A stretch of 53,507 bases of DNA. Source: Bacteroidales bacterium. Its GTDB lineage: Bacteria; Bacteroidota; Bacteroidia; Bacteroidales; JAAYUG01. Shown here one piece after another: positions 1 through 53,507 of the stretch. The notes under the pieces are model-generated. The model saw only the letters and a list, made by a program, of their open reading frames with translations, did not search any database and was not told the DNA's origin. The position numbers were made by a program, and so were the translations under genes. Within the stretch, counting starts at the first letter, position 1; each line of letters opens with the position of its first letter. The stretch lies in assembly GCA_012517825.1 (NCBI GenBank), contig JAAYUG010000121.1, positions 1 through 53,507 on the forward strand, written 5' to 3'.

Positions 1-561
1 CACACTGCCCAGGGTTTCGAAGGCACCGTAAAAGATTCCCTTCACGGAGATATTTTTAACCACATAAAGGTAATTGAGCAGGACCGTTGCGAGCATAGGA
101 ATGGACCGGTATGCATGGGTTATATCGAGGTAAACCTCGGCCTGCTCAGGCACCTGTTCATATACGGCATTAAAAATAGCCCAGATTTCCTGTTCATTCA
201 AACCATCAGGGATGTCTTTCTCAATAAGGTTTGTATGTGAAACCCAGGGGACAAGGCAGGCTTTCAGGCCGGGATAATTATTTTCCGTTTTTCTTTTGCT
301 TCCTGAAAAAAGCTTCATCCATCTGGCTGAAAACTTACCGGAAGGTTCAGCGGGGTCAGGGCAGGGTTCCCAGTTTCTATTCCGGGCGTCCCTGGTGAGA
401 AATATGACGATGCGGTCGCCAGGGCCGAAATCATTGCAAAACATCCGCACCAGGGCTTCCTGTATAAAATGAACTCCGGTTATGGTTTCCTTTCCTGCAT
501 AACTGTAGTTGCAGGATATATAGCGGTTTGTGCCAAGAAAAGAAAGAAATACAGACGGCAT
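1..561 (-). CDS. TM1812-type CARF protein, partial (C-terminus outside window)
   Basis: I translated 187 residues from an ATG at 561 to the left edge with no stop. The protein opens with the hydrophobic strand MPSVFLSFLGTNRY and has D146-I-T-H-A-Y-R152 followed by SIPMLATVLLNYL, the ligand-loop signature of the TM1812/Csx1 CARF family. It shares its layout with the next gene upstream (positions 731-1906), so the two are tandem paralogues. CARF proteins of this kind bind cyclic oligoadenylates made by Cas10 and carry an effector domain at the C-terminus. That half lies outside the window, so whether this one is a HEPN RNase, another nuclease or a ring nuclease cannot be said. The 169-bp gap before it could hold its own promoter, but no convincing one was seen. 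Confidence 0.85.
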   Translation of the reverse strand, partial: MPSVFLSFLGTNRYISCNYSYAGKETITGVHFIQEALVRMFCNDFGPGDRIVIFLTRDARNRNWEPCPDPAEPSGKFSARWMKLFSGSKRKTENNYPGLKACLVPWVSHTNLIEKDIPDGLNEQEIWAIFNAVYEQVPEQAEVYLDITHAYRSIPMLATVLLNYLYVVKNISVKGIFYGAFETLGSV

Positions 562-730
562 TTGCTGAAATTTTCCTTGACCTAAAATACGAAAAAACCT
601 GTTCGCTGTTCACAATCAAGATGGTATTATTAACAGAATCCGGTTTACTTATTAACCGATAACCTGTATGAAGAAAAAAACAGGCCAAATAAGGAGAAAG
701 AAAAAACGATTTGTTAGAGAGTTATTTCCG

Positions 731-1906
731 TTAATTGTTGCGATCAATGCTCTGAATAACCTTACTGCAATTCTCTTTAGTATTTGTGATAAGTACGTTG
801 GCAGCAGCAGGATTTTCTCGCATACCGGCATGGTTTATATCGTTGCGAAGATCACTGAAGTTTTTCCATAAAGCCCTCAGTTCATTCAGGTAAATGAGCT
901 TATCGGGCGTCAACCCGGAGGGTAAAGGCTCTGTATTTTTTTCATTCAATATGTCTTCGGCACATTGTCTATCATTAATCATGTGGAATTTCAGAAGAAG
1001 ACAAACTTCAGAAACAAGCAATTCTCTTGCCAGTGTAATGGCCTGCTGGTATTGCCCCGTATCGAGGTAATACTGAACAATAGCGGCCTGGGCCTTCAGG
1101 TCTTCGTTGTTTTCTTTACTAACAATCATCTCTTTGAATGTACCGGCCATCTGATCGAGTAAAGAAGCAAGGGGTCTTGCCTGCGGGATATTTGCCACAT
1201 CCTTTTTCGATTGTTCTATTGCTTCGGGCAGTTCTCTGGCTAAATCAAGAACCTTAAAAGTTCGCACCAACGAAAGGGCATCAGAAAGGTCGCCGAGCTT
1301 ATTTCCAAGGTTTTTCAACCCTTTGGGTTTATAATCTTTTTCTTGCCTGTACCAGGTATTTTGAATTTCATGGGTGATCTGTTTGAGTTGGTCGGCTTTT
1401 CCTATTTTTATAAAGTAATCGGTTGCAAACGACCAGGTAATGATGTCGAGGAAAGGGGTGAGTTCAAAAACTGGGGAAATATTGGTTTCCGTATTCCTTG
1501 CCTCATAGGCTCCGTAAAAAATATGACGGATGGTCACCTTTTTGGTTACCTTCAGGTAAACGGCAACGGCCAGTGTCAGCATGGGCAGGCTCCGGAAGCC
1601 ATGGGTTACATCGATCACCAACTCGCTGTATTCGGGGATGGAAGAGGCTATTTTTTCAAAAATTTCCCACAGCTCGTCCTCGTTTCTGCCATCGGGAATA
1701 GAAATGCATTCAAAAGAAGGGAGGGTCTGAAGTTCTTTATAGTGTGTTTCTTTTGACTTTTCCGTCATCAGAACAAATATTCTCTCAAAAGGGAAAAACT
1801 CAGAAAGCGCTTGAATTATAACCCGAACCGGAACTGATTTTTTTCCATTCCATTCATAGATGGTTTCATTATAATTGCCTGTGCCGACAAAGGAAAGGAG
1901 AATCAT
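731..1906 (-). CDS. Csx1/TM1812-type CARF-HEPN ribonuclease
   Basis: This 391-residue protein is an ancillary effector of the type III system. The N-terminal CARF domain begins MILLSFVGTGNYNET and carries D99-V-T-H-G-F-R105 followed by SLPMLTLAVAVYL, the loop that in this family contacts cyclic oligoadenylate. The C-terminal helical half ends in a HEPN domain with the RNase motif R354-N-D-I-N-H359 (R-x4-H). By family knowledge, ligand binding activates nonspecific RNA cleavage during phage infection. It starts 5 bp after the csm5 stop, so it is the next gene of the csm operon. The specific ligand (cA4 or cA6) cannot be read from the sequence. Confidence 0.88.
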   Translation of the reverse strand: MILLSFVGTGNYNETIYEWNGKKSVPVRVIIQALSEFFPFERIFVLMTEKSKETHYKELQTLPSFECISIPDGRNEDELWEIFEKIASSIPEYSELVIDVTHGFRSLPMLTLAVAVYLKVTKKVTIRHIFYGAYEARNTETNISPVFELTPFLDIITWSFATDYFIKIGKADQLKQITHEIQNTWYRQEKDYKPKGLKNLGNKLGDLSDALSLVRTFKVLDLARELPEAIEQSKKDVANIPQARPLASLLDQMAGTFKEMIVSKENNEDLKAQAAIVQYYLDTGQYQQAITLARELLVSEVCLLLKFHMINDRQCAEDILNEKNTEPLPSGLTPDKLIYLNELRALWKNFSDLRNDINHAGMRENPAAANVLITNTKENCSKVIQSIDRNN

Positions 1907-1911
1907 ACGAT

Positions 1912-3048
1912 TTATTTAATACTAAGCTTAATAAACCCCATTGGCATAAAATGAAAGCCTTTATCCTTTAAATTTCTAAAGACGATTTTGCGGGATTTAT
2001 AAGCAGGAGGCTTACCCTGTGAAGGAGCCAAATAGTGGTTGTCAGGAAACTTCCAGTTACCGGTAATTCCGTGAAAACCTGAACCAAAGCCCATATGAAG
2101 CAGGCATTCATTGCTTTGCTCAGGAATATAATCTAAAAGGTCATCAATCGATTGAATAATCAAGCCGGTATCACTTTCGTCATCATCATAATGTTCAAAA
2201 AAATTCTTTTCAGCAAGCAGATAACGGCGTGTATGCTGATTAATCAAACCAAAAATGGCCTGCAATGTATTTATATTATTAAAAGAGGTAAAATGCTCCG
2301 GGGTCCTTCTATTCCTGCTGAGATAATCGAAACGTTCGTTTTTAATGCGGATAAAGCCACTGGAAATAGAATTTGTTGGAAATGTTTCGCAACAAATAAC
2401 AAAACCCTTCGATGCAAATTTAGGTCCTGAGGCCCTGCGGTCATGTTTCCAACCAGCCCTATATTCTCCTTTGTCATTGATTAGATTAAAAGTTTTTATT
2501 TTATCAATTCGTGATTTTTCAAAACTAAAATCGCCCACCTGAAGCAACGACATCAGGTTGTTTTCAATAGGGCCGAGCAGAATTTTTTCATCAGGGGGGG
2601 CATTTTTTCTATTGTTGTTATTGTTCCTATTATGCTGTTCATACAAATGCGTAATGATTACAGAACGGATAGCGCCTTTAAGAGAAGAACCGGGAATATA
2701 AGGGATTCTTTTATCTCCGGCAGGAATGGTGGTAAGGGGCAAAATCTCTTTTTCAGGCTCATAAGAACAATCAATCTTAGCTATTTGAAAGTCCTCAGGT
2801 TTAATCTTGCGGGTATTCAGCAGGTAGTTGCCAAATTTATCGGTCTGACCCGAAGAAAGCAATGAAAGAAATGCTGCCCGCTCGTTTTCGCTGAGCGTTT
2901 GAAAGATTTTCGGAAGATCAACAATAATGATCTTCTTTTCACCTTTTACATAAAAGAAATCAATGTCCTTAACCAGTTTCTTTTCCTGTCCTGCACCGAC
3001 GTGTACAGGGGTTATTATTTTTGCTTCAACCGTATAATTCATAATCAT
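1912..3048 (-). CDS. csm5: Csm5, type III-A RAMP subunit
   Basis: This 378-residue RAMP protein caps the crRNA 3' end of the Csm complex. It starts MIMNYTVEAKIITPVHVGAG, the usual Csm5 beginning, has IPYIPGSSLKGAIRS near residue 115, and ends with the glycine-rich stretch GFGSGFHGITG typical of RAMPs. A second ATG at 3042 would give an equally good start. It sits 3 bp downstream of csm4 and 5 bp upstream of the CARF-HEPN gene. A short asparagine run (HNRNNNNNRKNAPP) lies in the loop after the first RRM core. The order csm3-csm4-csm5 matches standard III-A operons. Confidence 0.92.
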   Translation of the reverse strand: MIMNYTVEAKIITPVHVGAGQEKKLVKDIDFFYVKGEKKIIIVDLPKIFQTLSENERAAFLSLLSSGQTDKFGNYLLNTRKIKPEDFQIAKIDCSYEPEKEILPLTTIPAGDKRIPYIPGSSLKGAIRSVIITHLYEQHNRNNNNNRKNAPPDEKILLGPIENNLMSLLQVGDFSFEKSRIDKIKTFNLINDKGEYRAGWKHDRRASGPKFASKGFVICCETFPTNSISSGFIRIKNERFDYLSRNRRTPEHFTSFNNINTLQAIFGLINQHTRRYLLAEKNFFEHYDDDESDTGLIIQSIDDLLDYIPEQSNECLLHMGFGSGFHGITGNWKFPDNHYLAPSQGKPPAYKSRKIVFRNLKDKGFHFMPMGFIKLSIK

Positions 3049-3051
3049 TCA

Positions 3052-4056
3052 TTATTCAGTTCTGCAGGGAATAAAAAATCCAAGGCCGACCCGGTAAACC
3101 GGATGTTCGAGCTTGCGGGGCGTTTGCAATGGAGTAATATCGGCATTTTTCCCGGAAACTGATACCGATGGCTGATTGAGTAAGAATATGGAACCTTCAG
3201 TAAACATGTAAATTGAGCGTTTCCGGTACGACAGGTATGGTTCGCTGATCCATCCCCCTCTTTTAATGAACTGATATCTTGCCTTATCATCGAGCATGGA
3301 ATTCAGTTGTTCAAAATTTTCAGGGCAGAACAGGGAAAGGGAAACCGCATGGGAGGCATTTTCAGGGAAATTGAAAGAAAGTACACCATATTCGGCAGTA
3401 AACCTCCCCATACCTACCGAACGGTCTGTACCCAGTCCTTCATCCTGAAGAAGGTCAAGGGCTGTCTTTACCCGACTTTCCCATTTTGCATCAAGATAGT
3501 GAACAAGGCAGAAAAGCCCTGCATGGGGTTTAAAGAGGGTTTTTTCCACATAGAAGGGCCGCGTGTCTTCCCTGTCATCCCTGGGCCTCATGATACGAGG
3601 AACAATATGTTTTTCCGATAGGGGGAAAAGTTTTTCGTCAAGACTTTCCGACATAAACTGCCCATGGATATGCCTGTCATCAGTAACATCAATCGGCTGT
3701 TCGAGCCTCTGAGCAAAAAAATGCTGGTCGTAATAGGCTACCTTCTTGAATTTCTTCACCAATTCCTGGGGCAGTTCATTGCGGGTTTTGTCTTTAACGA
3801 TTTTGGGAAAGAAATAAACGAATTCTGAATCATTTTTCTTAACAAAGGGAAATAAGCTGGTAATGGCAAAGCATGCACCGGGTTTTTCCGCAAATTCTGC
3901 AATCCATTGGTTTTTCCCCAGCATAGCCCACATATGGATGATTGCCGAGTACAGGGTATCGGAACGAATACCAGCTTCACCTTTTCCGTAATCACCACGT
4001 GCCGTGCTTATATGAACCGGTTCAATGAACCGGAAACGTATTACCTTAAAATCCAT
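3052..4056 (-). CDS. csm4: Csm4, crRNA 5'-handle binding RAMP
   Basis: This 334-residue RAMP protein sits at the base of the Csm complex, where the family holds the crRNA 5' tag and contacts Cas10. It begins MDFKVIRFRFIEPVHISTA and has the Csm4-typical SDTLYSAIIHMWAMLG near residue 33, GLGTDRSVGMGRF as the glycine-rich loop near residue 213, and a C-terminus reading HPVYRVGLGFFIPCRTE. It lies 4 bp after csm3 and 3 bp before csm5. No lost motif is apparent. Confidence 0.92.
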   Translation of the reverse strand: MDFKVIRFRFIEPVHISTARGDYGKGEAGIRSDTLYSAIIHMWAMLGKNQWIAEFAEKPGACFAITSLFPFVKKNDSEFVYFFPKIVKDKTRNELPQELVKKFKKVAYYDQHFFAQRLEQPIDVTDDRHIHGQFMSESLDEKLFPLSEKHIVPRIMRPRDDREDTRPFYVEKTLFKPHAGLFCLVHYLDAKWESRVKTALDLLQDEGLGTDRSVGMGRFTAEYGVLSFNFPENASHAVSLSLFCPENFEQLNSMLDDKARYQFIKRGGWISEPYLSYRKRSIYMFTEGSIFLLNQPSVSVSGKNADITPLQTPRKLEHPVYRVGLGFFIPCRTE

Positions 4057-4060
4057 TGTT

Positions 4061-4741
4061 TTATACTTCAGAATACGACTTTATATCTTTTTTTTCAATA
4101 GAATCCCAATTGATATGAAACTTAACCTGGCCATAGCCTCTTGAGCCGCTGCCCCCAAGATAGTCGTCTTCGAGAAGTTTGATTCCTTTCTTCAAAAGGC
4201 TGAGGAAGTTCTTCTCATTTTCCAAGGCTTCCTGTTCGTCACCATCTCTGGTAATAATGTTAATAATCATTTCCACATCAAATTGGGCTCCGGCCGGAAT
4301 TCGTTCAATTTGCCTCGGATGTTCAGCAGTACCTTTGATTCTGTTGATAACATTTTCGAATTTCAGTTCAGTAAAAGGCATGTCAGTAAATTCTGATTTG
4401 GACAACTTTTTTGCCCATTCATCAGTAAGATAGGAATCCCGGAAAATAATGCGGGAGGGAAGGCCGTCATCTCCGGCAGAACCAAATAAGTAAGGAATAA
4501 CGCATCCATTGGGATACCTTCTGAAGCTGCTATCTGCATTTACACCTTCGGCAATTTCGAGCAAGGAGCGTATTTTCCCCTTAAGGGAACTTCCCGGAAT
4601 ATAGGGTTGGTTATCATCTTTCCGGCGCACAACGGGCGCATCAACGCCTCCAATTTCAACATTTTCCTTGCTATCCCCAATATGAAGACCGGTTAACAAT
4701 TCGATTCGGCCTTTAATAATAATTTTTTTATGCAGTTTCAT
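4061..4741 (-). CDS. csm3: Csm3, backbone subunit and target-RNA endonuclease
   Basis: This 226-residue RAMP protein forms the repeated backbone of the complex and cuts bound target RNA at 6-nt intervals in studied homologues. Visible landmarks are GRIELLTGLHIGDS at residues 11-24, the catalytic-loop aspartate D34 in GGVDAPVV, PYIPGSSLKGKIRSLLE at about 46-62, and the C-terminal glycine-rich segment GGSGSRGYGQVKF. D34 aligns with the active-site aspartate known in other Csm3 proteins, so RNA cleavage should be intact. The length is normal for Csm3. Confidence 0.94.
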   Translation of the reverse strand: MKLHKKIIIKGRIELLTGLHIGDSKENVEIGGVDAPVVRRKDDNQPYIPGSSLKGKIRSLLEIAEGVNADSSFRRYPNGCVIPYLFGSAGDDGLPSRIIFRDSYLTDEWAKKLSKSEFTDMPFTELKFENVINRIKGTAEHPRQIERIPAGAQFDVEMIINIITRDGDEQEALENEKNFLSLLKKGIKLLEDDYLGGSGSRGYGQVKFHINWDSIEKKDIKSYSEV

Positions 4742-4769
4742 ATTTTGATGAATTTATGGTTAACGATTA

Positions 4770-5138
4770 TTATTTACCTCCTTGTGCTTTATGATAGGCA
4801 ACAATTGCTTCAACTACATTTACAAAGTTTCTAAACTTTTTCTCATCTTCTCCAATATTGCGAATTAAGGGAGATAAAGCTTCATAGAAATCTTTCAATT
4901 TTGTATTTTTCTCATCTTTACCGACGGCATAAGCTAATTTTGGTTCGAGCAAAAGGATTTCTCCCTTAAGGTGCTCAAAATCAGCCTGAATTCTTTTTAA
5001 TGCTCCAAAAAACCGTCTAATTTGCGAAGATGTAATAGGATTACGTGTATCCCTTCTAGCCAGATTACGACCAAACTCTTCAATAGGTTTAAGGTCCTTA
5101 ATCCCGTTTTCAAGAATTTTAAGATCTATTTGTGCCAT
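4770..5138 (-). CDS. csm2: Csm2, small subunit of the Csm complex
   Basis: This is a 122-residue, mainly helical, charged protein between cas10 and csm3. The family signature is visible as SSQIRRFFGALKRIQADFE (about residues 38-56) and LLEPKLAYAVGKD (about 63-75), with a C-terminal helix ending EAIVAYHKAQGGK. Csm2 lines the inner filament alongside the crRNA-target duplex. It starts 15 bp after the cas10 stop and ends 28 bp before csm3. Identification rests on the motifs and on its fixed operon position. Confidence 0.9.
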   Translation of the reverse strand: MAQIDLKILENGIKDLKPIEEFGRNLARRDTRNPITSSQIRRFFGALKRIQADFEHLKGEILLLEPKLAYAVGKDEKNTKLKDFYEALSPLIRNIGEDEKKFRNFVNVVEAIVAYHKAQGGK

Positions 5139-5153
5139 ATGCGAGATATTTAA

Positions 5154-7829
5154 TTAGTTTGTTTTCTCCTTTTCATTACGCAGAGCTAACTCTGCCCAGC
5201 GGCAGGCCACGGCAAAGGCTTCGAAGCGCATGCGTTTTTCATTTACATGGGCAAAAATAATCTGCTTCAGTTCTTCGAGGGCCTCGTTTGCACCGGCGTT
5301 TTTATCCTCTTTAAGATTTTTCTGCCTCCGGGCAATGTTGTAGGCTGCCTGCCACTTCCAGTTATGGTATTCCTTATCATCTTTTGTATTGTATTTCCAT
5401 GCTTCGTAATAACCGATCAGTTGCATAAGAAGGCCTCTGGTAATGGATTCATCCCTGACCCAATGGACAAGTTTTTCTTTCAGATTTTTCACCTGGGGCC
5501 ATTCATGATCCCAGTTCAGAGGAACGCCAAGAAAGCACAAAGCATTTTTGAATACTACTTTACCATTTCCGGTGTCAATCTTATGTTGTTTAGCTTTCTC
5601 TTCCGCCTCGCCGGATTTTTCAGCGCCTTTGGCTACAGGGAATTTTGCTCCCACCAGTTCAATGCCTGCGGAAAGGGTAATATCGTCGCGAGCAGCGAAT
5701 TTTCTGAATTCTGAGCGTACATCTTCGGCAAAAGCAATTACTTTTTCCCAATATCCCAGGGCAAAAACATCATCACCGCCCGAATAAAGAATATTTACAT
5801 CCTCTTTATATTTTTCGCGCAGGGTATTGATGTAACCACTAAAAAACAGATCGAGGAGATTGGAGAAGGTAGCATAAGCTGAAAAACTTGCCAGTTCTGT
5901 AGGTTTTTCGTCATCGGTTAGTCCGTAACGGAAAAGGGATCCCAGACCATCAACATCCATCCTTAAAATGGCAAGACGTTTAAAAGGATACCTCCCTTTG
6001 TTGCTTCCTTCAATATAGCCGGCAAGGTATTCAAATGTGGCGGGGGTATTTTTATCTTCCATAGCTACCTGTGATCCGCCGAAAAAACGGAACCCAAGGG
6101 CCTGCCTGTTTCCAGCCGGCACGTCAAAGAGGGAAACTTCGTCATGTACAGTTTTCAGTATAAGTGCCTCATCGTATGATGATACATTTTCATTTTTTGC
6201 AATATGGAGTTTGCTGCCACCGGGCAAATCGAAATAACCCTCTGCCTTTGTTGCGGATGTAGGAAATGCAATAAAATTATGATGAACAAGTTGCTTTCCG
6301 ATTTCAATCTGCTGATGGACTTCCGGTGAAATTACCGGGGCCTCAGCATCGTAGTTTTCTGCTTTTGTTTTGTATGACCAATCTCTCTTCTCTTCATTGA
6401 ACTGATAATAGGCTTTACCGTGACCAATTTCTTCGCCGGTTACACTGCAAACAAGGGAATCTCCTCCTTCGCCCGATGGTTCAAAAAATTCGGCAAATCG
6501 TTCTCTGGAAGCAATAATGTGCCTGAACCGCCGGGCTTCATGCCTGGTCATTTCCTCAAAAAGCGCATTCCATAATTCACCAAGGCTTACATTTTCAGAA
6601 TGGCCTTCAATACGGATATTTTTTTGATTGGCCTCCAGCTTATTTTTATAACGGAATGCTACCATTCCCATATTCAAATAAAGGCGCCCACGGTGTTTTT
6701 CCCACAAATCATCGAGTATACCGATGTAAAAATCTTCGAGGTATTTTTTTATGATGGGGATGTTGGGTAAAAGCATATAGAACTTTCCACCGCTGGCATA
6801 AATTATATGGGCAGGCGTAAGTTTCAAAGGTGCTTTGTTGATAATTTGCCATGCCAGAGCCTCCAATGTCATCTGGAGGTAAAAGGATCTTCCCCTGAGG
6901 CTTTTAGCGGCATTGGCTGAAGAAATATTGTACAGATAATCCTGAATACCCGATAAATCAAATCCAGCAATCAAAAGAGGGAAAACATTTTCGTCCAATT
7001 CCACCTGATAGCCCTTAGGGGTAGTATTGGTTCTGAAGCTTTCAGGTTTATCCTGGTAAAAATCAAACAAGCACTGGGCTATAGCCGCTGTTACTTTGGA
7101 ATGTTCAAAAAGGCTTATGCAGGGATGGTTATCCTGGGTAAAGGAAGGAATACACCAGGTATATTTTTTTAATAAATAATAGAGCGTAATGGAAAGGCCT
7201 CTGTAATCAAAAGAACGCTTTTCCAGTTTTTCCAAATCGGCAATGAATTCCTTCCAATGTTTTCTGTAGAGCTCTGTTGAAAGCTTAGTTTCATTGGAAT
7301 AATCGGAGGGCATAATATCGTGGGCATGAAGGGATAGCGGTCTTAATCTGAAGACAGACTGACGGCTTGCAGTCTGAAAAGAATTGTCGCTTTGTTTTAC
7401 TCGCAAGGCGCACAATATGTTGTTGAGAGGAATTTCCCTGAAGCGCAGTTCACTTTTTTCCAGCTGAGGATCCTCAAAAATACCCATAGAAGATCTGTCC
7501 ATTCCACTAGCCCACCAATCGGCTAACTGAACAATAGCCGCTTCGGGGTTATCAGGCCTGTGATGGTAAACCGCCGCATGAACTATATTCGAAAGCTGAT
7601 CCTTCGAAATGAACCGGAGAAAGATTTGTTGGTTTTTTTCAAAAAATTCGTTGGTCCAAACCACATGCTGATGAGAAGGGAATCCATTATGCTCAGGACA
7701 AATAATTTCTGCAAGTTTTTTGGATTGTTCACTGAGCTCATTTTTGTCGTTCAAAGCCCCATCAGCACGTTGATAGAATTTGCCAATATCGTGCAAAAAA
7801 GAACCAAGATACAATTCTTCGCGGGTCAT
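5154..7829 (-). CDS. cas10: Cas10/Csm1, HD and GGDD active sites present
   Basis: This 891-residue large subunit has both activities expected of Csm1. The N-terminal HD nuclease domain has LGSFLHDIGKF with H13-D14. A first palm-like domain follows (FDLSGIQDYLYNISSANAAKSLRGRSF, split here at about 290-315). A zinc-binding linker (CSVTGEEIG) comes next, and the second palm domain carries YSGGDD with G684-G-D-D687. An intact GGDD predicts cyclic oligoadenylate synthesis on target RNA binding, which would supply the two adjacent CARF proteins and possibly the CARF-sigma54 regulator at 11786. It starts 1 bp after the cas6 stop, so it is tightly coupled to it. Confidence 0.96.
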   Translation of the reverse strand: MTREELYLGSFLHDIGKFYQRADGALNDKNELSEQSKKLAEIICPEHNGFPSHQHVVWTNEFFEKNQQIFLRFISKDQLSNIVHAAVYHHRPDNPEAAIVQLADWWASGMDRSSMGIFEDPQLEKSELRFREIPLNNILCALRVKQSDNSFQTASRQSVFRLRPLSLHAHDIMPSDYSNETKLSTELYRKHWKEFIADLEKLEKRSFDYRGLSITLYYLLKKYTWCIPSFTQDNHPCISLFEHSKVTAAIAQCLFDFYQDKPESFRTNTTPKGYQVELDENVFPLLIAGFDLSGIQDYLYNISSANAAKSLRGRSFYLQMTLEALAWQIINKAPLKLTPAHIIYASGGKFYMLLPNIPIIKKYLEDFYIGILDDLWEKHRGRLYLNMGMVAFRYKNKLEANQKNIRIEGHSENVSLGELWNALFEEMTRHEARRFRHIIASRERFAEFFEPSGEGGDSLVCSVTGEEIGHGKAYYQFNEEKRDWSYKTKAENYDAEAPVISPEVHQQIEIGKQLVHHNFIAFPTSATKAEGYFDLPGGSKLHIAKNENVSSYDEALILKTVHDEVSLFDVPAGNRQALGFRFFGGSQVAMEDKNTPATFEYLAGYIEGSNKGRYPFKRLAILRMDVDGLGSLFRYGLTDDEKPTELASFSAYATFSNLLDLFFSGYINTLREKYKEDVNILYSGGDDVFALGYWEKVIAFAEDVRSEFRKFAARDDITLSAGIELVGAKFPVAKGAEKSGEAEEKAKQHKIDTGNGKVVFKNALCFLGVPLNWDHEWPQVKNLKEKLVHWVRDESITRGLLMQLIGYYEAWKYNTKDDKEYHNWKWQAAYNIARRQKNLKEDKNAGANEALEELKQIIFAHVNEKRMRFEAFAVACRWAELALRNEKEKTN

Positions 7830-7830
7830 A

Positions 7831-8598
7831 TTATTCCTTGTTAATCGTATTATTCATCTGAAACACAATTCCATAGCCGAGGCTGACGCTTTTTCCCAGC
7901 CCTATATAGTTGGGCAGGAAAACGTTGGTAGTAAATACCAGGTTGAAACCTATTACTTTTTTCCCCTTGAGGGTAACCGGCCGAAGGCTTTCAATCTGTA
8001 CGATGTGTGTGTTGATGGGCCGGGTAACATCCCAGTTGATGCCTTTGGCAAATGAAAGGATGTTTCCGGTTAATTTCCTTTCGAGGTAAGATATTTTTTC
8101 TGCGTCTTCGGGCAGGTTAAGGTATTCGCGGTAGTTTTCCTGGTTGAGGGCTATCCAGTTGTTCACGCGGTAGGTAAAGTTTTTATCCCACACCTGGATA
8201 GTAAACTGGTTCATCAGCAGGCGGGCAATTTTCATTTCGAGCCAGCGGCCGCTGATATGTATGCTCCAGTCGCGGTTTTCGAAATAATTGTGAATTTCGT
8301 CCACACCGTAATCGAGGCAAACAATAGCCGGATGCCTTCTGATGCGTTTATACTGTATAAGCGGATAGCGGTAAAGGTATTTCTGTTCGTTCAGGTGGTT
8401 ATGAAAGAGGATGTGTTCCCGGCCGGCCTTGGCGATGACAGCCCCCCGGAAAGCCGGGATTTCGTGTGCTTCAATTTCATCGGCGAATTCAACCAACAAC
8501 ACACGAAGGCGCTGGAAGGGCTCTCCCCTGGGAGTTGTGTACACTTCTCCGTTTTCGGTTATCAGCTTTTCGTTATCTCTGCCTGGACTGCCCATCAT
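7831..8598 (-). CDS. cas6: Cas6 family pre-crRNA endoribonuclease
   Basis: This 255-residue protein is the crRNA-processing nuclease. The C-terminal part contains VFLPNYIGLGKSVSLGYGIV, the glycine-rich loop that marks Cas6. The N-terminal part (HEIPAFRGAVIAKA, then LYRYPLIQYKRIRRHPAIV) resembles the Cas6b branch of Bacteroidota and archaea. A catalytic histidine cannot be assigned by eye. It is the first gene of the cas6-cas10-csm run. The ATG at 8598 is chosen, and a second ATG follows directly at 8595. Its presence implies a CRISPR array elsewhere, since none is in the window. Confidence 0.88.
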   Translation of the reverse strand: MMGSPGRDNEKLITENGEVYTTPRGEPFQRLRVLLVEFADEIEAHEIPAFRGAVIAKAGREHILFHNHLNEQKYLYRYPLIQYKRIRRHPAIVCLDYGVDEIHNYFENRDWSIHISGRWLEMKIARLLMNQFTIQVWDKNFTYRVNNWIALNQENYREYLNLPEDAEKISYLERKLTGNILSFAKGINWDVTRPINTHIVQIESLRPVTLKGKKVIGFNLVFTTNVFLPNYIGLGKSVSLGYGIVFQMNNTINKE

Positions 8599-8610
8599 TA
8601 ATCGATTAAT
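8597..8610. repeat. 14-bp perfect palindrome over the cas6 start codon
   Basis: ATTAATCGATTAAT is a perfect palindrome whose left end overlaps the ATG of cas6. It lies about 57 bp downstream of the proposed cas6 promoter element, so it would sit in the 5' leader. It could be an operator or chance in AT-rich DNA. Confidence 0.45.
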
Positions 8611-8666
8611 TTATAAAACAATGCCACATAACTAACTTAAAAAGAACAAATTATACCTTAGCAACT

Positions 8667-8674
8667 CAAATATA
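8667..8674 (-). promoter_or_regulatory. -7 element of a putative cas operon promoter
   Basis: On the minus strand this reads TATATTTG, an exact match to the Bacteroidota -7 consensus TAnnTTTG. It lies 69 bp upstream of the cas6 ATG in the 117-bp gap after the DUF4407 gene. No clear TTG at -33 was found. It would make the cas operon a transcription unit separate from the sigma-54-type cassette upstream. Confidence 0.42.
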
Positions 8675-8715
8675 CATAAAATTTCTATAACGTCTTCATT
8701 ATGTTAATAACTTTT

Positions 8716-9693
8716 TTACCCTGCCTGATTTTTGGATGATGAAAAAGCGAATATTTTCTCGATCTGTTGTTTCTTTATTTCCATCTGGTTACGGACCAGG
8801 CAATCGTAATCGCTTTCGCCATCGCCGGCTTTATTCACCAGCACAAACAGCTCAATGGACAGAAACAACAGGAAGAAGAAGAACCATACAAAAAGTCCGG
8901 CTAAACTTTTCATTAACAACATAATCAAGGTGTCAATTTCATCAATCAATCCCGATTTTGACCGGAGGTCCGATTCGATTTCGCTCCGCATGTTCAGGAG
9001 GGTTTTTTCCTTATCGGCTTTTTGTTCGCGTAAAGCAGTAAGTTGCTGGTCGAGTCGGGTTACCTGGTCAATTTTTGGATTGGGCACGGCCTGGTTGACA
9101 ACATTCCGGCTGGCAGGGACCAGATTTCCTGCACTGTCTTTTTCGAAAGCCGTATTGATGGTAGGAAGGAAAATGCGGGGATTTTTGCTGATTTCAGACA
9201 GAAGCACTGCCCGTTCCGTTTCGCGGGCAATGATAAGGGTATCGAGCTGTTTAATCTGTGAATCGATTTGCCGGGTTTTTTCGGGCAAAATACGGTTGAC
9301 TTCTTCCTGGATTTTGCTGATCTGCATTTTTTCGATATCGTCGCTAAATACAATCTGGTCGGTTATGATAGCGCCAATCAGCGCCATAACAAAGCCTACA
9401 CAGATGCGGAAAAAGTAACTCCACTTGTTGCGTTTTACGGAAAGGATTATCTGACGCTCGATCTGAACTACAATAAACATCATGGCCCCTGCAAAAGCAA
9501 TGGCTGAAGGCATAGAAAGATGGAGGTACCGGCGGGCAAAAGCGTATCCGATAAAACCCCAGACGATGCATACCACCAGTATGGCAGAAAAGTATTTGAT
9601 GACGGTTTTTGCCGTAGCTTCACTGCATTGGGTAACCAGCCGGTAATTGTGCCCGGTAAAAAAGCACCCCGATTTTAGCCAGAAATTTCTCAT
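8716..9693 (-). CDS. DUF4407-like membrane protein with long coiled coil
   Basis: This is a 325-residue protein. Three hydrophobic segments lie near residues 30-53, 60-82 and 92-115. A charged coiled coil of about 130 residues follows (EKMQISKIQEEVNRILPEKT through QQLTALREQKADKEK), then a strongly hydrophobic segment near 255-285 (LAGLFVWFFFFLLFLSIELF) and a charged tail. This layout and the QIERQIIL stretch after the second segment fit the DUF4407 family, whose function is unknown. It is the last gene of the five-gene cassette facing the CARF-sigma54 regulator. A membrane-perturbing or scaffold role in defence is inference only. Confidence 0.75.
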   Translation of the reverse strand: MRNFWLKSGCFFTGHNYRLVTQCSEATAKTVIKYFSAILVVCIVWGFIGYAFARRYLHLSMPSAIAFAGAMMFIVVQIERQIILSVKRNKWSYFFRICVGFVMALIGAIITDQIVFSDDIEKMQISKIQEEVNRILPEKTRQIDSQIKQLDTLIIARETERAVLLSEISKNPRIFLPTINTAFEKDSAGNLVPASRNVVNQAVPNPKIDQVTRLDQQLTALREQKADKEKTLLNMRSEIESDLRSKSGLIDEIDTLIMLLMKSLAGLFVWFFFFLLFLSIELFVLVNKAGDGESDYDCLVRNQMEIKKQQIEKIFAFSSSKNQAG

Positions 9694-9726
9694 AATGAAG
9701 TGTTTAATTGGATAAATTTTTATTGG

Positions 9727-10326
9727 TTACTGATCAAAAATATCTTCCGACAGATCAGTTTCATCGGACAGCAGGGTGGAACGTGAAATAGCTTCCAGGC
9801 CGCGTCGGAAGCCTTTTTCGTAGGCCAGTTTAATTTTAAGTGGCATTCCGACCATTTCTACAGAATTGATGCCCATTTCCTTCACCTTTTCATAGGCATT
9901 GCGAATGACATTCTGTTTGGCACGCAGTTCCTCCACCAGGTCCATCAGGCCGGCCCTGCCGCGTGTAGCAATATGAAAATCATATTTTTGCAGTTCTGCC
10001 TCGTACCAGGAGCAGGTCTTCTGAATGAGCATCCGCAGGTCGTGCATAATAAGTTCCACATTATCGGCCATGTGTTTCATGTCGGGCGTGGCCAGGGCAT
10101 CCTCGTACCCCCGGATTTCAAAATCGGTTTGCAAGAAATCGTAGATGGCTTCAATACCTTTTAATTCGGCCACAGGCTGAGGTTTGGGTTCTTCAGTTTC
10201 AGGGATGCAGGGGTCCCGGTCATCCACAAAGAGGGAGCGGGAAACCGGCACATCCTGTTTGCCAGCAGTATCAGGCTGAAGCTGTTGCTGCTTTTTGCCA
10301 AATCGGAAAAAATCTAAGAAACTCAT
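9727..10326 (-). CDS. Unrecognised cytoplasmic protein of the CARF-sigma54-linked cassette
   Basis: This is a 199-residue protein that I do not recognise. It has no signal peptide or membrane segment. The first 55 residues are a low-complexity, proline- and glutamine-containing linker after MSFLDFFRFGKKQQQ. The rest is predicted helical, with a patch of interest at LIQKTCSWYEAELQKYDFHI and a basic segment KIKLAYEKGFRRGLE near residue 170. The C-terminus is acidic. It starts 19 bp after the HNH gene and ends 33 bp before the DUF4407 gene, so all are likely co-transcribed. Confidence 0.72.
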   Translation of the reverse strand: MSFLDFFRFGKKQQQLQPDTAGKQDVPVSRSLFVDDRDPCIPETEEPKPQPVAELKGIEAIYDFLQTDFEIRGYEDALATPDMKHMADNVELIMHDLRMLIQKTCSWYEAELQKYDFHIATRGRAGLMDLVEELRAKQNVIRNAYEKVKEMGINSVEMVGMPLKIKLAYEKGFRRGLEAISRSTLLSDETDLSEDIFDQ

Positions 10327-10345
10327 AGTGGTTATTGTTTAGTTA

Positions 10346-10621
10346 TTAAATGTATTTAACAGGTACTGCATACAAGGCATGTCCTTTCTGGTGGCATGCT
10401 TCGCAGAGGGTAATGAGGAGTTCGTCGCTGTAATCCCAGGGATCTGCATAGCGGTTTTCGGCCTGCAGGTAATGGTACTGGCGATGATGCACCTGAAGGT
10501 TTTCGTTGCTGGAGCAATTCAGGCAGCGAAAACGGTCGCGGATCAGGATCTGCTGGCGCCGCTTTTCCCAGCGGGCGTCATTCAGTTTTTCTCTGTACAC
10601 TTCTTCTGTAATTTGCTTCAT
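10346..10621 (-). CDS. Small HNH endonuclease-like protein
   Basis: This 91-residue protein carries a complete zinc-HNH fold signature: C33-x2-C36 in FRCLNCSS, H45-H46 in LQVHHRQY, and C73-x2-C76-H77 with H81 in LITLCEACHQKGH. The N-terminal 30 residues are basic (NDARWEKRRQQILIRDR). HNH proteins of this size act as DNA nucleases or nickases in defence and phage systems. The substrate here is unknown. Its start lies inside the end of the preceding gene, a 44-bp out-of-frame overlap that suggests translational coupling. Zinc ligands and the HH pair are intact. Confidence 0.82.
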   Translation of the reverse strand: MKQITEEVYREKLNDARWEKRRQQILIRDRFRCLNCSSNENLQVHHRQYHYLQAENRYADPWDYSDELLITLCEACHQKGHALYAVPVKYI

Positions 10622-10958
10622 AGTGGCAATATTTATTGATTAAATCGTTCCATACTTCATGTGCAATGTGTGGTGAAGGGTTAGCCGACAGGAAATATTC
10701 CAGATTATCAGAATCTTTAAACTGAAAAAACGTAGCCCCTTCAACCCGCAACTTTTCGTCCACAGCAAGTTCAAACAACATCCGGAAGGAACCCAAAGCC
10801 CAGCGCTGATACCATAATATTATTTCCATAATTTCGGCTTCGTCATTTCCGGGGTCGATACAATACATGTTCCAGATGATTTCGATGCCCCAGTTGGACA
10901 TGTCGTCTTCATCGAAAAATGTTTTCCGGCTCAGTATGTATCGTTTCATTATCATCAT
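10578..10958 (-). CDS. Unrecognised 126-residue protein
   Basis: This is a small acidic protein rich in aromatic residues (NWGIEIIWNMYCIDPGNDEAE split, YQRWALGSFRMLFEL, AHEVWNDLINKYCHYEANYRR). There is no signal peptide or membrane segment. Several ATG codons near the start (residues 1, 2 and 4) are possible. The 3' end overlaps the HNH gene by 44 bp, so the two may work as a pair, for example a nuclease and a partner or immunity protein. That pairing is inference from the overlap alone. Confidence 0.68.
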   Translation of the reverse strand: MMIMKRYILSRKTFFDEDDMSNWGIEIIWNMYCIDPGNDEAEIMEIILWYQRWALGSFRMLFELAVDEKLRVEGATFFQFKDSDNLEYFLSANPSPHIAHEVWNDLINKYCHYEANYRRSVQRKTE

Positions 10959-10982
10959 TGTGTTCTTTTATGTTTTTTTAAA

Positions 10983-11018
10983 GTGCCTGCACCCCCGGCG
11001 GTGTGAAGGAGCAGGCAC
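10983..11018 (-). other. Intercistronic stem-loop in the cassette
   Basis: GTGCCTGC and GCAGGCAC form a perfect 8-bp stem around a 20-nt loop that can fold further (CACC/GGTG). It lies between the first and second cassette genes. On the minus strand only TTT then A-rich DNA follows, so it is a poor intrinsic terminator. An attenuator or RNA-processing/stability element is more likely. Confidence 0.55.
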
Positions 11019-11043
11019 CGGACAATTTCCCTTCAGGAATCCC

Positions 11044-11586
11044 TTACAGGGAAGAGAGGATTACGAGAGCCACCCAGGCCGCCCATCCGATAGCGGCATT
11101 CCCCACATTGATCCCGCGTGCTTTTTTCTGATAACAGGAAAGGTACTCGGGATCGCCAAAAAGCTCCTTGTTTTTTGACATCAGCATGGTTTGACTTCCC
11201 GTAGCAGGGGTAGGGCTTGATACAGCGGCTCCGATCACGGCAAAGGGACCAAAAAGTACCCCCAGCACCATATGAAGCCCTGCCTTCCCATGGTAATTCT
11301 CGGCATCCTGCTTGCCTTTAAGGCATGCATCAGGGTCGCCGGCCATGGTCGTAAGGTAATCAAGGTACACCCTGTCGGAGGGGTTTTCAAAAACAACCGT
11401 AAGGATGTCTGTTGCGGGAATTTCATACATTCTGCCGCGGACTTTAAATGCCACACTGCATTTTTCCACCCGCTTAACCTTGCCCTCAAACTGCATTCCA
11501 TTGGCAAGGGTAATCAGATCGCCTGCCTGAACAGAGCCGGCCGCGATCAGAAGGATCAGAAAAAACAGAGTCTTTTTCATATGCAT
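11044..11586 (-). CDS. Exported/membrane protein, first gene of the cassette
   Basis: This is a 180-residue protein. Starting from the second ATG at 11580 gives a clear signal peptide (MKKTLFFLILLIAAGSVQA). The mature part begins with a short beta-rich module (LITLANGMQFEGKVKRVEKC, then VRGRMYEIPATDILTVVFEN). Two hydrophobic stretches follow near residues 105-127 and 162-180 (WAAWVALVILSSL at the very end). I do not recognise the family. It is the gene nearest the divergent -24/-12-type promoter, so it would be the first product if the CARF-sigma54 protein activates the cassette. Confidence 0.72.
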   Translation of the reverse strand: MHMKKTLFFLILLIAAGSVQAGDLITLANGMQFEGKVKRVEKCSVAFKVRGRMYEIPATDILTVVFENPSDRVYLDYLTTMAGDPDACLKGKQDAENYHGKAGLHMVLGVLFGPFAVIGAAVSSPTPATGSQTMLMSKNKELFGDPEYLSCYQKKARGINVGNAAIGWAAWVALVILSSL

Positions 11587-11615
11587 GGAATTTAATTGGT
11601 TAGCGTTACTATAAA

Positions 11616-11631
11616 CTCAATCCATGTGCCA
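11616..11631 (-). promoter_or_regulatory. Putative sigma-54 (-24/-12) promoter for the cassette
   Basis: The minus strand reads TGGCACATGGATTGAG. Against the consensus TGGCAC-N5-TTGCW the -24 half is perfect and spacing is correct. The -12 half is TTGA instead of TTGC. It predicts a start near 11605, about 20-25 nt before the candidate start codons of the first cassette gene. The adjacent divergent gene encodes a sigma-54 activator, which makes the match meaningful. Confidence 0.55.
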
Positions 11632-11684
11632 TAATAATCTAAATATTTGTCGGTCAAATCTTTAAACAATTAACACTTTTGTTT

Positions 11685-11737
11685 GAATTTCATTTTTTGA
11701 AATTATTTTCCGTCTGAATTGTCATTTTTTGATATTC
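11685..11737. promoter_or_regulatory. Pair of similar palindromes, candidate activator binding sites
   Basis: Site 1 (11685-11705) is built on AATTTCA-TTTTT-TGAAATT, a perfect inverted repeat. Site 2 (11716-11737) is GAATTGTCA-TTTTT-TGATATTC, imperfect but of the same design. Centres are 32 bp apart, about three helical turns, and fall at roughly -90 and -122 from the predicted sigma-54 start site. Position and pairing fit upstream activator sites for the Fis-type HTH of the divergent regulator. Confidence 0.5.
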
Positions 11738-11785
11738 CATTAATGAATTTTTGAAAATGTTGTATTTTGGTTAAAAATTCGGGGT

Positions 11786-13231
11786 ATGGAAAAAATTCTC
11801 ATTTCATGGATTGCCCGTACGAATGATTTCGCAAAGAACAGGGTCAGGGAAGACGGACCAACAATGTGTTTTCACCGTTTTCACTGGGATCATTCCTTTC
11901 ATGTTCTTCTGGCTGCCGAAGCAGATAAGGATCTTCAAAAGCAGCTGGCGGAGAGGATCAGAAAGGAGTTCGGCCATAAGGTGGAAGAAGTAACGTTGCC
12001 TGTGGAAAATGTTTTAGACATCAAGGAAATAAAAGGTAAGACAGAAAAAGTTCTGATGCAGTACCGGCATCATATTGTTGACATATTTGCTTCGCCAGGC
12101 ACATCGGCCATGCAGGTGGCATGGTACATCTGCTATACCACACTCGGGTTAAAGGGTCGGTTTTTGCAAACCCGTTCGCCGAAAGATTCAAAATCAGGCA
12201 AGTCGGAATTATTTGCCCTTAAGTTCGAGAAATCGGAGCAACCGCTGTCAATGATGATTTTTGAGGAAGAGATCAGCAAGCCTGCTGAATTAAAATCGGC
12301 TGAATCGGTTTGTCTTACGCCCGCTTTAAAAGAACTGCGGAAAAAAGCCCTTCCGGCGGCCATGGTTGATGTTCCGGTTCTGATACTGGGAGAAACCGGA
12401 ACAGGAAAAGAACTTCTGGCAAGGTATATACACGATCAAAGTTACCGTAAGAATAAAAAGATGCTGGCCTTTAACTGCTCGGCTATCGGGCATGAACTTC
12501 TGGAATCACGTTTATTTGGATATAAAAAAGGGGCTTTCACGGGAGCCGAAAAAGATACGCCGGGCTTGTTTCATGAAGCCAACGGAAGCACAATTTTTCT
12601 TGACGAAATAGGCGATATTACGGCCTATACACAGAAGAGCCTGTTGCGGGTATTACAGGAGAAGGAGGTTCTGCCGGTCGGCGGCAGGAAGCCTGAACAG
12701 GTTGATGTACGGGTTATTGCAGCTACCAATAAAAACTTGCGGAAGTTATGCGAAGAAGGCAAGTTCCGCTGGGATCTGTATTACAGGCTGGCCATAGTGG
12801 AGCTCATTATTCCCTCTCTTGCCGAACAGGGCAGAGAGGCTATTGAAACGATGCTCCGGTTCATGCTGGAGCAAACAGCCAAAAAGTATAAAAAACCGGT
12901 TTTAAAAGTGAATCCCGATGCTCTGGCTGGGCTTCTCTCCTACCCCTGGCCGGGAAATATCAGAGAAATGGAAAATCTTGTCAACAATTTTTACATATAC
13001 TGCGAAAAAGAAGTCCGGCTCAGTAACCTGCCCAGATACATTCTGGACCAGCAGACAGGCCCATCGCTCTCAATGGAATATGTTGAAAAGCAGCATATCA
13101 TAAAGGTACTGAATTATACCGGGGGGTCACGTAAAAAAGCCCTTAAGTTGCTGGGCTACAGGTCGTACAACACCCTGCTCAGTAAAATCCGCAAATACAA
13201 AATTGATGAAATCATTCCTACTTCGGAATAG
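11786..13231 (+). CDS. CARF-like/sigma-54 AAA+/Fis-HTH transcriptional activator (RtcR-like layout)
   Basis: This is a 481-residue bacterial enhancer-binding protein. Residues 1-170 look like a CARF-type Rossmann domain: opening strand KILISWIAR and the ligand-loop motif S103-P-G-T-S-A-M109 followed by QVAWYI, the equivalent of the GT-x-x-M loop of other CARF proteins and of the loop in RtcR. The sigma-54 AAA+ domain follows with Walker A GETGTGKE (202-209), the sigma-54 contact loop GAFTGA (249-254), Walker B LDE (D273-E274) and R-finger region. The C-terminal 45 residues form a Fis-type HTH (IIKVLNYTGGSRKKALKLLG). No rtcA/rtcB RNA-repair genes are nearby. It diverges from the cassette at 8716-11586 and lies beside a cOA-producing type III locus. 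The ligand is inferred, not shown. Confidence 0.88.
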   Translation: MEKILISWIARTNDFAKNRVREDGPTMCFHRFHWDHSFHVLLAAEADKDLQKQLAERIRKEFGHKVEEVTLPVENVLDIKEIKGKTEKVLMQYRHHIVDIFASPGTSAMQVAWYICYTTLGLKGRFLQTRSPKDSKSGKSELFALKFEKSEQPLSMMIFEEEISKPAELKSAESVCLTPALKELRKKALPAAMVDVPVLILGETGTGKELLARYIHDQSYRKNKKMLAFNCSAIGHELLESRLFGYKKGAFTGAEKDTPGLFHEANGSTIFLDEIGDITAYTQKSLLRVLQEKEVLPVGGRKPEQVDVRVIAATNKNLRKLCEEGKFRWDLYYRLAIVELIIPSLAEQGREAIETMLRFMLEQTAKKYKKPVLKVNPDALAGLLSYPWPGNIREMENLVNNFYIYCEKEVRLSNLPRYILDQQTGPSLSMEYVEKQHIIKVLNYTGGSRKKALKLLGYRSYNTLLSKIRKYKIDEIIPTSE

Positions 13232-13296
13232 TGCAGGAATCGTAAAGGAATTTGCAATGATTACATAAGCTTAACACACGATATAGGTAAAAAAAC

Positions 13297-13304
13297 TATA
13301 TTTG
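13297..13304 (+). promoter_or_regulatory. -7 element of the ferredoxin promoter
   Basis: TATATTTG matches the Bacteroidota -7 consensus TAnnTTTG exactly and lies 27 bp before the ferredoxin ATG. The -33 region has no strong TTG. With the terminator at 13515-13558 it makes ferredoxin a single-gene unit. Confidence 0.55.
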
Positions 13305-13330
13305 CAACCGCAAACCAAAACCATTTAGTT

Positions 13331-13498
13331 ATGGCATATAAAATTAGCGAAGACTGCACAGCATGTGGTACCTGTATTGATGAATGTCCGGTGGAAGCTA
13401 TTTCTGCAGGCGACATTTACAAAATTGATCCGGAAGTCTGTACCGATTGCGGTGCATGTGCTGATGTTTGTCCGGTCGAAGCTATTCACCCCGAATAG
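13331..13498 (+). CDS. 2[4Fe-4S] ferredoxin
   Basis: This 55-residue protein has two canonical cluster motifs: C9-x2-C12-x2-C15-x3-C19-P and C37-x2-C40-x2-C43-x3-C47-P. It is a clostridial-type low-potential electron carrier of the cytoplasm, the usual partner of pyruvate:ferredoxin oxidoreductase and of energy-converting hydrogenases such as the one at 24425-36901. It has its own -7 element upstream and a strong terminator downstream, as expected for an abundant small protein. The start is the first ATG (AGTTATGGC context). Confidence 0.95.
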   Translation: MAYKISEDCTACGTCIDECPVEAISAGDIYKIDPEVCTDCGACADVCPVEAIHPE

Positions 13499-13514
13499 TC
13501 ATCCTCTGGATGCG

Positions 13515-13558
13515 ATGCGCTTTGCAGGCAATGGTCTGCGAAGCGCATTGTTTTTTTT
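13515..13558 (+). terminator. Rho-independent terminator after ferredoxin
   Basis: ATGCGCTTTGCAG and CTGCGAAGCGCAT form a 13-bp stem with a single G-U pair and an 8-nt loop, followed by TG and eight T residues. It lies 17 bp past the ferredoxin stop, and the T run abuts the stop codon of the convergent gldB gene. Confidence 0.9.
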
Positions 13559-14565
13559 CAGGGGTCGTAACGTGACCCTTCCAGTATATCCCTTGCCGGC
13601 ACCCTGGTCATCAATTCCTCCGGAGTAACCTGCGGATGTCGTTTCATATATCCCGACACAATCCGGTAGCCGATCCAGACGGCCGCGCGCGCCGGTGACT
13701 CCCGTGTAAAATCTTTTGTAAACGGCCCTTCGTTGATAAATTTACCAATGGTAAAAGCATCGGTAACAAAGAGTTTTTTGTTTTCCACCAGATAGGTCCA
13801 CATTTGGTGCTCGTTTTTTTTGCACCATTCAAGCTGGGCCTGGGTGAACCCCCAGAGGAGTGTGTCGGGGTCATCAGGAAACATCTGCCGTACCTGATGC
13901 ATGATTTTCCCCTCCTGTATCATATATTCCAGCAATCGCGGCGAGGAATCGGGCACAGGGAAAATACTGGTCATCCAGGCTCTGATGCAGTCGGGAGCAA
14001 TGCGTGCCGGCAACATGATGCGGCGCTGATAGAGCGGCAGCATAGCGGCACGGTACAGAAGGGATTCCATGCCCAGAAACTTATCGAGCGAAATGCCGAG
14101 CATCGAATCGGTGGCCATAAAAGACTGGTTCAGGCCGGAAATCACGGTAACCAGAACGGGAGGCTTTTGCCCGGGGAAAAAGGCGGCAAAGCGGTTCCAG
14201 GCAAATTCAAGCCGCCGTTGTACAGGAGTAAAGTCAGCAAAAACCGAATCAGAGGCCTGTTTGAGTTCAAACACACTCCGGTCGGTAAGAAAGGTAATGA
14301 GCAATTCGGGGTAAAGAGGGTCGCTGGTTTTTCCGATCTGCAGTACATACTGGCTGTAAGCTTCGAGGAACTCTCCGTATTTTTCCCGCAGAGCCGGCAG
14401 GGCAGACCGTATGGAATCCGGGTCAGGCGCAAGGTTAAAGAGGTCCTGGTCAAGCCGGAGGATGGTAAGATTCACCTTCCCCTGTGGTACCGGAATTTCG
14501 TGCCGCTTTGGCCGGCAGGAAACCATCAGCAACATACCCAGCATTACAATTATCAGCCGCTTCAT
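13558..14565 (-). CDS. gldB: GldB-family gliding/type IX-associated lipoprotein
   Basis: This lipoprotein starts at the ATG at 14565, because the codon two upstream (14571) is TTG. The N-terminus is a lipoprotein signal, MKRLIIVMLGMLLMVSCRPK, with lipobox L-M-V-S-C. The body shows GldB landmarks: ILRLDQDLFNL, a D-S-M-L-G-I-S-L-D-K-F-L-G stretch near residue 155, and RRIMLPARIAPDCIRAW. GldB proteins are lipoproteins needed for gliding and type IX function in flavobacteria, but they are widespread in nonmotile Bacteroidota where their role is unclear. It fits with the type IX cargo genes at 43349 and 45952. It converges on the ferredoxin terminator. Confidence 0.8.
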   Translation of the reverse strand: MKRLIIVMLGMLLMVSCRPKRHEIPVPQGKVNLTILRLDQDLFNLAPDPDSIRSALPALREKYGEFLEAYSQYVLQIGKTSDPLYPELLITFLTDRSVFELKQASDSVFADFTPVQRRLEFAWNRFAAFFPGQKPPVLVTVISGLNQSFMATDSMLGISLDKFLGMESLLYRAAMLPLYQRRIMLPARIAPDCIRAWMTSIFPVPDSSPRLLEYMIQEGKIMHQVRQMFPDDPDTLLWGFTQAQLEWCKKNEHQMWTYLVENKKLFVTDAFTIGKFINEGPFTKDFTRESPARAAVWIGYRIVSGYMKRHPQVTPEELMTRVPARDILEGSRYDP

Positions 14566-14659
14566 ATGCAATTCCGTTTAATTCGAGAAATCCTGGCAAA
14601 AAATTTCCGGGGACAAATAAACAAAAAGTATTTCAACCGGAGCAAACCGTCCGGAATGG

Positions 14660-15334
14660 TCAGCCATCAGCCCCCTGCACCACAATAACTATTTCGCCTT
14701 TTGCAGTATTTTGCTGGTAAAAGGCAAGCAGTTCACCCAGGGTACCGCGGTTGAATTCCTCAAACTTTTTACTGATTTCCCTTACCACAACTGCTTTCCG
14801 GTGGTTTCCCAGGAAAGCAGACAGATCGCTGAGGGTGCGCGCCAGCCGGTGGGGCGATTCATATAAAATGATAGTACGTTCCTCTTCCTTCAGGCGGTTC
14901 AGCCGAGTCTGGCGGCCCTTTTTAAAAGGAAGGAAGCCCTCAAACACAAACCGTTCGCAGGGAAGGCCGCTACCCACCACAGCCGGTATCAGTGCCGACG
15001 GCCCGGGCAGAATTTCAACAGGAATCCCCTGCTCAATACAGGCATGAACCAGAAGATAGCCGGGGTCGGAAATTCCGGGTGTGCCGGCATCGGAAACAAG
15101 GGCTATGGTTTCTCCCGACAGGATACGCTGAACAATGGAATGAACCGTTTTGTGCTCATTGAATTTATGGTGAGACAGCAGAGGTTTCCTTATCTGATAA
15201 TGGTCAAGCAGAATGCGGGAAGTACGGGTATCTTCAGCCAGGATAAGGTCAGCTTCCTTCAAAATGCGCAAGGCCCGGAGTGTAATGTCTTCGAGATTGC
15301 CGATAGGGGTCGGGACTACATACAACCTGCTCAT
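14660..15334 (-). CDS. rsmI: RsmI, 16S rRNA (cytidine1402-2'-O)-methyltransferase
   Basis: This 224-residue SAM-dependent tetrapyrrole-methylase-fold enzyme begins SRLYVVPTPIGNLEDITLRA, with LILAEDTRTSRILLDHY next and LVSDAGTPGISDPGYLLV near residue 80, all RsmI hallmarks. It methylates the ribose of C1402 in 16S rRNA. The C-terminus VREISKKFEEFNRGTLGEL is also typical. The family's optional C-terminal extension is absent. It overlaps the upstream gene (15331-16050) by 4 bp, so they are co-transcribed. Confidence 0.95.
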   Translation of the reverse strand: MSRLYVVPTPIGNLEDITLRALRILKEADLILAEDTRTSRILLDHYQIRKPLLSHHKFNEHKTVHSIVQRILSGETIALVSDAGTPGISDPGYLLVHACIEQGIPVEILPGPSALIPAVVGSGLPCERFVFEGFLPFKKGRQTRLNRLKEEERTIILYESPHRLARTLSDLSAFLGNHRKAVVVREISKKFEEFNRGTLGELLAFYQQNTAKGEIVIVVQGADG

Positions 15335-16050
15335 GCCTGTTGGGAATGGCGCCTCTGAATCAGCTCAAACAACTGCATCACCACAGGATCCTCTTCATCC
15401 CATGAAAAGTTCCGGCGTATGTAGTTTATGGCTTCATCGTAGCCGGAAGCATTGTTGAGGATGTCAATGGTTTCTTTGTAGCGATGGGCATTACCGGCAA
15501 AAAGCTCCTTGATAAACAGGAATTTCTCGTTCAGTCCGATCGCCGATTCAATATTGCTGATGGGGCGGGATTTCATTACCGACGAAAGGTCCTTTTTCTC
15601 GCCGACGTTCTCTGCCAGCCGGTCGTGCATGAACTTCCTTGTTCCTGCAAACTTGTCGGCCAGAATTTCGGATTTCTGCTTCGGTTTTTTTGTTTCCGCT
15701 GCAGGCTGACGGACGTGTTCTTCTGCACCAGTCTCCATTTCTGCGGCAGTTTCAGAGGGCACGTCCTTTGAAGGCGCTGTTGAGGGTTCCTGCGCCCGGG
15801 GTTTTTCTTTCGCGCGGACGGGTTCATCATCCTGAGCCGGCCGGGGTTCTGCCTTTGCGGCAGTGAAATACTCCGGAGGCCTTATCCCGGTTTTTAATTC
15901 CAGCAGCATGTCGTAAAGCTTCACAAACCGTGTTCTCAGCAGGTCTGCATCGAGGGCCGTCAGCTTTCCTTTTTCCTTTGCTTCTTTCAGCAAGGAAGTG
16001 GTTTCATCCCATTCCCTGATCAATCGTTCAAAAAGAGGTTCATTGCTCAT
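15331..16050 (-). CDS. Conserved hypothetical protein upstream of rsmI
   Basis: This is a 239-residue cytoplasmic protein in three parts. A helical N-terminal 75 residues includes LFERLIREWDETTSLLKEAK. A charged, alanine/proline/lysine-rich linker spans about 75-135. A C-terminal helical domain includes SVMKSRPISNIESAIGLNEK and FNELFAGN-like LFIKELFAGNAHRYKETIDI. The C-terminal half resembles a conserved Bacteroidota hypothetical often found by rsmI. I cannot assign a function. It overlaps rsmI by 4 bp. Confidence 0.8.
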   Translation of the reverse strand: MSNEPLFERLIREWDETTSLLKEAKEKGKLTALDADLLRTRFVKLYDMLLELKTGIRPPEYFTAAKAEPRPAQDDEPVRAKEKPRAQEPSTAPSKDVPSETAAEMETGAEEHVRQPAAETKKPKQKSEILADKFAGTRKFMHDRLAENVGEKKDLSSVMKSRPISNIESAIGLNEKFLFIKELFAGNAHRYKETIDILNNASGYDEAINYIRRNFSWDEEDPVVMQLFELIQRRHSQQA

Positions 16051-16096
16051 CCTTTCAATTTTTCTTTACTTTTGTAAAAATAACGATTATCCCAAA

Positions 16097-16256
16097 CAAT
16101 GCATCAGAAATTTTTCTAATGTATTGTGATTAAGAAAAACCTAACTTTCAGCCGAATTTTCAATTCACCTGAAAGATAGTTTTTCTAAATCGGGATAACC
16201 CCAATTAATTCATTCGTTTGCTCCTTTCAAGAGCTTCCAATGAATAAATTGGGATT
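16097..16256. repeat. Three consecutive imperfect stem-loops upstream of murF-alr
   Basis: Hairpin 1 (16097-16126) pairs CAATGCATCAGAA with TTCTAATGTATTG. Hairpin 2 (16132-16186) pairs AAGAAAAACCTAACTTTCAG with CTGAAAGATAGTTTTTCT. Hairpin 3 (16197-16256) pairs about 24 nt on each side, with CCAATTAATTCATTCGTTTG against CTTCCAATGAATAAATTGGG. TTATCCC at 16087-16093 and GGGATAA at 16192-16198 bracket the first two. It may be a decayed miniature element or a structured leader. The remaining stretch to 16393 shows nothing else recognisable. Confidence 0.6.
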
Positions 16257-16393
16257 ATTACTGAATTTCATTATCTGCGGCATGGTGGCTTTGGTCAGGC
16301 CTTTAGCCGGCAGGGACAGACAACATGCAGGGAATTGCCTGCGCAAAATAATGCTTTAGAAGAATCGTTTTTCAGGGACAGGAATCATTGCAG

Positions 16394-18859
16394 ATGAAAT
16401 ACACACTCGGGGAAATAGCTGAAATTACACAAGGCAAACTGAACGGTCAGTCTGATGAGGTGGTCAGGGAGGTACTTACCGACAGCCGTTTACAGCCGTC
16501 CACCACCTCATGCCTGTTCATTGCCCTTAAAGGCATGAATCATGACGGGCACTCGTTCATCAGGGAGATGAGTAAAAAAGGCATCAGGAGTTTCCTTGTC
16601 CAGTCCATACCAGCTGATGCAGCTGACGTTGCCGGCCCTTCTTTCGTCATTGTTCCCGATACGCTGAAAGCGCTTCAGCAGTTGGCGGCACATTACCGAC
16701 AGCAGTTCAGAGGGAATGTAACCGGCATTACCGGCAGTAACGGGAAAACCATTGTAAAAGAGTGGCTTCACCATCTTTTTTCCCTGAAATACAACACCGT
16801 CAGCAGTCCGCGAAGCTACAATTCCCAGGTAGGAGTTCCCCTGTCGGTGCTCATGTCGGAACCTGATGCCGAAGTTTACCTCTTCGAAGCGGGGATTTCT
16901 TTCCCCGGCGAAATGGAACGGCTGGAAAAAATCATCCGGCCCCGGACGGGAATCATAACCAACATCGGGGAAGCGCATCAGGAGAATTTTTCTGATGTCC
17001 GTCAGAAGGTACGGGAAAAACTGCAGTTGTTCCGGCATGCCGACCGGCTGTTTTACTGCGCCGACCAGAAAGTGGTACGAAAGGCTGTCGATGAACTGTT
17101 TCCGGGGGAAAAGCCGGAAAAGATCTGCTGGTCAACGGGTACGGAGTCCTGCCGTCTTCATGTAAAAACCATACGCAGGGTAGGCGGACGAACGCATATA
17201 GCCGGCATCTGGAAAGACCGTGCGGTGCGGATTGCCATTCCTTTCACCGACCAGGCATCCATTGAGAATGCCATTCACTGCTGGCTGGTAATGCTCGAAT
17301 CGGGTTATGAACCCGGGGAACTTCAGGAATTGTTTCAGGCTCTTCCGCCTGTAGCAATGCGCATGGAAGTAAAAAAGGGCATCCGGCATTGCACCCTCAT
17401 CAACGACAGTTACAGTTCAGATCTGGTATCGCTGAGCATAGCCCTGGATTTTCTTCGCCGCCAGGACCAGCATCCCGGGAAAACGGTTATTCTTTCCGAC
17501 ATCCTGCAGTCAGGGCGGACGGAAGGCGAACTATACCGGCGTGTGGCTTCCCTGCTCAAAAGCAAGAATGTAACCAGGCTGATTGGAATAGGAGAAGTTA
17601 TTTCCCGCAACCGGGATGTATTTTCTCTTCCCGCCTCATTTTATCCGTCAACGGATGCTTTTCTGCAGTCGGCCGAACGGATGTCGTTTTCCGATGAAGC
17701 CATTCTGCTGAAAGGAGCACGGGTTTTCAATTTTGAACGGATAGCGGCCCTTCTGGAAGAAACCAGGCACATAACACGCCTTGAAATCAACCTGAACGCA
17801 CTGATTCACAACTTCAACTATTTCAAATCGCTGGTTCCGCCGGAGACGAAGCTTATGGTGATGGTAAAAGCTCTTTCGTACGGCAGCGGGTCGCACGAAA
17901 TTGCCCAGCTGATGCAGTACCACAAGGCCGATTACCTCGCCGTGGCGTTTATTGACGAAGGGGTTGCCCTTCGTCAGGCAGGTATCACCCTTCCGGTGAT
18001 GGTCATGAGCCCGGAAGAACAAGGATTCCGGCTTATGGTGCAACATAAACTGGAGCCCGAAATTTACAGCTGGCCTTTTCTGCGTAAAATCATTGCCTGG
18101 TTGCAGATGGAAGGAATTACCCGGTACCCTGTGCATATAAAAATTGACACAGGAATGCACCGTCTGGGTTTTGCACCCGAGGATGCCGGCGAGCTGGCGG
18201 TTTTTCTGTCACAGCAGAATACCATCCGCGTGGTTTCCGTTTTCTCGCATCTGGCCGGAAGCGAAGACTCCGGACTGGACGAATTTACGCGCTGGCAGAT
18301 CGGCACCTTCAGGCAGGCTGCAGAGATACTGCAGGCCGGACTTCCTTACCCTTTCCTGCGGCATATTCTCAACTCAGCCGGCATAGAGCGTTTCCCTGAG
18401 GCCAGTTTTGAAATGGTGCGGCTGGGAATAGGATTATACGGCATCAGCGCAGTGCATCCCGAAAAGCTTCAGCAAATCAGTACGTTCAAGTCGGTGGTTT
18501 CCCAGATACGAAATATCAGGGCCGGAGAAACCGTGGGTTATAACCGCCGCGGAAAGGTGGAAAGCGACAGCACCATTGCTGTAATCCCCGTAGGGTATGC
18601 AGACGGCCTTGACCGCCGCCTGGGAAACGGAACCGGGCAGTTCTGGGTCAATGGCCATTTTGCTCCGGTAATCGGAAACATCTGTATGGACATGTGCATG
18701 ATTGATGTAACGGGAATTCCCGTTGCAGAAGGCGACGAAGTGATTCTTTTCGGAGGGCCGGTTCCGGTTACCGCCATGGCCGAAAAACTCAACACAATTC
18801 CCTATGAAGTGCTTACCGGCATTTCGTCAAGAGTAAAACGGGTATATTACTACGAGTAA
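16394..18859 (+). CDS. Bifunctional MurF ligase / alanine racemase
   Basis: This fused enzyme combines two peptidoglycan-precursor steps. The MurF part is N-terminal, about 1-450: GNVTGITGSNGKTIVKEWL ATP site, then YNSQVGVPLSVL and ITNIGEAHQENF. The alanine racemase part is C-terminal, about 455-821: MVMVKALSYGSGSHEIAQL carries the PLP lysine of the racemase, then KIDTGMHRLGF and GNICMDMCMIDVT. The fusion is typical of Bacteroidota. The ATG at 16394 is preferred over the in-frame TTG at 16388. The downstream glycosyltransferase ATG follows the TAA stop immediately, so they form an operon. Confidence 0.95.
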   Translation: MKYTLGEIAEITQGKLNGQSDEVVREVLTDSRLQPSTTSCLFIALKGMNHDGHSFIREMSKKGIRSFLVQSIPADAADVAGPSFVIVPDTLKALQQLAAHYRQQFRGNVTGITGSNGKTIVKEWLHHLFSLKYNTVSSPRSYNSQVGVPLSVLMSEPDAEVYLFEAGISFPGEMERLEKIIRPRTGIITNIGEAHQENFSDVRQKVREKLQLFRHADRLFYCADQKVVRKAVDELFPGEKPEKICWSTGTESCRLHVKTIRRVGGRTHIAGIWKDRAVRIAIPFTDQASIENAIHCWLVMLESGYEPGELQELFQALPPVAMRMEVKKGIRHCTLINDSYSSDLVSLSIALDFLRRQDQHPGKTVILSDILQSGRTEGELYRRVASLLKSKNVTRLIGIGEVISRNRDVFSLPASFYPSTDAFLQSAERMSFSDEAILLKGARVFNFERIAALLEETRHITRLEINLNALIHNFNYFKSLVPPETKLMVMVKALSYGSGSHEIAQLMQYHKADYLAVAFIDEGVALRQAGITLPVMVMSPEEQGFRLMVQHKLEPEIYSWPFLRKIIAWLQMEGITRYPVHIKIDTGMHRLGFAPEDAGELAVFLSQQNTIRVVSVFSHLAGSEDSGLDEFTRWQIGTFRQAAEILQAGLPYPFLRHILNSAGIERFPEASFEMVRLGIGLYGISAVHPEKLQQISTFKSVVSQIRNIRAGETVGYNRRGKVESDSTIAVIPVGYADGLDRRLGNGTGQFWVNGHFAPVIGNICMDMCMIDVTGIPVAEGDEVILFGGPVPVTAMAEKLNTIPYEVLTGISSRVKRVYYYE

Positions 18860-20728
18860 ATGAAACCAGTGAAGTTATCGGTTGTCATCATTACTTACAA
18901 CGAAGAGCACAATATTGAGCGATGCCTGCGTTCGGTAAAGGACGTGGCTGATGAAATTGTGGTGGTGGATTCTTTTTCTGAAGACCGGACCGAAGAAATA
19001 TGCCGCACTTATGGCGTCCGCTTCCTGCAGCACCCCTTTGCCGGATATATTGAGCAGAAGAATTATGCACTGAAACAGGCCACTTACGATCATGTTCTTG
19101 CGCTTGATGCCGACGAAGCCCTGAGTCCGGAACTCTGCCGGTCCATTCTCCAGGCAAAAGAAAACTGGACAGCCGACGGTTATTACTTCAGCCGGTTAAA
19201 CAATTACTGCGGGAAGTGGATACGGTATTCGGGCTGGTACCCAAGCCGGAAGCTTCGCCTGTTTGACCGCAGGAAAGGGATGTGGGGCGGCACCAATCCG
19301 CACGACAGATTCATTCTGCAAAAAGGGGCCGTTAAAAAATTCCTCCCGGGAAATTTACTGCACTATTCCTATTATTCAATCAGGGAGCATGTTGCGCAGA
19401 GCAACCGGTTTACCGACATCATTGCCCAATCCTTTTTTCAGCGGGGGAAAACGGTGTCCTGGTTCACCATAATGTTCCACCCGTTCTGGCGGGGATTTCG
19501 TGATTTCTTCCTCCGGGGAGGTTTTCTGGACGGATTTTACGGCATGGTCATCTGCGGAATTTCTTCGTACGAGACTTTCCTGAAATATGTCAAACTTCGG
19601 CAGCTATACAGGGAACATCGTAAGAAAAGAGAAACCATTTGTTTTTTCAACTCGTCAGTTACCTGGGGAGGAGGGGAAAAATGGCATTTTGATATTGCTA
19701 CCCGCCTGCAGAAAAAAGGGCACCGCATTGTGGTGATCACCAACCGGAAAAGTGCTTTGTACGAGAGGCTTCGTGAAACGCCGCTACCGGTAGTACGCCT
19801 GCGGGTGCACAATCTTGATTTCCTCAATCCGTTGAAGGTGTATAAGGTAGTGAAGATCTACAGGCGGCTGGGCGTGCGGGTTGTCATTTCGAACCTTTCG
19901 GCCGATATCAAACTGGGCGGAGTTGCCGGACGCCTTGCCGGCGTTGAGCGGGTAATATACCGGCGCGGGCTGGCAGTTCCTGTCAAAAACAGCCTCACCA
20001 ACCGCTTCATCTTCCGCCATGTGGTTACCGATATTATGGCCAATTCAGAAGAAACGAAAAACACTATCCTGGCCAACCACCCCATGCTTTTCAATCCCGA
20101 TAAAATCAGAGTTATTTATAATGGCCTTGACCTGAATGCTTTCGACAGTGAAAAGTATGAGCCGGTTTTCAGCCGGAGTAAGGAAGAATTTATCATTGGC
20201 AATGCCGGCCGGCTGGTATATCAGAAAGGACAGAAAATGCTCATTGACCTGGCGGTCATTCTCAGCAGGAAAGGATACAGGTTTCGCATTGTTATTGCGG
20301 GAGAAGGCAAAATGCATCAGGAACTGGACGAATATGCACGGAAAAACGGGGTGGACGACAAAATTGTTTTGCTGGGATTTGTGGAAAACATACCAAGTTT
20401 CATGAAGGATATTGATGTGTTCTGCCTCACTTCATTGTGGGAAGGGTTTGGGTATGTGCTGGTGGAAGCAATGGCCGGTTCCAGGCCGGTGGTCGCCTTC
20501 CGGTCCAGCAGTAACCCCGAAATAGTTGAAGACGGGATAACCGGCTTCCTGGTTCCTGAAAATAATCTTCCGCTGATGGCTGAGCGGATTGAACAGCTGA
20601 TGAACGACCGCGCATTATGCCAGTCAATGGGTGCCAGAGGACGCAAAAGGGCAGAGACAGTTTTCAGCCTGCACACCACCCTTCAGAATGTTGAAAAAAT
20701 GCTGTTCGAGAAGAACCTTTTTACGTAA
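18860..20728 (+). CDS. GT2-GT4 fused glycosyltransferase
   Basis: This 622-residue protein carries two glycosyltransferase domains. Residues 1-250 are a GT-A family 2 domain of the WaaE/KdtX lipopolysaccharide type: LSVVIITYNEEHNIERCLRS, IVVVDSFSEDRTEE, ALDADEALSPEL. From about 255 a GT-B family 4 domain starts at ETICFFNSSVTWGGGEKWHF and ends with WEGFGYVLVEAMAGSRPVV (E-x7-E type donor-binding motif). It probably adds sugars to lipid A core or other surface glycan. These two enzymes are normally separate neighbouring genes. I see no stop or frameshift between the halves, so I call it a true fusion. Confidence 0.9.
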   Translation: MKPVKLSVVIITYNEEHNIERCLRSVKDVADEIVVVDSFSEDRTEEICRTYGVRFLQHPFAGYIEQKNYALKQATYDHVLALDADEALSPELCRSILQAKENWTADGYYFSRLNNYCGKWIRYSGWYPSRKLRLFDRRKGMWGGTNPHDRFILQKGAVKKFLPGNLLHYSYYSIREHVAQSNRFTDIIAQSFFQRGKTVSWFTIMFHPFWRGFRDFFLRGGFLDGFYGMVICGISSYETFLKYVKLRQLYREHRKKRETICFFNSSVTWGGGEKWHFDIATRLQKKGHRIVVITNRKSALYERLRETPLPVVRLRVHNLDFLNPLKVYKVVKIYRRLGVRVVISNLSADIKLGGVAGRLAGVERVIYRRGLAVPVKNSLTNRFIFRHVVTDIMANSEETKNTILANHPMLFNPDKIRVIYNGLDLNAFDSEKYEPVFSRSKEEFIIGNAGRLVYQKGQKMLIDLAVILSRKGYRFRIVIAGEGKMHQELDEYARKNGVDDKIVLLGFVENIPSFMKDIDVFCLTSLWEGFGYVLVEAMAGSRPVVAFRSSSNPEIVEDGITGFLVPENNLPLMAERIEQLMNDRALCQSMGARGRKRAETVFSLHTTLQNVEKMLFEKNLFT

Positions 20729-20737
20729 GAAGCATCA

Positions 20738-21439
20738 TCAGCCCAGGTCGCTGATGCGTTCCAGCTTGTGCAGATCCAGTATCTTGATCTTCCGGCCGTC
20801 AATGGCAATCACTCCTTCACTGGCAAATGCCGACAGGGTACGAATGGCGTTTGAAGTAGTCATATTCGACAGGTTGGCTACATCTTCCCTGCTGAGGTAG
20901 ACCTTCAGGGTACTTCCGTCGTTCTCAAACCCGTAAGTATCTTTCAGAAAGATGAGTGATTCGGCCAGCCGCCCGCGGATATGCTTTTGCGTAAGGGTAA
21001 CCGTGCGGTCGATGGAAAAACCAAGTTCGGTGGCAAAAGCCTTAATAATACTGAGCGAAAAATCGGGATTCTGACGTAATGTTTTATAAACCAGATCCTT
21101 TTCGATGGTACAGATAATCGAATCTTCGATGGCTACCGCTGTGGCATGATGGTACTCTTCGGCAAACAGGGCACGGTAGCCAATAAATCCCACCGGCCTC
21201 GCCATACGGATAATCTGTTCCCTTCCGCCTACTCCTTCCTTGAAAACCTTCACCTTGCCTTCAGAAAGAAAGATCAGTCCGGTTGGCTTATCCCCTTCCT
21301 TAAAGATAATATCACCTTTTTTGTACGCATGGCAAATCAGGTTCTTTTTGAAAGTCTCCTTTTCTTTCGGAGTAAGAACAGCGAAGACCGACTTGGGATT
21401 GTCAATACAGTTTTCGCATTCGAGAAATCGTTGCTGCAT
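20738..21439 (-). CDS. Crp/Fnr-family transcriptional regulator
   Basis: The ATG at 21439 is preferred because the upstream in-frame codon at 21448 is TTG. This gives 233 residues. The cyclic-nucleotide-fold domain (KKGDIIFKEGDKPTGLIFLS, REQIIRMARPVGFIGYRALF) is followed by a C-terminal winged HTH (LSREDVANLSNMTTSNAIRT). N-terminal cysteines C8 and C11 are present and aligned with those of the paralogue at 23510, but the third position is V18, so a standard [4Fe-4S] FNR cluster looks incomplete. The signal is therefore uncertain. It is convergent with the glycosyltransferase gene. Confidence 0.9.
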   Translation of the reverse strand: MQQRFLECENCIDNPKSVFAVLTPKEKETFKKNLICHAYKKGDIIFKEGDKPTGLIFLSEGKVKVFKEGVGGREQIIRMARPVGFIGYRALFAEEYHHATAVAIEDSIICTIEKDLVYKTLRQNPDFSLSIIKAFATELGFSIDRTVTLTQKHIRGRLAESLIFLKDTYGFENDGSTLKVYLSREDVANLSNMTTSNAIRTLSAFASEGVIAIDGRKIKILDLHKLERISDLG

Positions 21440-21475
21440 AGTTGTCAAAATATTCAGAACGTGTTATAAAACATA

Positions 21476-21483
21476 CAAATGTA
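21476..21483 (-). promoter_or_regulatory. -7 element upstream of the Crp/Fnr gene
   Basis: The minus strand reads TACATTTG, matching TAnnTTTG, 37 bp before the ATG at 21439. A TTTG lies about 23 bp further upstream (21507-21510), slightly farther than usual for -33. Confidence 0.38.
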
Positions 21484-21512
21484 CAAAAATGATTTGATGC
21501 ACGACACAAAAA

Positions 21513-23165
21513 TCAAAAATAAGCAACCAGGGGCATTTTCCGGCCGGGTCCGAATGCTTTGGACGAGATGCGAAGGATGGGCGGGGTCTGATAGCGTTTG
21601 TATTCATTGCGGTTGATCATCCGGATAACCTGCATGACAGTATCTTCCTCAAATCCTTCCTCGATGATTTCATCGGGGGTTTTGTACTGTTCAATGTACC
21701 GGAAGAGAATGGGGTCAAGTACGCTGTATTCAGGGAGAGAGTCGGAGTCTTTCTGATTGGGACGAAGTTCTGCCGTAGGGGGTTTGATGAGCACATTGGC
21801 CGGAATAATGGTCCGGGAACGGTTGATATAACGGGCAAGATCGTACACCTGGGTTTTGTAAACATCGCCGAGCACAGAAAGTCCTCCGGCCAGATCGCCG
21901 TACAGGGTGCCGTAGCCCACAGCGGCTTCGCTTTTATTGGAAGTATTGAGAAGAATGTTTCCGAATTTGTTTGAATAAGCCATCAGAAGATTGCCGCGTA
22001 TGCGTGCCTGGATGTTTTCCTCGGTCACATCTTCCGGCAGGTTGTTGAAAAGCGGATGGAGAACCTTTTTATATTGTTCAAAGAGGCTGTCAATCCGAAG
22101 TATATGATAATCGATACCCAGATTTTCGGCAAGTTCAACTGCATCGTCAATGGAATGCTGTGAAGTAAACTGCGAAGGGAGAAGGAGGCCGGCAACATTG
22201 TCCTGGCCGAGTGCCTCCACTGCCAGTGCGGCAACCACTGACGAATCAATTCCGCCGGAAAGTCCGAGCACAGCTTTTGAAAAACCCTGCTTGGCAAAGA
22301 AGTCGTGAATGCCCAGGATCAGGGCTTCGTAAATCTTCTCGGTGGTTTCTTTCTCAGCATGGGCAACAGCGTCCATTCTGTCCACCTCACCCATATCAAT
22401 CACCTGAAAATCTTCGCGGAACCAGGCCAGTTCACTGACAATATTGCCCGAACTGTTCACCACCATGGAAGCACCGTCAAATATCAGCTCGGTATGCGCT
22501 CCCACCTGGTTCACATAAACAATCGGAACCGAGTATTTTCCTGCATGGTCTTTCAGGATCTTCTTTTTTATTTTTTCGTGCGATGTGGAAAACGGACTGG
22601 CCGAAATATTGATAACCACATCGGGGTGCAGCCGGCTGAGTTCTTCCATGGGAGAAAGTGTGTACAGCCTGGTACGGCCCAGTGAATTGGGGGCAGGCTG
22701 GTTGTCCCAAATATCTTCGCATATGGTTATTCCAATCTTTTGTCCGCGGAACGGAATGACCTTGAATTGCCGGTTGGGTTCAAAATAACGGTATTCGTCA
22801 AACACATCGTACGTGGGGAGAAGGCTTTTGTTTACCTGGTCCACAACTTTTCCCTGGTAAAGGAAAAAGGCCGAATTGAATAAGCTCTTCCCGGCGGGAT
22901 CGTCGTTATAAGCCGGACCACCGACAATAGCTGCTATATCTTTGCAAACCGGGGCAATGCTTTCAACGGCCCTCAGGCATTTTTCGATAAACGATTTCTG
23001 ATCCAGCAAATCCAGAGGGGGGTAGCCACAGACGCTCAGTTCAGGAAACACCACCAGGTCAGCTCCCTCATCCTGCGCCTGCCGGATAGCGGAAATAATT
23101 TTTGTTACGTTCTCCTGAAAATTGCCAATATGATAGTTCTGCTGAGCAAGCGCTATTTTCATCAT
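21513..23165 (-). CDS. nadE: Glutamine-dependent NAD+ synthetase
   Basis: This two-domain enzyme makes NAD+ from deamido-NAD+, ATP and glutamine. The N-terminal nitrilase-type glutaminase spans about 1-255: MKIALAQQNYHIGNFQENV, LVVFPELSVCGYPPLDLL (E), and CEDIWDNQ with the catalytic cysteine in ITICEDIW. The C-terminal synthetase begins at KAVLGLSGGIDSSVVAAL (PP-loop), with NKSEAAVGYGTLYGDLAGG near residue 410. I chose the start at the double Met at 23165/23162. Upstream residues from 23201 lack any homology. The 5' leader from its promoter is about 105 nt. Confidence 0.95.
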   Translation of the reverse strand: MMKIALAQQNYHIGNFQENVTKIISAIRQAQDEGADLVVFPELSVCGYPPLDLLDQKSFIEKCLRAVESIAPVCKDIAAIVGGPAYNDDPAGKSLFNSAFFLYQGKVVDQVNKSLLPTYDVFDEYRYFEPNRQFKVIPFRGQKIGITICEDIWDNQPAPNSLGRTRLYTLSPMEELSRLHPDVVINISASPFSTSHEKIKKKILKDHAGKYSVPIVYVNQVGAHTELIFDGASMVVNSSGNIVSELAWFREDFQVIDMGEVDRMDAVAHAEKETTEKIYEALILGIHDFFAKQGFSKAVLGLSGGIDSSVVAALAVEALGQDNVAGLLLPSQFTSQHSIDDAVELAENLGIDYHILRIDSLFEQYKKVLHPLFNNLPEDVTEENIQARIRGNLLMAYSNKFGNILLNTSNKSEAAVGYGTLYGDLAGGLSVLGDVYKTQVYDLARYINRSRTIIPANVLIKPPTAELRPNQKDSDSLPEYSVLDPILFRYIEQYKTPDEIIEEGFEEDTVMQVIRMINRNEYKRYQTPPILRISSKAFGPGRKMPLVAYF

Positions 23166-23275
23166 AATAAAATTAATTTTCAATGGTATAATGGAACCCA
23201 CCTGTTCGGCATTTTATTACCGCTGTGTTTGTGTTTGTAAAACATGTGGGTTTCATAATATAATGATTTGTGGCA

Positions 23276-23304
23276 CAAAGGTAAAAATAGTTTCGGGTTA
23301 CAAA
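23276..23304 (-). promoter_or_regulatory. Putative nadE promoter
   Basis: Minus-strand TTTG (23301-23304), a 17-bp spacer and TACCTTTG (23276-23283) match the Bacteroidota -33/-7 pattern, although the spacer is slightly short. It lies about 110 bp upstream of the nadE ATG. Confidence 0.5.
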
Positions 23305-23334
23305 ATATTTACCGATTGGGAATACCCCTCCTAC

Positions 23335-23395
23335 TCCCCCGTAAAAAGCAAAAAGTCAGAAGTGAATGGCAATTAGCGAATGACAAATAGCTAAC
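23335..23395. repeat. Small patch of the degenerate short-word repeat
   Basis: The text (AAAAAGCAAAAAGTCAGAAG, then AATGGCAATTAGCGAATGACAA) uses the same degenerate short words seen in the large islands at 37338, 41026 and 53084. It sits between the nadE and fnr promoters. Confidence 0.35.
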
Positions 23396-23399
23396 CATA

Positions 23400-23428
23400 T
23401 TGTCATTAAAAAATTATTATTACTTTTA
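23400..23428 (+). promoter_or_regulatory. Putative promoter of the FNR-like gene
   Basis: TTG (23400-23402), an 18-bp spacer and TACTTTTA (23421-23428, one mismatch to TAnnTTTG). The leader then contains a hairpin, AGGACTG (23447-23453) with CAGTCCT (23461-23467). Confidence 0.4.
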
Positions 23429-23509
23429 CCTTACGAAAGGAAAGGAAGGACTGCCGGAACCAGTCCTCCGTGCCGGGCAGAGACGTTTTCACCTCAAAAA
23501 CGGAGCCCT

Positions 23510-24241
23510 ATGATACGGGAACTTCCGGAATGTCTTACCTGCCATAATTTGCAAAGGTCCTGTTTTGCAAATGTGCTTCCTGATTATTTATCTGAACTGA
23601 AATATGAAAAAGCCTGTTCCATGTACAAAAAGGGGCAGGTAATTTTTCAGGAAGATAACCGGGCGCTTGGTGTTTATTGCCTTTACAGCGGCAGTGTAAA
23701 ACTCTATAAATACGGGCCCGACGGCCGGGAACAAATTGTCCGTATGGTTCAGCCGGGCGACTTGTTTGGGTACCGCGCCCTGGTAGGAAGCAGACTCTAT
23801 TGCATTAATGCCCAGGCCCTTACCGATGCCGCTGTATGTTTTTTCACGGCAGAAAACTTTCTGCAGATTACCCGGAAAATTCCCGAAATAACCCATAAGA
23901 TGATCATCGCACTTTCTGATTTACTGGAAGATACCGAGAACCAACTAACCTCACTGGCCCAGAAATCGGTCAGGGAGCGGCTGGCCGAAACCCTTCTCCG
24001 GCTATCTGAAGGACAGAATGATCCGGCCCTCATAGCAAGCCCGGTAATCAATCTCTCGCGGGAAGACCTGGCCAACATGGTGGGCTCAGCCACCGAAACC
24101 GTGATCAGGCTGCTCTCTGAATTCCGCGAGGAAAAACTCATTGCCATTTCAGGACGGAAAATTCATTTGCTGGATATAACCGGACTGCAAAAAGTTGCCC
24201 ACGCCCATGTCAATGGTTTCCTTAAGGCCTTCGGCGTATGA
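23510..24241 (+). CDS. FNR-like Crp/Fnr regulator with four candidate cluster cysteines
   Basis: This is a 243-residue regulator. The N-terminal C8-x2-C11-x6-C18 plus C110 (ALTDAAVCFFTAENF) match the positions of the four [4Fe-4S] ligands of E. coli FNR (C20, C23, C29, C122). The first spacing is the same and the second is one residue longer. The effector domain (KKGQVIFQEDNRALGVYCLY, GREQIVRMVQPGDLFGYRAL) and winged HTH (LSREDLANMVGSATETVIRL) are complete. Cluster-based O2 or redox sensing is inferred. It lies directly upstream of the hydrogenase operon and of a TGA-N6-TCA site, which makes it the likely regulator of that operon. Confidence 0.92.
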   Translation: MIRELPECLTCHNLQRSCFANVLPDYLSELKYEKACSMYKKGQVIFQEDNRALGVYCLYSGSVKLYKYGPDGREQIVRMVQPGDLFGYRALVGSRLYCINAQALTDAAVCFFTAENFLQITRKIPEITHKMIIALSDLLEDTENQLTSLAQKSVRERLAETLLRLSEGQNDPALIASPVINLSREDLANMVGSATETVIRLLSEFREEKLIAISGRKIHLLDITGLQKVAHAHVNGFLKAFGV

Positions 24242-24271
24242 AGGCGGATTGTCCGGCTTCCTTATAAAAAA

Positions 24272-24287
24272 ACTGACATAGATCATA
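24272..24287 (+). promoter_or_regulatory. FNR/Crp-type operator-like site before the hydrogenase operon
   Basis: ACTGACATAGATCATA contains TGA-N6-TCA, the spacing of FNR (TTGAT-N4-ATCAA) and Crp sites. It lies about 140 bp upstream of the first hydrogenase-operon gene and 30 bp after the FNR-like gene. The half-sites are not perfectly symmetric. Confidence 0.45.
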
Positions 24288-24424
24288 TTTTGACGGAACC
24301 AATGTCATATTGCTGACTGACCCGTTCCTATGCAGCATTCTGACAAAAATCCTGTCTCTGCCTGTTTCCTGTCATTGCCCGTGCTGGTAATCCTTAAGAA
24401 TTTTGTTTCCGATTTAAGGATGTT

Positions 24425-25453
24425 ATGGACAAACATTACCTTACCAGCCGCGGGTCGTTTGAGCAGTTTCTGGTATCCTGTCTGAAGGACTATACGGTTT
24501 ATGCCCCTTTCCGCAGGCTTAACACGCTGGATTACGACAGGGTAAATACAGAAAATGTTCAGCACATCCTGCTGAATGAACCCTTGCCGGCCACGCCGCT
24601 AAAGACATTTTTTCTGCCCATCCGGAAGAATGTAACCATTGACATGAATGGTTCCCTCCCTTTGCTTATACTGGGCGTTCCGGCATGCGACCTTGCGGCG
24701 CTGGATCTGCTGGATGCCGTCTATCTGGATCCTGCCTTTCCTGATGATCTGTACAGAAAACAGAGGGAACAGGCCATTCTTATCGGAACTGACTGCCAGA
24801 GCCACAAGGAAAACTGCCATTGCACCATATATAATGTAAATCCTTTTCCTGAGCGAAACTGTGATCTTGTCCTGTCGGGCTACCGGAACAATGTTTTTAT
24901 CCGCGTGCTTTCCGAAAAGGGGCAGAAAGTGCTGAATGAAATGCGCTCGCGCATACCGGTGCAGGAAGCAAAGGACAGTGAAATAGAAGCCATCAAGCTG
25001 AAACGGATTTCGGTGAGGGATGATATCAACAGGCAAAACAAGGGATTACCTGATCTGAAAAAAACTTCCACCCTGATACAGCAATCGGAATACTGGCTGT
25101 GGAAGAAGTATGCTTCGACCTGCGTTGGCTGCGGAGCCTGTGCTGCAATATGTCCAACCTGCACCTGCTTTTTGCTGCTCGACCGTCCGGAGTTTGAAAA
25201 GGTCCGCCAGCTCGACACATGCCAGTATCCTGATTTTCAGCGGGTAGCTGCCGGAGAAGATCCTCTGGCCCCGCTTACCGTGCGCTTCCGCAACCGCTAT
25301 CTGTGCAAATATGTGTGGCGTCCTGAACGGTACAAGGTTTCTGCCTGCACAGGATGCGGACGCTGCATTGACGCCTGCCCGGGCAACATCAGCAAGAATG
25401 AACTGTTTACCGAACTCAATACCGGCGAAGTCAAAATATCTCAACATGCCTGA
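24425..25453 (+). CDS. Sulfhydrogenase beta-like iron-sulfur subunit
   Basis: This 342-residue protein resembles the beta (HydB) subunit of archaeal NAD(P)H-linked hydrogenases. The N-terminal two thirds is the HydB-type domain (LPLLILGVPACDLAALDLLD). The C-terminal third carries two [4Fe-4S] motifs, C-VGCGACAAICPTCTC near residues 238-253 and ACTGCGRCIDACPG near 312-325. It would pass electrons between the FAD/NAD(P) subunit encoded next and the hydrogenase. It is the first gene of a 17-gene run, and the next gene starts 8 bp before its stop. Confidence 0.85.
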   Translation: MDKHYLTSRGSFEQFLVSCLKDYTVYAPFRRLNTLDYDRVNTENVQHILLNEPLPATPLKTFFLPIRKNVTIDMNGSLPLLILGVPACDLAALDLLDAVYLDPAFPDDLYRKQREQAILIGTDCQSHKENCHCTIYNVNPFPERNCDLVLSGYRNNVFIRVLSEKGQKVLNEMRSRIPVQEAKDSEIEAIKLKRISVRDDINRQNKGLPDLKKTSTLIQQSEYWLWKKYASTCVGCGACAAICPTCTCFLLLDRPEFEKVRQLDTCQYPDFQRVAAGEDPLAPLTVRFRNRYLCKYVWRPERYKVSACTGCGRCIDACPGNISKNELFTELNTGEVKISQHA

Positions 25454-26270
25454 AACAAAGAACATATACCGGCCATTGAAAGCTACCCTGGAAACAGTGA
25501 TTGATGAGTCACCCCTCATCAAAACCCTTGTACTGAGGCCTGAAAGAGAGTTCAGCTTTGATACCGGCCAGTTTATTGAATTAACCCTGAATGGCTATGG
25601 GGAAGCTCCTTTTACCCCATCCTCCTCTCCTTTCATTAAAGACAAGCTGGAAGTAACCATCATGAAGGCCGGACATGTAACGGAAAAATTCCACCAGCTC
25701 ACACCCGGCGCTGTGCTCGGAATCCGAGGGCCCTATGGAAGAGGATACCCCGTATACAATATGTACGAAAAAGAAGTGGTCATTGTAGGAGGCGGATGCG
25801 GACTTGCCCCAATCCGCTCCCTTTTATACCACCTTATTGAATGGAAAGACCGGATAAAAAGGGTTGTCCTGTGCTATGGTTCAAAAACACCCGCCGATTG
25901 TATTTACAAGCCTTTATTCAAAGAACTGAATACCATTCCCAAATTTGAAGCCCACCGTGCCGTTAATGTAGCCGATGAAAACTGGGAAGAAACAGAAGGG
26001 GTGGTAACGGTGCTCCTTGATAAAGTAAAAATCAACGTCCCCGATTCGGTTGCTGTGGTATGCGGCCCTCCGGTAATGATGAAGTTTGCCACCCAGAAAC
26101 TGCTCAGCATGGGATTTCCCGAAGAAAGCATCTACCTGTCCATGGAAAAGAATATGTCCTGCGGTTTTGGAAAATGCGGGCATTGCATGATGGGCGAATT
26201 TTTTGTATGCAAAGACGGACCGGTATTCAGTTACGACGAAATAAAGCATATACCCGATATATGGAGATAA
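25446..26270 (+). CDS. Sulfhydrogenase gamma-like FAD/NAD(P)-binding reductase
   Basis: This 274-residue ferredoxin-NAD(P) reductase-fold protein starts at the ATG at 25446, inside the end of the previous gene. FAD-binding and NAD-binding halves are visible: VIVGGGCGLAPIRSLLYHLI near residue 114 is the nucleotide loop, VAVVCGPPVMMKFA follows, and the C-terminal cysteine cluster CGFGKCGHCMMGEFFVC is a [2Fe-2S] site. It likely couples NAD(P)H to the beta subunit. This is the diaphorase module that most Mbh complexes lack. Confidence 0.86.
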   Translation: MPETKNIYRPLKATLETVIDESPLIKTLVLRPEREFSFDTGQFIELTLNGYGEAPFTPSSSPFIKDKLEVTIMKAGHVTEKFHQLTPGAVLGIRGPYGRGYPVYNMYEKEVVIVGGGCGLAPIRSLLYHLIEWKDRIKRVVLCYGSKTPADCIYKPLFKELNTIPKFEAHRAVNVADENWEETEGVVTVLLDKVKINVPDSVAVVCGPPVMMKFATQKLLSMGFPEESIYLSMEKNMSCGFGKCGHCMMGEFFVCKDGPVFSYDEIKHIPDIWR

Positions 26271-26282
26271 GAACGATTCCGT

Positions 26283-26786
26283 ATGGCCGATAAACTCATC
26301 ATCGATCTCGAAAAATGCCGTACATGCACCGAATGCAGTGCAGGAAATTCCTGGCTGGGAAGACCATTTTTCGCAACGGTTAAACGAATACGGGAACTGG
26401 CCGTTTTTCAGTTTACCTGCCGCCGTTGCGAAAGTGCACCCTGCATTGACGTATGTCCGGTGGAAGCTCTTGCCAAAGGACCCGACGGAGTTGTAACCCG
26501 CTCCCTGGCACTTTGTGTGGCCTGCAAATCGTGTGTTGCAGTATGTCCTTTCGGCACCCTGATGAACGATTTTTTTGACTACCGAATGGTGTATGCCGAT
26601 TACTATTACCCTGAACGCCGGGAAGAAAGGGAACGCCTGGTTGCTTCATGCCCCCGGCAGGCTCTTTCCTTTGGAGGGGAACAAGCCGATCCGAAGAAAA
26701 ACCTCTGGCCCCTGGGTGAGCACATTCTCATCAGGGAATACAGCTGGGAAAAATTAAAAGAAGAACCGGAAGTGGAACCGAAATAG
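26283..26786 (+). CDS. HycB/HydN-like 4Fe-4S electron-transfer protein
   Basis: This 167-residue protein has cysteine motifs CRTCTEC, CRRCESAPCIDVCP and CVACKSCVAVCP, the pattern of HycB-type polyferredoxins, here with three recognisable cluster sites and a partial fourth (ASCPRQ). It probably forms an electron wire between the diaphorase subunits and the membrane hydrogenase. It starts 12 bp after the reductase gene. Confidence 0.82.
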   Translation: MADKLIIDLEKCRTCTECSAGNSWLGRPFFATVKRIRELAVFQFTCRRCESAPCIDVCPVEALAKGPDGVVTRSLALCVACKSCVAVCPFGTLMNDFFDYRMVYADYYYPERREERERLVASCPRQALSFGGEQADPKKNLWPLGEHILIREYSWEKLKEEPEVEPK

Positions 26787-26795
26787 GCACAAGCT

Positions 26796-27725
26796 ATGGC
26801 AAACTATTTGTTTTATTTTCTGATTTTTCCGGGTTTTCTTTTCGCGGCCGCCGGCGGCGGAATCCTTTCGTGGTTTGACAGGAAAATAACTGCCCGGGTT
26901 CAGTTCAGAAAGGGGCCTCCGTTTCTGCAGCCTTTTTATGATGTTCTCAAACTGTTGGGAAAAGAAACGCTGGTACCGCGGAACAGTGCAAAAATTCCCT
27001 TTCTGTATGCACCGGTATTTGCCCTCACGGGAGCAACCCTTGCCGCGGTGTTCATTCTGCTTCCCTCTTTTGGCATAACCTCCGGCTTCAGGGGCGATCT
27101 GATCGTCATTTACTATTTCCTGACCGTACCATCCATTTCATGGATCATCGGGGCCATGGCAACCGGAAATCCACTGGCGATAACAGGCGCCTCACGCGAA
27201 ATGAAACTTATCCTGAGCTATGAACTGGCCTTTTTACTGATTCTCGCAGCCATCATTTACAAATCCGGAATGACCCTGAACCTGGCTGATATTATTGATT
27301 ATCAGAAGCAAAACGGAGCTCTGGCCGGTTCCCTGTCGGGCATTCTGTTGCTTATTGCCTTCATTTTCTGCATTCAGGCAAAACTGGGGCTGGTTCCCTT
27401 CGATATGGCGGAGGCGGAAACGGAAATCACCGCCGGCATGTACATCGAATACTCCGGATTTTCCTATGCCCTGGTCAAACTGACGAGGTACATCCTGTTG
27501 TTCATTTTGCCATCATTCCTGGTTGTTCTCTTTCTGGGCGGATTTCAATGGAGCGGGACAGGCATTGTTTGGTCAGTACTGAAGCTTCTGGCTGTGGTAC
27601 TTGTGCTCACACTGATACGGAACACAAACCCCCGTCTGAAACTTGGGCAGGCCATGCGGTTCTTCTTTGTTGGCATGAATCTTTTGGTGATTGCAGCTTT
27701 TGTTTTATCGCTTTACGGACTTTAA
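26796..27725 (+). CDS. Group 4 hydrogenase membrane subunit, NuoH/HyfC/MbhM type
   Basis: This 309-residue protein has about eight hydrophobic segments. The NuoH-family signature is seen in FDRKITARVQFRKGPPFLQP (the loop that meets the quinone-like cavity) and in LVPFDMAEAETEITAGMYIE. It is the membrane anchor that links the hydrogenase arm to the ion-pumping arm. Gene order fits Mbh and Ech clusters. Confidence 0.92.
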   Translation: MANYLFYFLIFPGFLFAAAGGGILSWFDRKITARVQFRKGPPFLQPFYDVLKLLGKETLVPRNSAKIPFLYAPVFALTGATLAAVFILLPSFGITSGFRGDLIVIYYFLTVPSISWIIGAMATGNPLAITGASREMKLILSYELAFLLILAAIIYKSGMTLNLADIIDYQKQNGALAGSLSGILLLIAFIFCIQAKLGLVPFDMAEAETEITAGMYIEYSGFSYALVKLTRYILLFILPSFLVVLFLGGFQWSGTGIVWSVLKLLAVVLVLTLIRNTNPRLKLGQAMRFFFVGMNLLVIAAFVLSLYGL

Positions 27726-27737
27726 ATTCAGTGTATT

Positions 27738-28157
27738 GTGGGAGTAAAAGATTATTGCTTTAAAAAATCACTGTGGGTCTTCCATTTCGGAGGAGCCTCA
27801 TGCAACAACTGTGACATTGAAATACTGGATTGCCTCACGCCACGGTATGATATTGAACGTTTCGGGATACAACTGGTGGGCAGCATCAAGCATGCCGATG
27901 TACTGCTGGTTTCAGGCTCCATTAACCGGAAATGCAGGGATAGGTTGCTGGAGGTTTACCATCAGGCCCCAAAACCCATCGTGGTGGTTGCCTTTGGTGC
28001 CTGCGGATGCAGCGGAGGGGTTTTTGCCGACGGAAATCCGTTTAACGGCCCGGTAGACCAGATCATTCCCGTTGATGTGTACATTCCCGGTTGTCCGCCG
28101 AAACCGGAAGCAATCATAGCCGGAATTGCCAAATTAATAAACAAAAAGGCCGGATGA
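27738..28157 (+). CDS. [NiFe] hydrogenase small subunit, NuoB/MbhJ type
   Basis: This 139-residue protein starts with GTG, since no in-frame ATG exists nearby. It has C22-x2-C25 (GASCNNCDIEILD), C89 in FGACGCSGG and C119 in IPGCPPKPEAI, the four ligands of the proximal [4Fe-4S] cluster in NuoB-type small subunits. It therefore binds the cluster nearest the NiFe site. It lies 1 bp upstream of the NuoC-like gene. Confidence 0.95.
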   Translation: MGVKDYCFKKSLWVFHFGGASCNNCDIEILDCLTPRYDIERFGIQLVGSIKHADVLLVSGSINRKCRDRLLEVYHQAPKPIVVVAFGACGCSGGVFADGNPFNGPVDQIIPVDVYIPGCPPKPEAIIAGIAKLINKKAG

Positions 28158-28158
28158 T

Positions 28159-28680
28159 ATGATCAAGCAAATGGAAGAAATATTCAGGACAGAATTCTCT
28201 ACCGATGTTCTGGAAACGACGGTTCTGAATCATAAACGCATGGTAGTAAAGATCCGTCCTGCCGCCCTGCTCGAGATCGTCAATTTTCTTACGGAAGACC
28301 GGCGGTACAGGTTTATCATTGCCAGCGGCGTATCGCATCCTGAGCATTTTGAGATTCTTTACCATCTGAGTGATGATACCAAAGGATATATTCTGAGCAT
28401 TCAGGTAGAACTCCCGGCCGAAAAACCCGAGATTGAATCCCTGGCGAACCTGGTTCCGGCCGCTAACTGGATTGAACGGGAAATCCATGATCTCTTCGGA
28501 ATTACCTTCCTGAACCATCCGAACATGGTCCCGCTGATAGCCAGCGGAAACTGGGGGCCGGATGAACATCCCTACGCTACGCAAGGGCGAAGAGGAATTG
28601 TTGCCGGAAGTGCCGCTGAGGGTTCATCATCCGGTCAGAAAGAAAATTCGCGCCTGCGGAATATCAACAAAGATTTATAA
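28159..28680 (+). CDS. Hydrogenase subunit, NuoC/MbhK type
   Basis: This 173-residue soluble protein corresponds to the 30-kDa NuoC subunit. The family motif is ANWIEREIHDLFGITFLNHP (about residues 95-114). The tail after residue 130 is glycine/serine-rich and not conserved. It docks on the large subunit, whose ATG at 28688 lies 8 bp after the stop. Confidence 0.9.
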   Translation: MIKQMEEIFRTEFSTDVLETTVLNHKRMVVKIRPAALLEIVNFLTEDRRYRFIIASGVSHPEHFEILYHLSDDTKGYILSIQVELPAEKPEIESLANLVPAANWIEREIHDLFGITFLNHPNMVPLIASGNWGPDEHPYATQGRRGIVAGSAAEGSSSGQKENSRLRNINKDL

Positions 28681-28687
28681 ACAGACT

Positions 28688-29917
28688 ATGAGCAGACGAA
28701 CCATCATACCCATCGGTCCCTACCATCCGCTTCAGGAAGAACCGGAACTGTTCAAACTGTTCTGCGAAGGGGAAACCGTTGTTGATATTGAATTCGAGAC
28801 AGGTTATAACCACCGGGGAATTGAAAAAATAAACGAAAAGAAGACCTTCGATCAGGTGTTTTTTGTGGTGGAACGCATTTGCGGCATCTGCTCCACCTCG
28901 CATCCCTTTGCTTATGCCAATGCAATGGAAGAAATAGCCGGGATTGAGATACCTGACCGGGCAAAATACATACGCAGTATCATTGGTGAACTGGAACGCA
29001 TCCACAGCCATCTGCTCTGGGTCGGCCTTGCCGGGCATTTTCTCGGATACAACACGGTTTACATGTGGTCATGGAAATACCGGGAATCGGTACTGGACAT
29101 TTTCGAGATGATTACCGGAAACAGAAACAACTATGCCATGTTCAAGATCGGCGGGGTACGAAGGGATATTCCCAACGCCATGATTCCTGAAATACGGAAG
29201 ATGCTCGACAGTCTGAAACCCAAAATTGGCCTGCTGACCGGTGCTGTGATGGATGACCCGGTGATCCACGCAAGGACAAAAGGTGTGGGAGTGCTGACTC
29301 CCGAAGTAATCAGAAAATACGGAGCTGTTGGCCCTACAGCCAGAGCCTCCGGCATAGCCATTGATGTGCGAAGGGATGACCCGTATGCAGCCTATGGCAT
29401 GGTAAACTGGAAGGTCATTACCGCCGATGAAGGAGACGTGTTTGCCAAAGCGAAAGTACGCCTGCTCGAAATGGTGGAATCGGTTTCCATCATTGAACAA
29501 TGCCTTACCGGCCTTGAAAAGACCAAAGAAGGCGATATTGAAACGGTGGTCAGGGAAATTCCGCCCGGAATGGGCTTTGGAAGAGCAGAAGCTCCAAGAG
29601 GCGAAGTATTTCATTTTGTCCGGTCGGATGGATCCAATATGCCGGTGCGGCACAAGATCCGTGCCCCCAGCTATGTAAACATTGCCACTTTCAGAGAATC
29701 GTGCATTGGCCAGACCATCTCGGATGCCACCATTATCCTGGCGGCCGTTGATCCCTGCTATTGCTGTACCGAACGGCTTACTGCCGCCTACCAGACGGTG
29801 GCGGATATGCGGCGGCTCGATGGAATGGAACTTATCCGCCTTTCGCACGAAAAAACAAGAAAAATCATAAGCGAACTCGACAATTCCGGTTCGTTGCAAA
29901 AGAATAACGAGGTATGA
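28688..29917 (+). CDS. [NiFe] hydrogenase large subunit, NuoD/MbhL/EchE type
   Basis: The MSRRTIIPIGPYHP start at 28688 gives 409 residues. Both NiFe ligand motifs are intact: L1 R63-I-C65-G-I-C68 and L2 D355-P-C357-Y-C-C360, with T-E-R after. It is therefore a catalytic hydrogenase and not a NuoD-like relic. Residues between are NuoD-like (RSIIGELERIHSHLLWVGL). A C-terminal extension of about 45 residues follows L2, and a maturation protease is encoded at 36365. The 3' end overlaps the next ATG. Confidence 0.96.
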   Translation: MSRRTIIPIGPYHPLQEEPELFKLFCEGETVVDIEFETGYNHRGIEKINEKKTFDQVFFVVERICGICSTSHPFAYANAMEEIAGIEIPDRAKYIRSIIGELERIHSHLLWVGLAGHFLGYNTVYMWSWKYRESVLDIFEMITGNRNNYAMFKIGGVRRDIPNAMIPEIRKMLDSLKPKIGLLTGAVMDDPVIHARTKGVGVLTPEVIRKYGAVGPTARASGIAIDVRRDDPYAAYGMVNWKVITADEGDVFAKAKVRLLEMVESVSIIEQCLTGLEKTKEGDIETVVREIPPGMGFGRAEAPRGEVFHFVRSDGSNMPVRHKIRAPSYVNIATFRESCIGQTISDATIILAAVDPCYCCTERLTAAYQTVADMRRLDGMELIRLSHEKTRKIISELDNSGSLQKNNEV

Positions 29918-31776
29918 ATGCACCGGGCTACATTATTACTGTTCCAATTGTTGCAGGAATAATCCTGCTGTGTTTGCCTGCCAGGTTCATCCGGTTTAAA
30001 GCCTGGACGGCAATGGCGGTAAGCCTTTTTGCCATAACCATGGCATTTCTTGCAAGTTCGCAAGAAAAGGGACAGGTATGGATGATGCCCTTTCTCAAAG
30101 ATTATATTTCTGATGAAGGCCCCGGCAAACTGGTAAAATCCTTCCTTCAGCTCACTGTCCTTCGGCTTGATGCCATCAGCATCTGGATGGTGGTTCTGGC
30201 AGCGTTCTATGCATGGATTGTTTCGGTTTATACCCTGTCGGTGAGAAGTGTTGACGAACCGGTGCGCAATTTTCACGGATATGTACTGCTCACCCTTGGA
30301 TTTACAGAAGGTGCTTTGCTGAGCAATCATCTGCTCTTTTTCCTGTTTTGCTGGGGCATACTCGGGTTGACCCTCTTTATGCTGATCAGGGGTAACAACG
30401 ACGGGCAGGCGGCCGCCGCAAAGAAATCGCTAATTATGATCGGAGCCTCCGATAGTCTGATGATCCTTGGTATAGCTTTACTCTATCTTCTTCAGCCCTC
30501 GGTCAGCATGTCGGCAGTGCATATCCCGGCCGACTCGCCGCTGGCTCTGAGCGCCTTCCTCTGCCTTCTGGCAGGAAGTTTGACCAAAGCCGGTGCTTTC
30601 CCGTTCCATACCTGGGTGCCTGATTTTGCCGAAACCGGACCGGCTGCCTCTTCTGCCTTTCTTCCGGCCTCACTCGACAAACTGCTGGGAATTTATTTTC
30701 TCAGCCGGTTATGCCTCGAAATGTTTGTTCTCAATCAATGGCTGATACTGCTTGTAATTCTGCTGGGCAGTATTTCAATCATAGCCGGGGTAATGATGGC
30801 CCTGGCTCAGCATCAATTCAAAAAACTTCTTGGATACCATGCCGTTTCCCAGGTAGGATACATGGTACTGGGGATAGGAATCGGAACCCCCATTGCGATT
30901 GCAGGAGGATTGTTCCATCTGTTCAACAATACCCTTTACAAAAGTGGATTGTTTCTTGCCGCCGGAAATGTGGAGAACAAAACAGGAAAGAACGACCTGA
31001 ACGATCTGGGAGGGCTTGCAGGCAATATGCTGGTAACCTTTGCTTCAGCGCTCATCTTTGCTTTTGCTATTTCCGGTGTCCCGCCTCTGAACGGATTTGC
31101 CTCCAAGTGGCTGATCTATCAGGGAGTTGTGGAATTCGGGCACCAGGGCAATGCTGTGAGCCAGCTCTGGCCTCTATGGCTTGGAATGGCTGTTCTGGGT
31201 TCTGCCCTCACTCTGGCCAGCTTTATCAAATTTCTTACCGGCATTTTCCTTGGTGCCAGGAAGGAAGAACTTGCTTCGATCAGGGAAAGCAATGGATTCA
31301 GGTGCACACCCCTTGTCATCCTTGCCCTGCTTTGCCTGGCTGCGGGAATACTTGCCAGCCGGTTTGTGATCCCCGGTATGATCATGCCATTGTATCAGAA
31401 ATTTGAATTTGTCGGATTCTGGAACTCCGAACTGATTTCCGCTCTGGTGATACTTTCCATTGTACTGGGATTTCTTTTCTATGCCCTGCACAAACTGGTG
31501 AAGATCCGCATTGCCGAAAGCTTCACCGGGGGAGAACCCAAAAAGGCAGAGAATCCTGTGGTGGTTGGCGATTTTTATCTGAACATCAGCCGGGCCCCGT
31601 TTTTTGAAATCATTTACCGCATGGCCGAAAAGAAATGGTTCGACATCTATGCCTGGGGAAAGGAACTGGTTCTGGCCACCGGGAAAGGACTCAGCATCCT
31701 GCATACCGGACTGCTTCCGCTTTACGTATTATGGGCGGCGGCAGGACTGATCATCTTACTCCTTGTATTTCTCTAA
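29914..31776 (+). CDS. Hydrogenase ion-pump subunit, NuoL/NuoN/HyfB type
   Basis: This 620-residue polytopic protein has about 15 hydrophobic segments. The antiporter signature is seen near residue 230 (LTKAGAFPFHTWVPDFAETG) and around HQFKKLLGYHAVSQVGYMVL, with LYKSGLFLAAGNVEN after. The lysine in SLTKAG and the histidine in HTWVP are the expected channel residues. It is an extra antiporter-like subunit in addition to the MnhD-type one at 33128. The start overlaps the large-subunit stop by 4 bp. Confidence 0.9.
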   Translation: MNAPGYIITVPIVAGIILLCLPARFIRFKAWTAMAVSLFAITMAFLASSQEKGQVWMMPFLKDYISDEGPGKLVKSFLQLTVLRLDAISIWMVVLAAFYAWIVSVYTLSVRSVDEPVRNFHGYVLLTLGFTEGALLSNHLLFFLFCWGILGLTLFMLIRGNNDGQAAAAKKSLIMIGASDSLMILGIALLYLLQPSVSMSAVHIPADSPLALSAFLCLLAGSLTKAGAFPFHTWVPDFAETGPAASSAFLPASLDKLLGIYFLSRLCLEMFVLNQWLILLVILLGSISIIAGVMMALAQHQFKKLLGYHAVSQVGYMVLGIGIGTPIAIAGGLFHLFNNTLYKSGLFLAAGNVENKTGKNDLNDLGGLAGNMLVTFASALIFAFAISGVPPLNGFASKWLIYQGVVEFGHQGNAVSQLWPLWLGMAVLGSALTLASFIKFLTGIFLGARKEELASIRESNGFRCTPLVILALLCLAAGILASRFVIPGMIMPLYQKFEFVGFWNSELISALVILSIVLGFLFYALHKLVKIRIAESFTGGEPKKAENPVVVGDFYLNISRAPFFEIIYRMAEKKWFDIYAWGKELVLATGKGLSILHTGLLPLYVLWAAAGLIILLLVFL

Positions 31777-31789
31777 ACGTCTTTGAAGT

Positions 31790-32356
31790 ATGGAAACTGC
31801 CCTGTTGTTTATTCTCATCATCATGCTGGCCGGTGCATTGTATGCCCTGTATGCGAAAGATCTGCTGTCGGCAGTGGTTTCGTACGGGATTGTAGGCTTT
31901 GCGCTTGTCATTGCCTTTTTGCTGCTCCAGGCTCCCGACCTTGCCATTGTACAGGTAGTGGTTGAGACGATATCGCTGGTCATCATGATTTCCGTGCTCA
32001 TTATTTCCACCCGGGAAGATTTGCAGGAAACACCCGTGGCAAAAATCAAGGGAGCATCGTATGTTCACCTCAGGCACATGGTATATGTAGCTGCAGCTCT
32101 GGTCATAACAGGATTGTTTCTGTATTTCTTCGTTGTATCAACTTCTATGCTTCCCGTCTTTGGCGAGCATCACACCAGGATGGCTACCGAGTACATTCAA
32201 CATGGTGCAGAAAAAACCGGAGCCATCAACCTGGTTACCGGAATTGTTTTCGATTTCAGAGGGTATGACACCCTGGGGGAAGCAACGGTTTTATTTACGG
32301 CAGTAATAGGTGTTCTGGCCATGCTGCGGCTGACCGGTAAAAAAGAAGGACTATGA
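31790..32356 (+). CDS. MbhD/MbhE-type Mrp subunit (apparent fusion)
   Basis: This 188-residue membrane protein. The first half has MnhA-C-terminal/DUF4040 features ([40 protein letters not shown]). The second half has the MbhE-type stretch [20 protein letters not shown]. In Pyrococcus Mbh these are separate genes, but here one ORF covers both. It overlaps the next gene by 4 bp (ATGA). Confidence 0.85.
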
Positions 32357-32784
32357 ACGGCATGTCATTGATTGTTAAAAAAGTAACCCAGCTGATGGCA
32401 GGAATTATTTTCCTGTACGGGGTTTATATTATGCTGCATGGACATCTCACTCCGGGAGGCGGATTTGCCGGAGGAACCATAGTTGCAGGATCCTTTATTC
32501 TGCTCATAGTAGCCAACGGAATCAGGGTATTTGGCCTGCACCGTGAAGAACAGCTTTCCTCGGCTGCAGAAAGCATTGCCATTCTTGTCTTTCTGCTCCT
32601 GGCCACAGCCGGAATGCTGATGGGGGCAATGTGGTTCTTCCGGAATTACCTGCCCCACGGCACACCCGGAAACATTGCAAGTGCCGGTGTGATACCCATT
32701 TATAACCTGGTTGTGGGTACCGAAGTGGCTGCTGCCTTGCTCACAATATTTCTCGGATTCGTCATTTTTAAAGCGGAGGACTGA
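32353..32784 (+). CDS. MnhB-type Mrp antiporter subunit
   Basis: This 143-residue membrane protein. The MnhB motif is [20 protein letters not shown] (about residues 28-47), followed by two more hydrophobic segments. It belongs to the small-subunit group that forms the Mrp Na+/H+ antiporter module alongside MnhC to MnhG encoded next. Confidence 0.92.
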
Positions 32785-32785
32785 T

Positions 32786-33127
32786 ATGGTGCTGTTTGTC
32801 ATGTGTTTTCTTCTGTTCCTGGTTGGGTTGTACGGAGTTCTAACCCGGCGCAACCTTATTAAAATCATCATTGCGCTTTCCATAATGGAATACAGCCTCA
32901 ACCTGTTTTTTATATTGATTGGCTATGTAAAGGGAGGAGAAATTCCCATTCTGAAGAAGGCCGGAACGGTGCCGGCAGTTGTGGTTGATCCCCTGCCCCA
33001 GGCCATGATCCTGACGGCCATCGTCATCGGCCTGGCCACTACCGCTCTTCTGCTGGCAATTGCCATCCGGCTGTACAGAAAGTATAAAACGTTTGATGTT
33101 TCCGGTATCAATGCACTAAAAGGATAA
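32786..33127 (+). CDS. MnhC/NuoK-type subunit
   Basis: This 113-residue protein starts at the ATG at 32786, one base after the MnhB stop. Three helices, with the NuoK-like GLYGVLTRRNLIKIIIALSI and a PQAMILTAIVIGLATTALLL segment near residues 70-89. It is the NuoK-like subunit that sits between the antiporter subunits. Confidence 0.92.
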   Translation: MVLFVMCFLLFLVGLYGVLTRRNLIKIIIALSIMEYSLNLFFILIGYVKGGEIPILKKAGTVPAVVVDPLPQAMILTAIVIGLATTALLLAIAIRLYRKYKTFDVSGINALKG

Positions 33128-34642
33128 ATGATGGAAGCACTGTTACCTTTGTTTGTGGTTATTCCTCTTGGGTTTGCCTTTATCACAGCGGTAGCGGGAC
33201 GCTACATTCCGCAGTTTCACCGCATTGCCATCCCGCTGGTTTTTCTTTTCCTGGCAGGGTTATCGGCCTGGATGATGGCCAACATAAGAGAAAACATCCT
33301 GCTATACATGGTGGGCGGATGGGAGCCCGTAAACGGCATACCAATCGGCATTCATCTGTCGGCTGACGGATTGTCGGTATTGCTGCTCGTTATCATCAAT
33401 ACGCTCGCTTTCTTTAGTGCATTTTATTCATACGCATATATTGAACAGTACACAAGCGGACAGTATTTTTATGCGCTGTTCTGCCTGATGGTGGCTGGAA
33501 TGAACGGAGTGGCCGTAAGCGGTGACATCTTCAACCTGTATGTTTTTCTGGAAATTGCAGCCATAGCTTCCTATGCCCTTGTGGCCTTCGGTACTAAAAA
33601 AGAAGAGCTGGAAGCCTCCTTTAAATACCAGGTACTGGGCGGGCTGGGATCACTGTTTATCCTTTTTGGTATAGGAGTGCTCTATTGGGCAACGGGAACG
33701 CTCAACATGGCCGATATGCACAAACTTCTTGGCTCAGCACCGGCTTCTCCGGGAATTGTCTTTGCCGGAGTCCTTTTGCTGGCGGGATTCGGAATTAAAT
33801 CGGCCATGGTTCCGTTCCATTCATGGCTTCCCGATGCACATTCCTCTGCTCCTTCACCTATTTCTGCCATGCTCTCAGGAGTTTTGATCAAAGCAATCGG
33901 AATTTACTGCCTGTTCCGCTTCTTCTTCAATTTGTTTGCTGTTTCCGTTCAATTTGCATACGGGATAACCACTCTGGGAGTTATATCCATGCTAGTTGGC
34001 GGCTTTCTTGCTATCAATCAATGGGATACAAAGCGTTTGCTGGCCTATTCAAGTATAAGCCAGATGGGATATGTGGTAATGAGCACAGGGATTGGAATGA
34101 TTCTCTTATGCCGAGGAGGCGATATGAAGATTGCCGCCCTTGCCATTTTCGGGGGAGTATACCATTTAGTCAATCATGCGTTTTTCAAAGGATTGTTGTT
34201 CTTAAATGCCGGAGCACTTGAATACCGTTTGCAAACGAGAGATCTTCTCAAAATGGGAGGCCTGGCACACGCCATGCCGGTCACATCAGCCACTTCGCTG
34301 GTAGCTTCCATGGCCATTTCCGGAATTCCGCCTTTTAACGGGTTTTTCAGCAAACTCATCATCATCATTGCAGCTGTGAGGGCGGGTTTTTACGGACTGG
34401 CTATCCTGGCAGTTATTGTCAGCATTATCACCCTCGCATATTATCTGAAATTTCAGCGCTATGCCTTCTACGGAAAACCTTCTGAATCAGGCCTTCCGGA
34501 AAAAGACGTACCCTTTTCCATGAAAGGAACCATGATTCTGCTTGCCCTGTGCTGCCTTTTACTGAGTGTGCTGGTATTTCCGTCGTTACGGAATCTTTTC
34601 CTCATGCCTGCTGTACATGCCCTCATGAATATGACATTATGA
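33128..34642 (+). CDS. MnhD-type Mrp antiporter subunit (NuoN/M-like)
   Basis: This 504-residue polytopic protein. The antiporter core is visible as VSGDIFNLYVFLEIAAIASY, KSAMVPFHSWLPDAHSSAPS and TKRLLAYSSISQMGYVVMST. The conserved glutamate in LEIAAIA and the lysine in IKSAMVPF support an intact ion path. It abuts MnhC directly (stop then ATG). Confidence 0.94.
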   Translation: MMEALLPLFVVIPLGFAFITAVAGRYIPQFHRIAIPLVFLFLAGLSAWMMANIRENILLYMVGGWEPVNGIPIGIHLSADGLSVLLLVIINTLAFFSAFYSYAYIEQYTSGQYFYALFCLMVAGMNGVAVSGDIFNLYVFLEIAAIASYALVAFGTKKEELEASFKYQVLGGLGSLFILFGIGVLYWATGTLNMADMHKLLGSAPASPGIVFAGVLLLAGFGIKSAMVPFHSWLPDAHSSAPSPISAMLSGVLIKAIGIYCLFRFFFNLFAVSVQFAYGITTLGVISMLVGGFLAINQWDTKRLLAYSSISQMGYVVMSTGIGMILLCRGGDMKIAALAIFGGVYHLVNHAFFKGLLFLNAGALEYRLQTRDLLKMGGLAHAMPVTSATSLVASMAISGIPPFNGFFSKLIIIIAAVRAGFYGLAILAVIVSIITLAYYLKFQRYAFYGKPSESGLPEKDVPFSMKGTMILLALCCLLLSVLVFPSLRNLFLMPAVHALMNMTL

Positions 34643-34649
34643 TCTGATT

Positions 34650-35135
34650 ATGAAACACGTAACTTATTTCATCCTGTGCCTGATCGTATGGCTTATGCTC
34701 ACAGCCAGGCTTGCTTTGGAAAACCTGATAGCAGGAACACTGGTTGCCGGAATAACCACCGTGTTTTTTGGTAAGTATTTTGTGGAAGGCGTGGGAAAAT
34801 TTCTTCAGCCCAGACGGTATTTCTGGCTTGTGGTTTACCTGATTATGTTCATCTGGGAATGTGTGAAGGCGAATTTCGACGTAGCTTACCGGGTACTGCA
34901 TCCGGCCATGCCTATCAGGCCCGGAATAGTAAAAGTAAAAGTGAGCATCCAAAGTGCATTTGGAAGAGCCATCCTTGCCAATTCCATCACTATGACCCCG
35001 GGAACCATTTCGGTGGACCTGATCGATGATACACTTTATGTGCACTGGATCAATGTTTTTACCGATGATCCGGAAAAATACAGCCGGATTGTTTCAGGAC
35101 GATTTGAAAACCTGCTTAAAAAAATATTTGACTAA
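34650..35135 (+). CDS. MnhE-type Mrp antiporter subunit
   Basis: This 161-residue protein with two N-terminal hydrophobic segments and the MnhE signature FGRAILANSITMTPGTISVD, then DTLYVHWINV. It shares its terminal base with the next ATG at 35135. Confidence 0.93.
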   Translation: MKHVTYFILCLIVWLMLTARLALENLIAGTLVAGITTVFFGKYFVEGVGKFLQPRRYFWLVVYLIMFIWECVKANFDVAYRVLHPAMPIRPGIVKVKVSIQSAFGRAILANSITMTPGTISVDLIDDTLYVHWINVFTDDPEKYSRIVSGRFENLLKKIFD

Positions 35136-35392
35136 TGATGGACATTGCCTTATACCTGCTGATTGCCTTCTGTCTGCTTTGCCTGATCCGCATCATACTG
35201 GGTCCGACGGTGGCCGACAGAGTGGTAGCTATCGACATCATGGGAATCCTTGTAGTTGGAATCTGTATTGTTCTGGCCGAAAAAACCGGCCGGTCCTTCC
35301 TGATTGATGTGGGGATGGCATGGATTATACTCAGTTTTATTGGTACACTGACTATGGCAAAATACCTTGAAAACAAGAAGCTGAATGAGTGA
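35135..35392 (+). CDS. MnhF-type Mrp antiporter subunit
   Basis: This 85-residue, three-helix protein with the MnhF motif LIRIILGPTVADRVVAIDIM. A second ATG follows directly at 35138. It overlaps the MnhG gene by 8 bp. Confidence 0.92.
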   Translation: MMDIALYLLIAFCLLCLIRIILGPTVADRVVAIDIMGILVVGICIVLAEKTGRSFLIDVGMAWIILSFIGTLTMAKYLENKKLNE

Positions 35393-35729
35393 TATAGTAT
35401 TTTACCTGCTGATCGGAACCGGCATCCTCTTCGACCTTTTCGGATGCATCGGGTTACTGCGACTGCCGGATGTATACAACCGCCTGCAGTCGGCCACCAA
35501 GTGTGTTACCCTTGGCACCTGTTGCATTGCCGCCTCCCTTCTGGCCAGGTACGGCCTGACCGATTACGGCCTGAAGGCCCTGCTGATCATCCCAATACTG
35601 TTTTTTACATCAACAGTTGCCGCACATGCCCTTGCAAGAGGCTCATATAAAGCAGGGTTTCCTTTATGGAAGAACAGCGTAAAAGATGATTACCGTGATG
35701 CCCACAGCACAGAAGAAGGCAAGGAATAA
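35385..35729 (+). CDS. MnhG-type Mrp antiporter subunit
   Basis: This 114-residue protein with three hydrophobic segments and the MnhG motif LLRLPDVYNRLQSATKCVTL near residues 23-42. It completes a full B-C-D-E-F-G set. The charged tail after residue 90 is not conserved. Confidence 0.92.
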   Translation: MSDIVFYLLIGTGILFDLFGCIGLLRLPDVYNRLQSATKCVTLGTCCIAASLLARYGLTDYGLKALLIIPILFFTSTVAAHALARGSYKAGFPLWKNSVKDDYRDAHSTEEGKE

Positions 35730-35756
35730 GCTGAAAATAATGTAACTATTCATCAT

Positions 35757-36368
35757 ATGCGATATCCGAAACTCAGGGAACTCAAAGAGGCTATCGTTTC
35801 GCTGGTCACCCCGCCGGCAACGACGAAATTTCCCTATAAACCCCATATTCCCGCACCGGCGTTCAGGGGTAAGCCGGTGGTAAACGATGCCGAATGCGTG
35901 GGGTGCCTTACCTGTTCCAACGTATGCCCTTCGGGTGCCATCACTGTTTCTGATGATGCCGTGCAGAAAATCCGCACCATAACCCGTGACTTCGGAAAAT
36001 GCATTTTCTGCGGACAATGCGAAGCCTATTGCATTACAGCGAAAGGGGTAATTCTGTCCCATACCATTTTCGACCTGTCAACCTTTCAGAAAGAATCACT
36101 TATAGAACAACAGCACAAAGAACTTATTGTGTGTGAACATTGCGGAAGTGTTATCACCACCAGAGAACATCTGCATTATATCTACGACAAACTGGGTACC
36201 AGAGCATGGTCATCCCTTCTCACCCTGCGCGCACTGAATACAAGGCTTCAGCTTGCCGGTGAGGAAGAAACCAGTACCCCTCCGGGGGATGGGCTCCGCC
36301 GGAAGGATATGTTCAGGATCCTCTGCCCCAACTGCATGCGGAACATCCAGGTTAAACTGCTGCTATGA
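35757..36368 (+). CDS. NuoI/MbhN-type ferredoxin subunit with C-terminal cysteine pairs
   Basis: This 203-residue protein has two [4Fe-4S] motifs, CVGCLTCSNVCP near residue 47 and CIFCGQCEAYC near residue 82, as in NuoI-type subunits that feed the small subunit. Unlike the usual NuoI, the C-terminal half has two CxxC pairs, CEHC and CPNC, that look like a zinc ribbon. The function of that tail is unknown. The 3' end overlaps the maturation protease by 4 bp. Confidence 0.85.
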   Translation: MRYPKLRELKEAIVSLVTPPATTKFPYKPHIPAPAFRGKPVVNDAECVGCLTCSNVCPSGAITVSDDAVQKIRTITRDFGKCIFCGQCEAYCITAKGVILSHTIFDLSTFQKESLIEQQHKELIVCEHCGSVITTREHLHYIYDKLGTRAWSSLLTLRALNTRLQLAGEEETSTPPGDGLRRKDMFRILCPNCMRNIQVKLLL

Positions 36369-36901
36369 AAGAATTTAATGAATTACTCGAGCTGATTGCG
36401 GATAACCGGAAAAAAATCCTTTTTGCCGGCATAGGAAATGTTTTGCGGTGCGATGACGGAGCAGGAGTTTACATAGTGAACAACCTGATGGAAAACACAA
36501 ACATCACCAAAATTCTGGTAGAAGTAAGCCTTGAAAACTATGTTTCGCGCATCAACAATGCAAAACCTGATCTGCTGGTATTGGTTGATTGCATCGATTT
36601 TGGCCGTGAACCGGGATACGCCGGATTGCTTCTGCCGGAAGACACTTTTGAAACAACGATAAACACACATAATCTGACCTTGCGCAGGGTAACGGAGTTT
36701 TTTAACATGCCGGTTTGCATCCTCGGAATACAACCTTCCCGCCTCGAGGTTGGGGAAGAAATGACGCCCGGGGTAAAAAAATCTGCAGATAATATTATCC
36801 GGTTGTTAAACCAAACCATTTACCAGACTGTAATACAAAACCACATGCCCTTTCAAACCCAAAGCAAACTTCCAAATACATACGCCTATGATAACTGTTA
36901 A
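36365..36901 (+). CDS. Hydrogenase maturation endopeptidase
   Basis: This 178-residue HycI/HybD-family protease has the opening LFAGIGNVLRCDDGAGVYIV and LLVLVDCIDFGREPG. The aspartates in CDDG and VDCID correspond to nickel ligands of the family, and the downstream histidine lies in TINTHNLTL. It removes the C-terminal tail of the large subunit after Ni insertion in known systems. hypA-F are not in this window. The 3' end overlaps the CBS gene by 14 bp. Confidence 0.9.
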   Translation: MKEFNELLELIADNRKKILFAGIGNVLRCDDGAGVYIVNNLMENTNITKILVEVSLENYVSRINNAKPDLLVLVDCIDFGREPGYAGLLLPEDTFETTINTHNLTLRRVTEFFNMPVCILGIQPSRLEVGEEMTPGVKKSADNIIRLLNQTIYQTVIQNHMPFQTQSKLPNTYAYDNC

Positions 36902-37337
36902 AGACCTGCTTGACAAAAAGGGACACACCTATCATTTCATCAGTCCCGAAGCCACAGTTTTCGATGCATTAAAACTGATGGCCGAAAAAAACGTTGGTGC
37001 CATAATGGTAATCCATAACGGCAAACTGGTGGGCATGTTTTCTGAAAGAGATTATGCCCGAAAAATTATCTTACAGGGGTATTCTTCAAAAGAAGCCAAA
37101 GTAGGCGATTTCATGTCAACAGAACTGGTAATCGCCAGGCCGGAAATGACTATTTATGAATGCATGGCCATCATGCTCCAGAAAAAGGTACGCCATCTTC
37201 CTGTGCTTGATCATAACGAAATTTCCGGAATTATTACAATCCGTGATGTGGTTAAGGCGGTGGTGCATGAACAGAATGTGGTAATTAAGGATCTGGAGAA
37301 CTACATTATGGGCGGAGGGTACGGGGCAAATCCATAG
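36888..37337 (+). CDS. CBS-domain pair protein
   Basis: This 149-residue protein is a single pair of CBS domains: VFDALKLMAEKNVGAIMVIH with SERDYARKII, then ECMAIMLQKKVRHLPVLDHN with IITIRDVVKAV. CBS pairs bind adenine nucleotides and often act as energy sensors. The start overlaps the hydrogenase protease gene, so it may sense adenylate charge for that complex. That role is inferred from position only. Confidence 0.9.
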   Translation: MITVKDLLDKKGHTYHFISPEATVFDALKLMAEKNVGAIMVIHNGKLVGMFSERDYARKIILQGYSSKEAKVGDFMSTELVIARPEMTIYECMAIMLQKKVRHLPVLDHNEISGIITIRDVVKAVVHEQNVVIKDLENYIMGGGYGANP

Positions 37338-37938
37338 GGTTGTAATGTTTGTCGGACATTTTTCTTTTTCTGTTCGCCATTCGCCATTTGCTTTTCGCTG
37401 TTCGCCGTTCGCTCTTCGCTTTACGCTCTGCGCTTTACGCTGGAACTTTGGAACTCTGGAACTCTGGAACTCTGAAACTCTGGAACTCTGGAACTCTGAA
37501 ACTCTGGAACCTTTCTACCCCGACCTACTGACCTTAATCCCCTAACGGGGAATTTGATTGGATTTGATCACCGTTTCTATTGCCGTTCATCTCCTAACGG
37601 GGAAATGGAAAGATCTTTTGCCATTCACTTCACGCTCTACGCTAAATCAACAATGCTCTGCCCTCTAAACCCAATACCCCTCTTTACGCTCTACGCTTTA
37701 CGCTCTACGCTATATCAAAGGAACTCTGGAACTCTGAAACCCTGGAACATTGAAACGCTGGAACCTCATTAGTGGGAAATCGAAAATCACTGAAAATTTC
37801 CTGTTTCCTATTTCCAATTTCCTGTAAGTGAGCACTCTATAAATCGGGAATTCTTATTAATAGGAAATGGTAAATCGGAAATCCTTGAAACTCTGGAACA
37901 TTGGAACCCTGGAACTCCGGATCTCTGCCAAATTTCTT
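37338..37938. repeat. Degenerate repeat island A
   Basis: This 600-bp gap has no credible gene. It is built of short words: TTCGCC and TTTACGCTC (period about 7), an 8-bp tandem GGAACTCT/GAAACTCT array (37442-37512, about nine units), two CCTAACGGGG mini-hairpins (37539-37550 and 37591-37602), and a composite unit at 37781-37850 containing CACTGAAAATTTCC, TTTCC words, then AAGTGAGCACTCTATAAA. The same blocks recur in the same order in island B. Confidence 0.8.
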
Positions 37939-40900
37939 TCAGCCCAGGTATTTTTGCAACACACTGAACAATTGTTCACGGCTCAGGGGTTTTGACAGAT
38001 AATCTGAGCATCCTGCCAAACGCACTTTTTCTTCGTCCTCGGGCATTGCATAGGCAGTGAGGGCTACAATGGGAAGATCAGTCCTCGTTTTTCTGATCAT
38101 CCTTGTTGCTTCATATCCATCCATTCCGGGCAGTTTGATATCCATTAACACCAGACGGACATTTCTGTCCTTTCTACAAATTTCAACAGCTTCCTCCCCG
38201 GTGGAAACGCGGTGCAAAGTAAGAGAGGTTTTTGACAACATTTCTCTTACCAGCACATAATTGTACTCATCGTCTTCTACCAGAAGAACAAGAGCACTAC
38301 CCGCAGGCGGGGCTGTATTTTTCTCCATATTTTGTTCTTTCAGATTGACTTCTTTATGTTGATACGGAATCATAACATGAAATACTGAACCTTTACCAGG
38401 CGTGGATTCTGCCCACACAGACCCTCCCAGCATCTCAGCATAGGCCCTGCAGATGGAAAGTCCGAGTCCGGTGCCTCCAAAGTCACGTGAGAGATACGAT
38501 TCAACCTGATAAAACCGTTCAAATATTCTATCAATATGCTCCGCAGAAATTCCTATGCCTGAATCCTCGACAAAAAAGCGGAGAAAATTGTTTTCCACCC
38601 GACAACCAAAACGAACAAAACCTTTATGCGTAAATTTGAGCGCATTGTTGAGCAGATTGGCAAGAATCTGTGTAAGTTTGGTCTTATCGGTCAAAAAAAG
38701 AATCTCCTCATCCGGTCCATAATCAGTTATAAAATCCAGATTTTTCTGTTCGGCTTTTCTTCTGAACTGAAGTTCTAGAACTGAAATCAGTTCGCTGAGG
38801 CGGCATTCTTCCAGTTTGACTTTTTCCTGTCCGGTTTCAATAGAAGAAATCTTCAGTACATCCTCAATGATGTTCAGGAGATTGGTGCCGCTCTGGCAAA
38901 TAATATTGATATACTCCTTTCTTTTTCCCGGCAGAAGGTTTTCATTCAGCAATAGTTCAGAGAAACCCATTATGGCATTCATAGGTGTTCTCACTTCATG
39001 CGATATGTTCTGCAAAAAAGAAGTTTTGAGCCGGTCGCTTTCTTCAGCTTTTTCCTTCGCTTTCGACAGTTCCTCAATAATTTTCTTCCACTCGGTTATG
39101 TCGCGCGATATTCCGAATGTTCCTATAATATTTCCTTTTGCATCTCTCAGAGGCAATTTGGAAGTAGATGCCCAGGTAATATGTCCGTCGGGCCAGATTA
39201 CTTTTTCTTCCAAACCTATAATCGGCGAACCTGTTTCGAGAATTCTCCGTTCATCATTAAAGGTTTGCAGGGCATATTCCTGGGAAAACAGATCAAAATC
39301 GGTTTTACCTAAAATTTCACTTTCGTGCCGGAATCCGAAACGGTTGAGAACAGCCTTGTTTACTCTTATCAGACGGCTTTCATTATCCTTGAAATAAATT
39401 AAATCGGGTGTGGTATCCATCAGCGAGTTTAACAGATACTGCTCGTAAAGAACCGATTCTACTGCTCTGCGTTTCTCTGTTACGTCATGAATAATGGAAT
39501 AAAGAACCTCTTTTCCATCCATTTCGAGGGCCGTGCTGTATACTTCCACATCCCTTACCGAACCATCAGCCAGTCGGTGTCTGAATTCAAAATAATTTTG
39601 TTTTCCGGTCCGTACCTTTTCTATCTCCAATTGAATCTCTTCAGGTGAAAGCGTGTTGATATCTTTGATTTTCATGGTACGCATCTGTTCACCTGTCCAA
39701 CCATAGAATTTTTCGGCCGCATGGTTTACATCCAGTATTCGTCCTGTTTCTGCTTCCAGTATCATTTTAACCGCACTGTGTTCATAAAACATTTTGCTGA
39801 ACTGCCGGCTGCTTTTTTCTATTTGCCGGATAGCATTTTTCAGAGTAGTAATATCAATAAAAGTGGTTGCAAATTTTTCCCGCTCCGGTGAAAAAACGGT
39901 GATATAAAAATGCTTTTGCATGGGTTCAAAGTAAGTCTCAAAGGAAAGAGAATTACCGCTCAAAGCAACGGAAAGATACTGTTCAAAATAGGGTGGCTGA
40001 TCGGTTCCGTATAACAAAGTTGCCCTTTGCCCCACAGCTTTTTCCTTAGGAATTCCGGTTATTTTTTCATACTGAGGGTTTACATCAAGTATTTCATAAT
40101 CAACCGGATTACCCTCTGCATCATATACTATCCTATGCAATGCAATACCTGCAGCTGAAGACTCAAACAGTCCCCGGAAACGGGCTTCGTTTTCGGATAT
40201 TTCACGCTGCCATTTCCTTTCGATGGACTGATCGCGGAATACCAGAACTACGCCGGTTGTCTTTCCATCCTCGTCGAGAATGGGAGCACCACTATCGGCA
40301 ACAGGTATCTGCTGTCCGTCTTTGCTGATGAGAATTGTGTGGTTGGCAAGGCCGATCACATTCCCCTCCTTCAGAACTCTGTTTACCGGATTCTCGGCTG
40401 TAAGGCCTGTCAATTCATTAACAATAACAAACACTTCGTTCAGTGCCTTTCCTCTTGCCTCCGGCTCCTCATAACCGGTCAGTTTCTCTGCCACGGGATT
40501 CATATGAATAATATTCCCTTCTGTATCGGTAGTGATTACAGCATCACCAATGCTGTAAAGTGCAGTCCGGAAACGCTTCTCACTTTTTCGTAAAGCTTCT
40601 TCAGCAAGTTTTCTCTCAGTTATATCAAGAATGAGGGCAACAAAGAATCGCTTAGCGGCGGACTGCATCATCTGAAGGTGAACCTCCACGGGATATTTCG
40701 ACTTGTTCTTGCGCAGATGCACTGTCTCAAATACAACTTTTTTCTTTGTTCCATTATACAATGGCGACAGAATTTCCCTGAACATCTCTTCTGTTAGTTC
40801 GGGTTTGATATCCAGTGGTGTCATTTGTGCCAGTTCTCCTTCGCTAAAACCCAGATTCAATCTGGCCGCATCGTTTACGTACACAAAACGCCAGGTATCT

Positions 40901-41016
40901 TCTTCAAAAACATAAATCTCGTTGACGCTTTCCCTGAGAATCCGCTGAAGAAAGTCAGCGGACAAAATTTGAGAATCGTTTGATTTTTTTGACCGTTCAG
41001 CGTTTTCCTGTGCCAT
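37939..41016 (-). CDS. Hybrid histidine kinase with five PAS domains and receiver
   Basis: This cytoplasmic sensor kinase is 1025 residues from the ATG at 41016. The in-frame start at 41025 is GTG. Five PAS-like domains follow one another (ESVNEIYVFEED, DAVITTDTEGNIIHMNPVAE, FRGLFESSAAGIAL, FYEHSAVKMILEAETGRI, MDTTPDLIYFKDNESRLIRV). The HisKA domain follows (FLQNISHEVRTPMNAIMGF, phospho-acceptor H673), then the ATPase domain (GGTGLGLSICRAYAEMLGGS) and a C-terminal receiver with D959 in LVLMDIKLPGMDGYE. There are no membrane segments, so it senses an internal signal. No partner regulator is adjacent. Both flanks are repeat islands. Confidence 0.95.
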   Translation of the reverse strand: MAQENAERSKKSNDSQILSADFLQRILRESVNEIYVFEEDTWRFVYVNDAARLNLGFSEGELAQMTPLDIKPELTEEMFREILSPLYNGTKKKVVFETVHLRKNKSKYPVEVHLQMMQSAAKRFFVALILDITERKLAEEALRKSEKRFRTALYSIGDAVITTDTEGNIIHMNPVAEKLTGYEEPEARGKALNEVFVIVNELTGLTAENPVNRVLKEGNVIGLANHTILISKDGQQIPVADSGAPILDEDGKTTGVVLVFRDQSIERKWQREISENEARFRGLFESSAAGIALHRIVYDAEGNPVDYEILDVNPQYEKITGIPKEKAVGQRATLLYGTDQPPYFEQYLSVALSGNSLSFETYFEPMQKHFYITVFSPEREKFATTFIDITTLKNAIRQIEKSSRQFSKMFYEHSAVKMILEAETGRILDVNHAAEKFYGWTGEQMRTMKIKDINTLSPEEIQLEIEKVRTGKQNYFEFRHRLADGSVRDVEVYSTALEMDGKEVLYSIIHDVTEKRRAVESVLYEQYLLNSLMDTTPDLIYFKDNESRLIRVNKAVLNRFGFRHESEILGKTDFDLFSQEYALQTFNDERRILETGSPIIGLEEKVIWPDGHITWASTSKLPLRDAKGNIIGTFGISRDITEWKKIIEELSKAKEKAEESDRLKTSFLQNISHEVRTPMNAIMGFSELLLNENLLPGKRKEYINIICQSGTNLLNIIEDVLKISSIETGQEKVKLEECRLSELISVLELQFRRKAEQKNLDFITDYGPDEEILFLTDKTKLTQILANLLNNALKFTHKGFVRFGCRVENNFLRFFVEDSGIGISAEHIDRIFERFYQVESYLSRDFGGTGLGLSICRAYAEMLGGSVWAESTPGKGSVFHVMIPYQHKEVNLKEQNMEKNTAPPAGSALVLLVEDDEYNYVLVREMLSKTSLTLHRVSTGEEAVEICRKDRNVRLVLMDIKLPGMDGYEATRMIRKTRTDLPIVALTAYAMPEDEEKVRLAGCSDYLSKPLSREQLFSVLQKYLG

Positions 41017-41025
41017 TGAGTTCAC

Positions 41026-41776
41026 TTTGTTCAGTTTACGATTAAACGAAGTTACTCATTTTCTTTCAATTCATTACAAAGACAGGTTTACTAAGGATGG
41101 ATTTTCCCCTTTGGCCCCTGAAGAGGAAATGGAATGTTTTTGGCTATTCATTTTTCGCCGTTCGCCTTTCGCCAATTGCAATTGGCTTTACGCTCTATTC
41201 TCTACGCTATTGCTAATCCTGCACTTAAATATCTCAGATCAAAAATCACCGTAAATTTCCTATTTCCAATTTCCTATTTCCTGTCCTTGAACACGCTATA
41301 AAAACCAGAACACGTTAATGGGAATTGGGAAATGGGAAATCGGAAATCCCTGAATATCTGGAACTCTGGAACTTTGGAACTCTGGAACTCTGAAATTGAG
41401 CGTAAAGCGTAAAGAAATGGCGTTCATCAGTTATTCTAAGCTTAAAGTTCTACCCATTTGTTTATTCGAAACTAGAAAATCTCAAATCACAACTCAAAAA
41501 TCACGACTCACAAATACCAAACCCCAAAGCCCATTGCCCAGAGCCCAAATCGAAATCAACAATCGATGAACGAAAGATTTGTGATTCGAGATTTTTGATT
41601 TCTGATTTCTGATTTTCTTGATCCTGAACGAAAACAAATAAAATCTCAAATCAGAAATCACAATTCACAACTCACAAATCACAAATTAAACTTAAACACC
41701 CGAAACGCTGGAACGCTGGAACTCTGAAACCTCACCAACCCTTCCCAGGGTATGTTTCACGGATTGATGCACCTTT
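41026..41776. repeat. Degenerate repeat island B
   Basis: This 750-bp gap has no credible gene. It contains CCCCTGAAGAGGAAATGGAA, then TTCGCC words and TTTACGCTC words. A composite unit at 41237-41308 follows (ATCACCGTAAATTTCC, TTTCC words, TGAACACGCTATAAAAACC), then GGAACTCT tandem words (41358-41395), and a long stretch of AAATCACAA and CAAATC words. The block order matches island A in the same orientation, so A and B are direct repeats either side of the kinase gene. Confidence 0.8.
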
Positions 41777-42403
41777 CTATCCTTCATTAATTTCGCGCAG
41801 GAGATGGATAACACGTTCCCGAATCCTGGCATGTTGTGGAATATCATGGAATGTTCCGACCAGCTTCACTGACCGCCTGGAAATCCTGAGAATGTAAACC
41901 GGTAAACAATTGCCTGTAGCGCGGTAATAAGAATCCATCAGCTCAAGAAATCCGGTATCAGGGGCATAATTCTGATCCTCCCTGCGTTCAATAAAAATTA
42001 CCAGATGATTTCCGGCCAGAAGCTCTTCAAGGCTTTTCTGCATGGTAATGCATATCTTCCGGCTGCTGGAATAAACGGGGACAGCATGAACTCTGCGCAT
42101 GATCCATACACAGATAAACGAAATGGCAAATGCCAGCATTTTCCCCGTAAAACCATATATCCCCAGTTCCTTTTCAATGAAATCTTTCCGGATATATGAC
42201 CTGCATTCTTTGATCTGCGTAACAGGGGCAATCACCCATGGATGCGCAGTAAACGGCGCATAAAGAAAAAAAATAACGGGTCCGTATGACAGGTTATGAT
42301 TGGTTACATATATGGCAGGCGAATGACGTACGCCATTGCATTCTTCCCATTCAGGTTTCCTGTAAAAAAGCTTCAGTACGGTTTTAAGAAAATGAAAAAG
42401 CAT
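41777..42403 (-). CDS. PlsC-like acyltransferase lacking the catalytic aspartate
   Basis: This 208-residue protein resembles 1-acylglycerol-3-phosphate acyltransferases. The N-terminal IYVTNHNLSYGPV would align with the NH-x4-D box, but the fifth residue after H36 is G41 instead of aspartate. The second block is VIFIERREDQNY, lacking the usual E-G of FPEG. A hydrophobic segment (LAFAISFICVWIM) follows. It may be a diverged or inactive acyltransferase, or a different lipid enzyme of the fold. It ends 7 bp from the ispE start side, in the same orientation. Confidence 0.65.
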   Translation of the reverse strand: MLFHFLKTVLKLFYRKPEWEECNGVRHSPAIYVTNHNLSYGPVIFFLYAPFTAHPWVIAPVTQIKECRSYIRKDFIEKELGIYGFTGKMLAFAISFICVWIMRRVHAVPVYSSSRKICITMQKSLEELLAGNHLVIFIERREDQNYAPDTGFLELMDSYYRATGNCLPVYILRISRRSVKLVGTFHDIPQHARIRERVIHLLREINEG

Positions 42404-42409
42404 ACTGTT

Positions 42410-43237
42410 TCAGTGAAACATGCTGCCGATTTTCTCAATAAAGATACGATTTCCTTCCGATAGCGCATGTACCTCAGGTTTGTCGGTAAACAATCCATAC
42501 AGGGCAGAGCCACTGCCTGACATGGATGCGTAAACTGCTCCAGCCTGGTAGAGCCGGTTTTTTATATCTGCAAGAAGAGGGTATTTTCTGAAGACAGGTT
42601 CCTCAAAATCGTTAACGAGATGTTCTCTCCATAATTCTATATTTCTGAGGACAGTCTTTTGAACAGGTTCCGGTGGTTCAGCCGGAGTAATCTGTGCATA
42701 GGCCTCTCTGGTTGGAACATGAAGGGGCGGGATAACAAGAACCAGATAATAGCCGTTTACATCAACATCAACCCGGGAGAGGACCTCTCCCCTCCCCTGC
42801 GCTGCCATAGGACAGTTATATAGAAAAAACGGACAATCGCTGCCAATCCTTACCGCATATTCTTTCAACTGCTCTTCGGTGAGGGACAGATCAAAAAGCC
42901 TGTCAAGCATTTTCAGGGCAAAAGCCGCATCGGAAGAACCTCCCCCTAATCCGGCGCCACTCGGAATCCGCTTATGAAGATACATGTCAACCCCCGGAAT
43001 TCCCTTCTCCTTATGCAGTATTTCCCATACTTTCATACAAAGATTGCTCTGTGGATCGCCTTCAGGAACCAGTCCGGTAACTTCAATATTTGCCGTTTGA
43101 GTATAATTTGGAACGATTTCCAGAACGTCACTTAATCCCACAGGGAAAAAAAGCGTCTGAATATCATGATAACCGTCAGTCCGTTTTCGGATCACCCTCA
43201 ATCCGAGATTTATTTTGGCATTTGGGAAATCTATCAT
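42410..43237 (-). CDS. ispE: IspE, 4-diphosphocytidyl-2-C-methylerythritol kinase
   Basis: This 275-residue GHMP kinase of the MEP isoprenoid pathway has the start FPNAKINLGLRVIRKRTDGY, the ATP loop IPSGAGLGGGSSDAAFALKM near residues 90-110, and the C-terminal MSGSGSALYGLF. It phosphorylates the 2-hydroxyl of CDP-methylerythritol. A minus-strand TATTTTTG lies only 5 bp upstream of the ATG, which would give a very short or absent leader. Confidence 0.96.
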   Translation of the reverse strand: MIDFPNAKINLGLRVIRKRTDGYHDIQTLFFPVGLSDVLEIVPNYTQTANIEVTGLVPEGDPQSNLCMKVWEILHKEKGIPGVDMYLHKRIPSGAGLGGGSSDAAFALKMLDRLFDLSLTEEQLKEYAVRIGSDCPFFLYNCPMAAQGRGEVLSRVDVDVNGYYLVLVIPPLHVPTREAYAQITPAEPPEPVQKTVLRNIELWREHLVNDFEEPVFRKYPLLADIKNRLYQAGAVYASMSGSGSALYGLFTDKPEVHALSEGNRIFIEKIGSMFH

Positions 43238-43286
43238 GGAGCAAAAATAAGCATTTAGATAAAATTAAAATATCTGAAAAATATTC

Positions 43287-43294
43287 TAACTTTG
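43287..43294 (+). promoter_or_regulatory. -7 element before the YCF48/type IX gene
   Basis: TAACTTTG fits TAnnTTTG and lies 55 bp before the ATG at 43349. No clear -33 TTG was found. Confidence 0.48.
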
Positions 43295-43348
43295 ACAAAA
43301 ATCAGGTTGGCGCAATTAATTTAATCAGCTCTTTATATAGCTTTCATA

Positions 43349-45940
43349 ATGAAGAAAATATCAATTACTCTTTCATTGCTTTTTATATTATTTGCAAGTT
43401 GGGGTCAGTGGAAATTGACCAATATACCACGGTATCGATCGGTAAATGATGTTGTTTTTGCCGGCAATCGGCTGATTGCTGCCGGAGGACACGAAACCAA
43501 CGATGCCATTACGGGCATATATATTTCACAAGACTCAGGGAGAACGTGGAATATCGTTCAGGATTCACCGAATAGCCCCTGGCTGAGAGCATTATCTTTC
43601 CCTTCTTCTTCAACAGGATATACTGCCGGAGATAACGGGCTGATAATGAAAACCAATACAGGAGGTGATTCATGGACAGTACTTACCCTCCCTCCGGCAA
43701 TTGCAGGAAGGAATTTCAGGAGCATATTTTTTACTTCAGAAGATACAGGTTTTATTGCAGGCGGTCAGTATGATACGGATACGCTTCATACGTTCGCATC
43801 CACCACGGATGGTGGAAACACCTGGAACGTGCGTATGGATGAAAAGGGAAATTTTTTTAAAGCCTGTTGGTTTTTCAATGCAAAAGACGGCATTATTGCC
43901 GGCGACAAAGGAACACTTCTTCTGACAAACGACGGAGGCCTTTCATGGGAAATACCCACTGTTCCTCCCTCCGTAAAAGAAAGACAATGGAATGCATTGT
44001 ATTTCAGGGACCGCTTGATTGGTTTTGCTGCCGGAGGGCATCCTTCCAATGATACCCTTCAGACAATCATCCGCACATCCGACGGAGGACATACCTGGCA
44101 GGTGGTTCATGACAGCCTGGCTCCTATGCTGAATGATATTTGTCTTGCCAGTGCGACCGACGGTTTTGCAGCAGGAAATAAGGGAACTTTACTTAAAAGT
44201 ACAGATGGTGGACTCACATGGATTCCTGCTGTTTTGCCTTCCGGTCTGAATGACGAAAGGGATCTCCAAGCAATCGGGTTCCTGAATCGCTTTACAGGTG
44301 TTGCAGCAGGTTCTGACGGGAAAGTTCTTGTTTATGCCGACTCATCCGCTCACCCGCCTATGGTGGCTTCTCTGCAGGCAAAGCTGATCAGTCCGGGGAA
44401 TATCAAATTAAAAGTTCAGGTTAATCCAAACGGACTTCCAACCCATGTTTTTTTCTCATACGGGAAAGAAACGACCGACGAAAACACGCTCGCGGCCAAT
44501 CCGGAAGTTCTTTCCGGAATTGACTGGCAAAACAGCGGCATTACACTTTCTGGCCTCGACCCACAGGCATTTTATGTTTTCCGGGTACGCGCCGAAAACA
44601 ACGACGGAACAGCTACCAGTCAAACCCAATCATTTTTTGCCGGAACCGACATACCTAACTGGAGTTTTGAGTTATGGGATACCCTTGTTTCGGATATTCC
44701 TGTTCCATGGTCTACAGAGGGCTCGGTAGAAAAAGTTGATGGTGAGAACGGAAAAACAGCCGTAAGGTTGCAGGCAAAAGACAATGAGCCCGGAGCCGTT
44801 CTTATAGGAAACCTGAACAACGGGAACTTTGAAGGAGGTGTTCCATTTGCAGGACAACCCGATACAATCGGAATCAGGATAAAATACGAAATTGCCAGTG
44901 GTGACAGTGCTTTTGTACTCCTTCTGCTGAAGAAAGAAAGCGCTCTTCTGGCACAAGGCATCTTCAAAATAGGTGGTAGTTCTGAAGGCCAGTTCGTTAC
45001 CTGCAAGTTCCGAATCCCTTATCAGGTGCCCGCAGAAAGCGACAGCATTATTATAGGCATTGCCTCAACCGATGTACTTTCAGGAAAAAAAGATCCTATG
45101 AGCGTTGTTGTGATTGATGAAATCTTCTTTATGCACACAACGGCAACTCTACCCAACAGCGATTTCGAACAATGGGAACAGATCATACATTATACTCCGA
45201 AAGGATGGTACCCCGGAGGGGATAACAAAAATTCTCCGGGCGAATCTTCAGTCCGTATATCCGAAAATGCTTTCGATGGTTCCTATGCCCTGGATTTCAT
45301 AAACCGGAAGTATGAAGGATACAGCCAAAGTTTTCTTTCCACTAGTCCCTTTAAATCAATTGGGCCGTCATTTCCCGTTTCAGGAAGACACGAAACACTT
45401 TACGGATACATTGGATTTGAGCCCGACGGAAATGACACGCTTTTCATTAGTGTTAACATGTTCCGAAATGGAACCATGGTAGGTGAAGGATATTATTTCC
45501 ATACCGGATTGCTTGAACCATACGGACAATTGGAAATCCCTCTCAGCTACACATCCCGGGATGTTGTTCCAGACAGCGGATATGTAGGATTTTTGTTTAA
45601 CCGCAACGCATCAGAGAACACCAGAGTTCTCATTGATGCTCTCAGCTTCGATACTCCTGCTCTGAAAATTAAAGATAATACAGCCAGGGAAAAAAGGCTG
45701 CTTTATCCCAATCCTTTTCATGATGCAGTCAGTATTTACTGGCCTGAAAGTGAAGGAAAACCGATTGTGATTGAGCTATACGGGATAACTGGCCGGAAGC
45801 TGTTCTCGGAAAAAACCATTTCACGCGGGATTCATTTGATTCGGTTTACCAATCTTTCTCTTCCCCGTGGAATCTATCTGCTCAGGGTTTGGAAGCAGGA
45901 AGATGGTTCTGGATTTGTACAGGAAATAATGCATAATTAA
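43349..45940 (+). CDS. Secreted beta-propeller protein with type IX sorting domain
   Basis: This 863-residue protein has a signal peptide (MKKISITLSLLFILFASWGQ). A YCF48/BNR-like propeller spans about 30-330, with repeated TSDGGHTW and STDGGLTWI words. A fibronectin-III-like domain lies near 340-425 (GLDPQAFYVFRVRAENNDGT), and two beta-sandwich regions follow. It ends in a type A sorting domain, starting YPNPFHDAVSIYWPESEGK. Such proteins are exported by the type IX system to the surface. The target is unknown. The downstream gene is also a type IX protein, 11 bp away. Confidence 0.88.
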   Translation: MKKISITLSLLFILFASWGQWKLTNIPRYRSVNDVVFAGNRLIAAGGHETNDAITGIYISQDSGRTWNIVQDSPNSPWLRALSFPSSSTGYTAGDNGLIMKTNTGGDSWTVLTLPPAIAGRNFRSIFFTSEDTGFIAGGQYDTDTLHTFASTTDGGNTWNVRMDEKGNFFKACWFFNAKDGIIAGDKGTLLLTNDGGLSWEIPTVPPSVKERQWNALYFRDRLIGFAAGGHPSNDTLQTIIRTSDGGHTWQVVHDSLAPMLNDICLASATDGFAAGNKGTLLKSTDGGLTWIPAVLPSGLNDERDLQAIGFLNRFTGVAAGSDGKVLVYADSSAHPPMVASLQAKLISPGNIKLKVQVNPNGLPTHVFFSYGKETTDENTLAANPEVLSGIDWQNSGITLSGLDPQAFYVFRVRAENNDGTATSQTQSFFAGTDIPNWSFELWDTLVSDIPVPWSTEGSVEKVDGENGKTAVRLQAKDNEPGAVLIGNLNNGNFEGGVPFAGQPDTIGIRIKYEIASGDSAFVLLLLKKESALLAQGIFKIGGSSEGQFVTCKFRIPYQVPAESDSIIIGIASTDVLSGKKDPMSVVVIDEIFFMHTTATLPNSDFEQWEQIIHYTPKGWYPGGDNKNSPGESSVRISENAFDGSYALDFINRKYEGYSQSFLSTSPFKSIGPSFPVSGRHETLYGYIGFEPDGNDTLFISVNMFRNGTMVGEGYYFHTGLLEPYGQLEIPLSYTSRDVVPDSGYVGFLFNRNASENTRVLIDALSFDTPALKIKDNTAREKRLLYPNPFHDAVSIYWPESEGKPIVIELYGITGRKLFSEKTISRGIHLIRFTNLSLPRGIYLLRVWKQEDGSGFVQEIMHN

Positions 45941-45951
45941 TAACAACCCCC

Positions 45952-48003
45952 ATGAAAACAAAAATTGCCAGCATCATTACATTGGCGTTCACCGCTCTGA
46001 TTTTCGCCAATGGGTTCTCACAACCTGTAAAGGTATCACCTCCGGCCGGAACCTTACTACAGGTAAGCCCAACCGACCCAAGATCTATTGGTATTACGGC
46101 AACATTGTTTCAATACAGTGATCCCACTTTTCCTTACTGGGATTATGATTCTTCCTGTATTTATTGGGGTGTAAACGACACCTTGTTTAACGTCATCAAT
46201 GGGGCAAACAATGCCCCTCCGAATACCAGCTGCAGTGGAATGTCAAATCTTGTCTATGATTTTGCTTCCTCCGATCCAAGAAACCTTGTATTCAAAGGTT
46301 TCACAAACTATAAATACCTGAATACTTCCAATGCATGGGTTACGAATACTGTTCCTGTTCAGATGATCATTTCCATTGATATTCCGGTAGACATGCAATT
46401 CAGGATGACAGGGGGATATCTGCTGGCACGGATACCAAATTCCAGCCAGGTATTCAGGATATTGGTTCGCATGTATGCATTGAGTCCGGCTGATGCACAG
46501 TATTTTGCAGGAGGCCCGGGACAATGGTATGCTCCGATATACTTGTTTGATATATTGCATACCGATCCGAATACCTCCATTTGCACCAACTGGGACGGAG
46601 GTTCTTTCTTTAAAATTCCATTTTACGCCGATGTATTCAAAACAGAACCTCTCTGCAATGGTTCTTCTGACGGAGAGCTGAGAACCGAATACACCGGTGG
46701 CATTCAGCCTGTAGGAATTCTGTGGAGTACAGGTTCTACTGATGCCGTCCTTTCCAATATACCAGCAGGTAATTACTGGGTAAGAATAGCTGATGCCACC
46801 CAATGTGTAATTCAGAAAAACATCACCGTTAATGAACCTGCACCAGTTGCTCTTTCCAGCAGCAGCAAAGACATATCCTGCTTTGGTGCTGGTAACGGCG
46901 AAGTATCGGTTCATGCTCAAGGAGGCACATTACCTTACCAGTTTCTCTGGTCAAACGGCAAAACAGATAGTGTTTCGGCAGCAACTCAACCAGGCACCTA
47001 TTCTGTAATTGTTACCGATGCCCATAATTGCAAAGCTTACGACACAGTGAATGTAAATGAACCGGAGAAAATTGTTTTGCACGCCGAGATCACGGAACCT
47101 TCCTGTTATAGCATGTCGGACGGAAGTCTTGTCATTACTGCCGAAGGAGGTATTGCCCCATTCTCTTTCCTCTGGGATGGAGGCAGTACGGAAGACACCC
47201 TTGCAGATATTAGTGCCGGAAATTATATAGTTACCGCTACGGATCAGAACAACTGCGCCGAAACTGATACTTTTACGGTACAACAACCGGCACCGCTGGG
47301 CATTGATGCCACCGTAACCGATGTTACCTGTTTCGGAGGTAATAATGGTGCAATAGATCTTCTCGTAAACGGCGGAACACAGCCATATTCTTTTGCCTGG
47401 AACGACAATGCCATGACAGAAGACCGCGAGAACCTTCCTGCAGGTTCTTATTCCGTTACCGTGACAGATGATCATGGATGCAGCGCCGACTTTGCTGTTG
47501 AGGTCTCAGAACCTGCTGAAGATTCCGCTTCGTTCCAGTTCGACATCACCCACAAAACGGCAAGTTTCACCAACCAGTCTTCACAGGGCACCTATGTATG
47601 GAACTTTGGTGACGGCCAGTCCTCGGAAGAACAAAATCCGCAGCATACCTATCTTAATGACGGTACATACAATGTTTGCCTTACTGTAACAACCAACTGC
47701 GGAACATGGAGCCGATGCACGGATGTCGTCATTAACACCGTTGGTATATCTTCCGGCATTGCCCGACTGTGCAAGCTGTATCCAAACCCTGCCGCGGATT
47801 TTCTGACCGTTGAATGGCCTTCTGAAGAGGGATTACAGCGCATATCAATTATTGACCTTTCAGGAAGAGTAATTTCGCAGGATGTACCTGATAATTCCGG
47901 AAGAAAAACCATCGACATATCATCACTTCCTTCGGGAGTATGGCAACTGCAAATGGTCTTCCGGAAAGAAACGGTACGAATACCATTTGCAGTGATTCGG
48001 TGA
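45952..48003 (+). CDS. Secreted SprB-repeat/PKD protein with type IX sorting domain
   Basis: This 683-residue protein has a signal peptide (MKTKIASIITLAFTALIFAN). Residues about 30-230 form an unassigned domain. Four SprB-type repeats follow at about 234-525 (pattern G-x-G-x-(Y/F)-x-F-x-W, with SYSVTVTDDHGC). A PKD-like domain has TYVWNFGDGQSS near residue 545. A C-terminal sorting domain begins KLYPNPAADFLTVEWPSEEG. SprB repeats occur in surface adhesins of Bacteroidota. It is likely exported with the previous gene product. Confidence 0.9.
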   Translation: MKTKIASIITLAFTALIFANGFSQPVKVSPPAGTLLQVSPTDPRSIGITATLFQYSDPTFPYWDYDSSCIYWGVNDTLFNVINGANNAPPNTSCSGMSNLVYDFASSDPRNLVFKGFTNYKYLNTSNAWVTNTVPVQMIISIDIPVDMQFRMTGGYLLARIPNSSQVFRILVRMYALSPADAQYFAGGPGQWYAPIYLFDILHTDPNTSICTNWDGGSFFKIPFYADVFKTEPLCNGSSDGELRTEYTGGIQPVGILWSTGSTDAVLSNIPAGNYWVRIADATQCVIQKNITVNEPAPVALSSSSKDISCFGAGNGEVSVHAQGGTLPYQFLWSNGKTDSVSAATQPGTYSVIVTDAHNCKAYDTVNVNEPEKIVLHAEITEPSCYSMSDGSLVITAEGGIAPFSFLWDGGSTEDTLADISAGNYIVTATDQNNCAETDTFTVQQPAPLGIDATVTDVTCFGGNNGAIDLLVNGGTQPYSFAWNDNAMTEDRENLPAGSYSVTVTDDHGCSADFAVEVSEPAEDSASFQFDITHKTASFTNQSSQGTYVWNFGDGQSSEEQNPQHTYLNDGTYNVCLTVTTNCGTWSRCTDVVINTVGISSGIARLCKLYPNPAADFLTVEWPSEEGLQRISIIDLSGRVISQDVPDNSGRKTIDISSLPSGVWQLQMVFRKETVRIPFAVIR

Positions 48004-48034
48004 TATAGTTCACTGCCAACAGTTAATTAACCCG

Positions 48035-48065
48035 GATTCCGCATTTACCATGCGGAATCTTTTTT
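48035..48065 (+). terminator. Rho-independent terminator after the SprB-repeat gene
   Basis: GATTCCGCAT and ATGCGGAATC form a perfect 10-bp stem around TTACC, followed by six T residues. The remaining 250 bp to dnaB contains an imperfect inverted repeat (CTGTTGGT at 48179, ACCAACAG at 48216) and the dnaB promoter. Confidence 0.93.
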
Positions 48066-48297
48066 AAAGTTTGTTATACTGAATCTGGGCTGGATTTAAC
48101 CGAAATAAAGGTCTCACATTTACCAGCCAAGCATTCATTTTTTGCCTTTCTGATAGGTAATTCAGACTGAATAACAGACTGTTGGTTCTGAACACACTCT
48201 CGCAGGCAAAAAGTTACCAACAGCCTGTTCATTTTGTGGTAATATTTTTTTCAAAAATATCCTTTCTCTTTTTTGGAATTAGGCGGGCTTCTTTTCC

Positions 48298-48305
48298 TAC
48301 CTTTG
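48298..48305 (+). promoter_or_regulatory. dnaB promoter -7 element
   Basis: TACCTTTG fits TAnnTTTG and lies 19 bp before the dnaB ATG. A TTTG at 48272-48275 lies about 22 bp upstream, a plausible -33. Confidence 0.55.
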
Positions 48306-48324
48306 CAATGAAAACAGAAAAAAT

Positions 48325-49851
48325 ATGCCAGCCAGGACACCCCGCAAACCAGCACCCAGGCAGGAATCGCTTCCTGCCGACTATGCCAAAATGCCCCCTC
48401 AGGCTATCGAACTGGAAGAAGCTGTTCTGGGAGCTATCATGCTCGAAAAGAATGCTTTACTTTCAGTAATCGATATTCTGAAACCGGAAAGTTTTTATAA
48501 AGAAGCCCATCAGAAAATCTTCCAGGCGATCCTTGATTTGTCTTTGGCTGAAAAGCCCATTGATATTCTTACTGTTACCGAACAACTGCGGGCCAACAAG
48601 CACCTCGATGAAGCCGGAGGTCCGGCCTACATCAGCCAGCTTACTTCCCGCATAGCCTCGGCAGCACACATCGAATACCACGCCCGCATTGTTGCCCAGA
48701 AATACATTCAGAGAGAACTGATCAGAGTGTCTTCCGAAATCCAGAAACAGGCATACGACGAATCGATTGACGTGAACGATCTTCTGGAGTTCTCGGAAAA
48801 GGAACTCTTTGAAATTGCCACAGGAAACATTAAAAAAGAGTCGTTGCCGGTAAATACCATTCTGAAGGAAGCCATCCGGAGGATTGAAGAAGCCAGCAAG
48901 AGGTCCGACAACCTGAGCGGGGTTCCTTCCGGATTCACCAAACTGGACAGGATTACTTCAGGGTGGCAGCGGTCTGACCTGGTCATTATCGCCGCAAGGC
49001 CGTCGATGGGTAAAACCGCCTTTGTTCTTTCCATGGCCCGCAACATGGCTGTGGAACACAAAATACCGGTTGCCATTTTCTCTCTGGAAATGTCATCGGT
49101 TCAGCTGGTGAACCGTATGATCGTCAGTGAAACGGAACTTCCTTCCGAGCGGATTAAAAACGGAAAACTCACCGAAGAGGAATGGAAGCAGCTCGACGCA
49201 GGCATACGTGACCTTGTGCACGCTCCCCTGTACATTGATGACACGCCGGCCATCAGTATTTATGAATTGCGGGCAAAATGCCGGCGCCTGGTCGTTCAGC
49301 ACCAGATTCAGGTAGTCATCGTCGACTACCTGCAGCTGATGACAGCTCCCGTCGATGCCAAAGGAAGCAGGGAACAGGAAGTCAGTATGATTTCCCGCTC
49401 ACTGAAAGCACTGGCCAAAGAACTGGATGTGCCGGTAATTGCTCTTTCCCAGCTGAACCGATCCGTTGAAACCCGTTCAGGAACCAAAAGACCGCAACTT
49501 TCCGACCTCCGCGAATCAGGAGCTATTGAACAGGATGCCGATATTGTCATTTTCATTCACCGGCCCGAAAAATACGGCCTGTTTGAAGACCTTGACGGAA
49601 ATTCCACCAAGGGAATTGCTGAAATCATTGTTGCCAAGCACCGAAACGGACCTACAGCCGATATCCAGTTGCGCTTCCGCGATGACCTGGCCCGGTTTGA
49701 AGACCTGGATTCATTTGCTCCGGTTGACACTTCACTTGCAGGAAAGACCGTTACCATCGGAAGCCGCATGAACCAGGATGTGGATGAACGCTATGAAGGA
49801 AAATTCACGCTCGGCCGCAACGACTCGTTTGACCAGGAAATACCGTATTAG
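48325..49851 (+). CDS. dnaB: DnaB replicative DNA helicase
   Basis: This 508-residue hexameric helicase. The N-terminal domain is MPPQAIELEEAVLGAIMLEK (about residues 23-42). The RecA-type core carries Walker A ARPSMGKTAFVLSMARN, Walker B VVIVDYLQLM and QLSDLRESGAIEQDADIVIF. The first 20 residues are a basic, proline-rich tail. No intein is present. It unwinds the fork in chromosome replication. The stop is followed one base later by the convergent yjjG-like stop. Confidence 0.97.
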   Translation: MPARTPRKPAPRQESLPADYAKMPPQAIELEEAVLGAIMLEKNALLSVIDILKPESFYKEAHQKIFQAILDLSLAEKPIDILTVTEQLRANKHLDEAGGPAYISQLTSRIASAAHIEYHARIVAQKYIQRELIRVSSEIQKQAYDESIDVNDLLEFSEKELFEIATGNIKKESLPVNTILKEAIRRIEEASKRSDNLSGVPSGFTKLDRITSGWQRSDLVIIAARPSMGKTAFVLSMARNMAVEHKIPVAIFSLEMSSVQLVNRMIVSETELPSERIKNGKLTEEEWKQLDAGIRDLVHAPLYIDDTPAISIYELRAKCRRLVVQHQIQVVIVDYLQLMTAPVDAKGSREQEVSMISRSLKALAKELDVPVIALSQLNRSVETRSGTKRPQLSDLRESGAIEQDADIVIFIHRPEKYGLFEDLDGNSTKGIAEIIVAKHRNGPTADIQLRFRDDLARFEDLDSFAPVDTSLAGKTVTIGSRMNQDVDERYEGKFTLGRNDSFDQEIPY

Positions 49852-49852
49852 C

Positions 49853-50539
49853 TCACAGCAAATCTTTCAGTTCAGCGAGGGCATATATTTCAAAGGTAGG
49901 CTTCATGGTATGAGGAATACGGTCAGGATTGAAAAAAACCTGGTCAATGCCATAATCAGCCGCCCCGGAAATATCGGCTATGGGATCATCGCCAACCATC
50001 AGGCATTGCTCCTTTCGTGCGTTCAGGGAAGAAACCGCCCGATGGAAAAACTCCCTGCCCGGCTTGGTTGTTCCCAGTTCATCCGAGGTAAATATATGCA
50101 GGAAGTATGGACTCAGGCCTGAATGTTCTATCTTTGCAACCTGTGTTTCCTTAAAACCGTTCGAGAGAATATATAAATTGTATTTCCGGTGAAGATATTC
50201 GAGAACCTCCTTTGCGTCGGGAAAAAGCTGCTTCTGAAGCGGAAGATTGCTGATAAAAGCATCGCTGAAGCTGTCAGCCAGGTCTTTGCCAGGAATACCA
50301 AACGCGGCAAATGTGCGGCGCATCCTCTCGTAGCGAAGCGTTTCCTTGGAAACTTCACCGTCGCGATACTGTTCCCAGAGCATCTCATTATGACGGTTGA
50401 ATTCTTCCAGAAACTTTTCCGGTTCAATTCTGTTATGCAGATGGTACTGGTAGAACAAATTCAGAAGCGTTTCGCGCGAATTGGCTTCATAGTCCCACAG
50501 TGTGCGGTCAAGGTCAAAAAAGATATAACGGTACTTCAT
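49853..50539 (-). CDS. HAD-family nucleotidase, YjjG-like
   Basis: This 228-residue phosphatase has the HAD motifs: I DLDRT in YIFFDLDRTLWDYEA, II ILSNGF, III K (TKPGREFF), IV MVGDDPIADI. The YjjG subfamily hydrolyses noncanonical pyrimidine nucleotides. The long cap region (YQYHLHNRIEPEKFLEEFNR) fits that group. It is divergent from the DEAD-box helicase gene. Confidence 0.88.
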   Translation of the reverse strand: MKYRYIFFDLDRTLWDYEANSRETLLNLFYQYHLHNRIEPEKFLEEFNRHNEMLWEQYRDGEVSKETLRYERMRRTFAAFGIPGKDLADSFSDAFISNLPLQKQLFPDAKEVLEYLHRKYNLYILSNGFKETQVAKIEHSGLSPYFLHIFTSDELGTTKPGREFFHRAVSSLNARKEQCLMVGDDPIADISGAADYGIDQVFFNPDRIPHTMKPTFEIYALAELKDLL

Positions 50540-50565
50540 AAACAGGTGTCAAAATTAATTATTAA

Positions 50566-51699
50566 TTGGTAAGTCAATTGGATTTTTCAGAATTTCATTT
50601 TGCAGACCCCTTGCTGGAAGCTATTGATTCCATGGGATTCAGGGAACCCACTCCCGTGCAGAAAGCTACTATTCCTCCGGCCCTTGAGGGTAAAGACATT
50701 ATTGCCTGCGCGCAGACAGGAACCGGCAAAACGGCTGCTTATTTGCTGCCCATATTGCAAAACATGATATCACGCCACCAGATCGGTAAGCGAACGGCCT
50801 GCCTTGTCCTTGTTCCTACCCGTGAACTTGCTGTTCAGATTGACCAGCAGTTTCAGGGATTTGCCTATTTTGCGGGAGCCGTTTCGGTAACTGTTTACGG
50901 AGGGGGTGATTCCATGGGCTGGGATTATCAAAAGAAAGCCCTGACCGAAGGAGTAGACTTTGTGATCGCTACACCGGGCCGGCTTTTATCCCACCTGGCC
51001 CTCGGATACGTTGATTTCAGCCATTTAAAATACCTGGTGCTGGATGAAGCCGATAAGATGCTCGACATGGGCTTCTTCGATGACATAATGCGGATCATCT
51101 CCCTTCTGCCGACAGAGCGACAAACCATTCTTCTTTCAGCTACCATGCCCGGCCCTATCAGGCAACTGGCAAAAAAAATCATGAAAAATCCGGTGGAAGT
51201 CAATATCGCTATCTCCCGCCCGGCTGAAAATATTACTCAGGCAGCCTATATGACCGAAGATGGGAGAAAAATCCACCTGATTGGACAACTGCTGAAAGGC
51301 AAAAACCTGCGAAGTGTTCTTATTTTCTGTTCTACCAAAAAAGATGTCAGACAGGTTGAAAAAGAACTCCAGAAAGAAGGATTTCAGGTACGCGGCATCC
51401 AGTCAGACCTTGACCAGTCGGTCAGGGAAGAAATCATGCGCGATTTCCGGAATAAAAAATTCCAGATTCTTGTGGCAACCGATATTCTCTCCCGGGGTAT
51501 TGATATTGAAGGCATCGAACTGGTCATCAATTATCACGTTCCTTCCGATCCTGAAGATTACATTCACCGGATCGGACGCACAGCACGCGCCGATGCAGAC
51601 GGCCTGGCCATCACCTTTGTCAATAAAGCCGAACGAGGCAAATTTGAGCGGATTGAACGATTTCTTGGCCAAAAAATCTACATTGTTCCCACTGAATAA
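50566..51699 (+). CDS. DEAD-box ATP-dependent RNA helicase
   Basis: This 377-residue helicase core has motifs Q (FREPTPVQKATIP), I (AQTGTGKT), Ia (PTRELAVQ), II (DEAD in LVLDEADKML), III (SAT) and VI (HRIGRTARADADG). There is no ATG before residue 25, and an in-frame TAA at 50563 limits the start. It therefore uses TTG at 50566 or 50578. It lacks the long C-terminal tail of RhlE-type enzymes, so it is a minimal DEAD-box protein for ribosome assembly or RNA turnover. Confidence 0.93.
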   Translation: MVSQLDFSEFHFADPLLEAIDSMGFREPTPVQKATIPPALEGKDIIACAQTGTGKTAAYLLPILQNMISRHQIGKRTACLVLVPTRELAVQIDQQFQGFAYFAGAVSVTVYGGGDSMGWDYQKKALTEGVDFVIATPGRLLSHLALGYVDFSHLKYLVLDEADKMLDMGFFDDIMRIISLLPTERQTILLSATMPGPIRQLAKKIMKNPVEVNIAISRPAENITQAAYMTEDGRKIHLIGQLLKGKNLRSVLIFCSTKKDVRQVEKELQKEGFQVRGIQSDLDQSVREEIMRDFRNKKFQILVATDILSRGIDIEGIELVINYHVPSDPEDYIHRIGRTARADADGLAITFVNKAERGKFERIERFLGQKIYIVPTE

Positions 51700-51719
51700 G
51701 GAATAGCAAACTCTGCCGG

Positions 51720-51749
51720 TTTGGATCACAGGCAGGTTTTGTACCTTTA
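51720..51749 (+). promoter_or_regulatory. rmuC promoter
   Basis: TTTG (51720-51723), an 18-bp spacer and TACCTTTA (51742-51749, one mismatch to TAnnTTTG). It lies 26 bp upstream of the ATG. Confidence 0.5.
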
Positions 51750-51775
51750 CGTATTGAATTTTTAAATACAATTTC

Positions 51776-53083
51776 ATGGACATTTTCTTGTTTGCTGCAG
51801 GTCTCATCGTTGGAGGATTGGCCGCCTGGTTCATTTTCCGGCTGATTCAGAAGGAAAAACTTTCGGTTTTTTCAGAAAAAAGCCGGTTTCTTGAAGACGC
51901 TCTCTCACAGGAACAGCGGAAAACTGCTGAAAAAGACACCCAGTTGCTCGATTTGCAGGCTAAATATTCGGCAGCGGTAGCTGACCTCAGAAACATGCAG
52001 GAACAGCTTGCCCGTCAGAAAAGTGAACTGGAAGAAGTGCAGAAACGGTTTTCGGTGGAATTTGAAAACCTTGCCAACCGCATTCTTGAAGAAAAAACAA
52101 AAACATTTACTGAACAAAACCGGACTCAACTGGAAAACCTGCTCAATCCTCTTTCGGAAAAAATCAGGGAATTTCGTGATCAGGTGGAAAAGGCCTACGG
52201 AACAGAGCGGGAACAACGCTTTCATCTGGGCAAAGAGATTGAACGCCTGGTGCAGATGAACCAGCAACTGAGCGACGAAGCCCGCAGTCTTACAAGGGCT
52301 CTGAAAGGAGATACCAAAGCCCAGGGAAACTGGGGAGAGGTAATTCTGGAAAAACTTCTCGAAAATTCCGGACTAACCCGCAACCGCGAATATACCGTCC
52401 AGGAACGGATGGCAGATGAAGAAGGCAGTACGCTGATTCCCGACGTCATTGTCCGCTATCCGGGCGGCCGTAACGTAGTAATTGATTCCAAGGTGTCCCT
52501 GGTTGCCTACGAAAAATTCGTCGCAGCCGAAGAGGAAGAATCCCGTCAGCAGGCTATAAAGGAACATCTTGATTCGGTAAGGAAACACATTCTTGAATTA
52601 AGCCGCAAAGACTATCAGTCGCTCTATCAGCTCAACTCCCTGGATTTTGTTATGATGTTTATGCCGGTAGAACCCGGATACCACCTGGCACTTCAGCAGG
52701 ACCCTGAATTATGGCAATATGCCTATCAGAAGAGAGTGCTTCTGATGAGTCCGACCAACCTGCTGGCTGCCCTGAAACTCATTGAAAGCATGTGGCGCAT
52801 TGAATATCAGAACCGCAATGCCCAGGAAATTGCCCGGCAAAGCAGTGATCTTCTCGACAAATTCAACGGTTTTCTCGAAGATCTGAAAGATATAGGCAAA
52901 AAAATTGATGATGCCCACCATGCCTGGGAAGAATCCATGAAAAAGCTTTCCACGGGAAAGGGAAGCCTGCTGAACCGTGCCCTCAAAATTCAACAGCTCG
53001 GGGCACGACCGAAAAAAGAAATTCCCAGAGAAATCGCAGGATTTTCAATACCTGAAAATGATGAAAACGAGCCAAATAACTGA
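51776..53083 (+). CDS. rmuC: RmuC-family DNA recombination protein
   Basis: This 435-residue protein has an N-terminal membrane segment (IFLFAAGLIVGGLAAWFIF), a long coiled coil (about 35-190) and the RmuC nuclease-like core (KAQGNWGEVILEKLLENSGL, IPDVIVRYPGGRNVVIDSKV, LDFVMMFMPVEPGYHLAL). The family limits inversions at short repeats in E. coli. It is followed by repeat island C. Confidence 0.94.
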   Translation: MDIFLFAAGLIVGGLAAWFIFRLIQKEKLSVFSEKSRFLEDALSQEQRKTAEKDTQLLDLQAKYSAAVADLRNMQEQLARQKSELEEVQKRFSVEFENLANRILEEKTKTFTEQNRTQLENLLNPLSEKIREFRDQVEKAYGTEREQRFHLGKEIERLVQMNQQLSDEARSLTRALKGDTKAQGNWGEVILEKLLENSGLTRNREYTVQERMADEEGSTLIPDVIVRYPGGRNVVIDSKVSLVAYEKFVAAEEEESRQQAIKEHLDSVRKHILELSRKDYQSLYQLNSLDFVMMFMPVEPGYHLALQQDPELWQYAYQKRVLLMSPTNLLAALKLIESMWRIEYQNRNAQEIARQSSDLLDKFNGFLEDLKDIGKKIDDAHHAWEESMKKLSTGKGSLLNRALKIQQLGARPKKEIPREIAGFSIPENDENEPNN

Positions 53084-53507
53084 GAACTTAAAAAAGGGAT
53101 TCTCGTTTCATAACGTGTTCACTTTAGGAAAATAGGAAATTTCCGAGGATTTTTGATTTGTGAGTTGTGATTTCTGAGTTGTGATTCAACAGGTTTGCGT
53201 TCCGAATCAAAAGAATCTCAAATCAGAAATCAAAAATCTAAAATCACAAATCTCACATCCTTGCCTGGATAGACCAGGCTTTATTTTCACAACGTGATCC
53301 ATTACGTGTATTCCAAATTTCCAATTTCCCATTAATGAATTTCCGATTTCCAATTTCCCATTTCCCATTAATGTGTTCAGGTTTTCATAGCGTGATCACT
53401 TGCAGAAAATTGGAAATTGGAAATTTTCGGTGAGTTGTGATTTCTGAGTTGGGATTTAATTGAACTACGTTTTAAATCAAAAAATCCCGTCCCTGGATAA
53501 ATTGGTA
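53084..53507. repeat. Degenerate repeat island C (to window edge)
   Basis: No credible gene. Units of the same family as islands A and B lie here in inverted orientation at about 53105-53158 (CATAACGTGTTCACTT ... GGAAATTTCCGAGGATTTTT) and 53378-53440 (CATAGCGTGATCACTTGCAG ... GGAAATTTTCGGTGAG). Related words lie at 53287-53340. Tracts of AAATCACAA and GAAATC words and GATTTCTGAGTTG words fill the rest. Confidence 0.75.

Follow-up and report, generated by a model that had tools for sequence, protein, structure and literature searches.

RtcR, the activator of the rtcBA operon (PF06956, NF038308), is the nearest studied sigma54-dependent CARF regulator; it has the domain order CARF, NtrC-type AAA+, HTH, sits opposite a divergent operon with a sigma54 promoter, and oligomerises on bound tRNA halves ending in cyclic phosphate (PMC7790460). 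RtcR-like proteins encoded near restriction-modification (R-M) genes have been described (Makarova 2014, PMC4012209) and make up the PADLOC family RtcR_PspF2, and RtcR homologues that head CoCoNuT defence superoperons have been suggested to detect RNA ends as part of an echeloned response resembling that of type III CRISPR (PMC11090510). Transcriptional control tied to type III cyclic oligoadenylate (cOA) signalling is represented by the CARF regulator Csa3, which binds cA4 (PMC8844856, PMC8699464), and by CalpL/CalpT/CalpS, in which a type III signal leads a SAVED-Lon protease to cleave an anti-sigma factor, releasing an alternative sigma factor (PMC11229360). The initial annotation had set a transcriptional second wave of effectors apart from the usual direct activation of a nuclease; with Csa3 and CalpL/T/S as precedents, such a transcriptional route is not new.

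We analysed a stretch of 53,507 nucleotides from a Bacteroidales genome (GCA_012517825.1, contig JAAYUG010000121.1), referred to here as the window, in which a CARF-sigma54 regulator diverges from a five-gene cassette beside a type III-A CRISPR locus (Table 1). We think it probable that the regulator serves that locus as a dedicated sigma54 switch gated by a ligand. It shares the domain order of RtcR and, by prediction, its divergent, sigma54-promoted arrangement but has an HNH/orphan/DUF4407 target in place of RNA repair. Its close relatives face type I R-M operons, as in RtcR_PspF2, whereas the window member and three relatives are located at type III CRISPR loci. The CoCoNuT regulators are similar in kind but belong to type IV restriction, not CRISPR, and no CoCoNuT genes were seen in the window; Csa3 differs in being an archaeal winged-HTH protein, without AAA+ domain or sigma54, linked to type I genes, and CalpL/T/S in using neither CARF nor sigma54. 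The literature searched, with the CARF classification of Makarova 2020 (NAR) outside its scope, contains no mention of type III-linked members and no described RtcR_PspF2 target cassette of HNH/orphan/DUF4407 content. The locus offers a possible link between type III CRISPR and sigma54 activators, with an exact predicted promoter, operators and target.

Table 1. Features of the type III-A locus, cassette, intergenic region and regulator in the window.
Feature	Position	Strand	Remarks
Second CARF (Csx1-like) protein	1..561	-	N-terminal part, cut by contig end
CARF-HEPN effector	731..1906	-	TIGR02221; HEPN motif RNDINH, intact R-x4-H
csm5	1912..3048	-	
csm4	3052..4056	-	
csm3	4061..4741	-	
csm2	4770..5138	-	
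cas10/csm1	5154..7829	-	TIGR02578, 2e-161; HD domain, intact GGDD (SGGDD)
cas6	7831..8598	-	profile match
DUF4407 membrane protein	8716..9693	-	core module; E 7e-38
Coiled-coil orphan	9727..10326	-	199 aa; core module
HNH nuclease-like protein	10346..10621	-	91 aa; core module; Pfam sub-threshold + motif
Orphan	10578..10958	-	126 aa; not found in other cassettes
Exported/membrane protein	11044..11586	-	180 aa; unknown function; first cassette gene; not found in other cassettes
sigma54 -24/-12 promoter, TGGCACATGGATTGAG	11616..11631	-	predicted; facing cassette
Operator (UAS) dyad copy 1, TCATTTTTTGA	11690..11700	.	predicted
Operator (UAS) dyad copy 2, TCATTTTTTGA	11722..11732	.	predicted; 32 bp from copy 1
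CARF - sigma54 AAA+ - Fis HTH activator (RtcR_PspF2-type)	11786..13231	+	481 aa

The regulator, its cassette and the type III-A locus

The regulator matches the PADLOC model RtcR_PspF2--CARF_AAA_HTH over its full length (6.9e-127, residues 3-473) and so belongs to a family that is already named. Its CARF domain spans residues 1-150, with the SPGTSAM loop at residues 103-109 as annotated, and a profile search confirmed the complete sigma54 AAA+ domain and Fis HTH (Sigma54_activat, E 1.6e-63; AAA_lid_14; HTH_8). The earlier suggestion of a CARF domain was borne out by structure prediction (AF2 pLDDT 84): the best 50 VIA-align rows were CARF structures, with Z from 15.6 to 11, and a profile match to Can2 (8bao) had E 0.0028. 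The sigma factor itself, RpoN, is encoded in the genome. Identity with RtcR was rejected, as the protein scores 275 bits with NF038308 (cut-off 650) and 13.9 bits with PF06956 (E 0.038; cut-off 23.1), and since a search of the whole genome found no RtcB. Rtc genes were likewise absent from the window ORFs examined, in agreement with the initial view that this is not simply an RtcR operon.

The annotated cassette, comprising an exported protein, an orphan, an HNH protein, another orphan and a DUF4407 protein on the minus strand, was recovered in full. Judged from sequence, its core is a modular HNH/coiled-coil orphan/DUF4407 unit, which in other genomes stands alone or adjoins a WYL regulator; its ligand-sensing regulators appear exchangeable (CARF-sigma54 or WYL). 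The HNH protein has a sub-threshold Pfam match (E 0.0042) and a CxxC...HHR...CxxCH...H set that is kept in relatives, and the DUF4407 protein has predicted transmembrane helices and a long coiled coil. The DUF4407 model gave nothing in the PDB at E <= 0.001, only weak long-helix matches, and no DUF4407 relatives were found in phages; viral contigs yielded no confirmed relative of the regulator CARF domain or of the orphan, and an Rfam scan of the window no matches. When it stands alone, the module is also found among housekeeping genes, so that an antiviral role is putative.

The neighbouring operon, cas6-cas10-csm2-5 plus a CARF-HEPN effector, has the cas10/csm1 and csm2-5 genes and the GGDD motif of a III-A system. 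Cas10 lies on the same strand as the cassette, and the distance of about 6 kb given for it in the initial annotation fits its GGDD site; the nearest cas gene is cas6, 117 bp from the cassette. The CARF-HEPN effector is predicted to be a conventional cOA-activated RNase and could generate RNA ends that carry 2',3'-cyclic phosphate. No CRISPR array was found in the window, and a search of the genome, which is 95% complete, gave no Cas1. Array and adaptation genes accompany many type III loci but not all of them; here, where the contig ends inside the type III-A locus, they may be unassembled.

Predicted promoter and operators

A predicted sigma54 promoter, with TTGA in place of the consensus TTGC, points towards the cassette and lies 45 bp before its first gene (start as in the ORF list). 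The sigma54 pattern by itself was set aside as evidence, its 23 matches in the window (29 expected) being not rarer than chance, and the case for the promoter therefore depends on position and conservation. Of 53 relatives, 23 have a divergent -24/-12 element at the corresponding position, against 0.75 expected and a maximum of 3 in 40 shuffles, while the same-strand control gave 1/53. Between the regulator and this promoter lie two copies of a candidate operator dyad, TCAWWWWWTGA, which is found in 30/52 relatives (1.2 expected; control dyads 0-1/52). Both motifs are thus kept among about 50 relatives far above chance, lending support to the proposed sigma54 activation of the divergent cassette. 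An independent homologue (L044) carries the tandem operator before its HNH gene despite a different gene orientation; its promoter is weak, and L032 has no clear promoter or operator.

A scan of the 3.3-Mb genome for the tandem operator pair gave a single hit, in this regulator-cassette gap, and the regulator therefore looks like a dedicated switch with a single genomic target. Motif scans of the window showed no sigma54 site or operator immediately upstream of cas6.

Linkage of the regulator family to type III loci

Physical linkage between members of the regulator family and type III loci was seen at four separate sites, which upholds the association noticed at the window. In a distant genome (G653), the regulator and HNH-orphan-DUF4407 module recur beside a second III-A locus, with the gene order rearranged relative to the window; there one 37-bp CRISPR repeat is found both at the end of the cas contig and at the start of the cassette contig, and nowhere else in that genome. 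A regulator relative in another genome (G141) lies inside a III-A locus, and the cassette beside it runs into cas1-PrimPol-cas2. On an Aureispira plasmid, a relative is directly divergent from a III-B operon, cmr1-cas10(GGDD)-cmr3-6, with an operator and a promoter-like site between the two. Such adjacency was counted in 3 of 53 cases, excluding the Aureispira plasmid, which was found later, against 0.03 expected for scattered genes.

The family as a whole is not specific to type III systems, since 50 of the 55 genomes that encode it have no Cas10, and the share with Cas10 does not exceed that of the class (25/295; Fisher p 0.79). Most relatives face other genes, for example those of type I R-M, or a reverse transcriptase accompanied by a DnaB-like helicase, so that the type III adjacency could reflect clustering in defence islands. 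The cassette would then be an independent inducible unit whose signal is not tied to type III. Family members on other plasmids adjoin R-M or BREX, and the occurrence of the module alone or next to WYL regulators also favours such independence. We nevertheless regard it as unlikely, given that the regulator and the same module recur together next to a III-A locus in two genomes that are distant and differ in gene order, and that two more type III linkages involve other arrangements and another subtype. Occurrence mostly in genomes without type III systems, which the initial annotation had named, for regulator-cassette pairs, as refuting its proposal, nominally holds for the regulator family; by contrast, in both cases where the specific pair of regulator and HNH/orphan/DUF4407 module was found, it lay next to a type III locus (2/2).

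A single clade of type III-linked regulators was not resolved in the tree. A search for pocket residues marking these members gave six columns common to three divergent sequences, none of them convincing.

Candidate signals and a proposed mechanism

In the switch that we favour, the regulator would bind the two dyads at 11690-11732 and, in the resting cell, its CARF domain would keep the AAA+ domain from acting, the mode of control demonstrated for RtcR. A nucleotide or RNA signal derived from infection would lift this inhibition, and the AAA+ oligomer would remodel sigma54-RNA polymerase at 11616-11631. The features read from the DNA that support this are the CARF fold, promoter, operators, single genomic target, modular core and repeated type III linkage; that the regulator binds and activates, that the signal stems from type III activity and that the cassette is antiviral are our inferences. 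The signal could be cOA itself or RNA ends cut by a type III HEPN RNase.

Direct sensing, in which cOA made by Cas10 binds the regulator CARF dimer and activates sigma54 transcription, would follow the Csa3-cA4 precedent and is consistent with a canonical CARF fold closest to the cOA-binding Csm6 and Can2, with the intact GGDD 6 kb away, and with the four type III linkages, including the III-B operon directly opposite a relative. Regulator residues G105-T106 align with G113-T114 of EiCsm6, whose Thr114 is required to sense cA6, but the equivalent of EiCsm6 Gln116 is Ala108, and there is no K/R after strand 4, as noted for RtcR-like CARFs (Makarova 2014, PMC4012209). The same pocket is kept in relatives from genomes without Cas10, no pocket residue clearly sets the III-linked members apart, and with E. 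coli RtcR, cA4/cA6 showed very weak binding and no activation (PMC9650030). We therefore consider direct sensing doubtful; with the family found mostly in genomes lacking Cas10, the initial assignment of cOA as the ligand is not supported as it was stated.

As a signal, RNA ends produced by Csx1 are no less likely than direct cOA. Cyclic-phosphate ends would arise once a HEPN RNase of the Csx1/Csm6 type is activated, or through an RNase of phage or host, so that the type III signal arrives second-hand, a possibility that we entertain tentatively. It accords with the ligand of RtcR and with the proposal for CoCoNuT-linked RtcR homologues, where the ends would be made by HEPN RNases (PMC11090510), accounts for a family that works in genomes without Cas10, and has a candidate enzyme in the CARF-HEPN protein with its intact R-x4-H. 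Against it, activation of RtcR further depends on contact with RtcA/RtcB protein (PMC9650030) and this genome has no RtcB, tRNA fragments did not activate full-length E. coli RtcR in vitro (PMC9650030), and the regulator CARF is only distantly related to that of RtcR (PF06956, E 0.038). Cas10 as cyclase, Csx1 as HEPN RNase and a sigma54 CARF regulator all belong to one locus, in which single mutations can therefore decide between cOA and RNA ends.

By either signal, type III systems may repeatedly have recruited CARF-sigma54 activators as a transcriptional arm, a generalisation that is plausible though short of probable. The targets would be a dedicated cassette (window, G653), a cassette linked to cas1-PrimPol-cas2 (G141) or, in the Aureispira III-B case, the type III operon; the outcome would be a second wave or positive feedback. 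At the window, infection could trigger a delayed wave of gene expression in which the whole cassette, from the exported protein to DUF4407, is switched on as a second line of defence, complementing the immediate CARF-HEPN RNases. No minus-strand terminator was seen in the 117-bp gap that separates the cassette from cas6, so transcription running on from the cassette could also raise cas6-cas10-csm expression. The second CARF protein, at the contig end, is 34% identical to the CARF-HEPN protein of G653.

Regulator and cassette at the type III-A locus

The arrangement described in the initial annotation, a CARF-sigma54 regulator divergent from a five-gene cassette beside a type III locus with a GGDD-bearing Cas10, was confirmed by gene layout, Pfam, and PADLOC. 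The source genome (3.3 Mb, 95% complete) contributes contig C121 as the window, where an HD domain accompanies the intact GGDD motif of Cas10, and the CARF-HEPN effector is followed by the start of a second CARF gene cut by the contig end. The window holds no CRISPR array, and the 95%-complete assembly lacks Cas1. The cassette lies 117 bp upstream of cas6, and its transcription could possibly read through into the cas operon, since no minus-strand terminator was seen ahead of cas6.

Pfam clearly identified Sigma54_activat, AAA lid, and Fis HTH domains in the regulator, and PADLOC matched its full architecture to RtcR_PspF2--CARF_AAA_HTH (6.9e-127). The proposed N-terminal CARF domain was borne out by an AF2 model of residues 1-175 (47 relatives, pLDDT 84): CARF structures filled all top 50 VIA rows, with Z scores of 15.6 for VC1899, 15.2 for Can2, 14.9 for Csm6, and 12.5 for Csa3. 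We rejected identity as RtcR because the protein fell short of the curated RtcR scores and the genome lacks RtcB, in agreement with the earlier view that this is not simply an RtcR operon.

Features of the window and related loci
Feature	Position	Strand	Description
Regulator	11786-13231	+	Divergent from cassette
Small protein	13332-13499	+	Right behind regulator; two CxxCxxC-type cysteine clusters (ferredoxin-like)
Sigma54 promoter	11631-11616	-	TGGCACATGGATTGAG
Dyad copies	11690, 11722		Two copies
Cassette	8716-11586	-	Order of transcription: exported 180-aa protein, 126-aa orphan, HNH, 199-aa orphan, DUF4407
Type III-A operon		-	cas6-cas10-csm2-csm3-csm4-csm5, then CARF-HEPN effector
Tandem arrays	37366-37764, 41254-41686, 53148-53369		Between genes; units of 7, 8, 14, and 21 bp
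L032 (genome G141)	4954-13706		Genes divergent from regulator relative: helicase, four without family match, cas1, BT4734-like PrimPol, cas2
L162 (NZ_CP133672.1, Aureispira plasmid)	4958-9449		CARF-sigma54 regulator divergent from complete III-B cmr operon; 237-bp gap with operator copy TCATTTATTGA and promoter-like site TGGAATGTTTATTGAT
L154; L155	10359-11366; 7947-8948		WYL/WCX regulators adjoining the three-gene HNH-orphan-DUF4407 unit or a two-gene form of it

Promoter and operators

Regulator relatives drawn from 84,980 species genomes gave 55 loci, nearly all within Bacteroidota. We found a sigma54 -24/-12 element directed away from the regulator in 23 of the 53 upstream regions, compared to 0.75 in shuffles at the same score (40 shuffles, maximum 3/53) and 1 in the same-strand control. 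The dyad TCAWWWWWTGA occurred in 30 of 52 regions (1.2 expected), and four control dyads built on the same pattern were each seen in 0 or 1. The window's dyad pair occurs once in the whole genome, exactly at the regulator-cassette gap, and the genome encodes RpoN. Taken together, this sequence evidence provides good support for a dedicated sigma54 switch for the cassette, and we infer that the regulator binds the operators and activates the promoter.

Linkage to type III loci and the three-gene unit

CARF-sigma54 control of defence operons is already known in kind; the wiring at type III CRISPR proposed here is specific and testable. Genome G653 carries cas10-csm2-5-csx1-cas1-PrimPol-cas2 on one contig terminating in a CRISPR repeat, and its cassette contig opens with the same 37-bp repeat in 12 copies, a sequence absent elsewhere in G653; most simply, these would be one locus split at the array. 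There the conserved unit of HNH, 199-aa orphan, and DUF4407 genes comes after a regulator homologue of 49% identity encoded on the same strand, and the gap between them holds a tandem operator (L044). Compared with the window, these genes are placed differently with respect to the cas genes, yet regulator and unit lie at a III-A locus in both. In G141 a relative lies within a III-A locus, adjoining a Csx1-type CARF gene, and spacer acquisition may be under CARF-sigma54 control too. The Aureispira relative (41% identical) directly diverges from cmr1-cas10(GGDD)-cmr3-cmr4-cmr5-cmr6, and this III-B operon may itself be a sigma54 target.

The three genes are also grouped without CARF-sigma54 in G466, G414, and a Persicobacter plasmid. 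A WYL protein directly diverges from the unit in G414, with reverse transcriptase and AAA defence-type genes close by, and another precedes an orphan-like/DUF4407 pair in G127, near a cas1-PrimPol-cas2 locus of type III, a pattern resembling an exchange between CARF-sigma54 and WYL regulators. The flanks examined in G466 and the Persicobacter plasmid hold ordinary metabolic or envelope genes. Given these varied partners, the unit looks like a module that commonly, though not invariably, comes with a ligand-sensing regulator, and a defence function is likely. DUF4407 has predicted membrane helices and a long coiled coil; its structural comparison gave no informative match.

The regulator family and its signal

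Cas10 is absent from 50 of the 55 genomes with the regulator family, and its frequency in them equals the class background (Cas10 in 25/295), yet relatives stand at type III loci in G653, G141, and Aureispira. At other loci, type I R-M genes stand opposite the regulator, or it neighbours reverse transcriptase and DnaB-like helicase, R-M, or BREX. These contexts make the family a general switch, found mostly at defence genes and adopted several times by type III loci.

The proposed cOA-triggered second wave is partly supported: sequence evidence backs the sigma54 wiring to the cassette and the type III linkages, and cOA as the ligand is one of two candidate routes. The regulator CARF shares the fold of cOA receptors, its T106 aligns with EiCsm6 Thr114, required for cA6 sensing, and direct cOA binding would account for the family's pull towards type III loci. 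However, the EiCsm6 Gln116 equivalent is Ala, no K/R lies behind strand 4, and E. coli RtcR is unresponsive to cA4/cA6 (PMC9650030). Alternatively, RNA ends with cyclic phosphate may act on the CARF domain: that of RtcR binds cyclic-phosphate tRNA halves (PMC7790460), the same signal has been proposed for CoCoNuT-linked RtcR homologues (PMC11090510), and the window's Csx1-type HEPN RNase would generate such ends. This route would explain why the family occurs without Cas10.

The reverse transcriptase and DnaB-like helicase genes, possibly an undescribed defence pair, lie near CARF-sigma54 genes at 17-19 loci, mostly in Flavobacteriales (L058, L063-L066, L068-L071, L074-L080, L083, L085). A related CARF (SSGTPAMQVCW) occurs in ~320-aa proteins whose C-terminal domain lacks AAA+ (L094-L105; 12/395 genomes of the phylum).
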